Below, one piece after another: positions 1-64,000 of a DNA stretch of 64,000 nucleotides. Each line of letters opens with the position of its first letter. The first letter of the stretch is position 1. Position numbers and translations under genes: made by a program. Source of the DNA: Rhodospirillaceae bacterium (lineage in GTDB: Bacteria; Pseudomonadota; Alphaproteobacteria; Rhodospirillales; Rhodospirillaceae); the NCBI GenBank assembly GCA_040219235.1, contig JAVJSV010000016.1, forward strand, positions 310,001 through 374,000, written 5' to 3'. The notes beneath the pieces are model-generated. The model was given only the letters and a program-made list of their open reading frames with translations, was not told the DNA's origin and searched no databases.

Positions 1-1049
1 ACTTTCGTCCCGAACTCGATTGTTTTTTGATAGGCAAGAATGCCAATCAAGCCGAGTACAAGCCCCACGTATTTGTTTGAACGTGGCGACCCGATCGCCA
101 GAGGGATTGCCAAAAAGGGCATGACCAATATTGAAAGCGCGTAAATAACGCGCCCATGAAATTCGGCGGCCAAAGCCGAAAAAGGAATGGTATCGGCCAA
201 AATTAAAACCGCAGACTCAACCTCTCCCGGGTCAAAACCCATGGAACGCATCACCCCCCGTCCATAGGCGATCATCAATTCGTGCAATGTGAGTTCCAAC
301 TCTTCGCTGCCTCGGTCCGGGTATGGAAGACTGCCATTGATTTCCAGGGGCAACTCTAGCTTTGTAAAGCCGACGCTGACTCTCTGAGCGCGCTGATCTT
401 CCCATGACACCTGCTCCCCATCGAACAAAACGACTTTGCGGTCGCCACCTGCTGTCACCTCCATGATTTCGCCTCGACGCGCGGTAAGTGTTTCGACTTT
501 GCCATCAGTGCGTTCGCGGTAACCAAAAAAACCGTAAAATTCCATGCCAGCATTTACGGACCGATCCACACGCACCGTAAAACCACTCGGTGTATCTATA
601 AAAATGCCCTCGCCGATTCCCGCTTCAATTACGCCGTTTGTCACCTGATGATGAAGCGTGTGATAGACGTACCGCCCCAGAGGTTCGATATATCCGGTAA
701 GCCCCAACCCCATAATGGTTACGGTTATGGCCAACATGCGCGCCGGAGCTGCGAGGCGAAACAAACTAAACCCACCGGAGAAAAAAGCATGGAGCTCAGA
801 TTGTGTTGAAAGGCGCCGGAAGGTAATAAATACTCCAAGAAACAGCCCCAGCGGCAAAACGAGCCGTATATAGTTAGGAAATAGGCTGACAATCATCTGC
901 AAAACAACAAAGGACGACACCCCAGAGCCCACGGTTAGGTTGAGGAGCTGCAGCATTTTTTCAAGCAGAAGAACAACAACGCTGATAAACAGCGTAATCA
1001 ACATAATTGGCACAATCTGCTTTAGAATGTAGAGGTCTATGCGTCCCAT
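1..1049 (-). CDS. lptF: LptF/LptG-family LPS export permease, probably LptF (partial)
   Basis: This is an inner-membrane permease of the Lpt machine that extracts lipopolysaccharide and passes it to the periplasmic bridge. The reading frame starts at an ATG at 1049 and runs off the left edge of the window, so the C-terminus is missing. The protein opens MGRIDLYILKQIVP, followed by the long hydrophobic first segments and the motif FRRLSTQSELHAFFSGGFS, which matches the LptF/LptG stretch following TM3. A beta-jellyroll-type periplasmic region follows, and hydrophobic segments return near the edge (ILVMPFLAIPLAIGSPR). I prefer LptF over LptG from the N-terminal pattern, but the two are hard to separate. 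An lptG partner would be expected just outside the window. It is divergent from the inositol operon. Confidence 0.85.
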   Translation of the reverse strand, partial: MGRIDLYILKQIVPIMLITLFISVVVLLLEKMLQLLNLTVGSGVSSFVVLQMIVSLFPNYIRLVLPLGLFLGVFITFRRLSTQSELHAFFSGGFSLFRLAAPARMLAITVTIMGLGLTGYIEPLGRYVYHTLHHQVTNGVIEAGIGEGIFIDTPSGFTVRVDRSVNAGMEFYGFFGYRERTDGKVETLTARRGEIMEVTAGGDRKVVLFDGEQVSWEDQRAQRVSVGFTKLELPLEINGSLPYPDRGSEELELTLHELMIAYGRGVMRSMGFDPGEVESAVLILADTIPFSALAAEFHGRVIYALSILVMPFLAIPLAIGSPRSNKYVGLVLGLIGILAYQKTIEFGTK

Positions 1050-1211
1050 GACGTCATCCTAGTGAAACCGGCTTCGTGAGGAAGACGGCGCAGAAACTAG
1101 GAAGCCTCTATCACGCATTTCTAGTTTGCATATGCGGCAATCACATCTCTGGCAAAGGTTTGCTGGTTTAAAACACGCCACTGTGAGATATTCGGCGACT
1201 GGGGGGAACAA

Positions 1212-2348
1212 ATGAATATGATTAAAGAAGTAAGAAGCGAAGAAATTCGCGTCGCTGTGATTGGCGTTGGAAACTGTGCGAGTTCTCTGATCCAGGGCAT
1301 ACATTACTATAAAGACCGTCCCTTAGATGACTGCTCCGGCGTCCTCCATGAAAAAATTGGACCCTACAGCATTTCAGATATCAAAATCGTTGCGGCGTTT
1401 GATATCGACGACCGCAAGGTCGGTCAGGATGTCACAACAGCAATCTTTGCACCACCTAATTGCACAACAGTATTTGCCCCAGACCTCCCGCCCAGTGGCG
1501 TTAAAGTCAGCATGGGGCGTCTGCTAGATGGTGTCGCGGATCATATGGCCGAGTATCAACCCGCCAGAACCTTTGTTCCGGCTGACCTGCCCGAGCCAAC
1601 TGAAGAGGATGTCGTCGCACTATTAAAATCCTCACGAACACAAGTCTTGATCAATTATCTTCCAGTTGGGTCTCAAGACGCCACAGAGTTCTATGCCCGA
1701 TGCGCCATAAAGGCCGGTGTCGGTTTCGTGAATTGTATTCCAGTCTTTATTGCGAGTAACCCTGAGTGGCGCGCCAAATTTGAAGCCCGCAAACTCCCGA
1801 TCATCGGCGATGACATTAAGGCCCAAGTTGGTGCCACCATTGTGCATCGTGTGCTGACTAATCTCTTTCACAAGCGCGGCGTCAAACTCGACCGTACCTA
1901 TCAAATCAACACCGGCGGCAACACAGACTTCTTGAATATGCTGAATCGCAAGCGTCTGGCCTCAAAGAAGATTTCCAAAACAGAGGCCGTTCAGTCAGTT
2001 GCCGGCACGCGTCTGGATGAAGACAATATTCATATTGGCCCGAGTGACTACGTGGCCTGGCAGAACGACAACAAAGTCTGTTTCTTGCGCGCCGAGGGGC
2101 GTCTGTTCGGCGACGTTCCAATGAACATCGAGCTACGCCTGTCTGTTGAGGATTCCCCCAATTCAGCCGGTGTGGCCATTGATATGATTCGCTGTTGCAA
2201 AGTCGCCTTAGATTGCGGCGTCGGTGGTGTCTTGGAAGGCCCTTCGGCCTACTTCTGTAAGCACCCCCCCAACCAGCACGAAGACGATATTGCTTATGAG
2301 ATGACGGAAACGTTTATTGCAGATATGAAGCTGCAAGGCGTCGCTTAA
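1212..2348 (+). CDS. ino1: myo-inositol-1-phosphate synthase
   Basis: It converts glucose 6-phosphate to inositol phosphate using NAD internally as redox cofactor. The 378-residue protein is of the short prokaryotic/actinobacterial type. It has the NAD-binding motif IGVGNCASSLIQGI at residues 17-30 and the family signature GGNTDFLNMLN near residues 234-244, followed by the lysine-rich active-site stretch. The ATG at 1212 has a strong purine-rich ribosome site (GGGGGGAA) just upstream. Its stop codon overlaps the next gene's start by one base (TAATG), so the two are probably translationally coupled. The next genes point to CDP-activation of the inositol phosphate, which makes this the committed first step of the operon. 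Family assignment is confident; the end product of the pathway is inference. Confidence 0.9.
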   Translation: MNMIKEVRSEEIRVAVIGVGNCASSLIQGIHYYKDRPLDDCSGVLHEKIGPYSISDIKIVAAFDIDDRKVGQDVTTAIFAPPNCTTVFAPDLPPSGVKVSMGRLLDGVADHMAEYQPARTFVPADLPEPTEEDVVALLKSSRTQVLINYLPVGSQDATEFYARCAIKAGVGFVNCIPVFIASNPEWRAKFEARKLPIIGDDIKAQVGATIVHRVLTNLFHKRGVKLDRTYQINTGGNTDFLNMLNRKRLASKKISKTEAVQSVAGTRLDEDNIHIGPSDYVAWQNDNKVCFLRAEGRLFGDVPMNIELRLSVEDSPNSAGVAIDMIRCCKVALDCGVGGVLEGPSAYFCKHPPNQHEDDIAYEMTETFIADMKLQGVA

Positions 2349-3076
2349 TGAGAGCCATCATTCTGGCTGCCGGCCAAGGCACCAGAATGCGCGCCATCGG
2401 CCCCAGCAAACCAATGGTCTCTGTTGAAGGCACCGCCCTCCTCGAGCGCGTGATCATCAATGCGATGCACGGTGGCGTCAGTCATTTTACAATCGTCACC
2501 GGCTACAATAGCGCCCCCTTACAGCGTTACATTCAAAACCTTGCCCCACAATTAGACTGCAAGATTGAATGTGTTGAAAATAGCGAGTGGCATCTTGGCA
2601 ATGGACGCTCCGTGCTTGCGGCTAAGCCATTGATCGACGAACCGTTCCACATTCTCATGGCGGATCATTTGGTTGATCCGCAAATTCTTCCCATCGTCCG
2701 TCATGCCCCCCTACCCAACAACGGGGCGCGGTTGGGCTTGGATTTGCGATTGCAAAACCCCCATGTCGATATTGACGATGTCACCAAGGTGTTTGTGAAG
2801 GACGGCCTCATTACCGACATCGGAAAAACAATCACGGGTTTCAATGCGTTCGATACGGGTGTGTTCTGGAGCACACCGGGATTATTTGACGCCTTGGAAA
2901 AAAGCATTGCGGAAAATCATGACGACTCTCTCTCCGGCGGAATTCGCGTTCTGGCGGCCGCAGGGCTCATGACGGGCTGCGATATCGGCAATCGCACCTG
3001 GATTGATGTCGATACGCCCGCGTTACTCTCACTCGCCCAAGAAGCCATGGTCGAGAAACACAATACGGCGCGATAA
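2348..3076 (+). CDS. NTP-transferase, likely inositol-1-phosphate cytidylyltransferase
   Basis: This is a 242-residue nucleotidyltransferase of the sugar-phosphate nucleotidylyltransferase fold. The phosphate-binding signature LAAGQGTRM lies at residues 7-15 and is followed by SKPM, the lysine that contacts the substrate in this family. A metal-binding Asp is likely in MADHLVD. The protein resembles the cytidylyltransferase half of the bifunctional IPCT/DIPPS enzymes known from thermophiles, which make CDP-inositol. Here the CDP-alcohol transferase half is a separate following gene. Its position directly after inositol-phosphate synthase makes inositol phosphate the likely substrate and CTP the likely nucleotide. 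Neither is proven, and choline- or glycerol-phosphate cytidylyltransferase activity remains possible. Confidence 0.75.
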   Translation: MRAIILAAGQGTRMRAIGPSKPMVSVEGTALLERVIINAMHGGVSHFTIVTGYNSAPLQRYIQNLAPQLDCKIECVENSEWHLGNGRSVLAAKPLIDEPFHILMADHLVDPQILPIVRHAPLPNNGARLGLDLRLQNPHVDIDDVTKVFVKDGLITDIGKTITGFNAFDTGVFWSTPGLFDALEKSIAENHDDSLSGGIRVLAAAGLMTGCDIGNRTWIDVDTPALLSLAQEAMVEKHNTAR

Positions 3077-3113
3077 CAAAAAATGCCGCCCCACCAGTCA
3101 CACGAAACACCTC

Positions 3114-4007
3114 ATGACTGAAGCACCTGAAACAACGGCTGCAACCGCACTCCGAAAGTTAGACATCGAAGAAGCCACCAACCGGCTTTTTATCCATCGC
3201 ATCAGCATGGCTCTGATTCCCTTTTTTATTCATTTGGGCATCACACCGAACACTGTTTCAATCATGGGGGCGCTCTCGGGGGTCACCGCAGCCTGGTTTT
3301 ACTTCGAGTACCAAAGCACCCTCGCCTGCATTCTCGGCTTTGTCTGCATGGTCGGGTGGCATATTTTTGATGGCGCAGATGGGCAACTGGCCCGACAAAC
3401 GGGGCAAGTCTCTGCCACTGGTTTTGTTATTGATGGTGTGTGCGACTACGTCACATTTGTTTGCGTCTACGTGGCTCTCGGAATCGCCCTCAGCACCTCT
3501 TTTGGCAATGAAGTTTGGTTCGCGGTCTTTGGGGCGGGTGCGTGCCACGCCGTTCAAGCCGCGGCATTTGAGATGCAACGCGAATTTTACATCCGCTGGA
3601 CTCGCGAAGGTGGTGTTGCGACAAGCACCCAAGTTTTAGACTCAAAGGCTGAAGAGTTAAAGCAACCCGGTATCGCCGGTCTTGTCGCCCGTGGGTATAA
3701 AGCCGTCCAGGAACCATTCCGCCCGATCCCTTATGCGTTGGAGCGCGAACTTATTTTAGAGCATACCGAGCAAGTCGCATCTGGTTCAGTATCCCGCGCC
3801 TATCGAGCGCACTTTCGCAGCCTGGTTCTGAATTGGTCGATCCTCAGTGCCAATAACCGCACCATTGGTATTTTCATCTTCTGTCTTTTGGGCGCACCCG
3901 TCGCCTATTTTATGTACGAGATCATTGTCCTTAATCTTGTCCTGTTCTGGCTCTTGAAGCGCAATCGCAATGCTGCGATGGCTTTCAAAACACAAATCAA
4001 AGCATAA
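3114..4007 (+). CDS. CDP-alcohol phosphatidyltransferase family protein
   Basis: This integral membrane enzyme belongs to the family that displaces CMP from a CDP-alcohol with a hydroxyl acceptor. The full signature D-x2-D-G-x2-A-R-x8-G-x3-D-x3-D is present at about residues 86-112 (starting DGADGQLAR and ending IDGVCDY), so the metal site looks intact. Several hydrophobic segments flank it. The C-terminal half has a soluble insert of roughly 80 residues before two more membrane segments. I start it at the ATG at 3114; an upstream in-frame start would overlap the previous gene by more than 70 bases. With the two preceding genes it reconstitutes a split version of the IPCT/DIPPS route, using CDP-inositol as donor. 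Di-inositol phosphate or an inositol lipid are the main candidate products. Confidence 0.75.
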   Translation: MTEAPETTAATALRKLDIEEATNRLFIHRISMALIPFFIHLGITPNTVSIMGALSGVTAAWFYFEYQSTLACILGFVCMVGWHIFDGADGQLARQTGQVSATGFVIDGVCDYVTFVCVYVALGIALSTSFGNEVWFAVFGAGACHAVQAAAFEMQREFYIRWTREGGVATSTQVLDSKAEELKQPGIAGLVARGYKAVQEPFRPIPYALERELILEHTEQVASGSVSRAYRAHFRSLVLNWSILSANNRTIGIFIFCLLGAPVAYFMYEIIVLNLVLFWLLKRNRNAAMAFKTQIKA

Positions 4008-4039
4008 GCTGTGCTGCCGTTCAGCATACGAGTTCACCA

Positions 4040-5386
4040 ATGACCCAGTTTGATGATACCCCGGTGCCATCGGGCTTGGAGCGTCTTGACCAGGACAAAA
4101 AAGACATCAAACGCGGCTCAACCCTCAGTATTCTAGGGTTTCTTGTCAGGCTGTCGGCGCGCGTCCCTTTTCTTTTGATCGCGGGACGCCTCTACGGCAC
4201 ATCCACCTATGGCGAATATGTTCTGCTGACAGCGATTGTTGAAACCGTCGCGCTGTTGTCGACCTTTGGTCTTAAAAGAACCATTTTTCATTTCATGTCA
4301 GAAGGTGACGACCAAAAAGGCACTGCAATAAAAGACAATGCAATAATTGTGCGCCACGCCCTGATTCTCGGCTTCGGACTCTCCCTGAGCCTGGTGGCTT
4401 TGGTCCAAATATTTGCGCTTCCTATTCTGTCTTTTTTTGATGCTGAAGATATTCTCTCAAGCCTGATCCTCTTATCTTGGGCCATCCCGTTCATTTCGCT
4501 GACCGACATCTGCCTCTCGGCAACCTTGTCCAAGAGACTGATGCGGTACGAAATAATTGTGCGTAGTTTTGTTGAACCCATCGCGCTCACGGTTCTCAGC
4601 CTCTTCTTTTTCTATGCTGGATTTAAAGAATCAGGTCTGGTCTACGCGTTCTTTTGTGCGTTCGGATTGGCCGCTCTTTGTTCGCTCATGTTTTGCCATT
4701 TTGTGTTCACCTGGCGCAGTATCGTTCTTGGCCCCATCGCCCTCTCTCGCCTTATCATGATGGCTAAAAGTTCGGCCTATACCTGTCTCCATGATCTGGT
4801 CCGTGTTTTAGTCAGTCGTATTGATACTTTTGCGGTTGGGTATTTCTTTTCAACCTCTGCCGTCGGAATTTACGGCATGGCACAACAATTCCTCACTATT
4901 GTCGAGAAGATTGCGCTCAGCTTCTACCCCATGCTCATGCCCGTTGTTGCGTCAGCGGTCCGTGACGGCGACCGACACAGATTGCTGCAACAACTGTGGT
5001 CTGCTGCCAAACGCTTAATCATGCTTCAACTTCCCATCGTCGGGCTCTTTTTCTTTTTAGGAAAAGAGATCTTGGCACTCATCGAGCCGGAGTTTGTGAG
5101 TGCATGGCCTGTCCTGATGATTTTATCGCTGGGCTGCTTGATCAACGCCCTATTGCAATTGGTTGAGGTCCCGTTGACCTACATGCGCCCCCACATCAAT
5201 GTCATCGCAGGTGTTGGAGGAATCATCCTCTATCTTCTGGCAATCACAAAGATGCAAACGGCCTTTGGGGTCAACGGCATCGCCTTAACGTCCGTCACTG
5301 CCACGTTTATGGCAAATATAGGATTGATGATCTTGTTCGCGCGGTCGCGCTTGAAAGAAAAAAACGGACCCCAAGGGAAACGCTAA
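4040..5386 (+). CDS. Oligosaccharide flippase-family membrane protein
   Basis: The protein has 448 residues and about 12-14 hydrophobic segments. It has the N-terminal look of Wzx-like MOP-superfamily flippases: a basic lead-in, then STLSILGFLVRLSARVPFLL and GRLYGTSTYGEYVLL. Members move lipid-linked sugars or related polyprenyl/lipid conjugates across the inner membrane. It follows the CDP-alcohol transferase by 32 bases on the same strand and is probably the last gene of the operon. That placement suggests export of an inositol-containing lipid or lipid-linked glycan; this is inference from context only. The gene converges with the next small reverse gene, with about 12 bases between stops. 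Confidence 0.75.
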   Translation: MTQFDDTPVPSGLERLDQDKKDIKRGSTLSILGFLVRLSARVPFLLIAGRLYGTSTYGEYVLLTAIVETVALLSTFGLKRTIFHFMSEGDDQKGTAIKDNAIIVRHALILGFGLSLSLVALVQIFALPILSFFDAEDILSSLILLSWAIPFISLTDICLSATLSKRLMRYEIIVRSFVEPIALTVLSLFFFYAGFKESGLVYAFFCAFGLAALCSLMFCHFVFTWRSIVLGPIALSRLIMMAKSSAYTCLHDLVRVLVSRIDTFAVGYFFSTSAVGIYGMAQQFLTIVEKIALSFYPMLMPVVASAVRDGDRHRLLQQLWSAAKRLIMLQLPIVGLFFFLGKEILALIEPEFVSAWPVLMILSLGCLINALLQLVEVPLTYMRPHINVIAGVGGIILYLLAITKMQTAFGVNGIALTSVTATFMANIGLMILFARSRLKEKNGPQGKR

Positions 5387-5398
5387 GCCCAGCCAAGC

Positions 5399-5635
5399 TT
5401 AAGCCCAGTTTGAATGCGACGCTTTGTATTCTTTTTCTTTTTTGGCGATGACATACTTCAGTTTGCGAACCGCATTCATCTTGAGCGAAAACAGACTCAT
5501 CTGAGGCGACCCCACCACAACAATCTCTATGCCAGTGTAGGGATCAATAACGGTAACCCGCATGATATTACCCACTTCGCGAATCTCGAAGAGGTATTCC
5601 TCGACATCGCGTCCGTCATCGATTTCATTTTTCAT
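5399..5635 (-). CDS. Small conserved-type protein, possibly DUF6898-like
   Basis: A 78-residue acidic-then-basic cytoplasmic protein without signal or membrane segments. The core EYLFEIREVGNIMRVTVID followed by PYTGIEIVVVGSP reads as a small beta-rich domain. A lysine-rich helix (KMNAVRKLKYVIAKKEKEY) closes it. This pattern resembles small alphaproteobacterial proteins I would tentatively group with DUF6898; no function is known to me. The ATG at 5635 is preferred because GAAGAG lies upstream. A GTG start at 5656 would add seven residues without a ribosome site. It converges with the flippase and diverges from the penicillin-acylase gene. Confidence 0.6.
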   Translation of the reverse strand: MKNEIDDGRDVEEYLFEIREVGNIMRVTVIDPYTGIEIVVVGSPQMSLFSLKMNAVRKLKYVIAKKEKEYKASHSNWA

Positions 5636-5740
5636 GGATGGAGTCTCTTCATTCACAACAGTGTCACGATATCATGGGGTAAAACGGCTTAAGAAATCCT
5701 ATATAGGAACGCTTTTCTGGCGCAAGGACACTAAATAATT

Positions 5741-8152
5741 ATGATCTGGCTGAAGCGCATAACCCTACTTTTTATATGCCTGGTTGTCCTTGTCATCGGA
5801 TCAGCCGCCTGGTTGACGTGGCAATCCCTTCCCCGTGTTTCGGGCGACGTCACACTTCCCGGACCCGAGGCCAGCATAGACATTACGCGCGCGCGCAATG
5901 GGATTCCTTACATTCAGGCCCAGAATGAAGGGGATGCCTATTTTGCCCTGGGTTACGTTCATGCCCAAGACCGCCTGTTTCAAATGGAATTCATGCGCCG
6001 GCTTGGCGCCGGGCGTCTTGCTGAAATACTGGGGAAACAGGCCCTAGGCTCGGATCAATTCATGCGAACCCTTGGCTTATATGGCTATGCTGAACAAAAC
6101 GTCACAGCCCTGTCCCCTGAAACACACATGGTCCTTGAACGCTATGCGGCGGGCGTAAATGCGTGGCTTGCAACGCGCCAGCAACCGCTACCGCCAGAAT
6201 TTCAGCTTTTGCACTTCACGCCCGAGCCGTGGCGTCCCGCAGACAGCATGGTCTGGCAAAAACTGATGAGCCTTTCCTTGGCGGGAAACTGGCGTGATGA
6301 ATTACTCCGCGCCAGATTGCTAAAACTTCTGCCGCCGGAACGGGTGGCAGAACTGTGGCCGGATTTGGTGGCAGGCTCACCAACCACCCTTGCCGCTCAC
6401 GATTTTAATCCGGCGCAGGTTGCCAGCACTTTAATCGAACTTATTGATGCCTATGCCCCGCCCACTTTAGCTTCAAATATCTGGGCGTTGAGCGGCGAAC
6501 ATACGAGCAGTGGAAAACCGTTGCTCGCCAGCGATCCGCACCTTGGCTATCAGGCCCCAATCATTTGGTACTTGGCCCGCTTGGAGTGGCCCGGTCAGTT
6601 CAGGGGTGAGCTTGGGCGCGAGGTCAGAAGCGGAGCCACAACGCCAGGTGTCCCGTTTACGATTATCGGTCACAACATGCACACGGCTTGGGGCATGACC
6701 ACCACCCATGCTGATCTGCAAGATCTGTTTATAGAAAAACTCACAGCCGATGGCGGATATGAAACCCCTTCCGGCAGCGCTAAGTTTGAGGAACGAACTG
6801 AAGTCATAAACGTGAGGTTCTCAGATCCGGTGACCCTTCGCGTCAGACGCACTCGCCACGGCCCCGTTGTGAGCGATCTAGCCGCCTTTCAAAACGCTGA
6901 CGGCTCGCAAGATACAGTGCTCGCCCTGGCGGCAACCATGCTCAGAGACGACGACCGCACCGCCAACGCTGTCTATGACATGTCGAAAAGCAGGTCTGTT
7001 GGCGACACCAAAGAGGCTTTGCGCCAATTCGAAGGTCCACAACAGAACTTCATGTATGCTGATCGCTTTGGCGGGATCGGCTTCAGCGCTCCGGCCCTCG
7101 TCCCCATCCGCGCCTCAGGAGACGGCACCGTGCCGGTTCCTGGCTGGTCAGGAGATTATGATTGGCAAGGCTGGGTGCCTTATGAAGAACTGCCCCATAG
7201 CATGAACCCAGCCTCTGGGCGTTTGGTCAATGCCAACAATCGGCCCGTGCCTGAAGACTATCCGCATTTGATTGCGGCCAGTTTCCCGGTCGGGTATCGC
7301 GCCGAGCGCATTGACCGGCGGTTGAATGAACTCGCTCAAAAACAAGCCAACTGGCAGGATATGCTTTCTATTCAAACCGATGCCGTATCCACCGCGGTTC
7401 ATGATATTCTGCCGCGTCTGCTAACTGTAACGAGTTCAGAAAACCAGACCACAAACGCTGTTCTTACGGCCCTTCACGCCTGGGACGGCACCATGGATCG
7501 CGCCCGACCTGAGCCATTGATCTTCTTAAGCTGGATCGATTTCCTCAAAGAAGGATTGCTCAAAGACGACCTGGGCGAAGCCTATGCGTCTTTTAGAGGT
7601 GTCAATCCTGTTCTCTTGCGCAACATCCTAACAGGGCAATCAAACTGGTGTGACGATGTCTTGTCGGCACCAACGGAAGACTGCGGACAGATTGCGTCTC
7701 AAGCACTGGAAAAGGCGCTCAGGTGGCTGTCTGATAGAGACGAAACAACAGGCGCTGATCCGCTCACTTGGCGTTGGGGCGACTTTCACCGGGCTCAGTT
7801 TGCTCACCCGCTCTTTGGCAGGGTGCCCGGACTCTCCGCGCTCACCACCGTCGAAATTGAGGCCGATGGCTCGGATAATACGGTCAATCGTGGCGGTTAC
7901 CGGTCTGCCCGTGGTCGCGCACCGTTTCTCAACACCCATGGTGCCGGGTTGCGCGCCATTTTTGACCTGGAAAATTTGGATCAATCCCGGTTCATAACGG
8001 CGGTCGGGCAATCTGGGCATCCGGCGTCTCCCCATTATGATGATTTGAATGACTCCTGGCGCGATGGGGGCATGCTGACCTTACCTCCGGCACACACCCT
8101 CACCAACGCAGAAAAGCTAACATTGTTGCCACTGGCCAAAGCAATTGAATAA
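5741..8152 (+). CDS. Penicillin acylase family protein (Ntn hydrolase), membrane-anchored
   Basis: The 803-residue protein belongs to the penicillin/cephalosporin/AHL acylase family, periplasmic amidohydrolases that self-cleave to expose an N-terminal serine. One hydrophobic segment at residues 6-28 should act as a signal anchor. The alpha-chain region carries the usual GYVHAQDRLFQMEFMRR motif. The nucleophile is expected at Ser244 in ASNIWALSG, followed by GKPLLASDPHLGY, giving a beta chain of about 560 residues. GHNMHTAWGMTTTHADLQDL and DNTVNRGGYRS match conserved beta-chain positions. Substrates in this family range from beta-lactams to acyl-homoserine lactones, and sequence alone does not choose. 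It seems to be transcribed alone or together with motB, 48 bases downstream. Confidence 0.9.
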   Translation: MIWLKRITLLFICLVVLVIGSAAWLTWQSLPRVSGDVTLPGPEASIDITRARNGIPYIQAQNEGDAYFALGYVHAQDRLFQMEFMRRLGAGRLAEILGKQALGSDQFMRTLGLYGYAEQNVTALSPETHMVLERYAAGVNAWLATRQQPLPPEFQLLHFTPEPWRPADSMVWQKLMSLSLAGNWRDELLRARLLKLLPPERVAELWPDLVAGSPTTLAAHDFNPAQVASTLIELIDAYAPPTLASNIWALSGEHTSSGKPLLASDPHLGYQAPIIWYLARLEWPGQFRGELGREVRSGATTPGVPFTIIGHNMHTAWGMTTTHADLQDLFIEKLTADGGYETPSGSAKFEERTEVINVRFSDPVTLRVRRTRHGPVVSDLAAFQNADGSQDTVLALAATMLRDDDRTANAVYDMSKSRSVGDTKEALRQFEGPQQNFMYADRFGGIGFSAPALVPIRASGDGTVPVPGWSGDYDWQGWVPYEELPHSMNPASGRLVNANNRPVPEDYPHLIAASFPVGYRAERIDRRLNELAQKQANWQDMLSIQTDAVSTAVHDILPRLLTVTSSENQTTNAVLTALHAWDGTMDRARPEPLIFLSWIDFLKEGLLKDDLGEAYASFRGVNPVLLRNILTGQSNWCDDVLSAPTEDCGQIASQALEKALRWLSDRDETTGADPLTWRWGDFHRAQFAHPLFGRVPGLSALTTVEIEADGSDNTVNRGGYRSARGRAPFLNTHGAGLRAIFDLENLDQSRFITAVGQSGHPASPHYDDLNDSWRDGGMLTLPPAHTLTNAEKLTLLPLAKAIE

Positions 8153-8200
8153 CCTTAGTATTCAGGCTCTTAGTTCAGAGTTGAAGGCACTTTATACTCC

Positions 8201-9175
8201 ATGTCAGATCGCCCGGAGTTCGGCTCGGGTGGTGGTGGTGGCGCCGGCGGCGGCAATATCATCATCGTCAAGCGCATCAAGAAAGGTGGCCATGGCCACC
8301 ATGGTGGCGCGTGGAAGGTGGCCTACGCTGACTTTGTAACGGCCATGATGGCCTTTTTTCTTCTGCTCTGGCTGCTCAATTCTGTGTCTGAAGACACCTT
8401 GAGCGGCATTTCAAATTACTTCACGCCCATTGCAGCCTCCAGCAACAGCAGTGGTGCAGGTGGTATGCTTGGCGGGTTGACCATCGGCGAAGGCTCCCAG
8501 CAAAGCCAATCCGGCAGTGTTGCTGTCGTCCCGCTTCCCCCGCCCACTGTTGGCGCGGGCGGCCAAGACCTCACTGATCCCGGTGAAGGTCCCTCACGTG
8601 ACCCGACGGAAGAAGATATTGATGAAGCTTTGAGGGAACGCCAGGAAGCACAATTTGAACAAGCCGCTGATGAACTTGAGCAACTTATTCAAGGTATCCC
8701 TGAATTGGCGGAGCTCTCAGAGAGCCTATTGATTGATTACACACCCGAAGGTCTGCGCATCCAGATCGTCGATCAAGATGGCCTGCCCTTATTCCCTTCG
8801 GGCAGTGCGGCCATGTATGGCTACACCCGGCAGATCATCAGTCTGGTGGCCCGTGTTGTCGCAAAGCTGCCGAACGAACTGAGCATCACCGGGCACACCG
8901 ATGCCACACCGTTCAGCGATCCGTCTGGCTACAGTAACTGGGAACTCAGTGCTGACCGTGCCCTTGCTACGCGCCGTGTATTGGAAGACTTTGGCGTGGT
9001 CGAACAACGGGTTGCTAAGGTCACTGGTCAAGCTGCCAATGAGCCGCTGTTAGAAGACGACCCCACAGCCCCGCAAAACCGCCGCATCAGTATTGTGCTG
9101 CTGCGCGACGATGGTTCTGCGGCAGAAGCCTTTGATCGTTTGCCTGACTTTCTGCAGCCGCGTGCACCAAACTAG
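8201..9175 (+). CDS. motB: MotB-type flagellar stator protein
   Basis: The protein couples ion flow to flagellar rotation by anchoring the stator to peptidoglycan. A glycine-rich start (residues 9-18) leads to a basic/histidine-rich patch and a single membrane helix with the proton-channel aspartate at D44 in YADFVTAMMAFFLLLWLL. A linker of about 130 residues, rich in Gly, Ser and Pro, follows. The C-terminal OmpA-like domain binds peptidoglycan (LSITGHTDATPF and NWELSADRA). Length (324) is normal for MotB. No motA or other flagellar gene lies in the window, so the stator partner must be elsewhere. An OmpA/MotB protein of unrelated function is possible, but the D44 helix and basic lead-in favour MotB. 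Confidence 0.88.
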   Translation: MSDRPEFGSGGGGGAGGGNIIIVKRIKKGGHGHHGGAWKVAYADFVTAMMAFFLLLWLLNSVSEDTLSGISNYFTPIAASSNSSGAGGMLGGLTIGEGSQQSQSGSVAVVPLPPPTVGAGGQDLTDPGEGPSRDPTEEDIDEALRERQEAQFEQAADELEQLIQGIPELAELSESLLIDYTPEGLRIQIVDQDGLPLFPSGSAAMYGYTRQIISLVARVVAKLPNELSITGHTDATPFSDPSGYSNWELSADRALATRRVLEDFGVVEQRVAKVTGQAANEPLLEDDPTAPQNRRISIVLLRDDGSAAEAFDRLPDFLQPRAPN

Positions 9176-9305
9176 TTCAATCCGCCTGCGCCCTAACCGC
9201 CACACACCGCGCAAATTATAGCTTTTCCAGAAATTCCCCCCTTGCTAACCCTCTCTGGGCTATGCAATGTGGAGCATAGTCCTGTTACACAAGATTTAGT
9301 GGTTC

Positions 9306-10025
9306 ATGGAATATACAGCCCTTACGCGTCCGCAGTTCTTCTTCACCACCGCTCCCTTGCCGTGTCCCTATCTGCCTGACCGGTTAGAGCGTAAAATTGT
9401 CACCGAATTAAACGGCCCAAAATCAGACACCCTTCACGAGATGCTGGCCAAGGGCGGTTTCCGTCGCAGTCATTCCATTGCCTATGCGCCTGCCTGCCCT
9501 GGCTGTAAGGCTTGCGTGCCGGTCCGGGTGAACGTTGCTGATTTCAAATTGCGCCGTAGTCTCGCCCGCACCTGGAAAGCCAATGCAGACATCACAGCCC
9601 ATGTGGTTCCTGCCCGAGCCACCACAGAACAATTCGAACTGTTCAACCACTATCAGCGCTCCCGGCATGCGTCCAGCGATATGGCACACATGGGGTTTTA
9701 CGAATACAGTGCGATGATCGAAGACAGCCCTATAGAGACCTATCTGGTAGAGTTCAGAACACCAGAGAGTGAATTGATCGCGGTCTGTCTGACCGATCAA
9801 ACCAATGACGGCTTATCAGCCGTCTACAGTTTCTTCTCGGCAGATCCAGAATATGCCGGTTTAGGTAACTTCGTGGTGCTGTGGTTGATTGAACACGCCC
9901 GCGCGCTCAGTTTGCCCTATATTTATCTCGGCTATTGGATCGAGCAGAGCCCCAAGATGGCCTATAAGAAACGCTTCAAGCCACTAGAAATTCTTGGCCC
10001 AAATGGCTGGGAATCACTTACCTGA
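9306..10025 (+). CDS. bpt: Leucyl/aspartyl-tRNA-protein transferase (Bpt/ATE family)
   Basis: It transfers an amino acid from aminoacyl-tRNA to the N-terminus of proteins bearing destabilising residues, marking them for ClpAP in the bacterial N-end rule pathway. The 239-residue protein has the N-terminal CPYLPDRLER motif and the cysteine cluster ACPGCKACVPVRV typical of the ATE fold. The GNAT-like C-terminal half carries LPYIYLGYWIEQSPKMAYKKRFKPLE. It ends GPNGWESLT. The minus-one frame beyond the stop stays open and could encode a short arginine-rich tail (LTAGRERYTLYLRERHNL), so a late frameshift cannot be excluded, but the present end is within the family's normal range. A strong terminator follows. 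Confidence 0.88.
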   Translation: MEYTALTRPQFFFTTAPLPCPYLPDRLERKIVTELNGPKSDTLHEMLAKGGFRRSHSIAYAPACPGCKACVPVRVNVADFKLRRSLARTWKANADITAHVVPARATTEQFELFNHYQRSRHASSDMAHMGFYEYSAMIEDSPIETYLVEFRTPESELIAVCLTDQTNDGLSAVYSFFSADPEYAGLGNFVVLWLIEHARALSLPYIYLGYWIEQSPKMAYKKRFKPLEILGPNGWESLT

Positions 10026-10115
10026 CTGCCGGGCGTGAACGCTACACGTTATATCTGCGTGAACGCCATAACCTTGCCCATCACGCGCCTCTAGAACCAA
10101 AAAATGCAGACAAAA

Positions 10116-10139
10116 AAAGCCCCGCCGAAGCGGGGCTTT
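10116..10139. terminator. Rho-independent terminator, probably bidirectional
   Basis: A 10-bp perfect stem (AAAGCCCCGC pairing with GCGGGGCTTT) has a four-base CGAA loop. Seven A precede it and a pyrimidine-rich stretch follows on the plus strand. It sits between the converging bpt and TonB-receptor genes and could end both transcripts. Confidence 0.9.
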
Positions 10140-10164
10140 CTCTATTTCAGTCTAAGACCTCAAA

Positions 10165-12357
10165 CTACATGCTGTATTTCAGAGTGAGTTTGTAGGTCTG
10201 TGGCGGACGGGCCACGAAGCCACCCAATCCACGCGAGCCAGTTGCGAACAGTTCGTTGTCTTCCAGATTGGAAACCGAGAAGCGTGCGGCCCAGGTTTGA
10301 TTGTATTCAATCTCGGCATAGGCATTGATGCGATCATAGGACGCCGACAGCACTTCGTTGGTTGCCGAAGTAATGAAGTCATCGGTGTAGTACATATCTG
10401 CACCCACCTTGATCGCGGCATCAACACCACCCATGACGAAATCACGCGTGTAATCAAAGCCAATCGCAAAGGCATAATCAGCTGTTTGCGGTGTCTGTGC
10501 GACTACTCCAAAAGCAGTCAGCGAATTTGCCGGCGCTGATGTTGGATCCAAATCACGGAACTTGCCGTCCAGAAGTGTGACGGTTGTGAACGCATTGAAG
10601 CCTTCAAACAACGCGGCATTGGCTTCAATTTCGATCCCTTGAATGGTGGCCGAGCCCGCGTTCTGCACGGGGAACGTCAGGTTGCCATTCACCAACACCT
10701 GGGCGTTGAGCGTCAGGTCACTGATGCGGTTGTGGAAGTAGTTGGCATTGAAGCGCAAGCGGTTATCGAACAACTCGCTTTTAATACCGGCTTCATAGGT
10801 CCAGTTGGTTTCAGCCCCGTAGTTGGATTGCGCAACGCTGGTATCGAAGATGTTGATGCCGTTAAACCCACCCGCCTTGAAACCCTTGGCGGCTGAAACA
10901 AACAGCATCACGTCGTCATTGACGGCATAATCCAGGCCGACCTTAGGCGTCCAGGAATTCTCTTCAATTGCATCGACAATGTTTTCAGAGGGGACTGGGG
11001 CAAAGAAATAATCAATGTTGAAGTCCCAGTCTTTTTCGTCGCGGGTCCAGCGCAGACCAGCGGTCATGCTCAGTTGATCCGTAATCGCATAATCAGCCTG
11101 ACCGAACACTGAATAGGAGTCTGTGCCTGTGTCATAGCCACTGCGTGAGGTTGGGCCAAAGAAGTACCAGTTGATATCTTGGGTGGCGCGTTCATTGAGA
11201 TAGAACGCACCTACGATGTAGTTAAGTTTATCGTCAAAGCCCGTACCCGTCAGTTGCAGCTCCTGCGTCCATTGATCCGAGTCCGTTTCAATGGCCCCTA
11301 CAATTACGCCGGCACCCGAGAAGTCCGTGGTGAAATAGTCTTTGGTGTTCACAAATGCGGTGATGGATTTCAACGTCGCAGTGTCAAAATCATAAGACAT
11401 GGTCCACGAAGCAATAAGCTGCTCGGTATCGCCGCGCGGTTGGTCGGTGATGTTCAGCACCCCACCGCCGCTGTAGTCCTGGTTGGGCACAAAGTTGTCG
11501 TAGAGTCCGCCAAACGTCGGAACCAGGTCTTTCGTTGTGTATTGGGCGTTGTTCGGAATGCCAGGTGTTGTTGCATTGACCATTACGTTGGAATCGTTGC
11601 GGCTGTCTGCGTAAGAGACATGAGCAATGGCATCAAAGTTCTCACCGCCGGTGTAGCGCAATTTCACGCGACCGGCCCAGTTCTCTTCTTCACCGATGTT
11701 TTCACCGGTGGCAAGATTGGTGCCGTATCCATCGCGGCCGTTTAACTGCAACGCAACAGAGCCTGAAATCGTATCACTCAGGGGTCCACCTGTGCTGACG
11801 GACGCTTCATAGGCATCGTAATTGCCATAACCTACGGAGCCGTCCAGCCACATTTCATCGCCTGGGGTCTTACTGATGAACTTCAACGCACCGGCCAGGG
11901 TGTTCCGACCGTACAGTGTGCCTTGCGGGCCACGCAGAACTTCGATGCGCTCGACGTCAGCCAAGCGTGTGTTGTTGCCGTTCAAGCGGCCAACGTAAAC
12001 GTCATCCACGTAAATCCCGAACGGAGACTCAGCCACCGCCAAAGACGCATCCTGCTGCAACGAGCCGCGCATGGACGGTGACAGGTTGGTCGGCTGGGTG
12101 ATGTTGTTGGTCATTTTCAGGCTGGGAACATAACGCTCCAGATCCTGGCCTTCAGAAATCTGACGATTTTCGAGCTGCTCAACGCTGAACGCGGAAACCG
12201 GAACGGGAACCGTCTGCAGGTCCTGCTCACGGCGCTGTGCCGTTACAACAATTTCTTCGAGGGTAATGTTTTGGGCCAACACATCATTGGCGGACATCAG
12301 ACCAACCACCATCCCTGAGGCGATGATTGACGTTGTGTAAAGCGTGCGCTTCAGCAT
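10165..12357 (-). CDS. TonB-dependent outer-membrane receptor
   Basis: A 730-residue outer-membrane beta-barrel for energised uptake of a large or scarce ligand. The chosen ATG at 12357 has GGAGAGAG upstream and gives a clean signal peptide (MLKRTLYTTSIIASGMVVGL, ending near DVLAQ). The TonB box region is ITLEEIVVTAQRRE. A plug domain follows, with the family stretch RIEVLRGPQGTLYGRNTLAGALKF. The C-terminal barrel ends in aromatic residues (YKLTLKYSM). There is no N-terminal signalling (STN) domain, unlike the receptor at 53.5 kb. It belongs to the broad class common in alphaproteobacteria that consume plant, algal or aromatic compounds; the ligand is unknown. A 21-bp inverted repeat lies 40 bases upstream of the start. 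Confidence 0.93.
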   Translation of the reverse strand: MLKRTLYTTSIIASGMVVGLMSANDVLAQNITLEEIVVTAQRREQDLQTVPVPVSAFSVEQLENRQISEGQDLERYVPSLKMTNNITQPTNLSPSMRGSLQQDASLAVAESPFGIYVDDVYVGRLNGNNTRLADVERIEVLRGPQGTLYGRNTLAGALKFISKTPGDEMWLDGSVGYGNYDAYEASVSTGGPLSDTISGSVALQLNGRDGYGTNLATGENIGEEENWAGRVKLRYTGGENFDAIAHVSYADSRNDSNVMVNATTPGIPNNAQYTTKDLVPTFGGLYDNFVPNQDYSGGGVLNITDQPRGDTEQLIASWTMSYDFDTATLKSITAFVNTKDYFTTDFSGAGVIVGAIETDSDQWTQELQLTGTGFDDKLNYIVGAFYLNERATQDINWYFFGPTSRSGYDTGTDSYSVFGQADYAITDQLSMTAGLRWTRDEKDWDFNIDYFFAPVPSENIVDAIEENSWTPKVGLDYAVNDDVMLFVSAAKGFKAGGFNGINIFDTSVAQSNYGAETNWTYEAGIKSELFDNRLRFNANYFHNRISDLTLNAQVLVNGNLTFPVQNAGSATIQGIEIEANAALFEGFNAFTTVTLLDGKFRDLDPTSAPANSLTAFGVVAQTPQTADYAFAIGFDYTRDFVMGGVDAAIKVGADMYYTDDFITSATNEVLSASYDRINAYAEIEYNQTWAARFSVSNLEDNELFATGSRGLGGFVARPPQTYKLTLKYSM

Positions 12358-12396
12358 GAACTCTCTCTCCAGATATCTAAATAATAGATTTTTGTC

Positions 12397-12417
12397 GACT
12401 TGATTAAGGATCAAGTC
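12397..12417. promoter_or_regulatory. Inverted repeat upstream of TonB receptor
   Basis: GACTTGAT-TAAGG-ATCAAGTC is an 8-bp perfect inverted repeat with a five-base spacer, located 40 bases before the receptor start in its likely leader or promoter. It could be an operator or a leader hairpin. The TTGAT/ATCAA arms recur in a palindrome upstream of the Rieske oxygenase at 51175. Confidence 0.4.
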
Positions 12418-12512
12418 ATCCCCTTGTAATTCCAACGGAATATAAGTGTCACAGAGCTGACAACAAGCGAAATCGGTACTAAAACGGTCCGGGATAGAGT
12501 TTTAATACGGTA

Positions 12513-12532
12513 GTGATGCACCGCTGCATCAC
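12513..12532. repeat. Hairpin GTGATGCA-CCGC-TGCATCAC
   Basis: A perfect 8-bp stem with a four-base loop lies in the 243-base gap between the TonB receptor start and the VOC gene end. No T-tract follows on either strand, so it is more likely a regulatory or mRNA structure than a simple terminator. Confidence 0.4.
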
Positions 12533-12566
12533 CCACACCATAAAAACACAGACAAAAAATGGGATT

Positions 12567-12584
12567 TGTCCGTTACAGCGGACA
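12567..12584 (-). terminator. Possible terminator of the VOC gene pair
   Basis: TGTCCG and CGGACA form a 6-bp stem around a six-base loop, about 17 bases past the stop of the second VOC gene. On the minus strand a T-rich run follows only after an eight-base gap (AATCCCATTTTTT), so the assignment is weak. Confidence 0.35.
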
Positions 12585-12600
12585 CTCTTTGGTATGAAAA

Positions 12601-13095
12601 CTAAGGCGTGTTGATGTTGGGGTTATGATTGCGTGGCGCATAGCCGAAGATATTATTTTCCCAGTCAGCTATGTAATAGATTGAGACATCCGCCTGAGAC
12701 GACGTCCATTTCTCAATAAGGGGGCTGTTTGCTTCACGTGCACGCCGCACCACGTCTTCCAGGTCCGTGGTTTCAAAAATTGCGACCACCCCCTGTTGTG
12801 TCCGTGACTCTTTCGGGCCGCCCGGCTGCGTGTTCGGATCCATACGCACAATCTCAAGGGAGCCGCCGCCGTCTTCATGGTAAAAGATGACACTGCCACG
12901 GGAATTGACACGATTCACTTTCATGCCCAGCGCAATGTAAAATTCAGACAGCGTGCCAGGATCCGGTGTTCGCAACAGAATTGTCGGTGTCGCCGTAAAG
13001 AGCGGCGCTGTTGTATTCTCTTCCGCCCGAACGGGCATAGATGTTGCAATCACGCAGGCAATCGCCAGTCCTGTAAGTCCGTGTAAGAGTCGCAT
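12601..13095 (-). CDS. Exported VOC (glyoxalase-fold) protein, copy 2
   Basis: A 164-residue protein with an N-terminal signal peptide (MRLLHGLTGLAIACVIATSM, cleavage near VRAEE) and one VOC domain. The opening strand TPTILLRTPDPGTLSEFYIALGMK is the usual beta-alpha start of glyoxalase/dioxygenase-type modules; QQGVVAIFETTDLEDVVRRA and DWENNIFGYAPR complete it. It is a close paralogue of the gene immediately upstream. The ATG at 13095 is set by a consensus AGGAGG five bases before it; a GTG six bases earlier would overlap that site. VOC proteins are usually cytoplasmic, so the export signal is notable. Function is unknown: lyase, isomerase, dioxygenase or small-molecule binding are all possible. 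Confidence 0.8.
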   Translation of the reverse strand: MRLLHGLTGLAIACVIATSMPVRAEENTTAPLFTATPTILLRTPDPGTLSEFYIALGMKVNRVNSRGSVIFYHEDGGGSLEIVRMDPNTQPGGPKESRTQQGVVAIFETTDLEDVVRRAREANSPLIEKWTSSQADVSIYYIADWENNIFGYAPRNHNPNINTP

Positions 13096-13104
13096 CTTCA
13101 CCTC

Positions 13105-13605
13105 CTAGGGCACTTTAACGTTTGGGTTGTGATAACGTGGGGCAAACCCGAAAATATTGTTTTCCCAATCCCCAACGTAATAAATCGAGTGGCCGCGCTG
13201 AGACGACGTCCAGCGCTCAATCAGCGTCGCCCCCGCTTCTTTTGCGCGCCGCACCAACTCCGCTTGATCCGTGACTTCAAAAATGGCCACGACCCCTTGC
13301 TGGGTGCGCGTTGTTTTAGGGCCACCAGGCTTGGTGTTCGGGTCCATTTTCAGAATCTCTAATGAGCCTTGCCCGTTTTCCAGATAAATGAACGAACCGT
13401 TTTCACTGCGTCGCGCGACCTTCATGCCAAGCGCTTCATAGAACTTGGTTAGGTTTTCGGGGTCTGGCGTGCGCAACAAAATCGTCGGCGTTGCCGTAAA
13501 TAAGGGCGGTGATGTGTTTTCTTCGGCCCGCACCACAGAGTGACCCGCCCCACCAACAGAAATGCCCGTTGCCAACAGCGTCAGCACCAATAGTTTTTTC
13601 AGCAT
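13105..13605 (-). CDS. Exported VOC (glyoxalase-fold) protein, copy 1
   Basis: A 166-residue paralogue of the following gene, also with a signal peptide (MLKKLLVLTLLATGISVGG, cleavage near VRAEE). Both mature proteins begin with nearly the same stretch (FTATPTILLRTPDP). They share PNTxPGGPKxxRTQQGVVAIFE and the ending DWENNIFGxAPRxHNPN. Only nine bases separate the two genes, and the ribosome site of the second sits in that gap, so they form a two-gene operon born of tandem duplication. The start at 13605 is preferred over upstream in-frame codons because it yields a clean signal peptide. The TonB receptor nearby on the same strand may belong to the same physiological unit, but a 243-base gap separates them. 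Confidence 0.8.
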   Translation of the reverse strand: MLKKLLVLTLLATGISVGGAGHSVVRAEENTSPPLFTATPTILLRTPDPENLTKFYEALGMKVARRSENGSFIYLENGQGSLEILKMDPNTKPGGPKTTRTQQGVVAIFEVTDQAELVRRAKEAGATLIERWTSSQRGHSIYYVGDWENNIFGFAPRYHNPNVKVP

Positions 13606-13668
13606 CTTTATACGCCCTCTCATAATCAACACCGATTTCCTATGATGACTGTGACCTATTCTTTGCGT

Positions 13669-14568
13669 TTAAAAAAGCCTGCCGCGCACATCTTCCGGGG
13701 TCATGTTCGCCTGACGCATGGCCCGCAGCGACAACGCTCCATCGCGTTTTGACAGCCGTTCGCCCTGGTCATTCACAATCAACTTATGATGCTGATAGAC
13801 CGGCGGCTCCAAATCAAACAGCGCATAGAGCACCGCATGCAGTCCTGCCGCCTCGCGCAGGTCGTCACCCCGAATGACATGCGTTACGCCTTGGGCCGCA
13901 TCATCCAGAACCGATGACAAATGATAACTGGTGCCGATGTCTTTACGGCCCAACACCACGTCGCCAAACTGTGTGGCATTTGCAGGGCGTTCCTGCACAC
14001 CGTCCTCAGTCACCTCTTGATAGGTCAGCGTTTCAAATGTAGGGCCAAGTTCAGCCTCAACCGCCTCTAAGGACAACCGCCAGGCAAAAGGTTGACCCTC
14101 TGCTAGGTTGTCGCGTTCCTTCGAGGCCGCCAGAGGCCCGCTGCGAAACACGGGTGCATCAACCTCTGAGCGCTGATGCGGCGCACCCATCGCCTCTTCA
14201 ATGTCTTTGCGGGTTTTAAAACAGCGGTAAACCAAGCCGCGCGCGGCTAAGTTTTCCAGATGCTCGGTATAAATTTCAAAACGGTCTGACTGTCGCCAAA
14301 CGTCAGCATCCCAATGCAGACCAAGCCACTCTAAATCTTCGTAGATCGCAGCCTCAAATGCAGCTTTACATCGCGTCACATCAATGTCTTCGATGCGTAA
14401 AAGAAAGCGCCCCCTCGCCTTTACAGCAGCGTCAAAATTCAGGAGTGCCGAATAGGCATGACCAAGATGAAGCAGCCCCGTGGGTGACGGCGCAAACCGT
14501 GTGATGAGCGTGGACTTGGCAGATATAGACGTGGCAGATGGAGTGAGCATGGCGCAAAGATAACGCAT
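13669..14568 (-). CDS. gluQ: Glutamyl-Q tRNA(Asp) synthetase
   Basis: A truncated paralogue of glutamyl-tRNA synthetase that attaches glutamate to the queuosine base of tRNA-Asp. The HIGH-type signature is RFAPSPTGLLHLGHA at residues 26-40 and the KMSKS-type motif is RLSKRD near residue 272. The protein stops soon after, with no anticodon-binding domain; 299 residues is the normal GluQRS length. The cysteine-rich zinc site seen in the E. coli enzyme is not preserved: only one cysteine remains in YRCFKTRKD. The start could also be the internal ATG at 14550. It is followed by the VOC pair after 63 bases. Confidence 0.88.
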   Translation of the reverse strand: MRYLCAMLTPSATSISAKSTLITRFAPSPTGLLHLGHAYSALLNFDAAVKARGRFLLRIEDIDVTRCKAAFEAAIYEDLEWLGLHWDADVWRQSDRFEIYTEHLENLAARGLVYRCFKTRKDIEEAMGAPHQRSEVDAPVFRSGPLAASKERDNLAEGQPFAWRLSLEAVEAELGPTFETLTYQEVTEDGVQERPANATQFGDVVLGRKDIGTSYHLSSVLDDAAQGVTHVIRGDDLREAAGLHAVLYALFDLEPPVYQHHKLIVNDQGERLSKRDGALSLRAMRQANMTPEDVRGRLF

Positions 14569-14696
14569 TTAGGCAAAGCATACGTATTCAAATTCACACT
14601 CTTCATGCGTCCAAAAAAACTTACTTCATTTTTTGATACCCATCATCATTTGCCTCTATAAGCCGCAAGGTCATCCCAAACTCGAATACAGCGTTG

Positions 14697-14734
14697 AAAA
14701 CACAATCCCTAAAACACAATCCCTAAAACACAAT
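14697..14734. repeat. Short tandem repeat, 14-bp unit
   Basis: AAAACACAATCCCT occurs twice in full and a third time over its first ten bases, directly head to tail, in the 176-base gap between gluQ and the DUF2189 gene. It looks like a slippage-prone minisatellite without an obvious regulatory role. Confidence 0.75.
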
Positions 14735-14744
14735 CGCACCAGGC

Positions 14745-15563
14745 TTAAACAATAACCTTTCGGTAAAGATGCCACGTCGCATGGGCCAACACAGGCATCA
14801 CCACGACCAAGCCAACCAAAGCCATCAGCGCGCCAACCATCATGCTCCCGACCACAATCAAACCCCAGACCGACATCGTTACGGGGTTTTTACGAACGGC
14901 CTCGACGGATGAAGCGACGGCCTTGCCCGTGCTCACGTGGCGGTCCAGCAACATCGGAAATGAGACAGCGCTGATCGATAAAACAACGACAGCAAAAATA
15001 AAACCAATCCCATTCCCGGCCACAATCATGGTCCAGCCCGCTTTGGTGGTAAACACGCGGTCTATAAAATCGCCGAGCGATAAAATCGGCTCGCCTCCGA
15101 CCGTCAATAAAAACAGAATAGCGGCGGCGCTCATCCACAACAGGAACAACGCCAGCAGTATCCCGCCTAATTTCAAAATTTCTGGCCAGGCCGGCGAGGC
15201 CGTAACGGCAAAGGCATCGCGCCAAGAAATATCTTCGCCTAATTCACGCTTACGGCTCAATTCGTACAAACCAATCGCGACGAACGGGCCAAGCAAGGCA
15301 AAGCCAGACACTAAGGGAAAAGCAAACGGCAACAGCTTCTCATTCAATGTCACACCCAGCGCCAGCAGCATTGCAAAAGGATAAATCAATCCAATAAAAA
15401 GCGGATGACTTGGTTTTGCATTAAAATCTTCAAGACCTTTGGCGATGGCATCGGTCAGGTCTGTAAAATTGATAAACCGGACACTTGGGCCAAGAGACGC
15501 CCGCGCCGGCGCAGTGCCTTCATCTGATACTGAAAAGTTAGAATTTGTGGCTTCATGTTGCAT
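14745..15563 (-). CDS. DUF2189 family integral membrane protein
   Basis: A 272-residue protein with about six hydrophobic segments, after a soluble start of roughly 30 residues. The stretch INFTDLTDAIAKGLEDFNAK and the following hydrophobic HPLFIGLIYPFAMLLALGV are characteristic of DUF2189, a family of unknown function sometimes described as resembling cytochrome oxidase subunit I. A conserved-looking LYELSRKRELGEDISWRDAF lies in a cytoplasmic loop. I start it at the ATG at 15563, preceded by GGTGAGGGAC. It stands alone, with a long non-coding stretch upstream. Confidence 0.75.
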   Translation of the reverse strand: MQHEATNSNFSVSDEGTAPARASLGPSVRFINFTDLTDAIAKGLEDFNAKPSHPLFIGLIYPFAMLLALGVTLNEKLLPFAFPLVSGFALLGPFVAIGLYELSRKRELGEDISWRDAFAVTASPAWPEILKLGGILLALFLLWMSAAAILFLLTVGGEPILSLGDFIDRVFTTKAGWTMIVAGNGIGFIFAVVVLSISAVSFPMLLDRHVSTGKAVASSVEAVRKNPVTMSVWGLIVVGSMMVGALMALVGLVVVMPVLAHATWHLYRKVIV

Positions 15564-15989
15564 GGTCGGTCCCTCACCTTGGGGCCAGCCGCCGCAGTTC
15601 AACGTTTCTCAAACTTATCTGGCAACACACATGAGCGGTGGCCGGCGAATGATTCGAAACGGGTTAAGTGTACACTTTTAACCCGCGCATATCCATGCCG
15701 TAGCTCTGCTATTTCTAAGACCCACTCCTCATGTGTCACCCTCGGATTTATTCCGAGGGTCCAGGGTTCTTGGCAAAAGAAGGGGCGTCCCCCTGGATGC
15801 TCGGGATAAACCCGAGCATGACGGCATGTGTTTTGCCCGAGGTGGCTAGTAAGGGGGACCAAAGCTCTGCTCTTAGCAGCAAGCCCCCTAACCTGCCACG
15901 TTCAGAGCCAAGTCAAACCCCAAATGTATCACTGCCACCAAAGGAGCCGCCCTACATCAGGCTATCTTCACCAGGAAATCGATTTCCAC
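15564..15989. other. Non-coding gap between DUF2189 gene and parC
   Basis: About 425 bases. No convincing gene: the open frames here run through inverted repeats and lack ribosome sites. It contains the two-unit palindromic element at 15738-15819 and a perfect 14-bp palindrome (GGAAATCGATTTCC, 15974-15987) next to the parC stop. Confidence 0.6.
15738..15819. repeat. REP/BIME-like palindromic element, two inverted units
   Basis: Two 29-base units face each other. Each holds a 9-bp hairpin (ACCCTCGGA/TCCGAGGGT and ATGCTCGGG/CCCGAGCAT) with a five-base loop; the loops are TTTAT and its complement ATAAA. Next to each hairpin is one arm of a third stem, CCAGGG (15761-15766) and CCCTGG (15791-15796). 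The two units align well as inverted copies, as in bacterial interspersed mosaic elements. No other copy was found in the window. Confidence 0.8.
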
Positions 15990-18278
15990 TCACCTAAACG
16001 TATTGGTGGTTGAAAACCCGCGTGGCGCGATGCGTCCCGCCTGAGCCCGCTTGCCAACCCACGCCCGCAGGTCTTCCTCGGTGCGCTGGCGACCGCCGGT
16101 CATCCAGGTCAACCCGTCTTTCAAGACAAAAGTTTTCACGTCCGACAAACCGCCGTCTTTATAGCGCTGCAAAAACACGCCACGGCCGCGGGTCATCTCG
16201 GGCACTTCATCCAATGGGAAAATAATCAGCTTGCGGTTCTTGCCCACCACAGCCACGTGGTCATCATTTTCTTCAACAATAAAACAGGCCGCCCCCTTTT
16301 CGCCTTTGCCGAGGTTCAACACCTGTTTCCCGTTCTTGGTTTGGCCGGACACATGCTCTTCGGGCACAACAAACCCGCGCCCCGCACTGGAGGCCACCAA
16401 CAGCTTGCCCTCTTTCTCCCACACCTTCATCTCAAGCACGTTGGCATCGTTGGGCAGATCGACAATCAATCGCAGCGGCTCGCCAAAGCCGCGCCCTTGG
16501 GGCAAGCGGTCTCCGGGTATCGTATAAAATCGCCCATCCGAGCCAAAGAACAACAGCTTGTCGACCGTGGTGGCCTGCAAGGAAAAGGCCCAGTCATCGC
16601 CGTCTTTGAATTTCAGATCAGAAATATCTTCGCGATGGCCTTTCAGCGCCCTGATCCAGCCTTTGTTGGACAGCACAACGGTAATCGGTTCTTTCTCAAC
16701 CAGCGCTTCGATCGGCACAATCACGGCGGACGGTGCATCGCCCAATTCGGTCCGGCGTTTCCCCAAAGGCGTACCCTGGCCGAATTCCTTTTTGGCCTCG
16801 CGCAATTGCTCGCCGACGCTGGCCCATTGCTTGGACTCATCTTTCAACAGCGCCGTCAGCGCTTTTTTTTCCGTGCTCAGGGTATCGTGTTCCCCTTTGA
16901 GCTGCATCTCTTCCAGCTTGCGCAAAGAGCGCAGACGCATGTTTAAAATGGCTTCCGCCTGCACATCCGTCAGCTTAAAGCGCTTCATCAAAACCGGCTT
17001 GGGTTCATCTTCTTCGCGAATGATCTTGATCACTTCATCCAGGTTCAGGAAGGCGATCAAATAACCTTCCAGTACCTCTAGCCGGTGATTGATTTTCTCA
17101 AGGCGATGGTTCGACCGGCGCACCAGAACAACTTGACGGTGGTCCAAATAGGCTTGCAGCACCTCGCGCAGGTTTTGCACACGCGGCACGCCATCGGCAC
17201 ACAGCACATTCAGGTTGAGGCCAAAGCGGACTTCCAAATCGGTCTGCTTGAACAGTTGCTCCATCAGCATTTCAGGATCAACCGTGCGGCTTTTCGGCTC
17301 CAGCACCAAGCGCACATCTTCTGCGGACTCATCGCGCACATCCGCCAGGAAGGGCAACTTGCGTGCTTCCATCAGCTCGGCAATGCGTTCGATCAGTTTT
17401 GCCTTCTGCACCTGGTAAGGCATTTCGGTGACAATGATATCGAACTGCCCGCGTCCCTGTTCCTCGACTTCCCAGCGTGCCCGCACCCGGAAGCTGCCCC
17501 GACCGGTGCGATAGGATTCCGCAATGGACTCTTTGTTCTCGGCCAGAATACCGCCCGTAGGGAAATCTGGTCCCGGAATATATTTCAGCAGCGTGGCGTC
17601 CAGAATTTCAGGGCGTCCACCCTCTTGCTTGGCCTTACTGGGGTCTTTCTTGCGCACATCGCACATGTGAATCAGCGCATCGCATAGCTCGCCCACATTA
17701 TGCGGTGGAATGTTGGTGGCCATGCCCACCGCAATCCCGGACGAGCCATTGGCCAGCAGATTGGGTACCGCCGCCGGCATCACGATCGGCTCGTGTTCTT
17801 CGCCGTCATAGGTGGGGCGGAAGTCAGAGGCATCTTCATCCAGGCCATCCATCAGGGCAATGGCGTATTTGGTCAGCCGCGCTTCCGTGTAGCGCATGGC
17901 GGCGGCGTTATCGCCGTCGATGTTACCGAAGTTGCCCTGCCCCTCGACCAGCGGATAGCGCACGGCAAAATCCTGCGCCAGCCGCACCATGGCGTCATAC
18001 ACGGCCACATCTCCATGGGGGTGATACTTACCGATGACATCCCCAACAACCCGGGCGCACTTTTTAAAGCCCTGATCCGGGTTCAGCTTCAGTTCCCGCA
18101 TGGCAAACAGTAAGCGTCGATGCACCGGCTTCAGGCCATCGCGGATGTCGGGCAGCGAGCGCGACACAATGGTCGACATGGCATAGGCCAGATACCGCTG
18201 GGACAAAGCTTCCCCAAAGGGCGCTTCGACAATGGTCTCCACAACATTGGATTTTTTCGGGGTACGGGATCGAGCCAT
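15990..18278 (-). CDS. parC: DNA topoisomerase IV subunit A
   Basis: The breakage-rejoining subunit of topoisomerase IV, which decatenates daughter chromosomes together with ParE. The 762-residue protein opens with [20 protein letters not shown] and has the catalytic tyrosine at Y130 in [10 protein letters not shown]. The quinolone-site helix is [17 protein letters not shown] at residues 86-102; the position that is Ser80 in E. coli ParC is Val91 here. The C-terminal part has the reduced beta-pinwheel repeats expected of ParC rather than GyrA. It is separated from recO by almost 580 bases that must hold its promoter. A perfect palindrome lies at its 3' end. Confidence 0.92.
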
Positions 18279-18466
18279 AGGTGTTTCTAACCAGGAAGCT
18301 TAGGGTGCGGCACGCCGCGAAAAAAGGTGCAGCGCAAGACGCTACGGCCTCGCAAGATGCAGGGTGTTGGTGCCCCTGTAAACCCCAATATGTGGTGTTT
18401 TGAGGCCAAAATTCACGCCTTGAACCCGAAAAGACACTCGTTCCTAGGGGAGCAAAACCCGTGGTC

Positions 18467-18560
18467 CATGGGCTCGTTCCACGGAACGCTCTTTTTGGGG
18501 CGTGCATGGGCTCGTTTGAGCGGAACCAGTCGTGCATGGGCTCGTTCCACGGACGAGCCC
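18467..18560. repeat. Three direct repeats with embedded hairpins
   Basis: CATGGGCTCGTTCCACGGA occurs at 18467-18485 and 18535-18553, and its first 13 bases at 18505-18517. The third copy continues into ACGAGCCC, forming an 8-bp stem (GGGCTCGT/ACGAGCCC) with a seven-base loop. The first continues into CGTTCC-AC-GGAACG. The array lies in the leader or promoter region of parC. Confidence 0.7.
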
Positions 18561-18797
18561 CAACAAGAAATTCTCAATCCGGCATTTTTATCAATAAAAG
18601 CCTTCTTTTTTTCAAATCAGACTCTTCTCTGTCCCGCAGAAAACCTGGAACTCAGCACGCAAAAAGCGAGATTACAGTTCTATTTACAACGCAACCACAA
18701 CCTATTTTGTCGCGTTGTTCCTGTGCAGAGTCGCATCAAGAAAAGCCGCTTTTGCCTATCGCTGCGTGCGCTAATCCGAGCAGAGCAGCAGCGTGAG

Positions 18798-18838
18798 GAC
18801 GTGTCCCGTTTTTCCCTTGCCCGGGAGCGGGGCACGTC
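18798..18838 (-). terminator. Imperfect hairpin after recO
   Basis: GACGTGTCCCG and CGGGGCACGTC pair over 11 bases with one wobble, 17 bases downstream of the recO stop. A smaller TCCC/GGGA stem lies inside. No T-tract follows, so it may be a processing signal or weak terminator. Confidence 0.35.
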
Positions 18839-18855
18839 TGACGCTTTATCAGATT

Positions 18856-19581
18856 TCAGCTTTGTACCAAGGCCCTCAGTCTTTGCCGGGCATCAGGGAG
18901 TGTTTTTTGATGCGGCTTAAAAACGTATTGCTCTAGAAAGTAGCCGGTCAGGTCTAGCCCGGCGGCCACATCATTGTTTCCCGGCTGAGGGGTATCATCC
19001 GCTTTCAGGAACGGGGGCAACACCAGCAGCTTGCCTTTGTAGGGCAGCCCAGCTTCACGACTGACCGCCCGGCCGCTTTTGGGTGACACGTAAATCAGAT
19101 CGTCTGTTACCCCTGTCGCGGCGCAGGAGGTCAGATCCAACCCAAACCCGAGATCGTTCAGCAGATGCATTTCCCACAGCACATAGTCCGCCGCCCAATG
19201 AGGCTCACCGAGCGTTCCAAGCAGGTGACATGCCTGTTCATAGGCCAGAGGATGCGCTTCCCGTTCCGGCAGGACGGCTTCGGCCATCGCGCACAAGGCG
19301 GTCATTGCAATCAGCATATTACGATCATGCAAAGCACCCGCGGCAAACATACGGTCCGGTTCACAAACAAAGGTTCCCAGATGATCCGCGAGCCTGGCCC
19401 GCCAGCGCATGTGCAGGCGGTTTCCCGGCTGATACAGCCCCCGGCCCTTGCGTCCACCGCCGCCTTTGACCACGCCCGCATGATGCCCGTGCTGTTCGGT
19501 CAGGGCATGCAATATGACATCGTGCTCACCGTACTTACGCACGGAGAGGACCAAACCAAGATCGGTCCATTCAACAGCCAT
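18856..19581 (-). CDS. recO: DNA repair protein RecO
   Basis: A mediator that helps load RecA on SSB-coated single strands in the RecFOR pathway. The 241-residue protein has the N-terminal OB-fold pattern (VEWTDLGLVLSVRKYGEHD, then VLHALTEQHGHHAGVVKGGGGRK). The helical C-terminal half includes AYEQACHLLGTLGE and a lone cysteine in DLTSCAATG, with no zinc cluster. It starts nine bases after a small membrane ORF and closes the long lepB-rnc-era strand. The position after era is usual in alphaproteobacteria. Confidence 0.92.
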   Translation of the reverse strand: MAVEWTDLGLVLSVRKYGEHDVILHALTEQHGHHAGVVKGGGGRKGRGLYQPGNRLHMRWRARLADHLGTFVCEPDRMFAAGALHDRNMLIAMTALCAMAEAVLPEREAHPLAYEQACHLLGTLGEPHWAADYVLWEMHLLNDLGFGLDLTSCAATGVTDDLIYVSPKSGRAVSREAGLPYKGKLLVLPPFLKADDTPQPGNNDVAAGLDLTGYFLEQYVFKPHQKTLPDARQRLRALVQS

Positions 19582-19590
19582 GAAAGAGGT

Positions 19591-19770
19591 TTACCTGAAG
19601 TCGGGCAGAAAGATGAGCGCCAATCCGGCAATCATGGCGGCAATGCCGCTGAACAACAGCACATGGTCGGGCCAACGCCGCCGCGTGTTGGTTCCACGCC
19701 GCCATACGACAACGAAGAGCGCCATGGCGCCCCCCCAAAAAAGAACCACACCCCAACGGTCTAAGTCCAA
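19591..19770 (-). CDS. Small two-helix membrane protein between era and recO
   Basis: A 59-residue frame with a TTG start at 19770, preceded by AGGCGAGG at suitable spacing. The translation is hydrophobic in two blocks: WGVVLFWGGAMALFVVVWRR near the start and VLLFSGIAAMIAGLALIFLP at the end. A basic loop (GTNTRRRW) joins them, predicting an inner-membrane hairpin. It fits between the era stop and the recO start, with nine bases before recO, as expected of an operon member. It resembles no family I can name. A GGGGGGG run and a T run in its first third make the frame sensitive to sequencing error. An internal ATG could give a shorter product. Confidence 0.6.
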   Translation of the reverse strand: MDLDRWGVVLFWGGAMALFVVVWRRGTNTRRRWPDHVLLFSGIAAMIAGLALIFLPDFR

Positions 19771-19817
19771 ACCAAGAACCTCGCCTAATACGCGAATTTG
19801 ACGCTAATAAAGCTTAC

Positions 19818-20750
19818 TCAGGCGTCGAAGTCGAGCCCCCAAGCCGTATAATTTGAACGGCGTTCCCGCCATTTTGGCTCTACTTTCACGTGTAAAAATA
19901 AATGCAGGCGGCGCTCGAGAAGGTTTTCCAGCTCGCGCCGGGCCTGTTCGCCGACCGATTTGATTCCAGCACCCTTTTTTCCCAGAACAATCGGCTTCTG
20001 ACTGTCACGGGTCACATAGATCGTCTGATCAACACGGGCGCTCCCGTCTTTATTTTCTTTCCAGGACTCGGTTGCGACCATGCAGTCATAGGGCAGTTCC
20101 TGACGCAGGGCCATGAACAGCTTTTCCCGGGTGATTTCTGCGGCCAGCAAACGCTGCGGCATGTCAGAGACATCATCCTCCGGAAACAGCCACGGGCTTA
20201 GCGGCATCATGCCCGCCAGGATATCCAGAATGCGATCCGTGCCGTCGCTGGTGAGGGCAGAGACCATAAAAGTGTCCGTGAATTTAACCACGTCATTGAG
20301 ATTGGTGGTCAGGCTCAGCAATTTTTCCTTATCGGCGACATCCACTTTATTCACCACCAGCATCACTGGCGTTGACCTGGTTTCCTGACGTTTCGCCAAG
20401 GACTTTAGGAGTGCTCTGGTATCCGCCTCCAAACTGCGGGCACCATCCACCACCAGCAGCACGGCATCAGCGTCTTCCGCACCGGACCACGCCACCGAGA
20501 TCATGGCCCGTTCTAGACGCCGTTTTGCCCCTTCAAAGATACCAGGTGTATCGACGAAGACGATCTGACTCTGTTCTTTCAACGCGATCCCGCGCACGAT
20601 GGTCCGAGTAGTCTGTACTTTTGGCGACACAATCGAGACTTTGGTGCCCACCAAAGCATTGACCAGAGTCGACTTCCCAGCATTGGGAGCCCCGAGCACA
20701 GCAACAAACCCGCACCGCGTGTTTTCAGCTTCAGAATTCAAATCTGTCAT
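19818..20750 (-). CDS. era: GTPase Era
   Basis: An essential GTPase that binds the 3' end of 16S rRNA and assists 30S assembly. The 310-residue protein has G1 GAPNAGKST at residues 20-28, the threonines of the switch I region in QTTRTIVRG, G3 DTPGIFEGAKRRLERAM and G4 NKVD. A C-terminal KH domain contains IVLGKKGAGIKSVG. Length and layout are standard. It follows rnc by 19 bases, the widespread rnc-era pairing, and precedes the small membrane ORF and recO. Confidence 0.96.
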   Translation of the reverse strand: MTDLNSEAENTRCGFVAVLGAPNAGKSTLVNALVGTKVSIVSPKVQTTRTIVRGIALKEQSQIVFVDTPGIFEGAKRRLERAMISVAWSGAEDADAVLLVVDGARSLEADTRALLKSLAKRQETRSTPVMLVVNKVDVADKEKLLSLTTNLNDVVKFTDTFMVSALTSDGTDRILDILAGMMPLSPWLFPEDDVSDMPQRLLAAEITREKLFMALRQELPYDCMVATESWKENKDGSARVDQTIYVTRDSQKPIVLGKKGAGIKSVGEQARRELENLLERRLHLFLHVKVEPKWRERRSNYTAWGLDFDA

Positions 20751-20769
20751 GTAATGACCTTTAGCCCTG

Positions 20770-21450
20770 TCATAAAATGACCCTCAGCATGGCTTCGGCA
20801 GCCGCTTGGGTGGCAATGCGCTTCGACGCGCCGACGCCTTGGACCCTATCATACCCCTCAACGTGTACTGTCATTGTAAACTCAGGCGCATGTGCTGGCC
20901 CGGTGCGTTCCAGCAGCGTGTAAACCGGCAACGGCAAGCCTTGGCCTTGCACCAGTTCTTGTAAGGTCGTTTTTGCATCTTTAGGGGCTGTGACAGCCGC
21001 CTCCATGTGCGCCTGCCAATGATTCACAACAACGCGCTTAGCCTCGTCGAACCCCGCATCCAGATAAATTGCCCCAATCAGAGCTTCACAGGCGTTCGCA
21101 GCAATACTATCTGTCTTTTGGGCCTGATCTTCGCCCCCACCACCAACTTCTATGTAATTTTGCAAATTAAGTGAGGCTGCCACTTTGGCCAAAGTCTCCC
21201 GGCTGACCAGGGTGGCAAGCCTGCGGGCTAAATTGCCTTCTGGCTCATGTGGAAAGTTTGTGTAGAGCAAATCAGCAACGGAAAGCCCTAAAACACGATC
21301 TCCCAAAAACTCAAGGCGCTCGTTCGTGACTTCAGGGACAACAGCCGCGCTATCGACTGTCGCACTACGATGAGTCAACGCGAGATCTCTCAGTGCGGGG
21401 GTACGAAAACGATGCAGAAGACTGTCGTCTAACGGACTGCGGTCTTTCAT
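20770..21450 (-). CDS. rnc: Ribonuclease III
   Basis: A double-strand-specific endoribonuclease for rRNA processing and mRNA turnover. The 226-residue protein has the signature ERLEFLGDRVLGL near residues 41-53 and the second acidic motif NACEALIGAIYLDAGF. The C-terminal double-stranded-RNA-binding domain (TTLQELVQGQGLPLPVY to QAAAEAMLRVIL) is complete. I use the ATG at 21450. A TTG at 21462 overlaps the lepB stop (TTGA) and would add four residues; tight coupling to lepB is likely either way. Confidence 0.94.
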   Translation of the reverse strand: MKDRSPLDDSLLHRFRTPALRDLALTHRSATVDSAAVVPEVTNERLEFLGDRVLGLSVADLLYTNFPHEPEGNLARRLATLVSRETLAKVAASLNLQNYIEVGGGGEDQAQKTDSIAANACEALIGAIYLDAGFDEAKRVVVNHWQAHMEAAVTAPKDAKTTLQELVQGQGLPLPVYTLLERTGPAHAPEFTMTVHVEGYDRVQGVGASKRIATQAAAEAMLRVIL

Positions 21451-21458
21451 GGGAAGAC

Positions 21459-22214
21459 TCAACGCAGAGAGTCTAACAGCCGACTAAAACGAATGGCCGT
21501 CGGCCACTTCCAAAATTCAAAAATAGAAGCTGTGCCGTCAGTCGAGAAAAACAGCACTTCTGCACGACCAACCAAATTCTCAGCTGGCACAAAACCTACT
21601 TGGCTGCGGCTATCCTCTGAATTATCGCGATTATCACCCATCATAAAATAGTGACCGTCGGGGACTTTGAATTCTCGCGTGTTATCAAAACGACGGTTAT
21701 CGCCCTCTTCAAGAATGAAGTGCTGTTTGCCACCTGGCAGCGTTTCAATGAATTGCGCCACTCTGACTTGGCTGCCATAGGGTGTGCTGTAGGTGAAGTC
21801 GTCAATACGCTCCCGTGGCACCAGCTCACCATTGATGAATAACCGGCCATCTTGAACCTGGATGCTATCGCCAGGGAGCCCAATCACGCGCTTGATATAA
21901 TCAGTCTTATTGTCACGGGGCAGTTTAAAGACGGCAACATCCCCTCGCTCTGGTGGATCAAACATCATCCGACCGGAAAAAGGCATAAAGCTTAATGGAA
22001 AAGAATGCCGACTGTAGCCATAGGAAAACTTGGATACGAAAAGATAATCTCCAATTAACAGTGTCGGGCGCATAGACCCGGATGGAATGTTAAATGGCTC
22101 AAAAGCAAAGGTTCGAATAACCAGGGCGACCAGAATGGCGTAGAAAACGGTACGAATGGTTTCCCAGAACCCATCGTTTTTCTTTTTTGACACGGTTCCA
22201 GTATTTTCAAGCAC
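21459..22214 (-). CDS. lepB: Signal peptidase I
   Basis: It removes signal peptides from exported proteins on the outer face of the inner membrane. One N-terminal membrane segment (TVFYAILVALVIRTFAFEPF) leads to the catalytic serine in IPSGSMRPT (Ser47) and the general-base lysine in DYIKRVIGLPGD (Lys108). The late motif GDNRDNSEDSR is present. The GTG at 22214 has AGGCGG six bases upstream and is preferred; an upstream TTG at 22241 and a GTG at 22193 are alternatives. The 114-base gap before it contains a 7-bp hairpin (22277-22305). Confidence 0.93.
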   Translation of the reverse strand: MLENTGTVSKKKNDGFWETIRTVFYAILVALVIRTFAFEPFNIPSGSMRPTLLIGDYLFVSKFSYGYSRHSFPLSFMPFSGRMMFDPPERGDVAVFKLPRDNKTDYIKRVIGLPGDSIQVQDGRLFINGELVPRERIDDFTYSTPYGSQVRVAQFIETLPGGKQHFILEEGDNRRFDNTREFKVPDGHYFMMGDNRDNSEDSRSQVGFVPAENLVGRAEVLFFSTDGTASIFEFWKWPTAIRFSRLLDSLR

Positions 22215-22276
22215 GATGGTCCGCCTAAGCAATTTCAACAAAAAGAACCGGTTATACCAGGAAGGCGCGACCGAAT

Positions 22277-22305
22277 GCGGGGATAAAACCGGGCCGCTTC
22301 CCCGC
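22277..22305. repeat. Hairpin in acpS-lepB gap
   Basis: GCGGGGA and TCCCCGC form a 7-bp stem around 15 bases, in the leader of lepB. It has no T-tract and could be an intercistronic stability element. Confidence 0.3.
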
Positions 22306-22328
22306 TGTCAACCTACAGACCTGTAAGA

Positions 22329-22754
22329 TTAACCAGAAACATCTATTTTGGGTACTGCGGTTATGATCACCATGGCCTCGGCAATCGGGTATTCATCTGT
22401 TATCGTGAGGTCAACGCGGGCTTCCATACCCGCTGGAACCAGGCTGCTTAGGTGCTTTGCAGCACCGCCAGTCATTTTTACGGTCGGTTGCCCAGACGGT
22501 AAATTTACAACGCCAAGATCACGCCAATAAACCCCCCGTCGAAACCCCGTCCCCAAGGCTTTTGAAGCCGCTTCTTTAGCAGCATAGCGCTTGGCATAGG
22601 TCGCGGCATAGGCGGAGCCAGCACCTTTACGACGCTCAGCCTTGGCCACTTCAACGTCTGTAAAAATACGAACAATGAAGCGCTCACCGAAGCGCGCCAG
22701 GGTCTTTTCAATGCGACGAATATCAATAAGGTCTGTGCCTATCCCTAAAATCAT
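22329..22754 (-). CDS. acpS: Holo-[acyl-carrier-protein] synthase
   Basis: It transfers 4'-phosphopantetheine from CoA to the serine of acyl carrier protein. The 141-residue protein has the metal-binding aspartate in [15 protein letters not shown] and the second motif [16 protein letters not shown]. Both are in the positions expected for the trimeric AcpS type. Its start overlaps the pdxJ stop by four bases (ATGA), showing coupling. Membership in the pdxJ-acpS-lepB-rnc string is the typical proteobacterial arrangement. Confidence 0.95.
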
Positions 22755-23542
22755 GCAGAAGCCCTCGGCGCAATCGCTCTTGGCACAATGTCTGGTTCAC
22801 CCTGGCCGCGAGCTTGATCCATGAGGTGCCGCATGTGTTGAATAGAATTGGCAAAACCCGAGAAAATCGCCTCCCCGACCAAAAAGTGTCCAATGTTTAG
22901 TTCTTTTAAGGTTAAAATAGCCGCTATAGGACCAACAGTGTCAAACGTAATTCCGTGACCCGCGTGACATTCTAATCCGATTTTTTCTGCATGGGCAGCA
23001 GCAGCAATGATCCTGTTGTAGTGATGCTGTCTCTCATCCTCATTTCTGGCCTCACAATAGGCCCCAACATGCAATTCAATGACTGGTGCTCCCAGTTGGG
23101 CAGCCGCATCAACTTGTCGCAAGTCTGGCTCGATAAATAACGAGACACGAATATCGGCACTCCCCATTTCACGCACAAATCGTGCCAAGTGATTGTGACC
23201 TCCTGCGGCATCCAACCCCCCTTCTGTTGTGCGTTCTTCTCGCTTCTCTGGAACGATACAAGCCGCAAAAGGGCGATGACGTAATGCTATGGCTAGCATC
23301 TCATCTGTTGCCGCCATCTCAAGGTTTACAGGCAAATCAATTTCGCGGGCCAATCGTTCGATATCAGAATCCGATATATGTCTGCGGTCTTCGCGCAGGT
23401 GAGCGGTGATGCCATCAGCACCAGCCTCAGCCGCCATCACTGCAGCACGGATCGGATCAGGGTGCAGCCCACCACGCGCGTTTCTGATCGTAGCCACGTG
23501 ATCGATATTCACCCCGAGGCGTAGTGTATTTGCCATAGTCAT
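22751..23542 (-). CDS. pdxJ: Pyridoxine 5'-phosphate synthase
   Basis: It condenses 1-deoxyxylulose 5-phosphate with 3-amino-2-oxopropyl phosphate to form pyridoxine phosphate, the last ring-forming step of DXP-dependent vitamin B6 synthesis. The 263-residue TIM barrel opens [19 protein letters not shown] and carries [16 protein letters not shown] with the catalytic-site histidine and arginines. [14 protein letters not shown] and [14 protein letters not shown] form the phosphate site. It overlaps both neighbours by four bases (ATGA), so DUF2062-pdxJ-acpS are translated as a coupled block. Confidence 0.96.
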
Positions 23543-24174
23543 GCCTGCCCAGCCGAATCAGAAGTCGCACCCAACTTTGATTTATTTGCATTGGCGATCG
23601 CAAGAGCTTTAGCCAGTCTGCGCATGTTCCGACGCCGTTGGTAGACTTCAACCAAGCGGTAGAACACACCATAAACCAAAGCCCAGGTAAGTAATGCCGA
23701 CGGAATACTGCCAACGATCATTGGCCACAATACGGGCCAAACGCGATCTATAAACAAGGCCCCATCCATTTCGATCATGGACTTAACCAGACCACCGAAC
23801 ATATCGCTGAAATTCAGAACCGTTTCACCTGTGGGCATTCCGTTTCCAATGAGAACATTGCCAATATAGTACGTGGTGATCCAAATCACCGGGAACGTCC
23901 AAGGGTTGCCAACAAGAGTACCGAACGTTGAGGCAAGAACGTTACCGCCTATAAGCCAAGACAGAGCACCGGCAATAAAGAAATGTGTGCCGATAAAGGG
24001 TGTAACAGACACTGCCGCCCCACTGGCCAACCCGGCGGCAATCGAGTGCGGCGTACCAGGAAGCCGGTTCAATCTATGCCAAAAGTAATGACCTGCCCGA
24101 CTCCAGCCGGACTTAGGCCATAAAAATATTTTGATCAGGGCAAGTGTGCTGGGACGGACGCGACGGCGGAACAT
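23539..24174 (-). CDS. DUF2062 family membrane protein
   Basis: A 211-residue protein with a basic N-terminus and about three hydrophobic segments. The block SIAAGLASGAAVSVTPFIGTHF, then NVLASTFGTLVGNPWTFPVIW, is the DUF2062 signature (small residues with GNPWT). Its biochemical role is unknown. The position between the RelA/SpoT homolog (14 bases away) and pdxJ (four-base overlap) recurs in alphaproteobacteria, but I see no functional link. The C-terminus is a short basic, coiled tail. Confidence 0.85.
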   Translation of the reverse strand: MFRRRVRPSTLALIKIFLWPKSGWSRAGHYFWHRLNRLPGTPHSIAAGLASGAAVSVTPFIGTHFFIAGALSWLIGGNVLASTFGTLVGNPWTFPVIWITTYYIGNVLIGNGMPTGETVLNFSDMFGGLVKSMIEMDGALFIDRVWPVLWPMIVGSIPSALLTWALVYGVFYRLVEVYQRRRNMRRLAKALAIANANKSKLGATSDSAGQA

Positions 24175-24188
24175 TATATAGTTGCTCT

Positions 24189-26330
24189 TTAGCCGCGCGC
24201 GCGCTCAACGGAATTAACCGCTGAAGACGCCCGAAGCGCAGCAATGATATTCGTCAAGTGCTTCACGCTCGTCACTTCAATATCAAGGTCCATCTCAAAA
24301 AAGTCACTAGAGCGGTTGACCATCTTTAGGTTCGAAATATTTCCTTTGTTCTGTGCAATCACCATAGAGAGTGCACCAAGACTGCCAGGCTCATTAAGGA
24401 CAATAAGATTAATGCGCCCCAAATGCATTTCTTCCACGCCACTCAAATCCCATGCAATATCAAGCCAGCGGTCAGGCTCGTTAGTAAGTTCAATAAGCGC
24501 TTCACAGTCTATTGTATGAACATCAACGCCTTTGCCATGTTGAAGTATTCCAACGATACGATCCCCGGGCAAAGGGTGGCAACATTCCGACAAATGAACA
24601 GCTAATCCTGGTGTTAGACCTTTAATTAAGATCGCAGTGTCTTGCTGTCCTGATGCTTTTTCCCGAGCACGAGAAATATTCACTACTTTGGAATCAAACT
24701 CAGTCTTTACACCTGGGTAAATTGCTTCAAGCACTTGTCGTGCCGCAAGGCGCCCTTCGCCGATCGCTGCCTTCACATCCGCAGAATCTTCAAATCCCAG
24801 CTTTTCGCAAGCTTCGTGCAAGCCTTCAGGTGTAAGGTCATAGCCTTCTTTGGTAAACATTTTAGCTAAAATCTCGCCGCCCAGCTTGGCATATTCCGCG
24901 TGGGCCTCAGACCGGATGCGCCTGCGAATATGAGCGCGGGCCTTCCCCGTAGTAACAAAGCCCTCCCATTCAGGGGATGGTTTCTGAGCCTTAGACACAA
25001 CAATCTCAACCTGATCCCCTGTGTGCAGTTCAACGCGTAGCGGAACAATCCGCCCATTTACTTTCGCTCCAACACAGGTGTTTCCAATCTCGGTATGCAC
25101 AGCGTAAGCAAAATCGACCGGGCTCGCTCCTTTCGGCAGGGGAACCAATTCCCCTTTCGGGGTAAAACAGAACACCTGATCTTGGAACATTTCCAATTTG
25201 GTGTGCTCAAGGAATTCTTCAGGTGACTGTGCGTGCTCCATGATATCCAAGAGTTCTCTTAGCCAGTTGTAATGGCTATCTGCCATATCGCCCAACTCGC
25301 CCTTATAATGCCAATGGGCGGCGACACCGAGTTCAGCAATATCGTGCATTTTCTGTGTTCGAATCTGGACCTCGATACGGTGCTTTGCAGGTCCGATCAC
25401 GCTGGTATGAATAGACTGATATCCATTGCGCTTGGGGGTGGAGATGTAGTCTTTAAAGCGCTCGGGCACCATCCGGTATTTACCATGTATGATACCTAGC
25501 GCCCGATAACAGTCTTCCGGCTGATCGACCATAATCCGGAACGCCATAATGTCAGAAAGCTGTTCGAAACTAACGTTCTTCCTCTGCATTTTATACCAAA
25601 TCGAATACGGTGTTTTCTCACGACCAGACACGTACCCTTTCAAGTCAGCATCTTTAAGGGTTTGGTCTAATTCATCCATGATTCGACCGACCAAATCTCC
25701 GCCTTCGCGTTCCAAAAACCGAAGGCGCATTAAAATCGATGCTCTGGCTTCAGGATGAAGCTCAGCAAACGACAGGTCTTCAAGTTCGGTCTTGATTTCT
25801 TGCATGCCCAGACGCTCTGCCAGTGGCGCGTAAATCTCCATAGTTTCCAGAGCAATGCGTTTGCGCTTTTCAGGCTTAGGGACATAATTCAGCGTGCGCA
25901 TGTTATGAAGACGGTCTGCGAGTTTCACCAACAGAACGCGAATGTCTTCCGACATGGCCAGAACTAACTTACGGAAATTTTCGGCTTGCTTGGATTCAAC
26001 ATTCTGGACTTGAATGCGAGTCAGCTTTGTCACGCCATCGACAAGCTTACCGACTTCATCTCCAAACAGGCTCGTGATCTCTGCAATCGTTGCACCGGTA
26101 TCTTCAACAGTGTCGTGAAGCAAAGCAGTGACAATAGACGCCGTGTCTAACCGGTAGTTTGTAAGAATACCGGCGACTTCAATAGGATGCGAAAAGTAAG
26201 GATCACCCGACGCTCGCATTTGCGAGCCATGCATCTTCATTGCATAAACGTAGGCGCGATTGATGGCCTCTTCGTCCGCATTCGGATCGTAAGATCTTAC
26301 CCGTTCAACCAATTCAAATTGGCGAAGCAT
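24189..26330 (-). CDS. rsh: Bifunctional (p)ppGpp synthetase/hydrolase (Rsh)
   Basis: The single long RelA/SpoT homolog that makes and degrades the stringent-response alarmone. The 713-residue protein has, in order: an HD hydrolase domain with HPIEVAGIL and LLHDTVEDTGAT (residues about 46-83); the synthetase domain with SIWYKMQRKN and RFKDYISTPKRNGYQSIHT; a TGS domain (VFCFTPKGELVPLPKGASPVDFAYAVH); and a C-terminal ACT domain (NLIVLNEPGSLGALSMVIAQ). Key hydrolase residues are intact, so both activities are expected. rpoZ lies just upstream, the common alphaproteobacterial order, but a terminator separates the two. Confidence 0.95.
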   Translation of the reverse strand: MLRQFELVERVRSYDPNADEEAINRAYVYAMKMHGSQMRASGDPYFSHPIEVAGILTNYRLDTASIVTALLHDTVEDTGATIAEITSLFGDEVGKLVDGVTKLTRIQVQNVESKQAENFRKLVLAMSEDIRVLLVKLADRLHNMRTLNYVPKPEKRKRIALETMEIYAPLAERLGMQEIKTELEDLSFAELHPEARASILMRLRFLEREGGDLVGRIMDELDQTLKDADLKGYVSGREKTPYSIWYKMQRKNVSFEQLSDIMAFRIMVDQPEDCYRALGIIHGKYRMVPERFKDYISTPKRNGYQSIHTSVIGPAKHRIEVQIRTQKMHDIAELGVAAHWHYKGELGDMADSHYNWLRELLDIMEHAQSPEEFLEHTKLEMFQDQVFCFTPKGELVPLPKGASPVDFAYAVHTEIGNTCVGAKVNGRIVPLRVELHTGDQVEIVVSKAQKPSPEWEGFVTTGKARAHIRRRIRSEAHAEYAKLGGEILAKMFTKEGYDLTPEGLHEACEKLGFEDSADVKAAIGEGRLAARQVLEAIYPGVKTEFDSKVVNISRAREKASGQQDTAILIKGLTPGLAVHLSECCHPLPGDRIVGILQHGKGVDVHTIDCEALIELTNEPDRWLDIAWDLSGVEEMHLGRINLIVLNEPGSLGALSMVIAQNKGNISNLKMVNRSSDFFEMDLDIEVTSVKHLTNIIAALRASSAVNSVERARG

Positions 26331-26404
26331 CGCGCAAACCGTCTCCTATGTTACTTTACACATAGTATCATAAGGCGATTACGAAAAGAGCGTGTTGAAA
26401 ACAA

Positions 26405-26437
26405 AAACCGCGCCTCAACAGATCCTGGGCGCGGTTT
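26405..26437 (-). terminator. Rho-independent terminator after rpoZ
   Basis: AAACCGCGCC and GGCGCGGTTT form a perfect 10-bp stem with a 13-base loop. On the minus strand it is followed by TTTTTGTTTT, so it ends the rpoZ transcript and insulates rsh. Confidence 0.88.
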
Positions 26438-26465
26438 AAAGCTGTAGTCTCTCTAAATTTTGAAA

Positions 26466-26894
26466 CTAGCTGCCCTTTTGAAACACACCAGCTTCTTCGC
26501 TGGTGACGTCTTCATAACTGACCTGTGGGTGCGGGTCATCACCATCGCTGCTTTCAATACTCATGCCTGAAGCAGCGGCAACTTCGTCGGTATACTCTTG
26601 ACCATCACCGGAAAGATTGCGGCCATCAGCAATAGCATCAAAGCCATCTTCTTCTGGCTCATCCACTTCAACGTGGCGCTGCATCCCCTGGATAACGCTG
26701 TTTACAAGTTCATCGGCAACGACTTTTTCTTCAGCGATTTCCCGCAAGGCCACCACCGGATTTTTGTCATTATCCCGGTCAAGCAGAGGTTCTCCGCCAG
26801 CAGAGATTTCCCGAGACCGTTGAGATGCCACAACCACCAACTCGAAGCGGTTACGGACCTTATCAATGCAATCTTCAACAGTGACGCGTGCCAT
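26466..26894 (-). CDS. rpoZ: RNA polymerase omega subunit
   Basis: A small subunit that stabilises beta-prime during polymerase assembly. The N-terminal 70 residues match the family closely: [34 protein letters not shown], and [14 protein letters not shown]. The remaining half (to residue 142) is an acidic, low-complexity extension found in several alphaproteobacterial omega subunits. An AGGA site lies before the ATG. It is monocistronic by position: a strong terminator follows. Confidence 0.94.
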
Positions 26895-27051
26895 AGTGAA
26901 TTCCTGTACTTTTAAAGCTGACGGAGGGCACTTTGGAAACGCAAAATGCTGCTATCGTCAAAGAGTGTGATTCGATTGATAGTGTATTTAGTGAGGAAAG
27001 GACTGAAAAACAAGGCTTTTCCTCGCCCGCGTTGCTTCTCTTTTGTGAATT

Positions 27052-27576
27052 TTACGCCAATTCCTCGGTTATCTTCTTGACCGTCGAGACATTTGAAACA
27101 GCGGAAATGAGATCATCAATCCCCTGCCCCGTCACAGGATGACGCCACTTTGGGGCCACATCACGCAAAGGCAGAAGAACAAAACCGCGATCCTGAAGCC
27201 TGGGATGCGGCAAAATTGGGCTATTTTCAGAAACTTCACCGTTAAAATCCAGGATATCAAGATCCAGAGTTCTTGCCGCATTTCTCTCAAGTCGTTCGCG
27301 ACCAAATTCATCCTCAATAGATAGCAAGGTATTTAGAAGGCTAATGGGGTCTTGTTGGGTTGAAACCAGCGCCACAGCGTTAACGTAATGCGGTTGATCT
27401 GAAACAGGCACAGGGGTCGTCTCATACCAATTGGAGAGCGCCTCGACTTTAATCCCCTTTATCGGAAAACGTTCAAGCGCTTTATTCAACGTCACCAGCG
27501 GTTCGCCGACATGACTTGGCAGATTTGCGCCTAGAGCAATGTAAATCACCCGCTCAACGCCACTGTTAAATCCCAT
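27052..27576 (-). CDS. folK: 2-amino-4-hydroxy-6-hydroxymethyldihydropteridine pyrophosphokinase
   Basis: It pyrophosphorylates the pterin precursor of folate using ATP. The 174-residue protein has VIYIALGANLP at its start. It also has SNWYETTPV and the catalytic acidic motif TLDLDILDFNGE, followed by LPHPRLQDRGFVLLPL. These are the HPPK signatures in order. The ATG at 27576 gives a compact N-terminus; upstream in-frame starts would add about 25 unconserved residues. It is divergent from the NYN gene. No other folate gene is adjacent. Confidence 0.92.
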   Translation of the reverse strand: MGFNSGVERVIYIALGANLPSHVGEPLVTLNKALERFPIKGIKVEALSNWYETTPVPVSDQPHYVNAVALVSTQQDPISLLNTLLSIEDEFGRERLERNAARTLDLDILDFNGEVSENSPILPHPRLQDRGFVLLPLRDVAPKWRHPVTGQGIDDLISAVSNVSTVKKITEELA

Positions 27577-27697
27577 TTTGCTGTGGTCATAATGATTATC
27601 TTTATATGACTGATAATAGCCATAAATCACTCGCGTTGCATTACAACGCATCCCAAATTCTAACTTTTACACAAAATCCATTTTCCAGGAGACCAGC

Positions 27698-28297
27698 ATG
27701 TTATTTTATCCTCACGAACGTATGGCGTTATTTATTGATGGTGCAAATCTTTATGCCGCAGCAAAAGCGCTGGGTTTCGACATTGATTACAGGCGCTTGC
27801 TAGAGCTTTTCATAGACAAGGGCCAATTGGTTCGCGCACTGTACTACACAGCGCTCATGGAGGATCAAGATTATTCCCCCATACGCCCCCTGGTCGATTG
27901 GCTAGATTACAATGGTTTTACCATGGTCACAAAACCCGCAAAGGAGTTTACAGACCCACAAGGCCGCAGAAAAATTAAAGGCAATATGGACATTGAGCTT
28001 GCCGTTGATGTGATGGAAATGGCTGACCATGTTCAACACGTTGTTATTTTTTCTGGAGATGGTGATTTTCGAAGCTTAATTGAAGCCGTTCAGAGGAAGG
28101 GAGTCCGTGTCTCAATTGTGAGTACCACCAAATCACAGCCGCCGATGGTGGCAGACGAACTGCGCCGACAAGCTGATAATTTTATCGAACTTGCCACGCT
28201 GAAAGACGTGCTCGCGCGCAAATCTCAGCATTCATCAGACAGTGATTCCCCTCCAACCAGCGGTTATGATGATGACTTTGATGAAGACAGCAACTGA
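27698..28297 (+). CDS. NYN-domain (LabA/DUF88) protein, putative nuclease
   Basis: A 199-residue protein of the PIN-like NYN superfamily. Acidic residues expected to bind metal are in LFIDGANLYAA (residues 11-21), NMDIELAVDVMEMA and FSGDGDFRSLIEAVQRKG. The GKGNMDIELAVD stretch and SGDGDF are LabA/DUF88 hallmarks. The last 30 residues are acidic and serine-rich, probably disordered. Homologues are thought to act on RNA, but substrates are unproven. It ends two bases before the uracil-DNA glycosylase gene, so the pair is almost certainly one transcript, hinting at a nucleic-acid surveillance role. Confidence 0.85.
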   Translation: MLFYPHERMALFIDGANLYAAAKALGFDIDYRRLLELFIDKGQLVRALYYTALMEDQDYSPIRPLVDWLDYNGFTMVTKPAKEFTDPQGRRKIKGNMDIELAVDVMEMADHVQHVVIFSGDGDFRSLIEAVQRKGVRVSIVSTTKSQPPMVADELRRQADNFIELATLKDVLARKSQHSSDSDSPPTSGYDDDFDEDSN

Positions 28298-28299
28298 TT

Positions 28300-28929
28300 A
28301 TGACATCCGAATTTGTTGACCCACCCCACGATTGTAACAAATGCCCCAGACTGACGGATTTTCGCACTGCCAACAGAAAGGCTCACCCTGATTGGTTCAA
28401 CGGACCTGTGCCCGCATTCGGACCAACTGATTGTAAATTGCTGGTTGTCGGGCTTGCGCCGGGACTCCAGGGTGCAAATCGCACAGGCCGGCCTTTTACG
28501 GGCGATCATGCCGGCGATCTTCTCTATCCCACACTTATTAAATTTGGATGGGCTAAGGGCATCTATGGTCAATCCATAGATGACGGACTATCTCTAAAGG
28601 GGTGTAGAATAACCAATGCTGTTCGGTGCGTGCCACCGCAAAACAAACCCGTCGGCGCAGAGCAAAAAGCCTGCCGGTCTTTTCTGGTTGATGAACTGAA
28701 CAACTTGCCCGAGTTAACAACCCTCCTTGCCCTTGGCCGTATTGCGCACGAGGCTGTGCTCACGACTTTAGGATTTAAAAAATCTGCATACGCTTTCGCT
28801 CATGCAGCACATCATGATCTCGGTGATGGACTTACTTTGGTCGATAGTTATCACTGTTCCAGATACAACCTGAACACGCGCCGACTTACCCCCAAGATGT
28901 TTGAGGACGTGTTCAGGTCGATCAGTTAA
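28300..28929 (+). CDS. Family 5 (UDGb-type) uracil-DNA glycosylase
   Basis: It excises uracil and possibly other deaminated bases from DNA. The 209-residue protein has motif 1 GLAPGLQGANRTGRPFTGD, in which the usual catalytic acid position is alanine-like as in UDGb. Motif 2 is HCSRYNLNTRRLTP. Four cysteines (12, 15 and two in RCVPPQNKPVGAEQKAC) are placed to ligate the family's [4Fe-4S] cluster. Translation is probably coupled to the NYN gene two bases upstream. It converges with the glutathione peroxidase gene. Confidence 0.9.
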   Translation: MTSEFVDPPHDCNKCPRLTDFRTANRKAHPDWFNGPVPAFGPTDCKLLVVGLAPGLQGANRTGRPFTGDHAGDLLYPTLIKFGWAKGIYGQSIDDGLSLKGCRITNAVRCVPPQNKPVGAEQKACRSFLVDELNNLPELTTLLALGRIAHEAVLTTLGFKKSAYAFAHAAHHDLGDGLTLVDSYHCSRYNLNTRRLTPKMFEDVFRSIS

Positions 28930-28949
28930 AGCCGATTCTTTTGAAGCGG

Positions 28950-29501
28950 TTAGTTGAGGAGTGCAGCTTCGACTGCTCCAATCAACTCTTTGCTCATAGG
29001 CTCGACACGACTTGGAAACGCCTCAACCAAAGTCCCGTCCGGTCCGACAAGATACTTATGAAAGTTCCAGCGTGGTACATTTTCATCGCCCTTTACGTCT
29101 GCGGCCCACTTGTAAAATGCATGCGCATCACTGCCTTTTACGACTTCTTTTGCAGCCAAGGGAAAGTCGACATCAAAATTGGTTTCACAGAAATCTTTAA
29201 TTTCTTCCGCAGTGCCGGGTTCTTGCGCACCAAAGTCATTAGACGGCACGCCAAGAACAACCAGTCCTTTGTCTTTATATTCGCTCCACAACGACTGCAG
29301 TCCCTCGTACTGTGGCGTATATCCGCAAAATGAGGCTGTGTTCACGATCAGAACCGCTTTGCCTTTGTAGTCAGACAGTGGCAAGGCTCCGCCATCGATA
29401 GATGAAAAAGAAAAATCATGTGCCGTCTCAGCCATCGCTGCGACACTCCCAAGTACTGTAAAAAATGAAGTCACAATTGCTGCAAGTGAGATTTTCTTCA
29501 T
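28950..29501 (-). CDS. Glutathione peroxidase family protein with signal peptide
   Basis: A thiol peroxidase that reduces peroxides or lipid hydroperoxides. The first 24 residues form a signal peptide (MKKISLAAIVTSFFTVLGSV, cleavage after AMA), so it acts in the periplasm. The peroxidatic cysteine is C59 in VNTASFCGYT. A probable resolving cysteine lies in FCETNFDVDFP, the arrangement of thioredoxin-dependent GPx proteins. The catalytic-tetrad Gln and Trp/Asn are probably supplied by FGAQEPG and RWNFHKYLV. Length (183) is typical. It is monocistronic and divergent from the O-methyltransferase gene. Confidence 0.9.
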   Translation of the reverse strand: MKKISLAAIVTSFFTVLGSVAAMAETAHDFSFSSIDGGALPLSDYKGKAVLIVNTASFCGYTPQYEGLQSLWSEYKDKGLVVLGVPSNDFGAQEPGTAEEIKDFCETNFDVDFPLAAKEVVKGSDAHAFYKWAADVKGDENVPRWNFHKYLVGPDGTLVEAFPSRVEPMSKELIGAVEAALLN

Positions 29502-29638
29502 GGCTGCCCTGCTCCGTTTCTAATCTGCTGAGGTGTTCGTCTATGATGTTTTTCAATATCGCGGTTTAGAATTAGATACACACTACGTTAGTATGGTCTA
29601 TCCTGGTTACGGAAAAAAGAGTGGGAGTAGATCACACG

Positions 29639-30652
29639 ATGGATGTTCAAGCTGCTCAATCGACAATCTTGCGCATCACGGGTCAAATTCTCCCGGCACG
29701 CTGTATCGCAATCGCAGCAGAACTGGGCATTTCAGACAAACTAGCGCAAAAGCCCATGACGGCAGAAGAACTAGCCAATGCGTGCGGCGTGCACGCTCCC
29801 TCGCTTTTTAGATTGCTCAGATTTCTTGCCTCAATTGAGATTTATCACCAAGACAAAACAGGCCATTTTCGGAATACCGACGCTTCTGAAGTGCTGCGGG
29901 ATGATGTGGCTGGTTCTGTGAGATCTCTGGTCAGAACTGCATGGCAAGATGTCATATGGGAGACCTACAAAGAATTGCCAAAGGCCATGGAAACAGGCCA
30001 AACCGCCTTCACACTTGCGCATGGCTCAGCCTTTTTCGACAAGCTAGCCGCCGAGCCAGATTTAGGAACTTTGTTTGATGCGTCTATGGCACTCATGTCG
30101 AACGCGGAAAATACCATCATCGCGAATGCTTATCCCTTCGGCGAGTCAACAGATGTGATCGACATCGGGGGTGGACGGGGCGGACTGCTTGCTGAAATTC
30201 TCAAACAACACACTAACCTTAAAGGCATCCTGTTCGATCAAAGTCATGTGCTCTCTGACCCACAGTTTATCAGAGATGCAAATTTGATGGACCGCTGCGC
30301 CCTAGTCGCTGGAAATTTTTTTAATGACGTTCCTGCTGGCCATGACATTTATCTACTTAAACGCATTTTGCACGACTGGAGTGACAAGGATGCTGTGCGA
30401 ATTCTGAAGAAAGTGAAAGCCGCGCTTAAACCTGAATCGCGTATCGCTGTAATTGACGCCGTCATTGAGCCCGGAAATGCATCAGATCCAAATAAATATT
30501 TGGACGTCGGTATTATGGCATTGCTTGACGGTCGGGAACGAACGGCTGAAGATTTTGAATCTTTGTTTACGCAGGCAGGTTTGCAGGTTCTTAGAATTCT
30601 TCCCCCAGTTTCACCATCAACGATGTCTGTTGTTGAGGGGGCGTTGGCTTAA
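29639..30652 (+). CDS. SAM-dependent O-methyltransferase (acetylserotonin/CrtF type)
   Basis: A 337-residue small-molecule O-methyltransferase. The N-terminal winged-helix dimerisation region holds MTAEELANACGVHAPSLFRL. The SAM motif is VIDIGGGRGGLLAEIL. The catalytic histidine is in LKRILHDWSDKDAVRIL, the invariant HDW of the plant-type OMT_2 family. Bacterial members methylate carotenoids, phenazines, polyketides and similar hydroxyl groups; the substrate is unknown. The ATG at 29639 is preceded by GGGAG; a GTG at 29621 would add six residues. The 3' end overlaps the converging molybdopterin oxidoreductase gene by four bases. Confidence 0.85.
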   Translation: MDVQAAQSTILRITGQILPARCIAIAAELGISDKLAQKPMTAEELANACGVHAPSLFRLLRFLASIEIYHQDKTGHFRNTDASEVLRDDVAGSVRSLVRTAWQDVIWETYKELPKAMETGQTAFTLAHGSAFFDKLAAEPDLGTLFDASMALMSNAENTIIANAYPFGESTDVIDIGGGRGGLLAEILKQHTNLKGILFDQSHVLSDPQFIRDANLMDRCALVAGNFFNDVPAGHDIYLLKRILHDWSDKDAVRILKKVKAALKPESRIAVIDAVIEPGNASDPNKYLDVGIMALLDGRERTAEDFESLFTQAGLQVLRILPPVSPSTMSVVEGALA

Positions 30653-31302
30653 GCGTAACGCTCTTCTTTCCAGGGGTCTCCCACATCGTGATAGCCCCGT
30701 GCTTCCCAATAGCCTGGGGCATCTTTATCCATAAAGGTCAGATGCCGAAGCCATTTGGCTGACTTCCAAAAATAAAGTTTGGGAATCACCAAGCGAACAG
30801 GGCCGCCATGCTCTCGGCTTAACGGCGTTCCATTCCAGGTATGCGCCAGTAAAACGCCATCATCATCCAGCCAGTTTAAAGGAACATTTGTGGCATACCC
30901 GTCATAACTTCTAATCATTACAAAAGCTGCTGTCGCACGCGGTTCAATCTCGGCCAGCAAATGCTTTACACTTACGCCCTTCCATCTGTTGTCATATCTA
31001 GACCAGGTGGTGACGCAGTGAATGTCAGACGTAAATTCCACCTGGGGCTGCGCCATTAAATCATCGAAGGTCCATTTAATTGGTCGATCAACCTGCCCCG
31101 CAACGGTGAACGACCAATCTTTCGGCAGCATGTTTGGTTGCGAACCAAGATCAAGGACCGGAAAGTCTTTAACCAACCTTTGTCCTGGCGGTAGTCGGTC
31201 TTGTTTTGGGCTAGAAACTGAGCCTGTTAACGCCCGTTCGTCACGCGCCCATTGCTCTTTGGTGCGGATCAATTTTTCGTTTTTTGAAGACCTATCCGAC
31301 AC
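30649..31302 (-). CDS. Sulfite-oxidase-like molybdopterin oxidoreductase
   Basis: A 217-residue protein containing only the oxidoreductase molybdopterin-binding domain. The molybdenum-ligating cysteine is in SDIHCVTTWSRYD. Cofactor-contact motifs include WKGVSVKHLL, SYDGYATNVPL and GGPVRLVIPKLYFWKSAKW. No signal peptide, heme domain or dimerisation domain is visible, so it is the short, cytoplasmic-looking class whose electron partner is unknown. The GTG start at 31302 lies one base after the smpB stop, with a GGGG site within the end of smpB, so it is probably translated from the smpB transcript. Confidence 0.85.
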   Translation of the reverse strand: MSDRSSKNEKLIRTKEQWARDERALTGSVSSPKQDRLPPGQRLVKDFPVLDLGSQPNMLPKDWSFTVAGQVDRPIKWTFDDLMAQPQVEFTSDIHCVTTWSRYDNRWKGVSVKHLLAEIEPRATAAFVMIRSYDGYATNVPLNWLDDDGVLLAHTWNGTPLSREHGGPVRLVIPKLYFWKSAKWLRHLTFMDKDAPGYWEARGYHDVGDPWKEERYA

Positions 31303-31303
31303 T

Positions 31304-31777
31304 TTAGCCCCGGTCTCGAAGCACACGCGACTTCTGACGATTCCAATCGCGTTCCTTAATCGTCTGGCGTCGATCTATATCGGTCTTCCCTTTGGCTAGA
31401 CCAAGTTTAAGTTTCGCGATTCCACGGTCATTAAAATATACCGACAGCGGAACCAACGTCATGCCCTTGCGCGAAACACCTGCCGTCAGCTTGTCAATCT
31501 CACGCGCATGCAACAACAACTTCCGTTTCCGACGGGCTTCGTGGCCAAAATGCTTGGCACCTTCATACTCCGGAATATAGGAATTTATCAGGTAGACGCC
31601 ACCGTCCTCAACTGAGGCATAAGACTCTTGGATGTTGCCTCTTCCCAGACGCAAGGATTTAACCTCTGTCCCCATGAGCATCATTCCCGCTTCAAAAGTT
31701 TCCTCGATTTGGTAATCGTGGCGTGCCTTGCGGTTTTGGGCAACTGTGCCCGTGGAGATCCAACCCAACTTTGTCAT
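31304..31777 (-). CDS. smpB: SsrA-binding protein SmpB
   Basis: It binds tmRNA and delivers it to stalled ribosomes for trans-translation. The 157-residue protein has [20 protein letters not shown], then [16 protein letters not shown] and the conserved [19 protein letters not shown]. It ends with the basic tail [21 protein letters not shown] that enters the mRNA channel. dapA is 12 bases upstream, a frequent proteobacterial pairing. No ssrA gene was recognised in the window. Confidence 0.96.
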
Positions 31778-31789
31778 GAAGCTTTCTAT

Positions 31790-32665
31790 CTATTCAAAAA
31801 GACCAGCATCGCGCATGGCTTCTTCAACGCGGGCCCCCCCTTTAGGCGAAAGCGGCACCATAGGAAGACGAACATCGGGGAGACATTTACCAATCAAGCT
31901 GCAACCATACTTAACAGGCACTGGATTGGGTTCACAAAAAATGGCTTCGTTTAAAGGATATAAAATATCGCGAATGCGCCAGACATCTTCATACTTTTCA
32001 TTGCGCCATGCGTCGTGCATCTCGGCATTCAGACGCGGTGCAACGTTGGAAGAAACCGAAATACAACCAAAACCACCCTGGGCCAAATAGGCAACGGCCG
32101 ATCCATCATCACCAGACAACAAGCAGAATTCTCGCCCTATTTCTATGCGCGTCGCAAGCGGACGGCCCAGATCACCGGTGGCGTCTTTAACCCCGACGAT
32201 ATTAGGGTGCTCTGCCAGCTTAGCCATGGTTTCGACGGTCATGTCGACAACACTCCGCGGCGGAATATTGTAAATAATGATTGGCAGGTCTGCGGAATCT
32301 GCAACCGCTTGAAAATGCGCCAACATGCCCGCTTGACTGGGTTTATTATAATACGGCGTCACCACCAAAGCGGCATCAGCCCCCGCTGACGCGGCATGCC
32401 TTGTCAGGGCAATCGCCTCTTCGGTCGAATTCGACCCGCTGCCAGCAATAACGGGGATTTTCTCTTTGGCAACTTCGATGCACAGTTCAACCACCCTCTT
32501 ATGCTCTTCATGACTTAGAGTTGGCGATTCACCCGTGGTTCCGCACGGTACAACCGCATGAGTTCCCTCATCAATTTGCCATTGAACAAAGTCCTGAAAC
32601 GCCTTCTCATCAATACCACCATCTCTAAATGGGGTAATGAGTGCGGTGATCGAACCAGTAAACAT
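31790..32665 (-). CDS. dapA: 4-hydroxy-tetrahydrodipicolinate synthase
   Basis: It condenses pyruvate with aspartate semialdehyde in lysine and diaminopimelate synthesis. The 291-residue TIM barrel has CGTTGESPTLS, the tyrosine of the proton relay in IIYNIPPRSVVDM and the Schiff-base lysine in GVKDATGDLGR. The ATG at 32665 has GGAG nine bases upstream; the TTG at 32680 includes part of that ribosome site and is unlikely. It leads the dapA-smpB-molybdopterin oxidoreductase transcript and diverges from the lytic transglycosylase. Confidence 0.95.
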   Translation of the reverse strand: MFTGSITALITPFRDGGIDEKAFQDFVQWQIDEGTHAVVPCGTTGESPTLSHEEHKRVVELCIEVAKEKIPVIAGSGSNSTEEAIALTRHAASAGADAALVVTPYYNKPSQAGMLAHFQAVADSADLPIIIYNIPPRSVVDMTVETMAKLAEHPNIVGVKDATGDLGRPLATRIEIGREFCLLSGDDGSAVAYLAQGGFGCISVSSNVAPRLNAEMHDAWRNEKYEDVWRIRDILYPLNEAIFCEPNPVPVKYGCSLIGKCLPDVRLPMVPLSPKGGARVEEAMRDAGLFE

Positions 32666-32841
32666 GAAAGCGTACTCCAAGGATGCACGGGACTAGGGCC
32701 ATATCGTTTATGGTATGCATCAGGCCATCATAAGTGTGGGAACATACCGCCGACATGCAATAGCGGCAAGCAAAGGACTTTAGTTCCGGGACAAGACTTG
32801 ATAAATTATTGTTTTACAGTCGTTTATGGTGTTTCACGCTA

Positions 32842-34947
32842 ATGACTCTGGTGCTCTATCGTCACATCGCTTTGGCCGCTGGAATGCTCGTCGCTTTAGC
32901 CTTGCCCTCTGCCAATTCCTTAAATGCCACCCCTGTTCTCCCGGAGGTCAAGCCGCTTGTTGTAAAACTTACGGTATCCGGGCCCCCAACCGTCCTCCCA
33001 ACGCGAAAACCCCGCTATTATGGTCCATTCGGTAATGACTATGCGTATCTTCTAAGTCTTGAAGACCGGTCATTATTTGCTCAGGCCCTGTCAGCCGCAA
33101 AGTCCCGGCGATGGTCACAAGCAGTCGATTTTGCCAAAAAAATTAAAGAGCCACTAGCTGAGAGCGTCGTAGCCTGGCTGTATTTGCGTCAAACGGGCGC
33201 TCGCACTCCGTTCAAGGCTCGAACAGAATTCATTCGTCAGAATTATAATTGGCCGCAAATCGAGAGTATTCGCAGGCGCGCTGAAGAGGTCGCAGACGAC
33301 GAATCATTATCCACGGCGGAAATTATTAAGTGGTTTGAAGAGTTTCCGGCTCAAACCGGACCAGGGCTAGCGACTCTCGCCATAGCTTACCGAAATGCTG
33401 GGCAAGAAAAAAAAGCGATCGAAACCGCCCGTCAAGCATGGCTGACAGGCACCTTCAATCGGTCGCAAGAACGCACTTTTCTGTCAGAATTTGAAGACCT
33501 CTTTAAGCAACAAGATCATGCCGCGCGATTGGAACGCCTCCTGTGGGATGGTCACACTAATGGCGCGCAGCGCATGCTTAGGCGTGTGGGTTCAGATTAT
33601 AGAAGGCTGGCAGAAGCGCGTATCGCGCTCATCGACGATTCGTACGGTGTTGATTCATTTATTGCAAAAGTCCCGGCCGCGCTTCGTGATAACCCAGGGC
33701 TCATCTATGACCGCTTGAAATGGCGCCGTAACCGTGGACGTTACGAAAGCGCAGCCGAGCTTATTCATGAGCCGCATCAAGATGCAGAGCGCCCAGAGTT
33801 ATGGTGGAAGGAACGCCACATTCTGGCACGAGAAGCCTTATCAAATGGTGATGTTACCGAAGCCTATAAAATCGCGTCAGAGCACAAGGCTAGCGATGCT
33901 CTGTCAGTCTTTGAGGCGGAATGGCTGGCAGGTTGGATTCAACTCCAGTTTTTAAAAAACCCTGAAGCCGCACTGCCGCACTTTTATCGGGTCTACGACG
34001 CTGTCGCTTTTCCTGTCAGTCTGTCACGCGGTGCCTATTGGGTTGGCCGTGCCTTAGAAGATGGCGGAGATATAGAATTAGCAAAAACCTGGTACCAAAA
34101 AGCAGCTCTCCATATAACCACCTATTATGGCCAGTTGGCATTAGCAAAATTAACTGGCGACACCTTGCCTCAATTGCCGCTTGACCCTCTTCCGACAACC
34201 AGCGAGCGCAATTCTTTCCACGAGAGCCGATTGGCGCGTGTTGCCCGGATGATGGCGGAAGTAGATAATCTTGATTATCTGAGAACATTTGTCCTCGCTG
34301 CTGCCAGCGCATCAGACTTTGCCACGGAGCGCCATTTGGCAGCCGAAATGGCCAGCAAATTCAATCGTGAAGACTATGGGGTCTGGGTAGCCAGACGCGC
34401 AGCCCAGGATCATATCACCCTGGTTAAGTATGGTTTCCCCGTTCCTAGATTCGAATATCCCAACGTTCCGGAGAAACCCCTACTATTGGCCATCAGCCGA
34501 CAAGAGAGTAACTTCGATGTTTCGGCGCAAAGCCACGCTGGAGCTCGTGGTTTAATGCAACTCATGCCGGCGACCGCGCGTGCGGTTTCTCGGCAAATCC
34601 GCGCGCCTTATGACCGCGATGCACTCACGATTAATCCGGCCTACAATATCGCTTTGGGATCTAAGTATTTGGGGGATCTCATCAATGATTTTGAAGGCTC
34701 CTACATTATGGCTATTGCTGGCTATAACGCAGGCCCTAATAGGGTGAAACGATGGGTCAGAGAGTTCGGAGACCCTCGCACAGGAGAAGTGGATCCAATT
34801 GATTGGATTGAGCAGATCCCCTTTAATGAAACACGCAACTACGTTCAGCGTGTTATGGAAAACTTGCAAGTTTATCGCGCCGTTCTAGCCAATCAGCAGC
34901 AACTGGCACAAACTCTTCCTGATGACCTCAGCCGCTCAGAAAATTAG
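32842..34947 (+). CDS. Soluble lytic murein transglycosylase (Slt70 type)
   Basis: A periplasmic enzyme that cleaves the MurNAc-GlcNAc bond of peptidoglycan with 1,6-anhydro ring formation. A short hydrophobic leader (residues about 5-25) is followed by a long alpha-superhelical region (to about residue 530). The C-terminal SLT domain has the catalytic glutamate in ISRQESNFDVSAQSHAGARG, then LMQLMPATA, NIALGSKYL, IAGYNAGPNRVKRW and YVQRVMENLQVYR. The start at the ATG at 32842 is chosen for the signal peptide; a TTG at 32809 would extend it by 11 residues. Divergent from dapA. Confidence 0.88.
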   Translation: MTLVLYRHIALAAGMLVALALPSANSLNATPVLPEVKPLVVKLTVSGPPTVLPTRKPRYYGPFGNDYAYLLSLEDRSLFAQALSAAKSRRWSQAVDFAKKIKEPLAESVVAWLYLRQTGARTPFKARTEFIRQNYNWPQIESIRRRAEEVADDESLSTAEIIKWFEEFPAQTGPGLATLAIAYRNAGQEKKAIETARQAWLTGTFNRSQERTFLSEFEDLFKQQDHAARLERLLWDGHTNGAQRMLRRVGSDYRRLAEARIALIDDSYGVDSFIAKVPAALRDNPGLIYDRLKWRRNRGRYESAAELIHEPHQDAERPELWWKERHILAREALSNGDVTEAYKIASEHKASDALSVFEAEWLAGWIQLQFLKNPEAALPHFYRVYDAVAFPVSLSRGAYWVGRALEDGGDIELAKTWYQKAALHITTYYGQLALAKLTGDTLPQLPLDPLPTTSERNSFHESRLARVARMMAEVDNLDYLRTFVLAAASASDFATERHLAAEMASKFNREDYGVWVARRAAQDHITLVKYGFPVPRFEYPNVPEKPLLLAISRQESNFDVSAQSHAGARGLMQLMPATARAVSRQIRAPYDRDALTINPAYNIALGSKYLGDLINDFEGSYIMAIAGYNAGPNRVKRWVREFGDPRTGEVDPIDWIEQIPFNETRNYVQRVMENLQVYRAVLANQQQLAQTLPDDLSRSEN

Positions 34948-34979
34948 AACGAAACAAGTCTTACCAAAAAATAAAAAAA

Positions 34980-34997
34980 GGCAGCGTTTTCTCTGCC
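34980..34997 (-). terminator. Terminator after the bactofilin gene
   Basis: GGCAG and CTGCC form a 5-bp stem with an eight-base loop. On the minus strand it is followed by TTTTTTTATTTTTT, about 50 bases past the bactofilin stop. Confidence 0.7.
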
Positions 34998-35048
34998 CTA
35001 ATTATTTCGCTATGACTACAGCGCCTTAATCATATCTCAGTAGTATAA

Positions 35049-35528
35049 TTATGAGGCCGCAGCCTGGGGTACGATCTCTGCGTCATGACTTGAGCCATTG
35101 GCAGACGTTTTAACGGCGACGGGTTCTGGCTTAGCCGCAGGAGACGGGTCTGCAACAATGCGCTTGCAGTGCCCTTCCATGAAAGCGCCAGGTTCAATAG
35201 CCAAACTCTCGTGCTCAATGTCTCCAGACATCTGCGCGGTTGACGCCAAAAACACTGACTTCGCTTTCACTTGGCCTTTAATAGCCCCGTGAATACGAAC
35301 TGTTTGCGCTGTTACCTCGCCACTGACAGACCCCTTAGTGCCAACAATCAGCGCTTTGCAATTGATGTCACCTTCGACATTGCCATCCACTTGTATCTCT
35401 CCATTGCTAGAGAGATTTCCGTGAACGTTAAGGTCGATGCTGATGATCGACGGTACAGATTTCACCTGGCCTTCAGTCATACGTGCGACCTGCCCTTGGG
35501 GTTGTCCGTTATTCTTGCTCGAGAACAT
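35049..35528 (-). CDS. Bactofilin family cytoskeletal protein
   Basis: A polymerising beta-helical protein that scaffolds localised cell-wall or stalk synthesis. The 159-residue protein has a flexible N-terminus and a central stretch of short beta-helix repeats: LSSNGEIQVDGNVEGDINC, VGTKGSVSGEV, RIHGAIKGQVKA, LASTAQMSGDIEHESLAIEPG. A Pro/Ala-rich tail follows. The start lies inside the 3' end of the upstream M23 peptidase gene, overlapping by 20 bases in another frame, so translation is coupled. The bactofilin-M23 pairing is well known from organisms where the two jointly set cell shape. Confidence 0.92.
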   Translation of the reverse strand: MFSSKNNGQPQGQVARMTEGQVKSVPSIISIDLNVHGNLSSNGEIQVDGNVEGDINCKALIVGTKGSVSGEVTAQTVRIHGAIKGQVKAKSVFLASTAQMSGDIEHESLAIEPGAFMEGHCKRIVADPSPAAKPEPVAVKTSANGSSHDAEIVPQAAAS

Positions 35529-36915
35529 CGCTTCCCGCTCTCATAAATTTTAACGGGTTCAACTGCTTACCGTTGTGCAGAACCTCCAAATGCAAATGAG
35601 GTCCCGTGCTACGTCCACTGTTGCCGAGAAGGCCGATCTCGGTCCCACGACCGATATACTCACCCTTCTCTACCGATATTTTTGCCATATGACCAAAGCG
35701 AGACGTGAGCCCCATTCCATGATCAATCTCTACAAACCGACCATAGCGCCCTCGCCAGCCAGCGTAAACAACCTTTCCTTCACCAGGACTGTAGACGGGT
35801 GATTTATAAGGTGCCCCAAAATCGAGGCCCAAATGGCGTGCATACGTCCCCGTAAACGGGTCCTTACGGACCCCAAAACCACTGGTAATCCGGTACTTTC
35901 TGAGAGGTTTATCAAGCGGCATAACGTCCGTTAAGTTTTGAAGCTCGGTCAAACGCTCCACTTGAAGATTTAATGACACCAAAGAATCATGGAGTGGCCC
36001 TTCATCTCCGGCTACTGAATTCAAAGGAATGAACGGTCCACCACTACCAGATTCAGTACGCCGAAACGCCAAGAGTTCGTCCACATCAAGGCCCGTGCTG
36101 GAAAGTGATGTTTGAATATGATCGATTTTTTCATCAGCCACTTCAGCAAATCGATGGAAAAGAAGAAGCTGAGTGCTCTCCATTTCGCTCAATTGATCTT
36201 CCAATTCAGAAACACGGTTTAAGAGTCCGTCTCGCTCAACAGAAGCCAAATCGCGTTCAATGACCAATTGCCGCAGTTCTAAACTCTTTGGATCAATAAA
36301 ATCCGTATTCTGGTGGACCTCAGTAACATCTGTCATATCGGACTTGAGATTATCCAACTGATTATGCAGCTCAGTCCGCGCTTCAGCGACACGATGGCGT
36401 TCGAGCTCAATGCGTCCGATCGCAACTTCAATTTGCTCTGGATCAGAGGCGAGCCTTTGCTCCTGGCGAGTGAGTTCAGCGTCGGGTTTGCGCTGGCGAG
36501 CAGCGGAGGCCAAAGCGCCTTCTGGCGTTTTCAGATCAACGAGAGAAACCTGACGGTCAGCAAGCCCAATCATACGTTCTGTATTCTCGTTCAGTTCATC
36601 AGTGATTTCATCTATGCGACGCTTGTAGACCGTCAACTGCGCCAGGAGCTGTTCGTAACCTGAGCGCGCATCTGTAACTTCAATATTCTTGGCGCGAATG
36701 CGATCACTATGGCTAACAACGAGGCCAGAACTGACCAGAAGCCATCCACCAACGACTGTGATTAACGAGGCCGTAACAGCCTGACGCATCGTCGTGAGGC
36801 GCAGCGTCCGCATGCGTTCTTCAGTACGCAAAATAATTTGACGTTCTGGAAAAAAGCGCTGCAGCCACCTTTGAGCTTTCGAAAGACTTCGATCATGCGG
36901 ATCAAACTTTGACAT
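35509..36915 (-). CDS. M23 family metallopeptidase with coiled-coil stalk
   Basis: A membrane-anchored peptidoglycan endopeptidase or amidase activator. A basic cytoplasmic start is followed by a membrane helix near residues 47-69 (VTASLITVVGGWLLVSSGLV). A long coiled-coil/helical periplasmic region runs from about 75 to 330. The LytM domain follows, with zinc motifs RHLGLDFGAP and HLHLEVLHNG, both apparently complete, so an active enzyme is expected. The ATG at 36915 has GGGGAAG upstream. The overlapping bactofilin gene suggests a shape-determining pair in which the cytoskeletal protein positions this hydrolase. Confidence 0.9.
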   Translation of the reverse strand: MSKFDPHDRSLSKAQRWLQRFFPERQIILRTEERMRTLRLTTMRQAVTASLITVVGGWLLVSSGLVVSHSDRIRAKNIEVTDARSGYEQLLAQLTVYKRRIDEITDELNENTERMIGLADRQVSLVDLKTPEGALASAARQRKPDAELTRQEQRLASDPEQIEVAIGRIELERHRVAEARTELHNQLDNLKSDMTDVTEVHQNTDFIDPKSLELRQLVIERDLASVERDGLLNRVSELEDQLSEMESTQLLLFHRFAEVADEKIDHIQTSLSSTGLDVDELLAFRRTESGSGGPFIPLNSVAGDEGPLHDSLVSLNLQVERLTELQNLTDVMPLDKPLRKYRITSGFGVRKDPFTGTYARHLGLDFGAPYKSPVYSPGEGKVVYAGWRGRYGRFVEIDHGMGLTSRFGHMAKISVEKGEYIGRGTEIGLLGNSGRSTGPHLHLEVLHNGKQLNPLKFMRAGSDVLEQE

Positions 36916-37299
36916 GTGCTTCCCCGAGACACGAAAAAAAAATTACGCAGGCCCGACCCCAAGCTCACCGGCCCCGCGTATTTAAGACAAACAACCTCTT
37001 AGCCAATACCTGGTTTGCCGCAGGTTTTATATCGGCTTTTCATTAACTCACTATTCTTTTTAATCATAACCGTCTGGTCAAAAAAATCTTAACCAAAGGG
37101 CGTAGAAGTAATATCGAATTGGATTGTGGCGATTTTTTCTAGGTTTTTCAAACAGAAAGACGCCTTTTAACCTCAAAAGAACAGTTTGACTCTCAGCTGA
37201 ATTTTAAGCTTTCTGGTCATTGTCGCGATGTTAAAAGCTGAAATAACCTCGCCAAATGAACCTAAAACTTGAACAGCACCTACATTTAGGCGACCAAGA
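36916..37299. promoter_or_regulatory. Divergent intergenic region, M23 peptidase and pgpA
   Basis: 384 bases, AT-rich, between two divergent transcripts; promoters for both must lie here. I see no confident -35/-10 pair, hairpin or small gene. Confidence 0.45.
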
Positions 37300-37755
37300 A
37301 TGAGAAATATCAACTTAGCGTTGCTATCTTGGTTTGGTTCAGGATACAGCCCAAAAGCCCCTGGAACGGCGGGGTCCTTGGCCGCACTGCCCTTCGCATG
37401 GGTTATATCATCATACTTCGGTGCGACTGGTCTGGTGATCGCAGCCATTTTGATAACCCTGGTTGGCTGGGCTGCCGCCGCGGCCACAGAAGAAGCTAAA
37501 AAGGATCCGGGCTGGGTTGTCATTGACGAAGTTGCTGGCCAATGGCTGACTCTCTCGATCGTGCCACCTGATATAATACTTTATATCATTGGATTTTTAG
37601 CATTTCGGTTTTTTGACATTTTAAAACCTTGGCCTATTCGCACCCTGGAACAGCGTATTCGTGGCGCATTAGGCGTTATGGTAGATGATATCGCTGCCGC
37701 GGTTTACGCTGGTATGGTTTTGTACGCGGCGGCTCAGTTAATAGGTGCATCATGA
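37300..37755 (+). CDS. pgpA: Phosphatidylglycerophosphatase A
   Basis: It dephosphorylates phosphatidylglycerol phosphate in the inner membrane. The 151-residue protein has the family opening WFGSGYSPKAPGTAGSLAAL and the acidic VIDEVAGQWLTL. FRFFDILKPWPI and the closing MVDDIAAAVYAG are also present. About four hydrophobic helices are predicted. Its stop overlaps the pncC start by four bases (ATGA), a common arrangement in alphaproteobacteria. Confidence 0.95.
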   Translation: MRNINLALLSWFGSGYSPKAPGTAGSLAALPFAWVISSYFGATGLVIAAILITLVGWAAAAATEEAKKDPGWVVIDEVAGQWLTLSIVPPDIILYIIGFLAFRFFDILKPWPIRTLEQRIRGALGVMVDDIAAAVYAGMVLYAAAQLIGAS

Positions 37756-38285
37756 CGGCTACGCTGCCCGACGACCTAACCTCGCTTGCAAAAACTGTCA
37801 TTCAGGAAGCCATTGCTCAAGGTAAAACACTTGCAACAGCAGAATCATGCACAGGTGGACTGATCTCCAGTTGCTTGACGGCGTCTTCAGGATCATCTGC
37901 CGCATTTCTCGCCGGCTTTGTAACCTATGCCGATGAGTCTAAATCAAAACTGTTGGGCGTTCCTGCGGATGCGATTAATGAATTCGGAGCTGTCAGTGAC
38001 GTGGTAGCCGCTGCGATGGCTGAAGGTGCAATCGCGTATACAGATGCTGATCTCGCCGTCGCTGTCACCGGTATTGCGGGCCCCGGTGGTGGCAGTAAAG
38101 AAAAACCCGTTGGATTAGTGTTCTTATCGCTCGCGGAGCGCGGCCAAGATGCTGTAATCAAACGGTATGTATTCGCAGGAACTCGCGATGACGTCCGGAG
38201 ATCTACAATCGGTGCTGCCCTCGAATTGGTTTTAAGCCGACTGCGAGAGATTGAGGAAAAAGAGCCTCCTGACTCAGCAAACTAA
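37752..38285 (+). CDS. pncC: Nicotinamide-nucleotide amidohydrolase (CinA C-terminal family)
   Basis: It deamidates nicotinamide mononucleotide to nicotinate mononucleotide in pyridine-nucleotide salvage. The 177-residue stand-alone domain has TAESCTGGLISSCLT with the catalytic serine. GFVTYADESKSKLLGVP and AVTGIAGPGGGSKEKPVGLV follow, all typical of PncC. It lacks the N-terminal CinA domain, as usual when paired with pgpA. The coding sequence ends 16 bases from the converging ratA stop. Confidence 0.93.
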   Translation: MTATLPDDLTSLAKTVIQEAIAQGKTLATAESCTGGLISSCLTASSGSSAAFLAGFVTYADESKSKLLGVPADAINEFGAVSDVVAAAMAEGAIAYTDADLAVAVTGIAGPGGGSKEKPVGLVFLSLAERGQDAVIKRYVFAGTRDDVRRSTIGAALELVLSRLREIEEKEPPDSAN

Positions 38286-38301
38286 AACCGCAAATTGGCG
38301 T

Positions 38302-38742
38302 TTACTTTTTGCTGTAGAGGTCTTCAGCACGTGCCTCGAACGCAGATACCATGCGCCGAACCGCCTCCTCGAACAAAACACCAATGATTTTTTGTAGCAT
38401 TAGAGAGCGGAATTCAAAGTCGAGATAAAAGTCGACCACACATCCTTTACCGTCCTCGGTCGCACTAAAAGTCCACGAATTTGACAAGTGTTTGAACGGA
38501 CCATCCTTATAAACAACTTCAACTTTATCTATTGGATTTAAGACCACCCGCGATGAAAACTTTTCGCGGACCATTTTAAACCCAATGGCGAGATCGGCAT
38601 CGAAACCGTTCTCATAAATTTGCGTTTTTCGACAGGCCACACACCATGGCAAAAATTCAGGGTAGCGTTCTACATCCGCAACAAGCTTATAAACCTGCTC
38701 AGGTGAGTAAGGCAGTATACGTTTTTCAGTATGAACGGGCAT
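38302..38742 (-). CDS. ratA: RatA/Coq10-type START-domain protein
   Basis: A 146-residue START/polyketide-cyclase fold protein. The opening TEKRILPYSPEQVYKLVADV and YPEFLPWCVACRK are characteristic of the RatA/Coq10 group. LSNSWTFSA, then VDFYLDFEFRSLMLQKIIG, completes the fold. Homologues are linked to ubiquinone binding in mitochondria and alphaproteobacteria; the E. coli protein has been reported to affect ribosome subunit association. The ATG at 38742 gives the conserved length; upstream codons would overlap lipA. It is the last gene of the pdh-lpd-lipA strand. Confidence 0.88.
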   Translation of the reverse strand: MPVHTEKRILPYSPEQVYKLVADVERYPEFLPWCVACRKTQIYENGFDADLAIGFKMVREKFSSRVVLNPIDKVEVVYKDGPFKHLSNSWTFSATEDGKGCVVDFYLDFEFRSLMLQKIIGVLFEEAVRRMVSAFEARAEDLYSKK

Positions 38743-38764
38743 GGCGAAACGTTGCGTCCAAGCC

Positions 38765-39688
38765 TTAAACCGCTCGTGCGAGCTTCTTTTCACGGGCCTC
38801 GCGCAGACGCTCAAAATCAGCATCCGCATGATAGGAAGAGCGCGTGAGTGGACTCGCCGATACCATCATGAAGCCCTTGGCCCTCGCCATTCTCTCATAG
38901 TCGGCAAATTCATCAGGGGTTACAAATCGATCAACGGCAGCATGTCTTGGGGTTGGCTGCAAATACTGACCAATGGTTAGAAAATCAACGTCAGCCGCGC
39001 GCAAGTCATCCATCACCTGGAGCACTTCTTCTTTCGCCTCACCCAAGCCAACCATAATACCGGACTTTGTAAAGACGGTCGGCACGACTTCCTTTACACG
39101 CTCTAACAACCGTAAGCTGGTGAAGTATCGTGCCCCGGGCCGAATGGTCCGGTATAATCGCGGCACCGTCTCGAGATTATGATTGAAAACGTCAGGATGC
39201 GCTTTCGCCACCAAATCAGTTGAACCAAGTTTCTTGCGGAAGTCCGGTGTTAAAACTTCAATGGTTGTTTCCGGGCAAGCTGATTTAATTGCTTCAATAA
39301 CAGCGACCCAGTGCGCAGCCCCGCCGTCTTCAAGGTCATCACGGTCAACAGACGTAATCACAACATGACGTAGTCCTAATTTGGCGACAGCCTCACCCAC
39401 GTGCGCTGGTTCATCGGCATCAATCTTGCCGGGCTTACCAGTCTTAATATTGCAGAAGGCACAGGCCCGCGTGCAAATATCGCCAAGGATCATCATGGTC
39501 GCATGTTTTTGCGTCCAGCATTCCCCGATGTTGGGACAGGCGGCTTCTTCACAAACGGTGTTTAAGTTCAAGTCTCGCATCAGTTTGCGTGTCTCGGCAT
39601 AGGCCGGAGACGTCGGGGCCTTTACCCGCAACCAATCTGGTTTCGGGACACGGGGTTGCGGCGTTTTTAGGGGCGTGATCTTGGTCAT
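38765..39688 (-). CDS. lipA: Lipoyl synthase
   Basis: A radical-SAM enzyme that inserts two sulfur atoms into octanoyl groups on lipoyl domains. The 307-residue protein carries the auxiliary-cluster cysteines in [20 protein letters not shown] and the radical-SAM cluster in [10 protein letters not shown]. It lies three bases after lpd, and two lipoylated subunits are encoded in the same strand, so the modification enzyme is made with its substrates. Length and motif spacing are standard. Confidence 0.96.
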
Positions 39689-39691
39689 AAC

Positions 39692-41089
39692 TTAGATATG
39701 GATAACCCGGTCGTAAGCATCAAGAACTGATTCATGCATCATCTCAGAAAGAGTTGGATGCGGGAATACGGTTTCCATAAGCTCTTTCTCGGTCGTCTCC
39801 AAGGTTTTTGCAATCGCATATCCCTGAATCAGCTCGGTTACTTCAGCGCCAATCATATGCGCCCCAAGCAGTTCGCCCGTGTCCGCATCAAAAACCGTTT
39901 TAATCAGGCCCTGGTCATCACCCAGGGCAATGGCTTTACCATTCCCGATAAAGGGGAAGCGGCCGACACGAACCTTGTGTCCCGCCTCTTTGGCTTTCGC
40001 CTCCGTCAGACCAACGCTGGCCACTTGCGGATGACAGTACGTGCAGCCCGGAATGCGCGATGTATCAAGCGGGTGCGGAGACATCCCGGCGATTTTCTCA
40101 ACACAGATCACACCTTCATGACTGGCTTTATGCGCCAACCAGGGTGGCCCGGTAAGATCGCCGATGGCATACACACCTGGCTCATCCGTCTCGCTGTATG
40201 GACCGGTCACCACGTGCGTTTTTTCGACTTTGACGTTTGATTTCTCCAAACCAAGGTCTTCAACATTGCCGACAATACCAACAGCTAAAATCACGCGATC
40301 AACCGTCAGAGATTCCGTTTTTCCACCAGCCTCAATACTGGCCGTCACGTTGCCCTTGCCCGTCTTTAGGCTTTTAACTGATGCGCCGGTCATGATCTTC
40401 ATGCCCTGCTTCTTAAACGCCTTAAGTGCAAACGCTGAAATCTCTTCATCTTCCACCGGCAGCACACGGTCCATGACCTCGACCACCGTCACATCGACAC
40501 CCAAGGTGCGATAGAAACTGGCAAACTCAATGCCAATTGCGCCAGAGCCAATCACCAGCATCGACTTTGGCATACTTTCCGGAATCATTGCCTCTTTATA
40601 AGTCCAAATCAGTTTCCCGTCCGACTCTAATCCCGGCAATGTCCGCGCGCGCGCGCCGGTTGCCAGCACGATATGCTTTGCGCTCAAAGTTGCGGAAAGC
40701 TTACCGTCTTTCGTCACGCTGATTTTGCCTTTTCCAGCCAAGGCACCTTGCCCGTCAAAGACCTCTATCTTATTCTTCTTCATCAGCATACCGACGCCAC
40801 CGGATAGCTTGCCGGCCACTTTACGTGAACGCTCGACGATCTTTTTTACATCGAAGCTGACATCTTTGACCGAAAGGCCAAAATCCTCGGCATGCTTGAT
40901 CAGATGATAAACCTCTGAGGTCCGCAACAACGCCTTTGTTGGAATACAACCCCAATTGAGGCAGATGCCGCCAAGGTGCTCGCGTTCAACGACAGCGGTC
41001 TTCAGGCCAAGTTGTGCACCACGAATTGCCGTGACATAACCACCAGGGCCACCACCAACGACAACCAGATCAAAGTTTTTATCAGCCAT
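39692..41089 (-). CDS. lpdA: Dihydrolipoyl dehydrogenase (E3)
   Basis: An FAD enzyme that reoxidises the lipoamide of 2-oxoacid dehydrogenases with NAD. The 465-residue protein has the FAD-binding VVVGGGPGGYVTAIRGAQLG and the redox-active disulfide GGICLNWGCIPTKALLR. The NAD site is LVIGSGAIGIEFASFYRTLG, and the active-site histidine is in FPHPTLSEMMHE near the end. It follows E2 by 12 bases and precedes lipA by three, so it is dedicated to the pyruvate complex encoded here. Confidence 0.96.
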   Translation of the reverse strand: MADKNFDLVVVGGGPGGYVTAIRGAQLGLKTAVVEREHLGGICLNWGCIPTKALLRTSEVYHLIKHAEDFGLSVKDVSFDVKKIVERSRKVAGKLSGGVGMLMKKNKIEVFDGQGALAGKGKISVTKDGKLSATLSAKHIVLATGARARTLPGLESDGKLIWTYKEAMIPESMPKSMLVIGSGAIGIEFASFYRTLGVDVTVVEVMDRVLPVEDEEISAFALKAFKKQGMKIMTGASVKSLKTGKGNVTASIEAGGKTESLTVDRVILAVGIVGNVEDLGLEKSNVKVEKTHVVTGPYSETDEPGVYAIGDLTGPPWLAHKASHEGVICVEKIAGMSPHPLDTSRIPGCTYCHPQVASVGLTEAKAKEAGHKVRVGRFPFIGNGKAIALGDDQGLIKTVFDADTGELLGAHMIGAEVTELIQGYAIAKTLETTEKELMETVFPHPTLSEMMHESVLDAYDRVIHI

Positions 41090-41101
41090 ATCAATCGCCC
41101 T

Positions 41102-42445
41102 CTACAGCAACAATTTCAGGGGATCTTCAATTAGCGGCTTAAAGGCTGCGAGGAACTCAGCACCAACCGCGCCATCAACAATGCGGTGGTCGCACGACAA
41201 CGTGCACGACATAACAGTTGCCACGGCCAACGCACCATCTTTAACAACTGGGCGCTGCTCTCCGGCCCCAACAGCCAGGATTGCGCTTTGTGGTGGATTG
41301 ATGATCGCGGAAAATTCCTTGATGCCATACATACCCAGATTAGAAATTGAGAACCCGCCCCCTTGGAATTCTTCAGGTTTGAGCTTGTTGTCACGCGCCC
41401 GGGCCGCCAATTCCTTCATCTCGTTAGACAAAGTCGATAAGCCTTTTTGATCGGCATTGCGGATGATCGGGGTGATTAAACCGCCATCAGTGGCAACAGC
41501 AACAGACACATCAACATTATCGTAGAGACGGATAGCTTCATCTGTCCACGTACCATTCACCATGGGTACTTTACTCATGGCCATCGCGCTGGCCTTGATC
41601 ACAAAGTCATTCACCGACAGTTTATAATCTGCGCCATCGCGCCCATTCAGATCTTTACGCAAGGCCAGCAAGTCATCAATGATGCACTCAATTGTCAGAT
41701 AGAAATGCGGAACCGATTGCTTAGACTGCAGCAGACGCTTGGCGATGATCTTGCGCACCGATGAATTTTCTTTGGTCGTGTAAGATTGACCGTAATCAGG
41801 CACGTCGCCAGCTGCAGAAGAAATACTGGTTGGCGCGGCTGGTGCTTTGGCACTCGATTTTTCTGCTCCGCCGGACATAGCTTTCTCAACATCCGTCTTC
41901 ACAATACGCCCGTTTGGACCACTCCCGGAAATTGACGACAGTTCGATGCCTGCATTTTCTGCAATACGCTTGGCCAACGGACTCGCGAACACCCTGTCGC
42001 CCGATTTATCATGATCCGATTTTGGTTTTTTCGACGGAACCTCAGATTTGGCTGACTGTTTGCTCTTTGTTGGTTCTGAGTCTTTTTCCTCAGACTCTTT
42101 CTTGGCGGGTTTAGAGGAGGAGTCTGACGACTTATCTGACGACTTATCTGACGACTTAGAGGATGCATCAGAAGACGAATCATCCATGTTACTTTCATCT
42201 TCTCCTTCTTCTAGGAGAATACCAATAGGCTTGTTCACTTCGACGTTTTCAGCACCAGCCTCTACAAGGATTTTACCAATCTTACCCTCGTCGACGGCTT
42301 CGAGCTCCATCGTTGCTTTGTCTGTTTCAATCTCGGCGATGATGTCACCTGATGAAACTTCGTCGCCTTCTTTAACCAACCATTTGGCAAGCTTGCCCTC
42401 GGTCATTGTTGGCGACAAAGCCGGCATTAAAATCTGAATAGGCAT
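41102..42445 (-). CDS. pdhC: Pyruvate dehydrogenase E2, dihydrolipoamide acetyltransferase
   Basis: The acetyltransferase core of the pyruvate dehydrogenase complex. One lipoyl domain (modified lysine in [17 protein letters not shown]) is followed by a charged Ser/Lys/Glu linker and a peripheral-subunit-binding domain ([20 protein letters not shown]). The catalytic domain has the active-site motif [10 protein letters not shown] near residue 420. The linker contains a 12-base unit repeated three times (42123-42158), encoding repeats of Asp-Lys-Ser-Ser, a site that could vary in length. Total 447 residues, normal for a one-lipoyl E2. Same strand and tightly spaced with E1 and E3 genes. Confidence 0.96.
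42123..42158. repeat. In-frame 12-bp tandem repeat in the E2 linker
   Basis: TCTGACGACTTA is repeated three times head to tail within pdhC. Being a multiple of three, copy-number change would lengthen or shorten the flexible linker without breaking the frame. Confidence 0.85.
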
Positions 42446-42475
42446 ATCTTATGTCCTCTTTCGCGCTACGTTATT

Positions 42476-43888
42476 CTAGTCGCGATAACATGCGGCTTTC
42501 GCCGCTTCTACAATGTGCTCAACTTGTGGCAGGGCGAGCTTTTCCAAATTAGCAGCATAGGGCATCGGCACATCGACACCTGTGACACGCGCCACAGGTG
42601 CATCCAACCAGTCGAAAGCTTGCTCCATAATCTGCGCTGAAATCTCCGCACCAATTCCCGAAAACGGGAAGCCTTCTTCACAAGACACACAGCGATTCGT
42701 TTTCTGGACCGACTTAATAATCGCCTCCGTATCAAGCGGCCGCAGACTGCGTAGATTAATCACTTCAGCAGAAATACCATCTGCCGCGAGTTGTTCCGCC
42801 GCTTCCAAAGCTTTGCCAACCATAATGCTAAACGCCGTGATCGTGACATCAGAACCTTCACGTTCAATTTTCGCTTTGCCAATTGGCAGTACATAGTCAT
42901 CGCTGGTCGGCACGTCGAATTTCGTTCCGTACAGCAGTTCATTTTCGAGCACAATGACTGGATTTGGATCTCTAATTGCAGATTTCAACAAGCCCTTTGC
43001 ATCTGCGCCAGACCAAGGGGCAACAACCTTATGGCCTGGAATATGCGAGTACCACGCGCCATAACACTGGGAGTGCTGGGCTCCAACTCTCGAGGCTGCT
43101 CCGTTGGGCCCACGGAAAACTATCGAGCATCCCATCTGACCACCAGACATATACAGCGTCTTAGCAGCAGAGTTGATAATTTGGTCAATTGCCTGCATCG
43201 CAAAGTTAAAGGTCATGAACTCAATTATGGGCTTGAGCTTACCAAAGGCCGCACCCACACCAAGCCCTGCGAAACCTTGCTCCGTAATTGGCGTATCAAT
43301 GACGCGCTTGCTGCTGAACTCTTCCAGCAACCCTTGGCTGACCTTATATGCTCCCTGATATTCAGCGACCTCTTCGCCCATTAAGAAAACGCTTTTGTCT
43401 TTGCGCATTTCTTCAGCCATGGCGTCGCGCAAAGCTTCTCTGACGGTAATTTCTGCTGTTTCACCAAGCTCAGGCTCGTCTGCATCAATCACGGCCTTTG
43501 GCTTTGCAGGACGATCAGGCTTCGCCGCTTCTTCATCAGGTTTTTCATCGGACGATTTAGACTCGTCATCGGCTTCTTGCGTCGATGTATCGTCAGTTTG
43601 TGGTTCTTCAGGTGACGAGGTTTCTGCGATGTCGTCTGCGCTTTCCCCCTCTTCCATGATTACAGCTATGGGCTTGTTGACCTTAACACCTTCCGTGCCG
43701 GCGCTAACGAGTATCTTGCCCACCGTGCCTTCATCCACGGCTTCAAGTTCCATGGTCGCTTTATCTGTTTCAATTTCAGCGATGATATCACCGGCTGAAA
43801 CCTTATCGCCCTCTTTGACCAACCACTTCGACAGAGTGCCCTCTGTCATAGTTGGCGAAAGCGCAGGCATTAGAACTTTCGTTGACAA
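42476..43888 (-). CDS. pdhB: Pyruvate dehydrogenase E1 beta with N-terminal lipoyl domain
   Basis: The beta subunit of the thiamine-dependent pyruvate decarboxylase component, fused to a lipoyl domain as in other alphaproteobacteria. Residues 1-80 are the lipoyl domain ([17 protein letters not shown]), followed by an acidic Asp/Glu/Ser linker of about 70 residues. The transketolase-like pyrimidine domain has [14 protein letters not shown] and [20 protein letters not shown]. The C-terminal domain ends with [17 protein letters not shown] start it at the TTG at 43888, with GGGAG nine bases upstream; the longer frame from 43945 begins with unrelated residues and would need a start without ribosome site. 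Works with pdhA just upstream. Confidence 0.94.
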
Positions 43889-43985
43889 GGATAGAGTCTC
43901 CCTAAATTGTCCCGTTGCCGGGCTTCGCGATGTCAGGCATGACAACCATGCGAGACACTTGGATTATGAATTCGCAGTTTATGAA

Positions 43986-45029
43986 TTATGCTACGTCGCG
44001 AAGGACGTCTGTATATAGCTCGCTTGGATCAGGTTCAGGTGACTCCTGGGCAAACTCTGCCGCTTCCGTGACCCGCGCCTTGATCGCCTTATCCATTTCT
44101 TTGAAACCGTCTTCGTCAAGCACGCCCTCTTCGATTAACTTATGGCGCAGGCGATCAATAGGGTCATGTTCACCACGCATTTTTGCTAATTCTTCTTTGG
44201 ATCGATATTTAGCCGGGTCAGACATGGAGTGACCGCGATAACGATAGGTTTTCATTTCCAAAATAATCGGACCTTTACCACCGCGCACATGGGCAACAGC
44301 GTCTTGTCCAGCCTGATAAACTGCGTTCACATCCATGCCATCTACCACCGTACCTGGAATGCCATAAGCTTCGCCTCGGCGATATAAATCAGCTGAAGCC
44401 GAGGCCCGCTCGACAGACGTTCCCATACCGTACTTATTGTTTTCGATAACGTAGATAACAGGGAGCTTCCATAACGCAGCCATATTGAAAGCCTCATACA
44501 CCTGGCCTTGGTTGGCGGCACCATCGCCGAAGTAACAGAAGTTTACGCCGCCATCCTCATTGTACTTATGAGAAAAGGCTAAGCCTGTCCCGATGGGGAC
44601 AGAGGCACCAACAATACCGTGGCCGCCGAAAAACCCTTTTTCTCGACTAAACATATGCATTGAGCCGCCCTTGCCGCGGGAATATCCATCAATGCGGCCC
44701 GTCAATTCAGCCATCACCCCTTTTGGGTCCATACCACAGGCGAGCATATGGCCGTGATCCCGATATGTTGTGATCACCGTATCAGCATCAATCATATTGC
44801 CCTGGAGACCGACGACGACAGCTTCCTGTCCAATATAAAGATGACAAAAACCGCCGATAAGCCCCATGCCATAAAGCTGACCCGCGCGCTCTTCGAAGCG
44901 ACGGATCAAAAGCATGTCTTTATAAAACTGAACCTGCTGCTCTGTACTTGGAGGCTTAGCGTTAGATGATTTCTTTTGAGCCGATTTGGCTGAAGATGAT
45001 TTAGCGGTGGCAGACTTCCGAGCAGCCAT
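43986..45029 (-). CDS. pdhA: Pyruvate dehydrogenase E1 alpha
   Basis: The alpha subunit that holds the thiamine diphosphate site with PdhB. The 347-residue protein begins with a Ser/Lys/Ala-rich tail of about 30 residues, then LLIRRFEERAGQLYGMGLIGGF. The thiamine motif is FGDGAANQGQVYEAFNMAAL with the closing ENNKYGMGT. The phosphorylation-loop-like RYRGHSMSDPAKYRS is present. It is the first gene of the pdh strand. Its promoter must lie in the 356-base gap upstream. The 97 bases before pdhB contain no gene. Confidence 0.96.
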   Translation of the reverse strand: MAARKSATAKSSSAKSAQKKSSNAKPPSTEQQVQFYKDMLLIRRFEERAGQLYGMGLIGGFCHLYIGQEAVVVGLQGNMIDADTVITTYRDHGHMLACGMDPKGVMAELTGRIDGYSRGKGGSMHMFSREKGFFGGHGIVGASVPIGTGLAFSHKYNEDGGVNFCYFGDGAANQGQVYEAFNMAALWKLPVIYVIENNKYGMGTSVERASASADLYRRGEAYGIPGTVVDGMDVNAVYQAGQDAVAHVRGGKGPIILEMKTYRYRGHSMSDPAKYRSKEELAKMRGEHDPIDRLRHKLIEEGVLDEDGFKEMDKAIKARVTEAAEFAQESPEPDPSELYTDVLRDVA

Positions 45030-45385
45030 GCGAGATCCCCATTCATAAGTTCTGTGCCATTTATAAAAGATGGCTTATTCGGTCTATCTACAGACCGAGT
45101 TATCGCAGCGACGCGAAAATGACGCAAGTGAAACAACAGTTAAGCCTTTGTTTGCACTGCACAAATTATTGATAAACCAAAAAGCAGTTAAACCTTTGAA
45201 AGCAAGCCATTTACCCGTAATGCTCTTTCGTAAAATCGGCTTATTATTTCAAAATATAAGTCATTTAAGATATATTTATGAAATCAAGGTCACAAAAAAG
45301 ACGTTTCATTAGCGCCAATTAAAACGCCAAAACATCAGTAATACTCTGGTATATTAATCGCATCGAGGGCTGACCAGGCTGTCGC
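45030..45385. promoter_or_regulatory. Intergenic region upstream of pdhA
   Basis: 356 bases, AT-rich, between the ftsB stop and the pdhA start on the same strand. It presumably holds the pdhA promoter. I see no clear hairpin, palindrome or coding frame in it. Confidence 0.4.
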
Positions 45386-45700
45386 CTAGTTGGTCGGAAT
45401 AATCAGCAACTCATTGGGTTGTATAAATGCAAGCACGCGCCGTGTCTGTTCGTCCAGCATATCCCGGTCCAAACTGCCGGGCTGGAGAAGTGCTATTTTA
45501 TGTTCAATATTGACCCGTTCGCCCTGGATGACAGCCAAATCAGTCTGAGCTGCTTCCAATTGATGCCGAAGTTGCCACCACGCAAGCAACCCGCGATCAC
45601 CCTGAACAGCGTGGTAGGCAAAATACGTCACCAGAGCGACACCTAAGAGTGGCGCAAGGATTTGTTTTGCCTTCTTGCTATGTTCTGAACCTCTCTTCAT
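45386..45700 (-). CDS. ftsB: Septum formation initiator FtsB/DivIC family protein
   Basis: A small bitopic divisome protein that works with FtsL and FtsQ. The 104-residue protein has a basic start and one membrane helix (residues about 13-30, ILAPLLGVALVTYFAYHAVQG). The coiled coil then includes LRHQLEAAQTDLAVIQGERV. GSLDRDMLDEQTRRVLAFIQPNE is typical of alphaproteobacterial members. Its position upstream of pdhA is the common order in this class and supports the call. Confidence 0.88.
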   Translation of the reverse strand: MKRGSEHSKKAKQILAPLLGVALVTYFAYHAVQGDRGLLAWWQLRHQLEAAQTDLAVIQGERVNIEHKIALLQPGSLDRDMLDEQTRRVLAFIQPNELLIIPTN

Positions 45701-45792
45701 AAACAGATGGAATCACGCCCGAGTCTTATGGTCAAGCCTTCTAAACGAGATTCCTTCAATAGATTCAAGGATGTGGCAAATCCGACTCACTT

Positions 45793-45809
45793 TGATTCGG
45801 ATCGAATCA
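45793..45809. promoter_or_regulatory. Palindrome TGATTCG-GAT-CGAATCA
   Basis: A perfect 7+3+7 inverted repeat lies 18 bases before the small ORF at 45827 and within the divergent region with ftsB. It has the size of a dimeric repressor site; no regulator gene is adjacent. Confidence 0.4.
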
Positions 45810-45826
45810 TTAGCCAATAGCAAAAT

Positions 45827-45964
45827 ATGAAAAACGTGATGGATGCCTTTAAAGTGGGCCTTTGTCCGCCAGGAAGTCCGAAGCGACCTCCTGGTTTACG
45901 GCTTGCACCAACATCAGGCACTGTCCCATCCGATGAAACGCTAGATGAAGGTCGAAACCAATGA
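45827..45964 (+). CDS. Small ORF coupled to the following membrane protein gene
   Basis: A 45-residue frame whose TGA overlaps the ATG of the next gene by four bases (ATGA), the classic coupling arrangement. The product is hydrophilic and proline-rich (VGLCPPGSPKRPPGLRL) with an acidic end (PSDETLDEGRN); I recognise no family. There is no obvious ribosome site before the ATG at 45827, and an internal ATG at 45839 is an alternative. It could be a leader peptide that controls the downstream gene, a real small protein, or a chance frame. Confidence 0.4.
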   Translation: MKNVMDAFKVGLCPPGSPKRPPGLRLAPTSGTVPSDETLDEGRNQ

Positions 45965-46686
45965 TCACAATTGGGTATCTGATAATCGCCGCAGCTGCAT
46001 TTGCCTGTCTGATCTGGTGTTTAAGGGCGTATATGGCGCAAAAGACAACCGTGCTGTTGCTCACGCTTATCCCCTTGTTATTCCTGTGGTTTGACTCTTT
46101 TGCAGTCGCAACCGGTCGTTTTATAGGTGAAGGTCCGATTATGCTGGGCGTCACATACCTACGGTATGCGTGGCACTGGGGCACCCTGCCCCTACTGATC
46201 ATCGTTGCCGGCATACTGTTAAGACGCGCGGGCTTTCAGTTTGCCCAGAACAAAATCGTCATGGGCCTGTTCTGTGCCCTCGCTGTATTCTTTATCGTGT
46301 ATGATTTCAGATACATCTTTATCGTTGATTTCTATCCGGCCTGTTTCGCTGAAACGCTGCGCTACGTCACCAAAGTTTCTGAAACCCAAGCTTGCTCGCC
46401 TGACATAGCTGGTGTCGGCATGAGCGTTTCCCCGGCTGCAGCTATTCTGACAAACCTCATTCTTATGGCCGTCGGCATTGCCATCTGGATCCGGCACAAA
46501 TGGCCCTGGCTGGCCGTTGGCTGCATGATCATGTTTGCGGCGGCGGCAGTTCCTCAAAGCCTCGTCGGACCGATCGTTGGAAATATGGGTGAACCCATCT
46601 TTAACTTTGCCGTCGTTGCTGCCGCCATTCGCTATGGGGGTCGTAAGCAACAAGATTCCCCTGAGCAGGAAGGTTTAGCCGCCTAA
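45961..46686 (+). CDS. Integral membrane protein of unknown function
   Basis: A 241-residue protein with about seven hydrophobic segments and short loops. It has an unusual tryptophan/tyrosine-rich stretch (YLRYAWHWGTLPLL). A periplasmic-looking loop (DFYPACFAETLRYVTKVSETQACSP, shown here only in outline) contains two cysteines that could pair. AAGG lies nine bases before the ATG. I do not recognise the family. It converges with the NmrA-like gene, the stops overlapping by four bases. Confidence 0.6.
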   Translation: MITIGYLIIAAAAFACLIWCLRAYMAQKTTVLLLTLIPLLFLWFDSFAVATGRFIGEGPIMLGVTYLRYAWHWGTLPLLIIVAGILLRRAGFQFAQNKIVMGLFCALAVFFIVYDFRYIFIVDFYPACFAETLRYVTKVSETQACSPDIAGVGMSVSPAAAILTNLILMAVGIAIWIRHKWPWLAVGCMIMFAAAAVPQSLVGPIVGNMGEPIFNFAVVAAAIRYGGRKQQDSPEQEGLAA

Positions 46687-47498
46687 CGCTTAGGAGCAGA
46701 GATCGGTCGCAGATGATCACAAGCGGGGCCAAGTTCAGCGAGCGGGGCAAATCTGCGACAGCGCCAATGGTTGTACTCAGGCCAAAGCGTGTCATCCGTC
46801 GCATGATAAATCTTGCCGTAGCACCCACTGGTGCCAACACAGCGAGTCATCAGGACGGCGAGGTCGTCATAGGTAATGGGTCCAGTCACATCCTGATTCT
46901 CAGTGAAGTACCCCCGGCCAGTACCCGGCGGCGGCTCACGTCCAAATTCAACCAAAATCGAGCCACTGCGAATGATCGTGTAATTGAGTTTGCTGCTGCG
47001 TAGCGCCGTTTCAACGAGGGCCTTCTCTGCCAATCCCTCAGCAAAGAGATCAAAATTGATATCTGGATAACGCGTCCGCTGAGCCACAGTATCCGGCCCG
47101 GCACCGACTGAACTGAGATAGATGAATTGAGACACCCCGCTTTGTTCAGCCAATCTTACAATTGCCACTTCGGGCTCTCCGTGTGGGCTTGGTTGCCCCC
47201 GGCGGCTTTGCAAAACGGCAAAAACAACATCTGGCTTAGCCTGTTCAAATGCGGCTTCCACGCTCTCAAAATCAAGCACGTCTCCTAAGGCATATTGTAA
47301 ATCAACTCCTGTCAGCCTCTCTCGCTTAGAGGACGGACGCACAAAGGCGGTCACCTGATGTCCTTCGGCAGCCAACATTTTGCTGATGCGTGACCCAGTA
47401 TGACCGGTCGCACCGAGCACAAGTACGTTCTCCGCCTGAACCTCACTTGACGGGCTAAACATCAAAGCAATGGCAAGGAATACGTGAAACCGTTTCAT
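46683..47498 (-). CDS. NmrA-like NAD(P)-binding protein with a signal peptide
   Basis: A 271-residue atypical short-chain dehydrogenase/NmrA-family protein. A hydrophobic leader (MKRFHVFLAIALMFSPSSEV, ending QAE) precedes the first Rossmann strand directly: NVLVLGATGHTGSRISKML, the dinucleotide-binding motif. The strand-4 segment FIYLSSVGAG and a YTIIRSGSI-like C-terminal half follow. Nicotinamide cofactors are normally cytoplasmic, so either the leader is an uncleaved membrane anchor, or the protein binds a cofactor before or after export. No catalytic Tyr-x3-Lys is obvious, as in NmrA-like regulators. Divergent from the alpha/beta hydrolase gene. Confidence 0.75.
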   Translation of the reverse strand: MKRFHVFLAIALMFSPSSEVQAENVLVLGATGHTGSRISKMLAAEGHQVTAFVRPSSKRERLTGVDLQYALGDVLDFESVEAAFEQAKPDVVFAVLQSRRGQPSPHGEPEVAIVRLAEQSGVSQFIYLSSVGAGPDTVAQRTRYPDINFDLFAEGLAEKALVETALRSSKLNYTIIRSGSILVEFGREPPPGTGRGYFTENQDVTGPITYDDLAVLMTRCVGTSGCYGKIYHATDDTLWPEYNHWRCRRFAPLAELGPACDHLRPISAPKR

Positions 47499-47672
47499 TA
47501 TGCCCCCTTTCTCGTCTCTTAGAAATGCACCTAAGCCCTCTATAATGAGGCATATTCGCCAAAATCAGCATTTAAAATGACCAACTGGCGGGAGGGGTTG
47601 ATTATTCCCCTCGTCCACGGCCATGCTGACTTTTATACCAGAGGTTGGGTCGAATTTAGTAAGGGGAACGTC

Positions 47673-48683
47673 ATGTCCGCACTGATAAAGGGCTTGGCCG
47701 TGTTGGTCATTATTACTGCTGGTGGATTTGGCATCTGGCTTTGGATGCTCACATCTGGTGGGTTTGACATTTCACTGGAAGACCTCCGTGCCAAATACGA
47801 AATTCCTGAATCTAAATACATCATGCTTGATGGCATCGAAGTCCATTACACGGATGAAGGCACTGGGCCTGTTGTTGTTCTTTCTCATGCTTCCTTTCAC
47901 AGCTTACGAGCATGGGACGGGATGGTCGAAGACCTAAAGAAAGACTTCCGCATCATCCGGTTCGATTTTCCAAATGCGGGACTAACAGGTTTCGATCCTC
48001 AGCAACGCTATTCCGTAGAGCAAAATCAAGAGATGATCACGCAGCTCACAGAAGCGCTAGGCGTCGACCGATTCCATCTCATCGGCACATCGTCAGGCGG
48101 CACAGTGGCGTTCAGATACGCGGCCAACTACCCTGAAAAACTTGACCGCCTCATTCTTATCAATTCGGCTGGTATGCCCAGAACAGCACTTACCAACCCC
48201 AACCGGGAACGTGGCACAGCTTTTGGTCGATGGGTGCGATCTTACCACCAATCTAAAGATTGGTGGCGGCAATCTCTAACACTAAACGTCACCTCAAAGC
48301 CTCCTTCTGAAGCGCATATCGAAATGAACTACGATATGAATCGCCGCGCAGACCGGGCGGAACCAGCACGTATTTTTAGACGGAACTATATTACAGGCGA
48401 CCCATCTGTTGTTCTCGATGATATTGAAGCGCCAACGCTCATCTTGTGGGGCATGGAAAATCCGACCGTGATGCACTTGGAAGCAAACATCATTCAATTG
48501 TGGATGACCGGAGCGCCGACCATTGTCAAAAAGTATGACCGCCTTGGTCACTATCCTTATATTGAAGAACCAAAATTGGTTGCTGATGATGTGCGTGCGT
48601 TTTTATCGGGTGACTGGGATGACCAGTTACGCCAAACACAGCGGGTCAAATCAGAAGATCTCGTTTTGTTAAAAAAGAACTGA
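47673..48683 (+). CDS. Alpha/beta hydrolase with N-terminal membrane anchor
   Basis: A 336-residue esterase/hydrolase-fold protein. The ATG at 47673 is preceded by AAGGGGAA and gives an N-terminal hydrophobic segment (ALIKGLAVLVIITAGGFGIW) that should anchor it or direct export. The nucleophile elbow is IGTSSGGTVAF, and the catalytic histidine is in RLGHYPYIEEP. At the usual catalytic acid position (WGxxD) the sequence reads WGMENP, so Asn replaces Asp with Glu next to it. It may use the Glu, another acid, or be impaired. An upstream start at 47577 is unlikely. It lies in a cluster of oxidoreductases and may process an ester or C-C bond of the same substrate. Confidence 0.8.
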   Translation: MSALIKGLAVLVIITAGGFGIWLWMLTSGGFDISLEDLRAKYEIPESKYIMLDGIEVHYTDEGTGPVVVLSHASFHSLRAWDGMVEDLKKDFRIIRFDFPNAGLTGFDPQQRYSVEQNQEMITQLTEALGVDRFHLIGTSSGGTVAFRYAANYPEKLDRLILINSAGMPRTALTNPNRERGTAFGRWVRSYHQSKDWWRQSLTLNVTSKPPSEAHIEMNYDMNRRADRAEPARIFRRNYITGDPSVVLDDIEAPTLILWGMENPTVMHLEANIIQLWMTGAPTIVKKYDRLGHYPYIEEPKLVADDVRAFLSGDWDDQLRQTQRVKSEDLVLLKKN

Positions 48684-48692
48684 GATAAATAC

Positions 48693-49781
48693 CTAAGCGT
48701 TCTCACCATTAAGGCGTTTGCGATTCACCCGCACCAAACGCTTGCCAATGTTCGTGCCTTTAAATAGCCCGATAAAAGCATCAGGTGCGTTTTCTAAACC
48801 GTCGATAATATCGTCACGGTATTGCAGTTTGCCATCGTTCATCCAGGCGCTCATCGCGGTGCGTCCAGCATCGTACTCTTCGATATAGTCGTGAATAATG
48901 AACATGGGCTTATCCATCTTCCACGTCCACGGCGTGCCATCCTCTTCTAACGTATTATATTGCTCAGTTGACCCCACATAGGTGACTCGCCCGCCCGGAT
49001 TTAACTGAGTCAGAATCGCCTCGGCCATCGGGCCGCCGACGTTATCGTAATAGATATCTACGCCGTTTGGACACGCGCGCTTCACGGCCGCTTTAATGTC
49101 ATTCACTGCCTTATAATTAATGCCTGCGTCAAACCCCATCTCTTCAGTAAGGAAGCTAATTTTTTCTTCCGATGATGTAATACCAATAACTGTCGCCCCG
49201 TGGATTTTGCCAATCTGACCGGCCAAATGCCCAACGGCGCCAGCAGCAGTGGACACCACCATCACATCTCCCGGTTTGGGCATACACTCGCGCATCACAG
49301 AGAAATACGCAGTCATACCAGGGCGACCCAACACACTTGCAGCCGTATTGAGAGGACCAAGACTTTCATCAACAACCCGCAAGCCAGAGCGATTGTGGAT
49401 ATAATGCCCAGTCCCTCTGGTCAGGGCATAATTTTGCCAGCCCAAAACACCGTTCACCACATCGCCATCTTTAAAATCTGGATGATGTGATTTTACAACC
49501 TCTCCAACAATGTCGCCGAGCATCACGCCATACAACGGCACGACTTCAACATTACGCGGCGTCGCATTCATAATCAGGCGCTGAAAGGGGTCAACAGACA
49601 GATAGAGGCTGCGCACCAGCAATTGACCTGGCGCAGGGGCAGGCACGACATCTTCGACCATCATGAAATCATCAACCGATGGCGCGCCACTTGGGTGATT
49701 GGCCAACAACCATCGCTGATGCGTTTCTTCCGTCTCGGGTTGCCACCCTTTAACGATGACATCACTAACCGGCTTTTGCAT
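48693..49781 (-). CDS. NADP-dependent MDR-family reductase (CurA/prostaglandin-reductase type)
   Basis: A 362-residue zinc-free medium-chain dehydrogenase/reductase. The N-terminal GroES-like part has PAPGQLLVRSLYLSVDPFQR, and the Rossmann domain has STAAGAVGHLAGQIGKIHGA. The NADPH-contact region follows in GITSSEEKISFLTEEMGFDAG, shown by its start GITSSEEK. YYDNVGGPMAEAIL is typical of the leukotriene/prostaglandin/curcumin reductase group, which reduces activated double bonds. No zinc ligands are visible. It shares the strand with the Rieske oxygenase, but a strong terminator separates them. Confidence 0.88.
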   Translation of the reverse strand: MQKPVSDVIVKGWQPETEETHQRWLLANHPSGAPSVDDFMMVEDVVPAPAPGQLLVRSLYLSVDPFQRLIMNATPRNVEVVPLYGVMLGDIVGEVVKSHHPDFKDGDVVNGVLGWQNYALTRGTGHYIHNRSGLRVVDESLGPLNTAASVLGRPGMTAYFSVMRECMPKPGDVMVVSTAAGAVGHLAGQIGKIHGATVIGITSSEEKISFLTEEMGFDAGINYKAVNDIKAAVKRACPNGVDIYYDNVGGPMAEAILTQLNPGGRVTYVGSTEQYNTLEEDGTPWTWKMDKPMFIIHDYIEEYDAGRTAMSAWMNDGKLQYRDDIIDGLENAPDAFIGLFKGTNIGKRLVRVNRKRLNGENA

Positions 49782-49852
49782 GACTCCTCCCTAAACCTGT
49801 TAAGGTGAGACTCTTGCCGTACCCGTAACAACTGGCAACCCTCTGGGATAAA

Positions 49853-49881
49853 AAAACGCCGGCCACTAAGGCCGGCGTTTT
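49853..49881 (-). terminator. Rho-independent terminator after the Rieske oxygenase
   Basis: AAAACGCCGGCC and GGCCGGCGTTTT make a perfect 12-bp stem with loop ACTAA. On the minus strand the stem is continued by further T residues, so it ends the oxygenase transcript before the MDR reductase. Confidence 0.92.
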
Positions 49882-49913
49882 GGTAAGTCATTATCTGTTA
49901 GTGTTGAATTAGG

Positions 49914-51122
49914 TTACTCAGCCGCCTCTCTTACTGGCTCGGCCTCTGGCAGTGCCCGATAGACCGGTGCGGGATCAAGCACCCAGGCTTTGCTGTCGCG
50001 ACGATAAGGACAAGGTATCGCTGTTACAACATCACCCTTCGCTGTCAGCGCATTGATCGCTTCATGATCCAGGCGCCAGCCTTTTTGTTCCCATTCTTTG
50101 AGTTTGCCGCGGTACTGAACAACCACGCGGTCATGGGGCATAAGCACTTCTTTAGTCGTGGTTGGCGGAGTCATTTTTGGCTCCAGCTTTTCAACAACAA
50201 CGATGTCTTCACTGGCCACAAACATATTCCGCTCTTTGATTTTCTTATCGAGAAATTTATTGAGCCACTCACGCTTAGTGATCGCCATGTTACGCAAATT
50301 AACCAAGAAAATACGTGTTTTAGCCTCATCAATAGGGGCTTCAAACATGTACTGATGCATGTGCATTTTTTCGGACAGATGGATATAGGTCCACATGTGG
50401 TTAGGGCCGTAGGTGCCGGAGCCCGCCTGCATTTTTCCGCCTTCTTTACGGAACCGTTTCATCAACCAGTTCTTCAAAGGAGGCGCATCAAAGGTATGCA
50501 TAAACCCAAAACCCCAGTCATTGTTTTTGTAGGGCTCCAACTCATTGACTTGGTACTCTTCTTCTCTCTCACCCTTATAACCGTGGGTAGAGTGCACATA
50601 CTCGTTGTGGGCTGGGTCTAAGCCGTTCTCAATGGACCGCTCGTAGTTGTAATCAACATCAAAAGTTTGAATGGTGGCCCGCCAGCCGTCAGTGTCGTAT
50701 TCATCAATCGGCATGATGGGCGGACGCTCCGCTTCGGGAAGATCCCCAATAAAGGCAAAAACCAATCCGTACTTATCCACTGTGGGATAGGCATCAACAC
50801 GCGCCCGGGCAGGAATTTTACCGTTAATCCCTAGCGATGGTATGCGTGTGCACACGCCATCTTTGGTAAAGCGCCAACCATGATACGGACACTGAACAGT
50901 GCCATCTTCTTTGCAGTTTCCGCCCGAGAGCGCACCGCCACGATGCACACAGGTATCCGACAACAAAGCCGGGTTTCCCTCGTTATCGCGAAAAGCCACA
51001 AAATTGTGTTTCAAAATTCGAACGCGGACGGGCTTGTCTGTCAGGTCATCGCTCACACAAACCGGATACCAGAAATTCACATACATGCCTTTTGTCTCCC
51101 ACTCTCGCTGCTGGCCAATCAT
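49914..51122 (-). CDS. Rieske non-heme iron ring-hydroxylating oxygenase, alpha subunit
   Basis: The catalytic subunit of an aromatic-ring or sterol/terpenoid-type oxygenase. The 402-residue protein has the Rieske [2Fe-2S] ligands C58-x-H60 in CVHRGG and C78-x2-H81 in CPYHGWRF. The mononuclear iron site is DPAHNEYVH with H172 and H177, bridged by Asp169. No beta subunit, ferredoxin or reductase gene is adjacent, so it resembles the alpha-only (homotrimeric) oxygenases that borrow electron carriers. ATG at 51122 with AGG close by; an internal ATG at 51086 is possible. Its divergent partner is an MFS transporter, which suggests regulated uptake and oxidation of one compound. Confidence 0.9.
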   Translation of the reverse strand: MIGQQREWETKGMYVNFWYPVCVSDDLTDKPVRVRILKHNFVAFRDNEGNPALLSDTCVHRGGALSGGNCKEDGTVQCPYHGWRFTKDGVCTRIPSLGINGKIPARARVDAYPTVDKYGLVFAFIGDLPEAERPPIMPIDEYDTDGWRATIQTFDVDYNYERSIENGLDPAHNEYVHSTHGYKGEREEEYQVNELEPYKNNDWGFGFMHTFDAPPLKNWLMKRFRKEGGKMQAGSGTYGPNHMWTYIHLSEKMHMHQYMFEAPIDEAKTRIFLVNLRNMAITKREWLNKFLDKKIKERNMFVASEDIVVVEKLEPKMTPPTTTKEVLMPHDRVVVQYRGKLKEWEQKGWRLDHEAINALTAKGDVVTAIPCPYRRDSKAWVLDPAPVYRALPEAEPVREAAE

Positions 51123-51524
51123 AGCCTATTCGAAAATTATACGTCATCTATGAGACGATTAGATGCTTTCCGGTTTGATCCGGATCAATTTTATCTCCGT
51201 TTATTGTTGGCAGAGTGAATAACCGCAGTATATTTTATAACCCACTGTTTTTAATAGGTTTTCAGATCAAATTAGACGCCCAACACCTAAACCGAAACCA
51301 CAACTATTGAGAAGAAATTCAATTCACACACCATCTCATAAACGCGCAAAAGGCCGCAAATAATCGCTGTTTTCTGTCTTTTTTCCTGTACATCCGCAGT
51401 CATCAGCACTCATAACACGCCGGTGGCCATTCTACGGTCAGCAACAGCCATCCCCCCCGAATTGGTGATCGGACCTACTTATTAAAACCGTAAGCATCAC
51501 GTTACCGACACAGAAAGTTTTCGA
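51123..51524. promoter_or_regulatory. Divergent control region, Rieske oxygenase and MFS gene
   Basis: 402 bases between divergent genes with no coding frame of note. It contains a perfect 14-bp palindrome, TTGATCCGGATCAA at 51175-51188, about 50 bases before the oxygenase start, a plausible operator. Elsewhere I see only AT-rich sequence. Confidence 0.5.
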
Positions 51525-52763
51525 ATGACAGAGACAACCAGCCCCGTCACACCTGCTGTTCCTCCATCAGCGACATTACCCAGAATCACTGGCTTGGTCC
51601 TCGCCTATGGCATGCTGATCAGCGCCATCGGTAACAACTTTCTCATCACCATCCTGCCTCCTTTGGGCCGGGATATGGGCTTCTTGGAATGGCAAGTTGG
51701 CGTGATTCTCGCCGTCGGTGGCGCTTTCATGCTGATCACGGGGCCGGTGTGGGGCCGCATCAGCGAAGACTGGGGACGCAAGAATGTGATTCTGGTTGGT
51801 GCTGTGGGCTACGTCATTATGACGGCAGCTTTCGCCTTCACAATTGATCTGCGCCTTGCTGGAACAATGAGCGCATTCACATGCTTCCTTCTCCTGGTCG
51901 CTGTGCGTGGCTTGTACACGTTGTCGTCTGGCGCAATCTACCCAGCAACAATGGCCATGGTTGCAGATATGACCAGCAAGGAGAACCGTGCCGGTGGCTT
52001 GGCCATGATCACCGCAGCTTGGGGTTTTGGGTCTGTTGTCGGCCCCGCTATTGCAGCCATGTTTTCATCTCTGTCGCCAACCGCCCCCTTTTATATTGTC
52101 ACCGTGATGGGCTTCGCGGCTGTCGCGTTATACATTTACTGCCTGCATGAGCCAGAACGCCACAAGCGATCGGACAAAGTCGGTTTCCGCCACATTATGA
52201 CCCCGGCGGTGCTCAGCATCGCCGGGGGTTTTATGGTCCTTATCCTCGGTAACGTGACCATGGTTGTTATCCTCGGCTTTCACTTCCAGGACACATTCGG
52301 ACTCAGCACGGCAGAAACAGCGCGTGGCGTTGGCATTGCCCTGTTTGTCTCAGCCATTGCACAGATCATCATTCAAATTGGAGTTATTCCGCGTCTAAAA
52401 TGGTCGCCGCGCCGGATGATAAATGTCGGCATGCCAGTCGCTTTTGTCGCGGTTCTACTCATTATGGTCGCTCCCAGCTATTGGGCGCTCATTGGTGCTA
52501 TGGGCCTCTTTGGATTGGGCGGCGGCGTTGGTTGGCCAGCCTATATGACGGCGGCTTCTCTGGCTGCCGGACCAGAAAACCAGGGCAGCATGGCTGGTCT
52601 GACCGGGGCCTTCCAAGCGGTAGGCTTTATGATCGGACCTATTGTTGGCACCATCGCCTATCAAATCGCCCCCGCCTCTCCCTTTATTATTTGTGCATCC
52701 TTGCTCGTTATCTCAGTATTGATGGCCAACTTCTTACCAATGCCCGCACCGCATGAAGATTAG
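51525..52763 (+). CDS. MFS transporter
   Basis: A 412-residue major facilitator with 12 predicted helices. Motif A between helices 2 and 3 reads GPVWGRISEDWGRKNVILVG, matching the G-x3-D/E-x2-GRR/K pattern. A central cytoplasmic loop (LHEPERHKRSDKVGF) separates two six-helix bundles. The second half carries a similar loop (PRLKWSPRRM). The overall look is of the drug/organic-solute H+ antiporter type, but importers share it. The stop is 20 bases before the secreted-protein gene, so they are probably one operon, opposite the Rieske oxygenase. Confidence 0.88.
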   Translation: MTETTSPVTPAVPPSATLPRITGLVLAYGMLISAIGNNFLITILPPLGRDMGFLEWQVGVILAVGGAFMLITGPVWGRISEDWGRKNVILVGAVGYVIMTAAFAFTIDLRLAGTMSAFTCFLLLVAVRGLYTLSSGAIYPATMAMVADMTSKENRAGGLAMITAAWGFGSVVGPAIAAMFSSLSPTAPFYIVTVMGFAAVALYIYCLHEPERHKRSDKVGFRHIMTPAVLSIAGGFMVLILGNVTMVVILGFHFQDTFGLSTAETARGVGIALFVSAIAQIIIQIGVIPRLKWSPRRMINVGMPVAFVAVLLIMVAPSYWALIGAMGLFGLGGGVGWPAYMTAASLAAGPENQGSMAGLTGAFQAVGFMIGPIVGTIAYQIAPASPFIICASLLVISVLMANFLPMPAPHED

Positions 52764-52783
52764 CTGACACAGGAAGGTAATCT

Positions 52784-53461
52784 ATGAACCGCTCAGGTCT
52801 TTTTTCCATATCGCTGTTTGGTCTTCTCGTTTCCGTAACGGGCGCCGATGCCGCAGACGGCCAAACCGAGATTACAGACACCTTCTGCACTAAGGTTCAG
52901 ACAACGATCATGAGCAACACCATTCCAGCGCAAACAATGGTGCACCCGGACTTTGACGCCTTCGTGCTCTCTAAAGCCTCTGTCGATCCGCTCCGCAATG
53001 AGCAGTTCACCACCACCGGTCCAGATGGCGCCCCCCGCATGGTCTCGTGTAAAATGAAGACGCCGGATCACATTGCCGAAGTCTATGGCGAAGACAAAGT
53101 GAACCCAGAGGCACTTTCCTGTGAAGCCATTAACCGGGCCAATGTGTCAGCAGTTATTGCTGCGCTGACGCCAGAAGAAGCGGCCAACCGCGTCTTGTCA
53201 GATGCCCAAATTATATTTGATGAAGATATCTCGGTTATGATGGGCACATCTTGGACCAAACCCTTTGATTTCGCCTATCGCGGCAAGTCAGGCGCGCTGC
53301 ATATACAAAGCAAACGCATGCAAATTGATTGGACCAGTCTGCTGTTTAAAATGGCGCCCGACCGTTTCAAAGGGGCATTGTATTGTCACCTCATCGCACC
53401 GGAATACGCAAAAGCGCTCATCTTGGGGACCGAGCAAATACCTGCGCCGACAGATGGTTAG
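52784..53461 (+). CDS. Secreted protein of unknown function
   Basis: A 225-residue protein with a signal peptide (MNRSGLFSISLFGLLVSVTG, cleavage near DAADG). The mature part has four cysteines (DTFCTKV, MVSCKM, ALSCEAIN, ALYCHLIA), suggesting two disulfides, and no membrane segment. I do not recognise the family. AGGAAGG lies before the ATG. Its close spacing behind the MFS gene and position opposite the oxygenase suggest a periplasmic role in handling the same compound, such as binding, but this is context only. Confidence 0.65.
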   Translation: MNRSGLFSISLFGLLVSVTGADAADGQTEITDTFCTKVQTTIMSNTIPAQTMVHPDFDAFVLSKASVDPLRNEQFTTTGPDGAPRMVSCKMKTPDHIAEVYGEDKVNPEALSCEAINRANVSAVIAALTPEEAANRVLSDAQIIFDEDISVMMGTSWTKPFDFAYRGKSGALHIQSKRMQIDWTSLLFKMAPDRFKGALYCHLIAPEYAKALILGTEQIPAPTDG

Positions 53462-53479
53462 CCCCTTTGCTACCGTAAG

Positions 53480-55996
53480 CTAGAAACGGCGAGAAATCTC
53501 TAAACCGAAGGTCCTGGGTCTCAGCGGCGTAAACTGTGATGTCGCGCTCAGGCTAAAGCTATTGCCGTACGCAAAGGTATTGCCGCGATTATTAAAGAGA
53601 TTAGAGACGCTGATCTGCGCCTGCCACTGTTCAAATCCTAAACCAGTCCGCAATCCGACCCGATGGAACTCGCCCATTTCAGGCGACACATCCTGATCAA
53701 AGAACAATCGAGAGGCCCCGACATACCGGTAATCTCCACTCATATTGAAAGACATACGAGCATTTATTGGCTTCGAATAGTAGAACCCCAGACTTGCCGT
53801 GAAAGCTGAAACAGCCGGCAAACGATCCCCCTTCTCTGCATTCAAGAACGCATTGGCTTGTGACAATGTCGGGTCATTCCATATGCCAACGGCTGTCACA
53901 GTGAGATGATCGGAAACCTTTGCAGTGAGTTGCATTTCAACACCAAAGTTCGTGGCGTTTCCGGCGTTGGTTACAAATAAGAACCCTGTCGGAAGAATCT
54001 GGTCTGACTGAATATCATCCCAACGCACATAAAATGCAGAGACATCAATGCTCAGACGATCTTCGAACAACCGTGATTTGAAACCAAGTTCGTAGTTCCA
54101 CAACGAGTCATCCGTAAATGTTTGCGTTTGAATCGCTTCGTCCGGGTCTAGACCAGGGTCAAACAAGGCAGAAATCGGCGTGTTGATATTGACGCCGCCA
54201 ACACGGTATCCCTTGGCCGCTTGTGCATAAATCTGTGTCGACGCGGATAGTTCATAACGAAGTGAAGCCCTCGGGGTGACTGCATTCTCTTTATTAGGCA
54301 AATCGGTCTCTTCAGCGCGCCCGCTCAACAGTCCCGTTGTGAGCGATGATACGTCTAATGTCGCGCGATTCCATCTCATCCCCAAGGACAGTTCAAGCCT
54401 TGGCGTAAGACGGAACGACACATCGCCAAAGGCGGCGATCTGTTGAACATCATCATCCCTGTCCTCGGCAAAAACCACGTCATTTGGGAACCCGTCTTCA
54501 GCAAACGCAGCTCCAGCCCCAGGCACAGAGAAAGTTGTTTTGACGTTTTCATTCCGATCCAGATAGAAGCCACCAACAAGCCAATCAAAACGGCGACCGT
54601 CGGAATACAGCCGCACCTCTTGCGCAAGAGTTGCGATCTTGTTGCGCGATGTGAAAGGGCTCGACCGAAGCGACAAGTTGAGAAGATCAGGCACGGCAAG
54701 AGACGCATCTGATTGGTTTTGAATGCGTCGCCGAATATGCGTTGTCGCTGATAGAAACTTCGCCCAGCCAAAATCTCCATCGATAACCAAACCAGCCTGA
54801 TAGAACTGATCTTGGCGGGGTTCCGCGATATAGTTATTACGCACCAGCAAGCCTACATCGGGCGCGTAATATTGCGTGTCGTCGAGGCTGATCTTTTGCG
54901 CATTTCCCGTCAGCAGGGCTGACCAACGTTGTCCAATATCGGTTTGAAGGGAGACCCGCCCGCCAAAAATATGAGCTTCATTGACATCCTCTTCGTCCAA
55001 ACGCACGTCATCAATAAAGCCGCCGTATAAGTCATTAAACACGGCGAGCCGGAGTGCAGAGCGCCCCGCAACTAAGGGCACATTGATCATCCCATCCGCC
55101 CGATAACTGGGACTGCCGCTGTTCGTAAATGACCCACCCAGACTGACCTCTCCCAGAGTTTCAAAGGAATCAGGTTTTTGTGTGATAATGCGAAAGGTGC
55201 CGCCTAAAGACCCGGCCCCAAAAAGGGTGCCCTGCGGACCCCGCAAGACTTCTATACGCTCCACATCCACCAACCTGAAATCAGGATTGGTGTCACTGAA
55301 CACCAGCGGGGATTCATCAATGTAAAGACCAACGGTCGACTGGGTTCGGTCGGCCAACGGGCCATCCGATTGACCGCGTAAAAAGACCTTGTTCCGCCCT
55401 GGCCCTTGATTGGTCGAACTCAAACCAGCCACAAGGCCGATCAAGTCTTCCGTATCACGCACCGCCATGGCCTCAAGCTGCTCTGCCCCAACGGTTGCGA
55501 CACTAACGGCAATATCTTGGGGGACACGCCTTCTCTTCGTCGAGGTCACAATAACCTCCTCCAACCCCGAGCGCGCATCCCGCGTTCTGCTATTGATCGG
55601 TCGTCGGCTCGGCGTGACAGCTGCTTTTTGAGCCCGCGGTCCAAGGTCAGGAAACACACGCACGGTCTGCGAGTCTATGAACGCATATGTTAAACCACTG
55701 TCGCGGAGCAAAATACGCAACCCGTCGCCTGCGGAATACAACCCACTCACCCGTGGTGCGATGTAAAACACACCCTCTGGGTTCGACACACCGACAGACA
55801 CGTTGCCTTGTAAGGCCAACGTAATGAGCGCCTCTTCAATCGGTGCCGACGCAATTTCAAAAAATGTCAGTCTGGGGCGTGCTGGCACTTCAGAAGAAAC
55901 GACAGCCGCGCTTTGATCTTGCGCCCGAAGAACATCTGTATAGCTGGTCAGACAGACTACAAATGCGGCAAACAGCAAGCCTCCTAGACGAACCAC
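53480..55996 (-). CDS. TonB-dependent receptor with N-terminal STN signalling domain
   Basis: An 838-residue FecA-type transducer in the outer membrane. A signal peptide (MVRLGGLLFAAFVVCLTSYT) is followed by a secretin/TonB short N-terminal domain (residues about 45-120, with PIEEALITLALQGNVSVGV and AGDGLRILLRDSGLTYAFID). The TonB box/plug region is EEVIVTSTKRRRVPQDIAVS and RIEVLRGPQGTLFGAGSLGG. The barrel ends in a C-terminal phenylalanine (LEISRRF). The STN domain should contact the FecR protein encoded just upstream, whose stop overlaps this GTG start by one base (TAGTG). Ligand unknown; iron-siderophore is common, but carbon compounds are possible here. Confidence 0.92.
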   Translation of the reverse strand: MVRLGGLLFAAFVVCLTSYTDVLRAQDQSAAVVSSEVPARPRLTFFEIASAPIEEALITLALQGNVSVGVSNPEGVFYIAPRVSGLYSAGDGLRILLRDSGLTYAFIDSQTVRVFPDLGPRAQKAAVTPSRRPINSRTRDARSGLEEVIVTSTKRRRVPQDIAVSVATVGAEQLEAMAVRDTEDLIGLVAGLSSTNQGPGRNKVFLRGQSDGPLADRTQSTVGLYIDESPLVFSDTNPDFRLVDVERIEVLRGPQGTLFGAGSLGGTFRIITQKPDSFETLGEVSLGGSFTNSGSPSYRADGMINVPLVAGRSALRLAVFNDLYGGFIDDVRLDEEDVNEAHIFGGRVSLQTDIGQRWSALLTGNAQKISLDDTQYYAPDVGLLVRNNYIAEPRQDQFYQAGLVIDGDFGWAKFLSATTHIRRRIQNQSDASLAVPDLLNLSLRSSPFTSRNKIATLAQEVRLYSDGRRFDWLVGGFYLDRNENVKTTFSVPGAGAAFAEDGFPNDVVFAEDRDDDVQQIAAFGDVSFRLTPRLELSLGMRWNRATLDVSSLTTGLLSGRAEETDLPNKENAVTPRASLRYELSASTQIYAQAAKGYRVGGVNINTPISALFDPGLDPDEAIQTQTFTDDSLWNYELGFKSRLFEDRLSIDVSAFYVRWDDIQSDQILPTGFLFVTNAGNATNFGVEMQLTAKVSDHLTVTAVGIWNDPTLSQANAFLNAEKGDRLPAVSAFTASLGFYYSKPINARMSFNMSGDYRYVGASRLFFDQDVSPEMGEFHRVGLRTGLGFEQWQAQISVSNLFNNRGNTFAYGNSFSLSATSQFTPLRPRTFGLEISRRF

Positions 55997-57024
55997 TACG
56001 GACGTGCTTGAAGGCGAAGACCGCCCCCCTCTTCTGTAACAACCGACAGTTCCAATAGACCCGCCAACCGCTGCGTCATAATGTCAGCGGATTCTATGGC
56101 GAGAACACCAGTAAACGTGAGAGCTTCAAGGTCAGGTGATTGAACAGAGATTGTGGTTTCAGAATACCGGTTGAGGTCTTCAAGAACTTTGCCGAGGCTT
56201 GCATCCTTGTAAATCAGCTGTCCTCGCCGCCAGGATGCTGCTTCAGCGGCATCAACCGCATAGGACGTAATCGCCACGACCTCAGTGTTGACGTTTGCCC
56301 CTTGATTGGGCGTTAAGACCACCGCTTTGTTCGGCACCGGCCCATCAACATCCGCGCTTACGGAGACCCGCCCTTCCAGAACCGTGACCGCAAATCCGTT
56401 TTGTTGGCGTAGCACATCAAAGATCGTGCCCAACACTTCCACCGCGCCGCCATCCATACGCACAATAAAAGGTCGGGCGGAATCTGGCTGAACATCAAAC
56501 AACGCCCCGCCACGCGACAAAGACACAATCCGCCTGGTCTTTTGAAAGGAGACGTCAATCATCGATCCCGTATTCAAGGTTACAGTTGAACCGTCCTCAA
56601 GAGTAACATCACGGCGTTCCCCAATCGCCGTCGCAAACTGAATACTGTCAATGTTCACGTCCTCGACTGGTAGCAAGAACAACACAGCAAGCAATAAAAC
56701 GCCGCAGACAACAACCACCTGTGCTCTCCAAGCCGGCGCTAAGGTCGACGGCCAGAAAGATTTCGACACCCCGTTTTCTCGAGCTTCGGGACCAAAGCGG
56801 GCGCGAATGGAGTCCCTGGCATCCCCGGCCGCAATCCAGGCCGCATCAAGGTCTCTGAACGCTTGCGCGTTCATGGTATCCGCCTCCATCCACGACAAAT
56901 AGGCGTCCATTTCCTCATCAGACACAGACTCAGCGTTCAGCACTTGGACCCAGGCCAAGGCTTCCCGTTCCCGTCTCTCTTCTGCTGTTTCAAACATCTG
57001 TCGTCGCCCGTAGTAATTCAGCAT
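55996..57024 (-). CDS. FecR-family anti-sigma/transducer protein
   Basis: An inner-membrane regulator that relays ligand binding from the receptor to the sigma factor. The 342-residue protein has a cytoplasmic DUF4880-type domain (ALAWVQVLNAESVSDEEMDAY) and a membrane helix (AQVVVVCGVLLLAVLFLLPV). The periplasmic FecR domain has RRDVTLEDGSTVTLNTGSMI and FIVRMDGGAVEVLGTIFDVL. A C-terminal STN-like segment ends it (TFTGVLAIESADIMTQRLAGL). Start at 57024 or the internal ATG at 56997. Order sigma-FecR-receptor matches cell-surface signalling units. Confidence 0.92.
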   Translation of the reverse strand: MLNYYGRRQMFETAEERREREALAWVQVLNAESVSDEEMDAYLSWMEADTMNAQAFRDLDAAWIAAGDARDSIRARFGPEARENGVSKSFWPSTLAPAWRAQVVVVCGVLLLAVLFLLPVEDVNIDSIQFATAIGERRDVTLEDGSTVTLNTGSMIDVSFQKTRRIVSLSRGGALFDVQPDSARPFIVRMDGGAVEVLGTIFDVLRQQNGFAVTVLEGRVSVSADVDGPVPNKAVVLTPNQGANVNTEVVAITSYAVDAAEAASWRRGQLIYKDASLGKVLEDLNRYSETTISVQSPDLEALTFTGVLAIESADIMTQRLAGLLELSVVTEEGGGLRLQARP

Positions 57025-57120
57025 AAAAGCGCTTCATCACAGCGCAATCTGCCTCACAGGTGAGACGACACCAGGTCAGCCCCACCTCCACAGGTTTCAA
57101 CACTTTTATGTGACCCCGCT

Positions 57121-57636
57121 TCATTTCAACGCCTCAGCCAGTAACCGCAAAGCTTTGATCATGTGTTTTTCGACAGTGCTTTTGGATAAGCCCATTAATC
57201 TGGCGACCTCAGCATAAGAGTGGCCGTCGATCTTATGCAAAACAAAGGCTTGCCTTACTTTGGGCGTCAAAGTCTCCAACGCATTGAGCAAGCATGCAAG
57301 GTCTTGGCGACCAGCCAATTGCCGCTCCGCGTCTGGCGTTCGATCAACAAAATCCTCCCCAGCGGTGTCCGTGCGCAAGCCACCGTAGGCGGAGTCCCTG
57401 GCTTTGGCACGTGTGTTCCGCCGAATGAGATCAACAGACAGATTCCGCGCGATGCTAAACGCCAATGCTTTTACATTTTCGATGTTTTCTGACTGTGCAA
57501 CGTGATGGAGCTTGATAAACGTCTCTTGCACAACGTCATCCGCATCGGCTTCATTGCCAAAACGTGCAGTCAGGAACCGCCGCAATTGCGGCTGCACGGC
57601 TATAAAAAATCTCTGAACCTCTCGCTCATCATTCAT
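57121..57636 (-). CDS. ECF sigma factor, FecI-like
   Basis: A 171-residue extracytoplasmic-function sigma factor. Region 2 is FFIAVQPQLRRFLTARFGNE, then ADADDVVQETFIKLH. Region 4 is LETLTPKVRQAFVLHKIDGH followed by SYAEVARLMGLSKSTVEKHM, with a helix-turn-helix. It should direct RNA polymerase to the receptor gene downstream, and possibly to the divergent methyltransferase/FAD region, when the receptor signals. A 96-base gap separates it from fecR. The promoter must be in the short gap upstream. Confidence 0.93.
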   Translation of the reverse strand: MNDEREVQRFFIAVQPQLRRFLTARFGNEADADDVVQETFIKLHHVAQSENIENVKALAFSIARNLSVDLIRRNTRAKARDSAYGGLRTDTAGEDFVDRTPDAERQLAGRQDLACLLNALETLTPKVRQAFVLHKIDGHSYAEVARLMGLSKSTVEKHMIKALRLLAEALK

Positions 57637-57774
57637 GCGCGGAGTAACCCCACCCCATAAGCCTTGTCCGTAACTATAGGACAGAGCGTCGTCTTGCGCG
57701 AGGCCCGCTATGTGATGGAGGTACGACGGCGTCCGAGACGTCTTATCCGGAGAGCAGAACTCTTCAAAGGGACA

Positions 57775-57939
57775 ATGACAATGATGGCTTTATGGTCAGA
57801 AATTTGCGCTAAACAGAGGGGCTGGTGCTCATTGAAAGAAGGATACCTTCTGGCCATTGCGCTTAATCTCAGCGGCATTTCAGTTATTGTGGCGGCAATT
57901 ATCGCTCTCATTCTGAAAGCACAGATCAGCCTGACCTAA
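57775..57939 (+). CDS. Small single-helix membrane protein
   Basis: A 54-residue frame starting MTMMALWSEICAKQRGW, with AAAGG six bases before the ATG. One strong hydrophobic helix (YLLAIALNLSGISVIVAAII) is followed by a short polar end. It is divergent from the FecI gene, and a good terminator follows it at 58014, which supports a real transcript. I recognise no family. An upstream in-frame TTG at 57664 would give 91 residues with an arginine-rich start and is less likely. Confidence 0.5.
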   Translation: MTMMALWSEICAKQRGWCSLKEGYLLAIALNLSGISVIVAAIIALILKAQISLT

Positions 57940-58013
57940 TTCGGCTCGAGCACATTCAGATGGTCATGAGTGAATCGGATTTCTCCTCCTCCGTTACTTC
58001 ATTTAAAACAAAA

Positions 58014-58044
58014 AAAGAGCCCCGTCACGGTGGCGGGGCTCTTT
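58014..58044. terminator. Rho-independent terminator, bidirectional
   Basis: AAAGAGCCCCG pairs with CGGGGCTCTTT over 11 bases, with a nine-base loop and flanking A- and T-rich runs. It sits between the small forward ORF and the end of the reverse methyltransferase array, and can serve both. Confidence 0.9.
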
Positions 58045-58070
58045 AATCATTTCAGGGTATTTAGAATCTC

Positions 58071-59267
58071 TTACGCAGGTTTGGTCGCCATAATTGCACC
58101 ATGACCGCGCCGCGCCGGACGAATACTTTCGTCTACGTCAAAGCCGTGGGCCCTAATCACATCGCCAAAATCACGCGAGGCATATTCAACACGCCACGGC
58201 TCGCCGTTAAATTTATGGTCCTGCCAAATTGAGAACGAACGGTACACATTGCTCTTCGGAGCCTGCTTACCGGTTTGGAAATCCATCGGGAAGAACACGC
58301 CGCCAGGCCGCAGAATACGTTTCGCTTCAGCGATAATTTTATCCTGGGCTTCCGACGTGACCTCATGGAACATGATGTACGCCGTGATCAGATCAAAGTG
58401 GTTGTCCGGAAACTTAGTATCTTCCGCCAGACGCTGAACATAATGAACGTCTTTGCCCAAATCGACGCCACGCGTATGAGCAAAGCGCACCATCGGTCCG
58501 CCAACATCCAGGCCCCAAACTTCGGCCTCAGGGAAACGATCCTTCATGGCAAAGGTCAAACGACCAGTGGCACAGCCAAGGTCGAGAATACGCTCAACCT
58601 TCTTGCCGTCGCGTGGGGTTTGCACACGTTCCGCAATAGCGGCCTGGACTTCATCGTCGTAATTGCTGCCGCCGTAGAAGTTATTGACGCCGTAGTAGTT
58701 GATGTACCCGGCAAACGGGTCTCCCACGTAGCCACCAGGCTGAATATGAATTTCATGCTTGGTGTACTCAGGTATATCCAGATCAGGGTTTAGCTCCAAT
58801 GATCCAGGTCCGATGTTGTCCGCTGATTCCATTTCCGCCAGATACAAATCCGCGTTGGCATGAAAATGATCTTGCACCTGCTTCCAGGTCAGTTGCTGGT
58901 TGGAGACCCAGCCCCGCACACTGCCCATGATAATGTGATCATCTTCAACCATCTCCAAAATCTCTGACATCGGCAGATCATCGTCCGCCGTCAGGCCGCG
59001 TTCTTCCATCAAAACCGCAAAACGCTTTTGCGCCGCCTGGCGCATGTCACGGTTTACGAAGTTGCGAAAGCCGGTCAGAAAATCCTGGCTGCTTTCCAGA
59101 TCAAGCTCGGGAAGACGCTCTAAGCGTCCGCGTGTACCGCGCCACTCCACATCCTGAAATGCTCCGTCAGTGGATGTTTTGGCTTGAGCCGAACGCCCCT
59201 TCACCAAGGATGACAAAAAAGCTGTTGTCGCGGCTGTGGCACCAAATAAAGTACGGCGGTCAATCAT
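58071..59267 (-). CDS. Tat-signal-like SAM methyltransferase, paralogue A
   Basis: A 398-residue member of the four-gene array. Residues 3-8, DRRTLF, match a twin-arginine motif and are followed by a hydrophobic stretch and AQA, the layout of a Tat signal. The N-terminal half shares invariant blocks with its paralogues: GRLERLPELDLESSQDFLTG and KHEIHIQPGGYVGD (170-183), then NNFYGG. The C-terminal half is a class I methyltransferase: motif I ILDLGCATG (227-235), the ribose-binding Asp in WGLDVGGPMV, and RILRPGGVFFPMDF. GGGAGG precedes the start. Last gene of the array, with a terminator behind it. Substrate unknown; a methyltransferase exported in folded form would have to keep or lack SAM. 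Confidence 0.75.
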   Translation of the reverse strand: MIDRRTLFGATAATTAFLSSLVKGRSAQAKTSTDGAFQDVEWRGTRGRLERLPELDLESSQDFLTGFRNFVNRDMRQAAQKRFAVLMEERGLTADDDLPMSEILEMVEDDHIIMGSVRGWVSNQQLTWKQVQDHFHANADLYLAEMESADNIGPGSLELNPDLDIPEYTKHEIHIQPGGYVGDPFAGYINYYGVNNFYGGSNYDDEVQAAIAERVQTPRDGKKVERILDLGCATGRLTFAMKDRFPEAEVWGLDVGGPMVRFAHTRGVDLGKDVHYVQRLAEDTKFPDNHFDLITAYIMFHEVTSEAQDKIIAEAKRILRPGGVFFPMDFQTGKQAPKSNVYRSFSIWQDHKFNGEPWRVEYASRDFGDVIRAHGFDVDESIRPARRGHGAIMATKPA

Positions 59268-59373
59268 GTGAAGCCTCCCAGGAGGTTGGTCAAAGGTATT
59301 ACACGTATGACCTTATGATGAACCCATGGGAGCAAAAAATCAAAGGCTTTGCAGATTTTGGATGCTAAGCGAA

Positions 59374-59389
59374 CGGCAGAAATCTGCCG
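59374..59389. repeat. Inverted repeat CGGCAG-AAAT-CTGCCG
   Basis: A 6-bp stem (7 bp if the loop is tight) directly after the stop of paralogue B, in the 129-base gap before paralogue A. The T run precedes rather than follows it on the minus strand, so it is not a standard terminator for the array. Confidence 0.4.
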
Positions 59390-59396
59390 AAAAAAC

Positions 59397-60608
59397 CTAG
59401 GCCGGTTTGAGTCCCATAAGGTTTTTTCGGCCAATCCAGGCCGCTGGGCCATCCTCTGTGGTGTCAAAACCGGCGGTTTCCATGACCCCGAAGAGGTCGA
59501 GGTCATCGTATTCATCCCACCAGACTTCGTTGTTCCAGCGATGATCCCACCAATGGCGGAACTTTTGATTTGCACTGGGAGTCGGCTTGTTTTCTCCCGT
59601 ATAGAAGTCAATCGGGAAGAACACGCCGCCCGGCCTCAAAACACGGAACGTCTCAGCCACGGTCTGCTTGGAAATTTCAGCGGGCATCTCGTGATGCAAA
59701 ATATAGGACGTGACGATATCAAAGTAGCCGTCCTCAAACTTAGTATCTTCCGCCAGACGTTGGGCAAAGTTCACATCAACGCCCAAATCAACCGCACGCA
59801 TATGGGCATACCGAAGCATCGGCGCGCCGGCATCAATGCCCCACACTTCGGCATCGGGGAACCGTTCTTTCAGCGCGATAGAGTACTGCCCGGTGGTGCA
59901 TCCGACTTCCAGAATGCGAAGTGGCCGTCCGCCGGGCTGTGGTGAGGTTGGAACCGGCACTCTGCTGGCAAAATCAACCTGCACCTCATCCTGATCATTG
60001 CGACCGCCGTAAAAATTATTGTTGCCGTAGTGATAAACGTAACCACCCAGGGGGTCGCCAACATAGCCGCCCGGCATGATGTGAATTTCATGCTTTACGT
60101 GATCCGGCAGCACCATATCCGGGTTTAATTCCAGAGTACCGGGTCCGGCAGAGTCAGCGGCTTCCAGTTCCGCCAGATATTTGTCGGCGTCCTGATACAG
60201 GTGGGATTGAATGGTCCCCCACGTCATTTGCTGAAGACTGACCCATGTGCGGCAGTGCATGCCCAACACCGGATCGTTCTCAGCAATCTCCAGGATGGTT
60301 TCCATGGGCGGATCGCCATGAGGGTCCAGGCCCCTGGCTTCAAACAACTTGGCCATGCGCTGCGCGGACGCGCGGCGAAACCCCTGTCCGGTAAAGGTTC
60401 GAAACCCAGTCAGAAAATCCTGCTGGCTTTCCAGATCCAAGTTCGGCAGACGCTCAAGCCGGCCCACGGTGCCGCGCGGATCAAGATCACCTTTAAAGCT
60501 TGGTGGCGCCGCTTCAGCCTTACGTCCCCCGATTAAAGCCCCAGCTGTGGCTCCAACTGCAGCACCAAGTCCGGTTAAAGCAGGAAAAAGGGTTCTGCGA
60601 TCAAGCAT
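59397..60608 (-). CDS. Tat-signal-like SAM methyltransferase, paralogue B
   Basis: A 403-residue protein, the closest relative of paralogue C. DRRTLFPALTGLGAAVGATA gives the twin-arginine-like motif and hydrophobic region, ending near AEAAPP. The shared blocks GRLERLPNLDLESQQDFLTG, KHEIHIMPGGYVGDP and NNFYGG are present. Motif I is ILEVGCTTG, the ribose acid is in WGIDAGAPML, and the late motif is VLRPGGVFFPIDFYTGE. A tryptophan-rich tail (HWWDHRWNNEVWWDEYDD) is shared only with C and may shape the substrate pocket. GGAGC lies before the ATG. It follows paralogue C by 46 bases, so these two are probably co-transcribed. Confidence 0.75.
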   Translation of the reverse strand: MLDRRTLFPALTGLGAAVGATAGALIGGRKAEAAPPSFKGDLDPRGTVGRLERLPNLDLESQQDFLTGFRTFTGQGFRRASAQRMAKLFEARGLDPHGDPPMETILEIAENDPVLGMHCRTWVSLQQMTWGTIQSHLYQDADKYLAELEAADSAGPGTLELNPDMVLPDHVKHEIHIMPGGYVGDPLGGYVYHYGNNNFYGGRNDQDEVQVDFASRVPVPTSPQPGGRPLRILEVGCTTGQYSIALKERFPDAEVWGIDAGAPMLRYAHMRAVDLGVDVNFAQRLAEDTKFEDGYFDIVTSYILHHEMPAEISKQTVAETFRVLRPGGVFFPIDFYTGENKPTPSANQKFRHWWDHRWNNEVWWDEYDDLDLFGVMETAGFDTTEDGPAAWIGRKNLMGLKPA

Positions 60609-60654
60609 AGCGAAGCTCCAGTCAGTATGGACGTTAAAGCTATTAAGGCCCGTA

Positions 60655-61863
60655 TTAGGCGGGTTTGATTCCTAACAGGTTTTTCCGCCCAATCCAGGCA
60701 GCCGGACCATCTTCGGTGGTCTCAAATCCGGCAGATTCCATTTCCCCGAAGAGATCCAAATCATCATATTCGTCCCACCAGACTTCGTTGTTCCAGCGGT
60801 GATCCCACCAGTGGCGGAACTTCTGCCCGGCACTGACACTCGGTTTGTTTTCACCGGTGTAAAAATCAATCGGGAAAAACACACCACCGGGGCGCAGAAT
60901 ACGGAAGGTTTCTTTTACCGTCTGTTTTGAAATCTCAGCGGGCATCTCGTGATGCAAAATATAAGACGTGACGATATCGAAATAGCCGTCTTCAAACTTA
61001 GTGTCTTCCGCCAGGCGTTGTGCAAAGTTCACATCGACGCCAAGGTCGACGGCCCGCATATGTCCATAACGGACCATTGGTCCGCCAGCATCGATGCCCC
61101 AAACCTCAGCATCCGGAAAACGCTCTTTCAGGGCAACTGTCATCTGTCCAATGGTGCAGCCCATTTCCAATATACGCAGAGGACGACCGCCCGGCTGTGG
61201 TGTCGTGGGAACTGGCACGGAATCCGCATAAGAGATATGCAATTCATCCTGATGATTATTGCCACCATAGAAATTGTTGGTCCCGTAATGGAAAACATAC
61301 CCGCCAAGAGGGTCACCCACATAACCGCCCGGCATGATGTGAATTTCATGCTTCACATGATCGGGCAGATCCATATCCGGATTCAGTTCCAGCGTTCCTG
61401 GTCCGGCTTTATCAGCGGCTTCCAACTCGGCGAGATATTTATCAGGATCGCGATACACCAGTTCTTGCACCGTGCTCCAGGTCAGCTGCTGCATGCTGAC
61501 CCAACTGCGGCAATGCATGCCCAGAACTGGGTCATCACCAGCGATTTCAAGCACTGTCTCGATTGATGGGTCACCATGCGGGTCCAAACCCTTAGCTTCA
61601 AACAATTCAGCCAAACGCTTCGACGCGATGCGATTGAAACCGCGCCCCGTGAACCGCCGAAACCCCGTCAGGAAGTCCTGCTGGCTCTCAAGATCAAGCT
61701 CAGGAATGCGTTCTAATCGACCTTGTGTACCGCGTGGTTCAAGATCACCGGCAAAGCCGCCTTTGGTATTTGTCGCAGCTGTGGCCTTGCGTCCACCAAA
61801 GAAAGCGCTGGCAGCTCCGCCAAGAGCTGTGAGCGCTGGAAACAACGTGCGACGATCAATCAT
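60655..61863 (-). CDS. Tat-signal-like SAM methyltransferase, paralogue C
   Basis: A 402-residue protein nearly colinear with paralogue B throughout, including FAQRLAEDTKFEDGYFDIVT, HHEMPAEISKQTV and the Trp-rich tail; the two look like a recent duplication. Signal region DRRTLFPALTALGGAASAFF ends near ATAATN. Motif I is ILEMGCTIG, with the ribose acid in WGIDAGGPMV. The N-terminal shared blocks (GRLERIPELDLESQQDFLTG, KHEIHIMPGGYVGDP, NNFYGG) are intact. AAGGG lies before the ATG. A 175-base gap separates it from paralogue D, possibly with its own promoter. Confidence 0.75.
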   Translation of the reverse strand: MIDRRTLFPALTALGGAASAFFGGRKATAATNTKGGFAGDLEPRGTQGRLERIPELDLESQQDFLTGFRRFTGRGFNRIASKRLAELFEAKGLDPHGDPSIETVLEIAGDDPVLGMHCRSWVSMQQLTWSTVQELVYRDPDKYLAELEAADKAGPGTLELNPDMDLPDHVKHEIHIMPGGYVGDPLGGYVFHYGTNNFYGGNNHQDELHISYADSVPVPTTPQPGGRPLRILEMGCTIGQMTVALKERFPDAEVWGIDAGGPMVRYGHMRAVDLGVDVNFAQRLAEDTKFEDGYFDIVTSYILHHEMPAEISKQTVKETFRILRPGGVFFPIDFYTGENKPSVSAGQKFRHWWDHRWNNEVWWDEYDDLDLFGEMESAGFETTEDGPAAWIGRKNLLGIKPA

Positions 61864-62021
61864 CTTTAAAACCCTTCAAATACACAGTAACGAAACTGCC
61901 ACCGTGATTGGTTACTCAGATAGCTTTAATTTATTTATAGAATATCTGGCGTATAGGCTAAGCGTCCAATACCACCGATGACACTAGCAATAAATTTTAC
62001 GCATACCTATGTGGTCTTGTT

Positions 62022-62041
62022 TGAGCTTGAGATTAAGCTCA
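62022..62041. repeat. Hairpin at the stop of paralogue D
   Basis: TGAGCTT and AAGCTCA form a 7-bp stem with a six-base loop that begins at the stop codon of paralogue D. There is no T-tract after it; a 3'-end processing or weak termination role is possible. Confidence 0.35.
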
Positions 62042-63226
62042 GGCTTGCTTCACACCCATCATACTCCCTCTAAACGCGCCCCGCTCCTGGGGTGTTTTAT
62101 CATCAACTTCAAAGCCCGCCTCGGCCAGCAACTTAGGATAATTGTTGCTGCGATGGTCTTTCTGCCAGACCTCATGATTCCAGCGCCAAATCCAAAATCT
62201 CTGATACTGCTGAAACGGCGTTTGCTGGGGCATCTTATCCCAGTCCAACTGATCCCGCGCAAAAAACACCCCCCCCGGGCGCAGCACACGATGACCCTCG
62301 GCGATAATCTGCGCGGCGGCCTCAGCACTCACCTCATGGAACAGCAGGAAGGATGTCACCAAATCAAAGTGACCGTCCGGGAATTTGGTATCCTCGGCCA
62401 AGCGCTGCGCGAAATGAACGTCTACGCCTAAATCCACGGCCCGCATATGTGCATAGCGAACCATGGGTCCGCCGACATCGATGCCCCAAACCTCGGCATC
62501 CGGGTACTTTTCTTTCAGGCGTAAGGTCAACTGTCCGGCACTGCATCCCATATGCAGAATGCGTTTTACCTTGCCGTCCTTGGGTGTCGGAATAGTATCC
62601 ACCAGCTTGGCGTGCATTTCATCCTGGTAGTTACGACCCTCCCAGAAGTTATTCGTACCATAGTGATACATATGGCCTGCAAAAGCGTCTCCCACATAGC
62701 CGCCCGGCTGCATGTGAATTTCGTGTTTGGTATATTTTGGTAACACCATATCTGGGTTGAGTTCCAAGGTGCCCGGCCCCGCATTATCTGCGGCTTCCAT
62801 TTCCGCCAGATAGGCATCGGCGTTGCCATGAAATTCGTCGTACAGATTTTTCCACATGATTTGCTGAGCGCTGATCCACGCCCGACCACTGAGACCAACA
62901 ATATGATCGCCGCCAATCAGTTCAATGGCCGCTTCGTCAGACATCTGGGCGCGCTTATCAAGCCCGGCGGCCTCTAAGATCCGGTCCGCGCGTTGCGCCC
63001 CAGCGCGGCGGACATCGCGGTTTACCCAAATCCGGAATTGGGTCAGGAAGTCTTCGCGGCTTTCAACATCCAGCTTTGGTAAACGCTCAAGGCGGCGATC
63101 CGTCCCACGTGGCTCAACATCAACGCTTTTCGGCAATTTGGCTTGGACTGCGCGCCCACCGACTAGGGACGAAAGAGCAGCACCAATCGCTGTCGTCGCT
63201 TTGAACACCGTTCTACGATCCAACAT
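62039..63226 (-). CDS. Tat-signal-like SAM methyltransferase, paralogue D
   Basis: A 395-residue, more diverged member and the first gene of the array. DRRTVFKATTAIGAALSSLV gives a twin-arginine-like motif, here followed by Lys as in classical Tat signals, ending AVQAK. Shared blocks: DRRLERLPKLDVESREDFLT, KHEIHMQPGGYVGD and NNFWEG. Motif I reads ILHMGCSAG, with His where the others have Asp or Glu, but the ribose acid in WGIDVGGPMV is kept. Late motif VLRPGGVFFARDQLDWDK differs from the FPxDF of the others. Strong ribosome site GGGAGGG. It is divergent from the FAD oxidoreductase across a 182-base gap. Confidence 0.75.
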   Translation of the reverse strand: MLDRRTVFKATTAIGAALSSLVGGRAVQAKLPKSVDVEPRGTDRRLERLPKLDVESREDFLTQFRIWVNRDVRRAGAQRADRILEAAGLDKRAQMSDEAAIELIGGDHIVGLSGRAWISAQQIMWKNLYDEFHGNADAYLAEMEAADNAGPGTLELNPDMVLPKYTKHEIHMQPGGYVGDAFAGHMYHYGTNNFWEGRNYQDEMHAKLVDTIPTPKDGKVKRILHMGCSAGQLTLRLKEKYPDAEVWGIDVGGPMVRYAHMRAVDLGVDVHFAQRLAEDTKFPDGHFDLVTSFLLFHEVSAEAAAQIIAEGHRVLRPGGVFFARDQLDWDKMPQQTPFQQYQRFWIWRWNHEVWQKDHRSNNYPKLLAEAGFEVDDKTPQERGAFRGSMMGVKQA

Positions 63227-63408
63227 AGCTGTCCCTCCCCAGAATTTCAGATGACTTGCTATAGTGAGCCGACCTTAACAGCCTGGCAACAGCAACCCGA
63301 TTAGCGGTCGCGATGCGGGCATACCTCTTAAAATACAGAGAAACCGCGCTAGGCTAAGCGCCTCGGGTGCGTTAATGTTTCATAAAATAGATGCTCAGGG
63401 AGGTCTTA
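63227..63408. promoter_or_regulatory. Divergent region, methyltransferase array and FAD gene
   Basis: 182 bases holding promoters for both directions. GCGCT-AGGCTA-AGCGC at 63346-63361 is a 5-bp inverted repeat about 48 bases before the FAD gene. Nothing else is clear. Confidence 0.4.
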
Positions 63409-64000
63409 ATGACCAGGAAAACCAAGTTTCACAGCCCATTGTCACAGAACATCAGCAAGCGGCAGTTCTTGTCCGCCGCAGGTGCCGCAGCCGCCAGCGC
63501 GACGCTAACCACTTCGCAACCGAGCAAAGCCGCAGACGATGCCTGGGATGCCATTATCATCGGCGGCGGAACGGCCGGCCTTCCCGCAGCGATTTTTGCC
63601 GGTCAGCGGGGCGCTAAAGTCCTTATTATCGAAGCCGCGCCGGTGATTGGTGGCACCATGTTCCTCTCGTCTGGCCAAATGAGCGCCGCCGGCACCAAGC
63701 TGCAGAAATCAAAGGGAATCACCGGCGACAGCCCGCAATCCCATTACGACGACGTCATGCGCATCAGCAATAATACCGCGGATCCTTATATCCTGCGTCT
63801 GGCCACTGAAAACGCCGCCCCCGCCTTTGATTGGCTGACTGATAATGGCTTTGAGGTCTATCCTCATCATCCCGTGACCGGCACGACCCACGAGCCCTAC
63901 AGTCACGCTCGCTACGCCTGGCACAAGGAAGGCGCCATGGGCATTCTTGCGGTTTTCGAGAAGCTTCTTGAGCCTCTCACCGCGTCCGGTGCCGTCACCA
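63409..64000 (+). CDS. FAD-dependent oxidoreductase with Tat-like signal (partial)
   Basis: The 5' part of a flavoprotein of the fumarate-reductase/3-ketosteroid-dehydrogenase superfamily, cut by the window edge after about 197 residues. The start ATG at 63409 is preceded by GGGAGG. The leader contains SKRQFLSAAGAAAASATLTT, a Tat-type signal with KR in place of RR. The FAD-binding motif is AIIIGGGTAGLPAAIFAGQRG, followed by KVLIIEAAPVIGGTMFLSSG. The family oxidises or reduces organic substrates with bound FAD, and its members are often exported folded. Divergence from the methyltransferases, themselves with Tat-like leaders, suggests a common periplasmic pathway. Confidence 0.82.
   Translation, partial: MTRKTKFHSPLSQNISKRQFLSAAGAAAASATLTTSQPSKAADDAWDAIIIGGGTAGLPAAIFAGQRGAKVLIIEAAPVIGGTMFLSSGQMSAAGTKLQKSKGITGDSPQSHYDDVMRISNNTADPYILRLATENAAPAFDWLTDNGFEVYPHHPVTGTTHEPYSHARYAWHKEGAMGILAVFEKLLEPLTASGAVT

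Follow-up and report, generated by a model that had tools for sequence, protein, structure and literature searches.

SAM methyltransferases are textbook cytoplasmic enzymes, and SAM is thought to be confined to the cell interior. An uncultured aquatic bacterium carries four tandem genes which code for proteins with a class I methyltransferase domain behind a leader resembling a signal for twin-arginine (Tat) export. This raises the question whether a family of SAM methyltransferases may act outside the cytoplasm. The genes are located in a stretch of 64,000 nucleotides, which was analysed as a whole and is referred to as the window.

The methyltransferase array

The array is encoded on the reverse strand. 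Its first gene codes for methyltransferase-fold protein D (P0004, 395 aa, 62039..63226) and is followed by those for proteins C (P0003, 402 aa, 60655..61863), B (P0002, 403 aa, 59397..60608), and A (P0001, 398 aa, 58071..59267), the latter being the last gene of the array. All four ORFs are complete, and each starts with M(I/L)DRRT(L/V)F. Sequence identity to P0001 is 52% for P0002 and P0003 and 53% for P0004. The Pfam domains Methyltransf_25 and Methyltransf_11 are above cut-off in all four proteins at approximately residues 223-331 (66-78 bits against a cut-off of 27 for Methyltransf_25). The ORF list and Pfam thus confirm what a preliminary description had read from this DNA: four tandem ORFs which combine such a leader with a class I SAM-methyltransferase domain.

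In a promoter scan of region 57500-63600, sigma-70-like sites numbered 0, compared to 4.9 on average after shuffling, and terminator-like sites numbered 15, compared to 6.5. Because most of the latter are within genes and no promoter was found, the scan is uninformative on operon structure.

Leader sequences

The predicted Tat leaders were delimited by alignment column statistics. They cover residues 1-29 of P0004 (63140..63226, reverse strand as for the others; end V-Q-A), where pLDDT is below 50 over residues 1-37, residues 1-29 of P0003 (61777..61863; end A-T-A), residues 1-33 of P0002 (60510..60608; end A-E-A), and residues 1-29 of P0001 (59181..59267; end A-Q-A).

The leader alignment consists of the four window proteins and 51 of 72 homologous frames, which were picked by hand. 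The Arg pair is invariant in all 50 rows having those columns (the columns are missing from the five rows L045:3024, L071, L073, L075, and L076), in a set which is biased to leader-bearing kin since it was retrieved with P0004 as query. At the Ala-x-Ala site, A27 is found in 47/50 rows and A29 in 50/51, P0004 itself having V-x-A. The h-region sequence drifts among homologues while the Arg pair and Ala-x-Ala stay. The 21 homologous frames outside the alignment were checked later; 15 pass the leader test, while the remaining six comprise truncated, overlong, or odd frames, one frame beginning past the leader (L059), and a different methyltransferase (L078). Among 57 sequences, the two arginines are specified by 6 and 5 different codons. 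That the leader-bearing array recurs in relatives, that the Arg pair is invariant, and that its codons vary argues against an array which arose by chance.

Further features are consistent with Tat targeting. A hydrophobic residue at +2/+3 is present in 59/59 leader rows, a Gly, Ser, or Pro late in the h-region in 58/59, and a basic residue in the c-region, which relates to Sec avoidance and is frequent rather than required, in 50/59. Such features are listed for Tat and Sec avoidance in a review (PMC7317946). The genome has one TatC gene. The Pfam model TAT_signal stays below cut-off in the array proteins, with a weak match in P0004 alone of the four (E 0.18, 12.3 bits against 22.7), and the case for Tat therefore rests on conservation and not on this model. 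As judged from the sequences, it is well supported that the leaders are Tat export signals, as had been proposed from their layout.

Paralogues with and without a leader

The genome carries 44 copies of the family, as counted in the fetched stretches (members outside would be missed) and excluding four weak matches (E 3.4e-30 or worse). A leader is found in 13 of them and is absent from 31. The array has four of the 44, so that the tandem copies, although conserved as an array in relatives, are not the stand-alone quartet which they had been taken for. In G218, a genome from another bacterial family, none of the 42 members has a leader. Eight genomes from a single bacterial family have between 4 and 27 P0004-like copies each, in a scan which scored every first-look candidate; other genome scans were capped at 33, 5, and 4 scored candidates for each genome, so that their copy numbers are lower bounds and members can be missed.

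Homologues without the Arg pair, which had been named as evidence against export, thus exist, but their distribution is not random: they form separate branches, plus two losses nested among leader-bearing rows, L082:5756-6889 and L045:3024-4139. On a tree of 94 rows, a quick build with SH-aLRT as its sole support measure, the leader can be accounted for by a single gain and two losses (3 changes), compared to a mean of 28.6 changes when the leader is shuffled (0/500 shuffles as low as 3). The branch holding all leader rows has an SH-aLRT of 94, just below the star mark.

The own copies were aligned except for one which spans two fetched stretches (43 of 44). The median number of core cysteines is 1 in the 13 with a leader versus 3.5 in the 30 without, and the two leaderless rows nested in the leader clade have 4 and 3; since the rows of the tree share ancestry, these numbers for cysteines and leaders cannot be treated as independent observations. 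The depletion of cysteines points to an exported protein body.

SAM site and structure

Gly227, Asp250, and Glu278 are each present in 13/13 own leader-bearing copies compared to 26, 29, and 22 of the 30 leaderless ones, while His171, His297, Glu298, and Glu352 occur in 43/43. Gly231 is found in 12/13 own leader-bearing copies, with Ala in the remaining one. The motif I acid at position 225 is present in 11/13; another copy has Val, and P0004 has His225 where Asp or Glu usually precedes the motif I Gly. In these alignments, SAM-site and catalytic-type residues are kept about equally well with and without a leader. The suggestion that the fold has been reused without SAM chemistry is thus disfavoured.

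The AF2 model has a pLDDT of 87.4, and all 50 Foldseek matches listed are methyltransferases. According to this model and a profile alignment, His297 and Glu298 come after strand 4, where the catalytic residues of class I methyltransferases are often found. The profile alignment was made with the O-methyltransferase encoded at 29621-30652 of the window and places His297-Glu298 opposite its His-Asp, with a weak overall score (probability 55%); on this alignment, the His plus acid which follow strand 4 in the array proteins may correspond to the LHD motif of O-methyltransferases with its catalytic His. Of the domains of Methyltransf_2 O-methyltransferases (COMT/ASMT type), PF00891 has a match below cut-off in P0001 alone (17.6 bits against 22.3), and the dimerisation domain PF08100 was not found in the four proteins. 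None of the NCBIfam equivalogs (UbiE/COQ5, BioC, CpaM, and others) reached cut-off among the best 25 per protein, the best being CpaM with 65.8 bits against 180; since the listed matches are all below threshold, no activity was assigned.

The array proteins share the C-terminal Rossmann-type domain and the SAM motifs with class I small-molecule methyltransferases of the Methyltransf_25/11 type (e.g., the structures of Rv2258c, Coq5, ASMT, SgvM, and DsyB). They differ by the Tat-type leader and by an N-terminal region of about 200 residues, which is mostly helical. This region is without a close whole-length structural match among the 50 matches listed (query-normalised TM at most 0.43).

Gene neighbourhood

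Next to the array, a divergently transcribed gene for a FAD_binding_2 flavoprotein starts at 63391..64000 (forward strand) and runs beyond the window end, its family being taken from the L039 orthologue. Orthologues hold the same position in 5/5 relatives. The nearest matches are flavocytochrome c, a vinyl phenol reductase model, and urocanate reductase. The preliminary description had pointed to a Tat-like flavoprotein next door; this link stands, but the KRQFL-type leader has KR and not RR.

By synteny, an MFS transporter (51525..52763, forward strand) and a 225-aa protein with a signal-like N-terminus and no Pfam family (52784..53461, forward strand) are conserved array neighbours in relatives. 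Synteny and a domain search also identified a Rieske oxygenase with a VanA_C domain of the O-demethylase type (49914..51122, reverse strand), which in addition resembles a 4beta-methylsterol monooxygenase model; its orthologue is near the array in L040 (86% over 188 aa). The genome has 8 VanA_C matches (7 frames) compared to 44 methyltransferases. A tannase/feruloyl esterase directly follows the array in L039, one of five arrays.

A receptor-linked sigma factor had also been cited for a dedicated pathway; the genes concerned code for a TonB-receptor, FecR, and an ECF sigma factor (53480..57636, reverse strand; FecR and sigma factor named from sequence and not by profile search). In L039, L040, and L041, the three relatives which are long enough to judge, this block does not occur between the array and its conserved neighbours; L042 ends inside the array, and about 1 kb past the array is visible in L044, with a frame matching nothing in the window. 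These genes are probably outside the system, as far as gene order tells, so that a pathway deduced from neighbours retains the flavoprotein and loses this block.

A single gene family travelling with all copies was also considered and rejected: the commonest non-methyltransferase cluster occurs at 6/36 loci and also in 5/23 background stretches, and the next one at 5/36. Other Rossmann-type proteins (NmrA-like, SDR) whose N-termini resemble signals are encoded near some copies, and a gene of DMT/EamA appearance lies close to copies in both L040 and L043. A link to a SAM transporter is not supported, as far as the one candidate followed can tell: the L040 gene had no relative among the genes around this genome's copies or within the background set.

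Proposed function and alternative explanations

We lean, with modest confidence, towards Tat-exported and processed small-molecule methyltransferases which are charged with SAM before export and perhaps act on aromatic substrates. The paralogues would fold in the cytoplasm and bind SAM (or SAH) there, the folded enzymes would pass the Tat translocon, and signal peptidase would cut at A-x-A to free them into the periplasm. There, they may transfer methyl groups to small molecules, with phenolic or other aromatic compounds as plausible substrates and a separate substrate range for each copy. The chemistry may be O-methylation through His297 together with Glu298/Glu352. Actual export and cleavage, SAM carriage, O-methylation via His297, and aromatic substrates are thus what we infer, and the guess at aromatic substrates is derived from the neighbours (flavoprotein, VanA_C Rieske oxygenase, tannase/feruloyl esterase). 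Counting against this guess are the presence of the tannase at a single array of five, the resemblance of the Rieske protein to a sterol monooxygenase model, and the small number of VanA_C matches compared to that of the methyltransferases.

As a parallel we propose glucose-fructose oxidoreductase from Zymomonas, an enzyme with a soluble cofactor which is exported by Tat in a folded state with bound NADP. Its export reportedly depends on cofactor binding. It belongs to an unrelated enzyme family, its cofactor is NADP and not SAM, and it regenerates this cofactor within its catalytic cycle, while SAM is normally not regenerated in such a way. We know of no free periplasmic SAM pool, and repeated turnover would thus have no explained donor, which counts against the explanation we prefer. 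A captive SAM/SAH prosthetic group, loaded in the cytoplasm and locked in before Tat export, might shuttle methyl groups between two periplasmic substrates, from a methoxy donor to SAH and from SAM to an acceptor, in a methyl version of what glucose-fructose oxidoreductase does with its captive NADP; we regard this as unlikely.

The lack of a known periplasmic source of SAM also speaks for exported proteins which are no longer SAM enzymes and bind another ligand (e.g., a nucleoside or an aromatic compound) or perform SAM-independent chemistry in the periplasm, as do His225 in P0004, the Val at this position in one own leader-bearing copy, and the Ala in place of Gly231 in one. If the fold were drifting, one would anticipate loss of Gly227, Asp250, and Glu278, which the own leader-bearing copies all retain, and His297 and Glu298 are at the usual catalytic place; we consider this explanation rather unlikely, though it deserves some weight. 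Alternatively, the leader may be a membrane anchor, as the preliminary description had allowed, and stay uncleaved at the N-terminus. An anchored enzyme might even remain on the cytoplasmic side, where ordinary SAM is at its disposal, and the SAM problem would vanish. The h-region is indeed hydrophobic, but just mildly so (mean Kyte-Doolittle 0.62-1.54 in 57 leaders which were preselected for >0.6). A cytoplasm-facing anchor needs neither of the conserved RR and AxA motifs, of which AxA argues for cleavage instead of lasting anchorage, and the low cysteine content points to an exported body. We therefore judge an anchor to be improbable.

Slightly less probable again are exported enzymes which depend on a methyl donor other than SAM loaded in the cytoplasm, such as periplasmic SAM from lysed cells or from an exporter. 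The NmrA-like and SDR proteins with signal-like N-termini near some copies would fit a supply of soluble cofactors in the periplasm, but no SAM exporter was identified, the DMT/EamA-looking gene of L040 being the one candidate followed. Finally, the leader might be a start-site artefact, the proteins beginning downstream and being cytoplasmic. Its absence from most own paralogues, from all G218 members, and from two rows inside the leader clade would fit. This is already disfavoured, and we give it hardly any credence, in view of the synonymous variation at the invariant Arg pair and because 99/115 homologue matches from the eight genomes of the family reach P0004 residue 10 or earlier.

Biological significance

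Our searches of open-access literature turned up no account of a family like this one. In SAR202 bacteria, which are likewise uncultured and aquatic, FMNO and the enolase superfamily have expanded into numerous paralogues within a single genome, and the authors took this to broaden the organic substrates which can be used (PMC6946804). The enzyme families and the phylum are different, and the words methyltransferase, signal peptide, and periplasm are absent from the main text of that report (PMC6946804). With the copies described here, methyltransferases would join the enzymes whose expansion has been reported in aquatic bacteria which live on dissolved organic matter.

If a captive cofactor were indeed used, exported paralogues would redistribute the methoxy groups of dissolved aromatic matter without its entering the cytoplasm. 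More generally, a methyltransferase clade under selection for a Tat leader would mean either an enzyme charged with SAM which works without a SAM pool, or SAM in the periplasm, or a new chemistry of this fold.

Array and family

Four complete tandem ORFs on the minus strand (58071-63226) code for proteins of 398, 403, 402, and 395 aa and are separated by 129, 46, and 175 bases. As the preliminary description held, all four combine the N-terminus M(I/L)DRRT(L/V)F with a class I methyltransferase domain in the C-terminal half (Pfam). None of the best 25 NCBIfam models listed per protein reached its curated cut-off, and thus no curated family name was found there.

The genome (3.97 Mb, 21 contigs) yields 48 matches to P0004, array copy D, at E 1e-3 or better. 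Reading of frames and an iterated profile search gave 44 full-length members of 348-431 aa, a count which excludes four weaker matches. The leader (RR motif, hydrophobic stretch, and A-x-A site) is carried by 13 of the 44, the four array copies and nine elsewhere. Four genomes of relatives, one being a 1.7 Mb assembly that is 81% complete, have 45, 18, 21, and 42 members when all first-look candidates are scored. In the bacterial family of the window, at least 19 genomes out of 59, spread over at least 6 of 23 genera, contain the methyltransferase family, as do at least 25 of 385 genomes of the class. With P0004 as query at E 1e-40 and the best four or fewer candidates scored per genome, it was found in at least 2 of 398 genomes of a phylum sample, that of the window included. 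The named homologues are from metagenome bins, mostly labelled Rhodospirillaceae or Alphaproteobacteria, and the sample names of several indicate seas and lakes. Neither this expansion nor an exported SAM-methyltransferase family was found described in listings of the open-access literature, subscription papers being outside the scope.

Conservation and history of the leader

The leader was aligned for 55 rows, the four window proteins and 51 homologues. Arg4 and Arg5 are kept in all 50 rows having those columns, as expected for a Tat signal; five rows (L045:3024, L071, L073, L075, and L076) have a gap there, and no row of the alignment has any other pair. Six kinds of Arg codon are used at the first and five at the second position (57 sequences), which argues for selection at the protein level. 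Ala27 is found in 47 of 50 rows (P0004 being among those with Val27) and Ala29 in 50 of 51, whereas the stretch from the Arg pair to this site is variable. A basic residue in the c-region (50/59 leader rows) and a late Gly, Ser, or Pro in the h-region (58/59) are among the Tat features listed in the review PMC7317946. The genome has one TatC gene. The Pfam TAT_signal model stays below its cut-off for the window proteins, which counts against the Tat reading.

Homologues without the RR pair, which would speak against export, do exist: 31 of the 44 copies in this genome, and all 42 members, each read, in G218, a genome of another bacterial family. On the tree, however, leader rows are confined to one place. 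This tree (94 rows, leader columns removed, quick search, SH-aLRT support only) requires 3 leader changes as compared to a mean of 28.6 for shuffled labels, with none of 500 shuffles as low; its starred branches alone force two. One group of 61 rows (support 94, unstarred) holds all 59 leader rows. The surrounding leaderless branches suggest the direction of the first change, and the two leaderless rows within the group, L082:5756-6889 from this genome and L045:3024-4139, are read as probable later losses. At E 1e-80, P0004 has no match in four genomes of that other bacterial family, G218 among them; eight genomes of the window's family, picked for holding the methyltransferases, have 4 to 27 matches each. 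Of these 115 matches, 99 extend to P0004 residue 10 or earlier and 16 begin after it.

Low cysteine content may be a second trace of export, partly independent of the leader. The core has 1 or 2 cysteines (median 1) in the 13 leader copies of this genome versus 1 to 8 (median 3.5) in 30 leaderless ones (Mann-Whitney p = 4.7e-5, with rows related by descent). Counts of 3 to 7 were obtained for six rows from the leaderless sister group. The nested rows L082:5756-6889 and L045:3024-4139, possible natural cytoplasmic revertants, have 4 and 3, respectively; the latter proves nothing alone because three cysteines also occur in 4 of 59 leader rows.

Signal conservation, tree position, and cysteine content together strongly support Tat export and cleavage as predicted from sequence, and at that level the proposal of an exported SAM methyltransferase family is partly supported.

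SAM site and structure

The AF2 model (pLDDT 87.4, pTM 0.85; residues 1-37 below 50) is that of a class I methyltransferase, the N-terminal half being mostly helical. All 50 Foldseek matches listed from the PDB are methyltransferases, with query-normalised TM values of 0.25-0.43, so that none of them closely matches the N-terminal half.

Methyltransferase activity is likely. Alignment with solved enzymes places Gly227, Asp250, and Glu278 at the SAM site; each is present in 13/13 leader copies of this genome, as compared to 26/30, 29/30, and 22/30 leaderless copies. His171, His297, Glu298, and Glu352 are found in 43 of 43 copies. His297-Glu298 directly follows strand 4, opposite the His-Asp of the O-methyltransferase at 29621-30652 of the window (weak alignment score); in COMT-type enzymes that His is the catalytic base. 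Against an active SAM enzyme speak His225 in P0004 (leaderless copies have Asp in 25/30 and Glu in 5/30), Val225 in one other leader copy, and Ala for Gly231 in one leader copy.

Genomic surroundings

Multi-copy arrays are conserved on five contigs from relatives, with 4, 5, 5, at least 3, and 6 copies on L039, L040, L041, L042, and L044, respectively (L042 ends inside its array). Counterparts of copies A, B/C, and D are present in these arrays on the tree, and the array is therefore old. The arrays of L039 (4756-5973), L041 (4795-5973), L042 (4795-5973), and L044 (4768-5973) begin with an additional leader-bearing type; on the tree, which lacks the L041 and L044 copies, those of L039 and L042 group with no row of that type from the window genome. 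The last copy of L044 (11118-12176) has 353 aa as compared to 396-399 aa in its counterparts and may be a damaged gene or an assembly slip.

The divergent FAD_binding_2 flavoprotein (63391..64000 (+), running past the window end) adjoins the array in 5/5 relatives' contigs. The proposed partnership is thus supported by adjacency; the leader reads KRQFL in window and relatives, not RR, so that Tat export is less certain than for the methyltransferases. Its nearest models, flavocytochrome c and vinyl phenol reductase, are below cut-off, and its nearest solved structures are flavocytochrome c fumarate reductases and urocanate reductase.

On the far side, a 225-aa protein (52784-53461) and an MFS transporter (51525..52763 (+)) follow in all three contigs reaching far enough; in L039 only, a tannase/feruloyl esterase gene lies between array and pair. 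The Rieske gene (49914..51122 (-)) also follows in L040, the single contig extending further. The receptor-linked sigma factor had been taken for another partner, but neither it (ECF type) nor the FecR and TonB-receptor genes are present at the corresponding places in L039, L040, and L041, the contigs that reach far enough. This set (53480-57636) looks like a later insertion, as it is placed between the array and its conserved followers.

In the Rieske protein, a VanA_C domain scores above cut-off. The protein is similar to phthalate 4,5-dioxygenase and dicamba O-demethylase, but a 4beta-methylsterol monooxygenase model also matches it, short of the cut-off. The window gene next to it codes for a curcumin-reductase-like enzyme, again with a score below the cut-off. 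As a guess, the neighbours hint at aromatic, perhaps methoxylated, substrates.

Other exported-looking neighbours

The loose RR-leader test is passed by 33 of 322 non-methyltransferase neighbours versus 11 of 257 background ORFs of this genome (some of the latter evident Tat proteins, others not), with evident false positives in both sets. A flavin amine-oxidase-like cluster, named from its sequence, occurs in the window genome at L080, L093, L095, L097, and L109 (5/36 methyltransferase loci vs. 0/23 background stretches), with RR leaders in 4/5. NmrA-like NAD(P)-binding proteins (5/36 vs. 1/23) are encoded in the window (46683-47498 (-)) and at L086:7908-8663 (-), L089:11311-12093 (-), L102:4175-4819 (+), and L107:4725-5510 (-). 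In those of the window, L086, L089, and L107, a signal-peptide-like N-terminus directly abuts the nucleotide-binding Gly motif; such proteins may thus be a second exported class of soluble-cofactor enzymes. An SDR-like protein (L083:2653-3471 (+)), near two leader-bearing methyltransferases, also proceeds at once from such an N-terminus to TGxxxGIG. DMT/EamA-looking membrane proteins, a family guessed from sequence, are encoded near leader-bearing copies at L040:670-1524 and L043:11915-12646; no relative of the former was found among the neighbour and background proteins of the window genome.

SAM supply

The real question is how a SAM enzyme would be fed outside the cytoplasm. Our best guess is that SAM is carried in with the enzyme. 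A periplasmic pool would be a further option, and the boldest is that SAM may be kept captive as a cofactor, with methoxy donors serving to recycle it.
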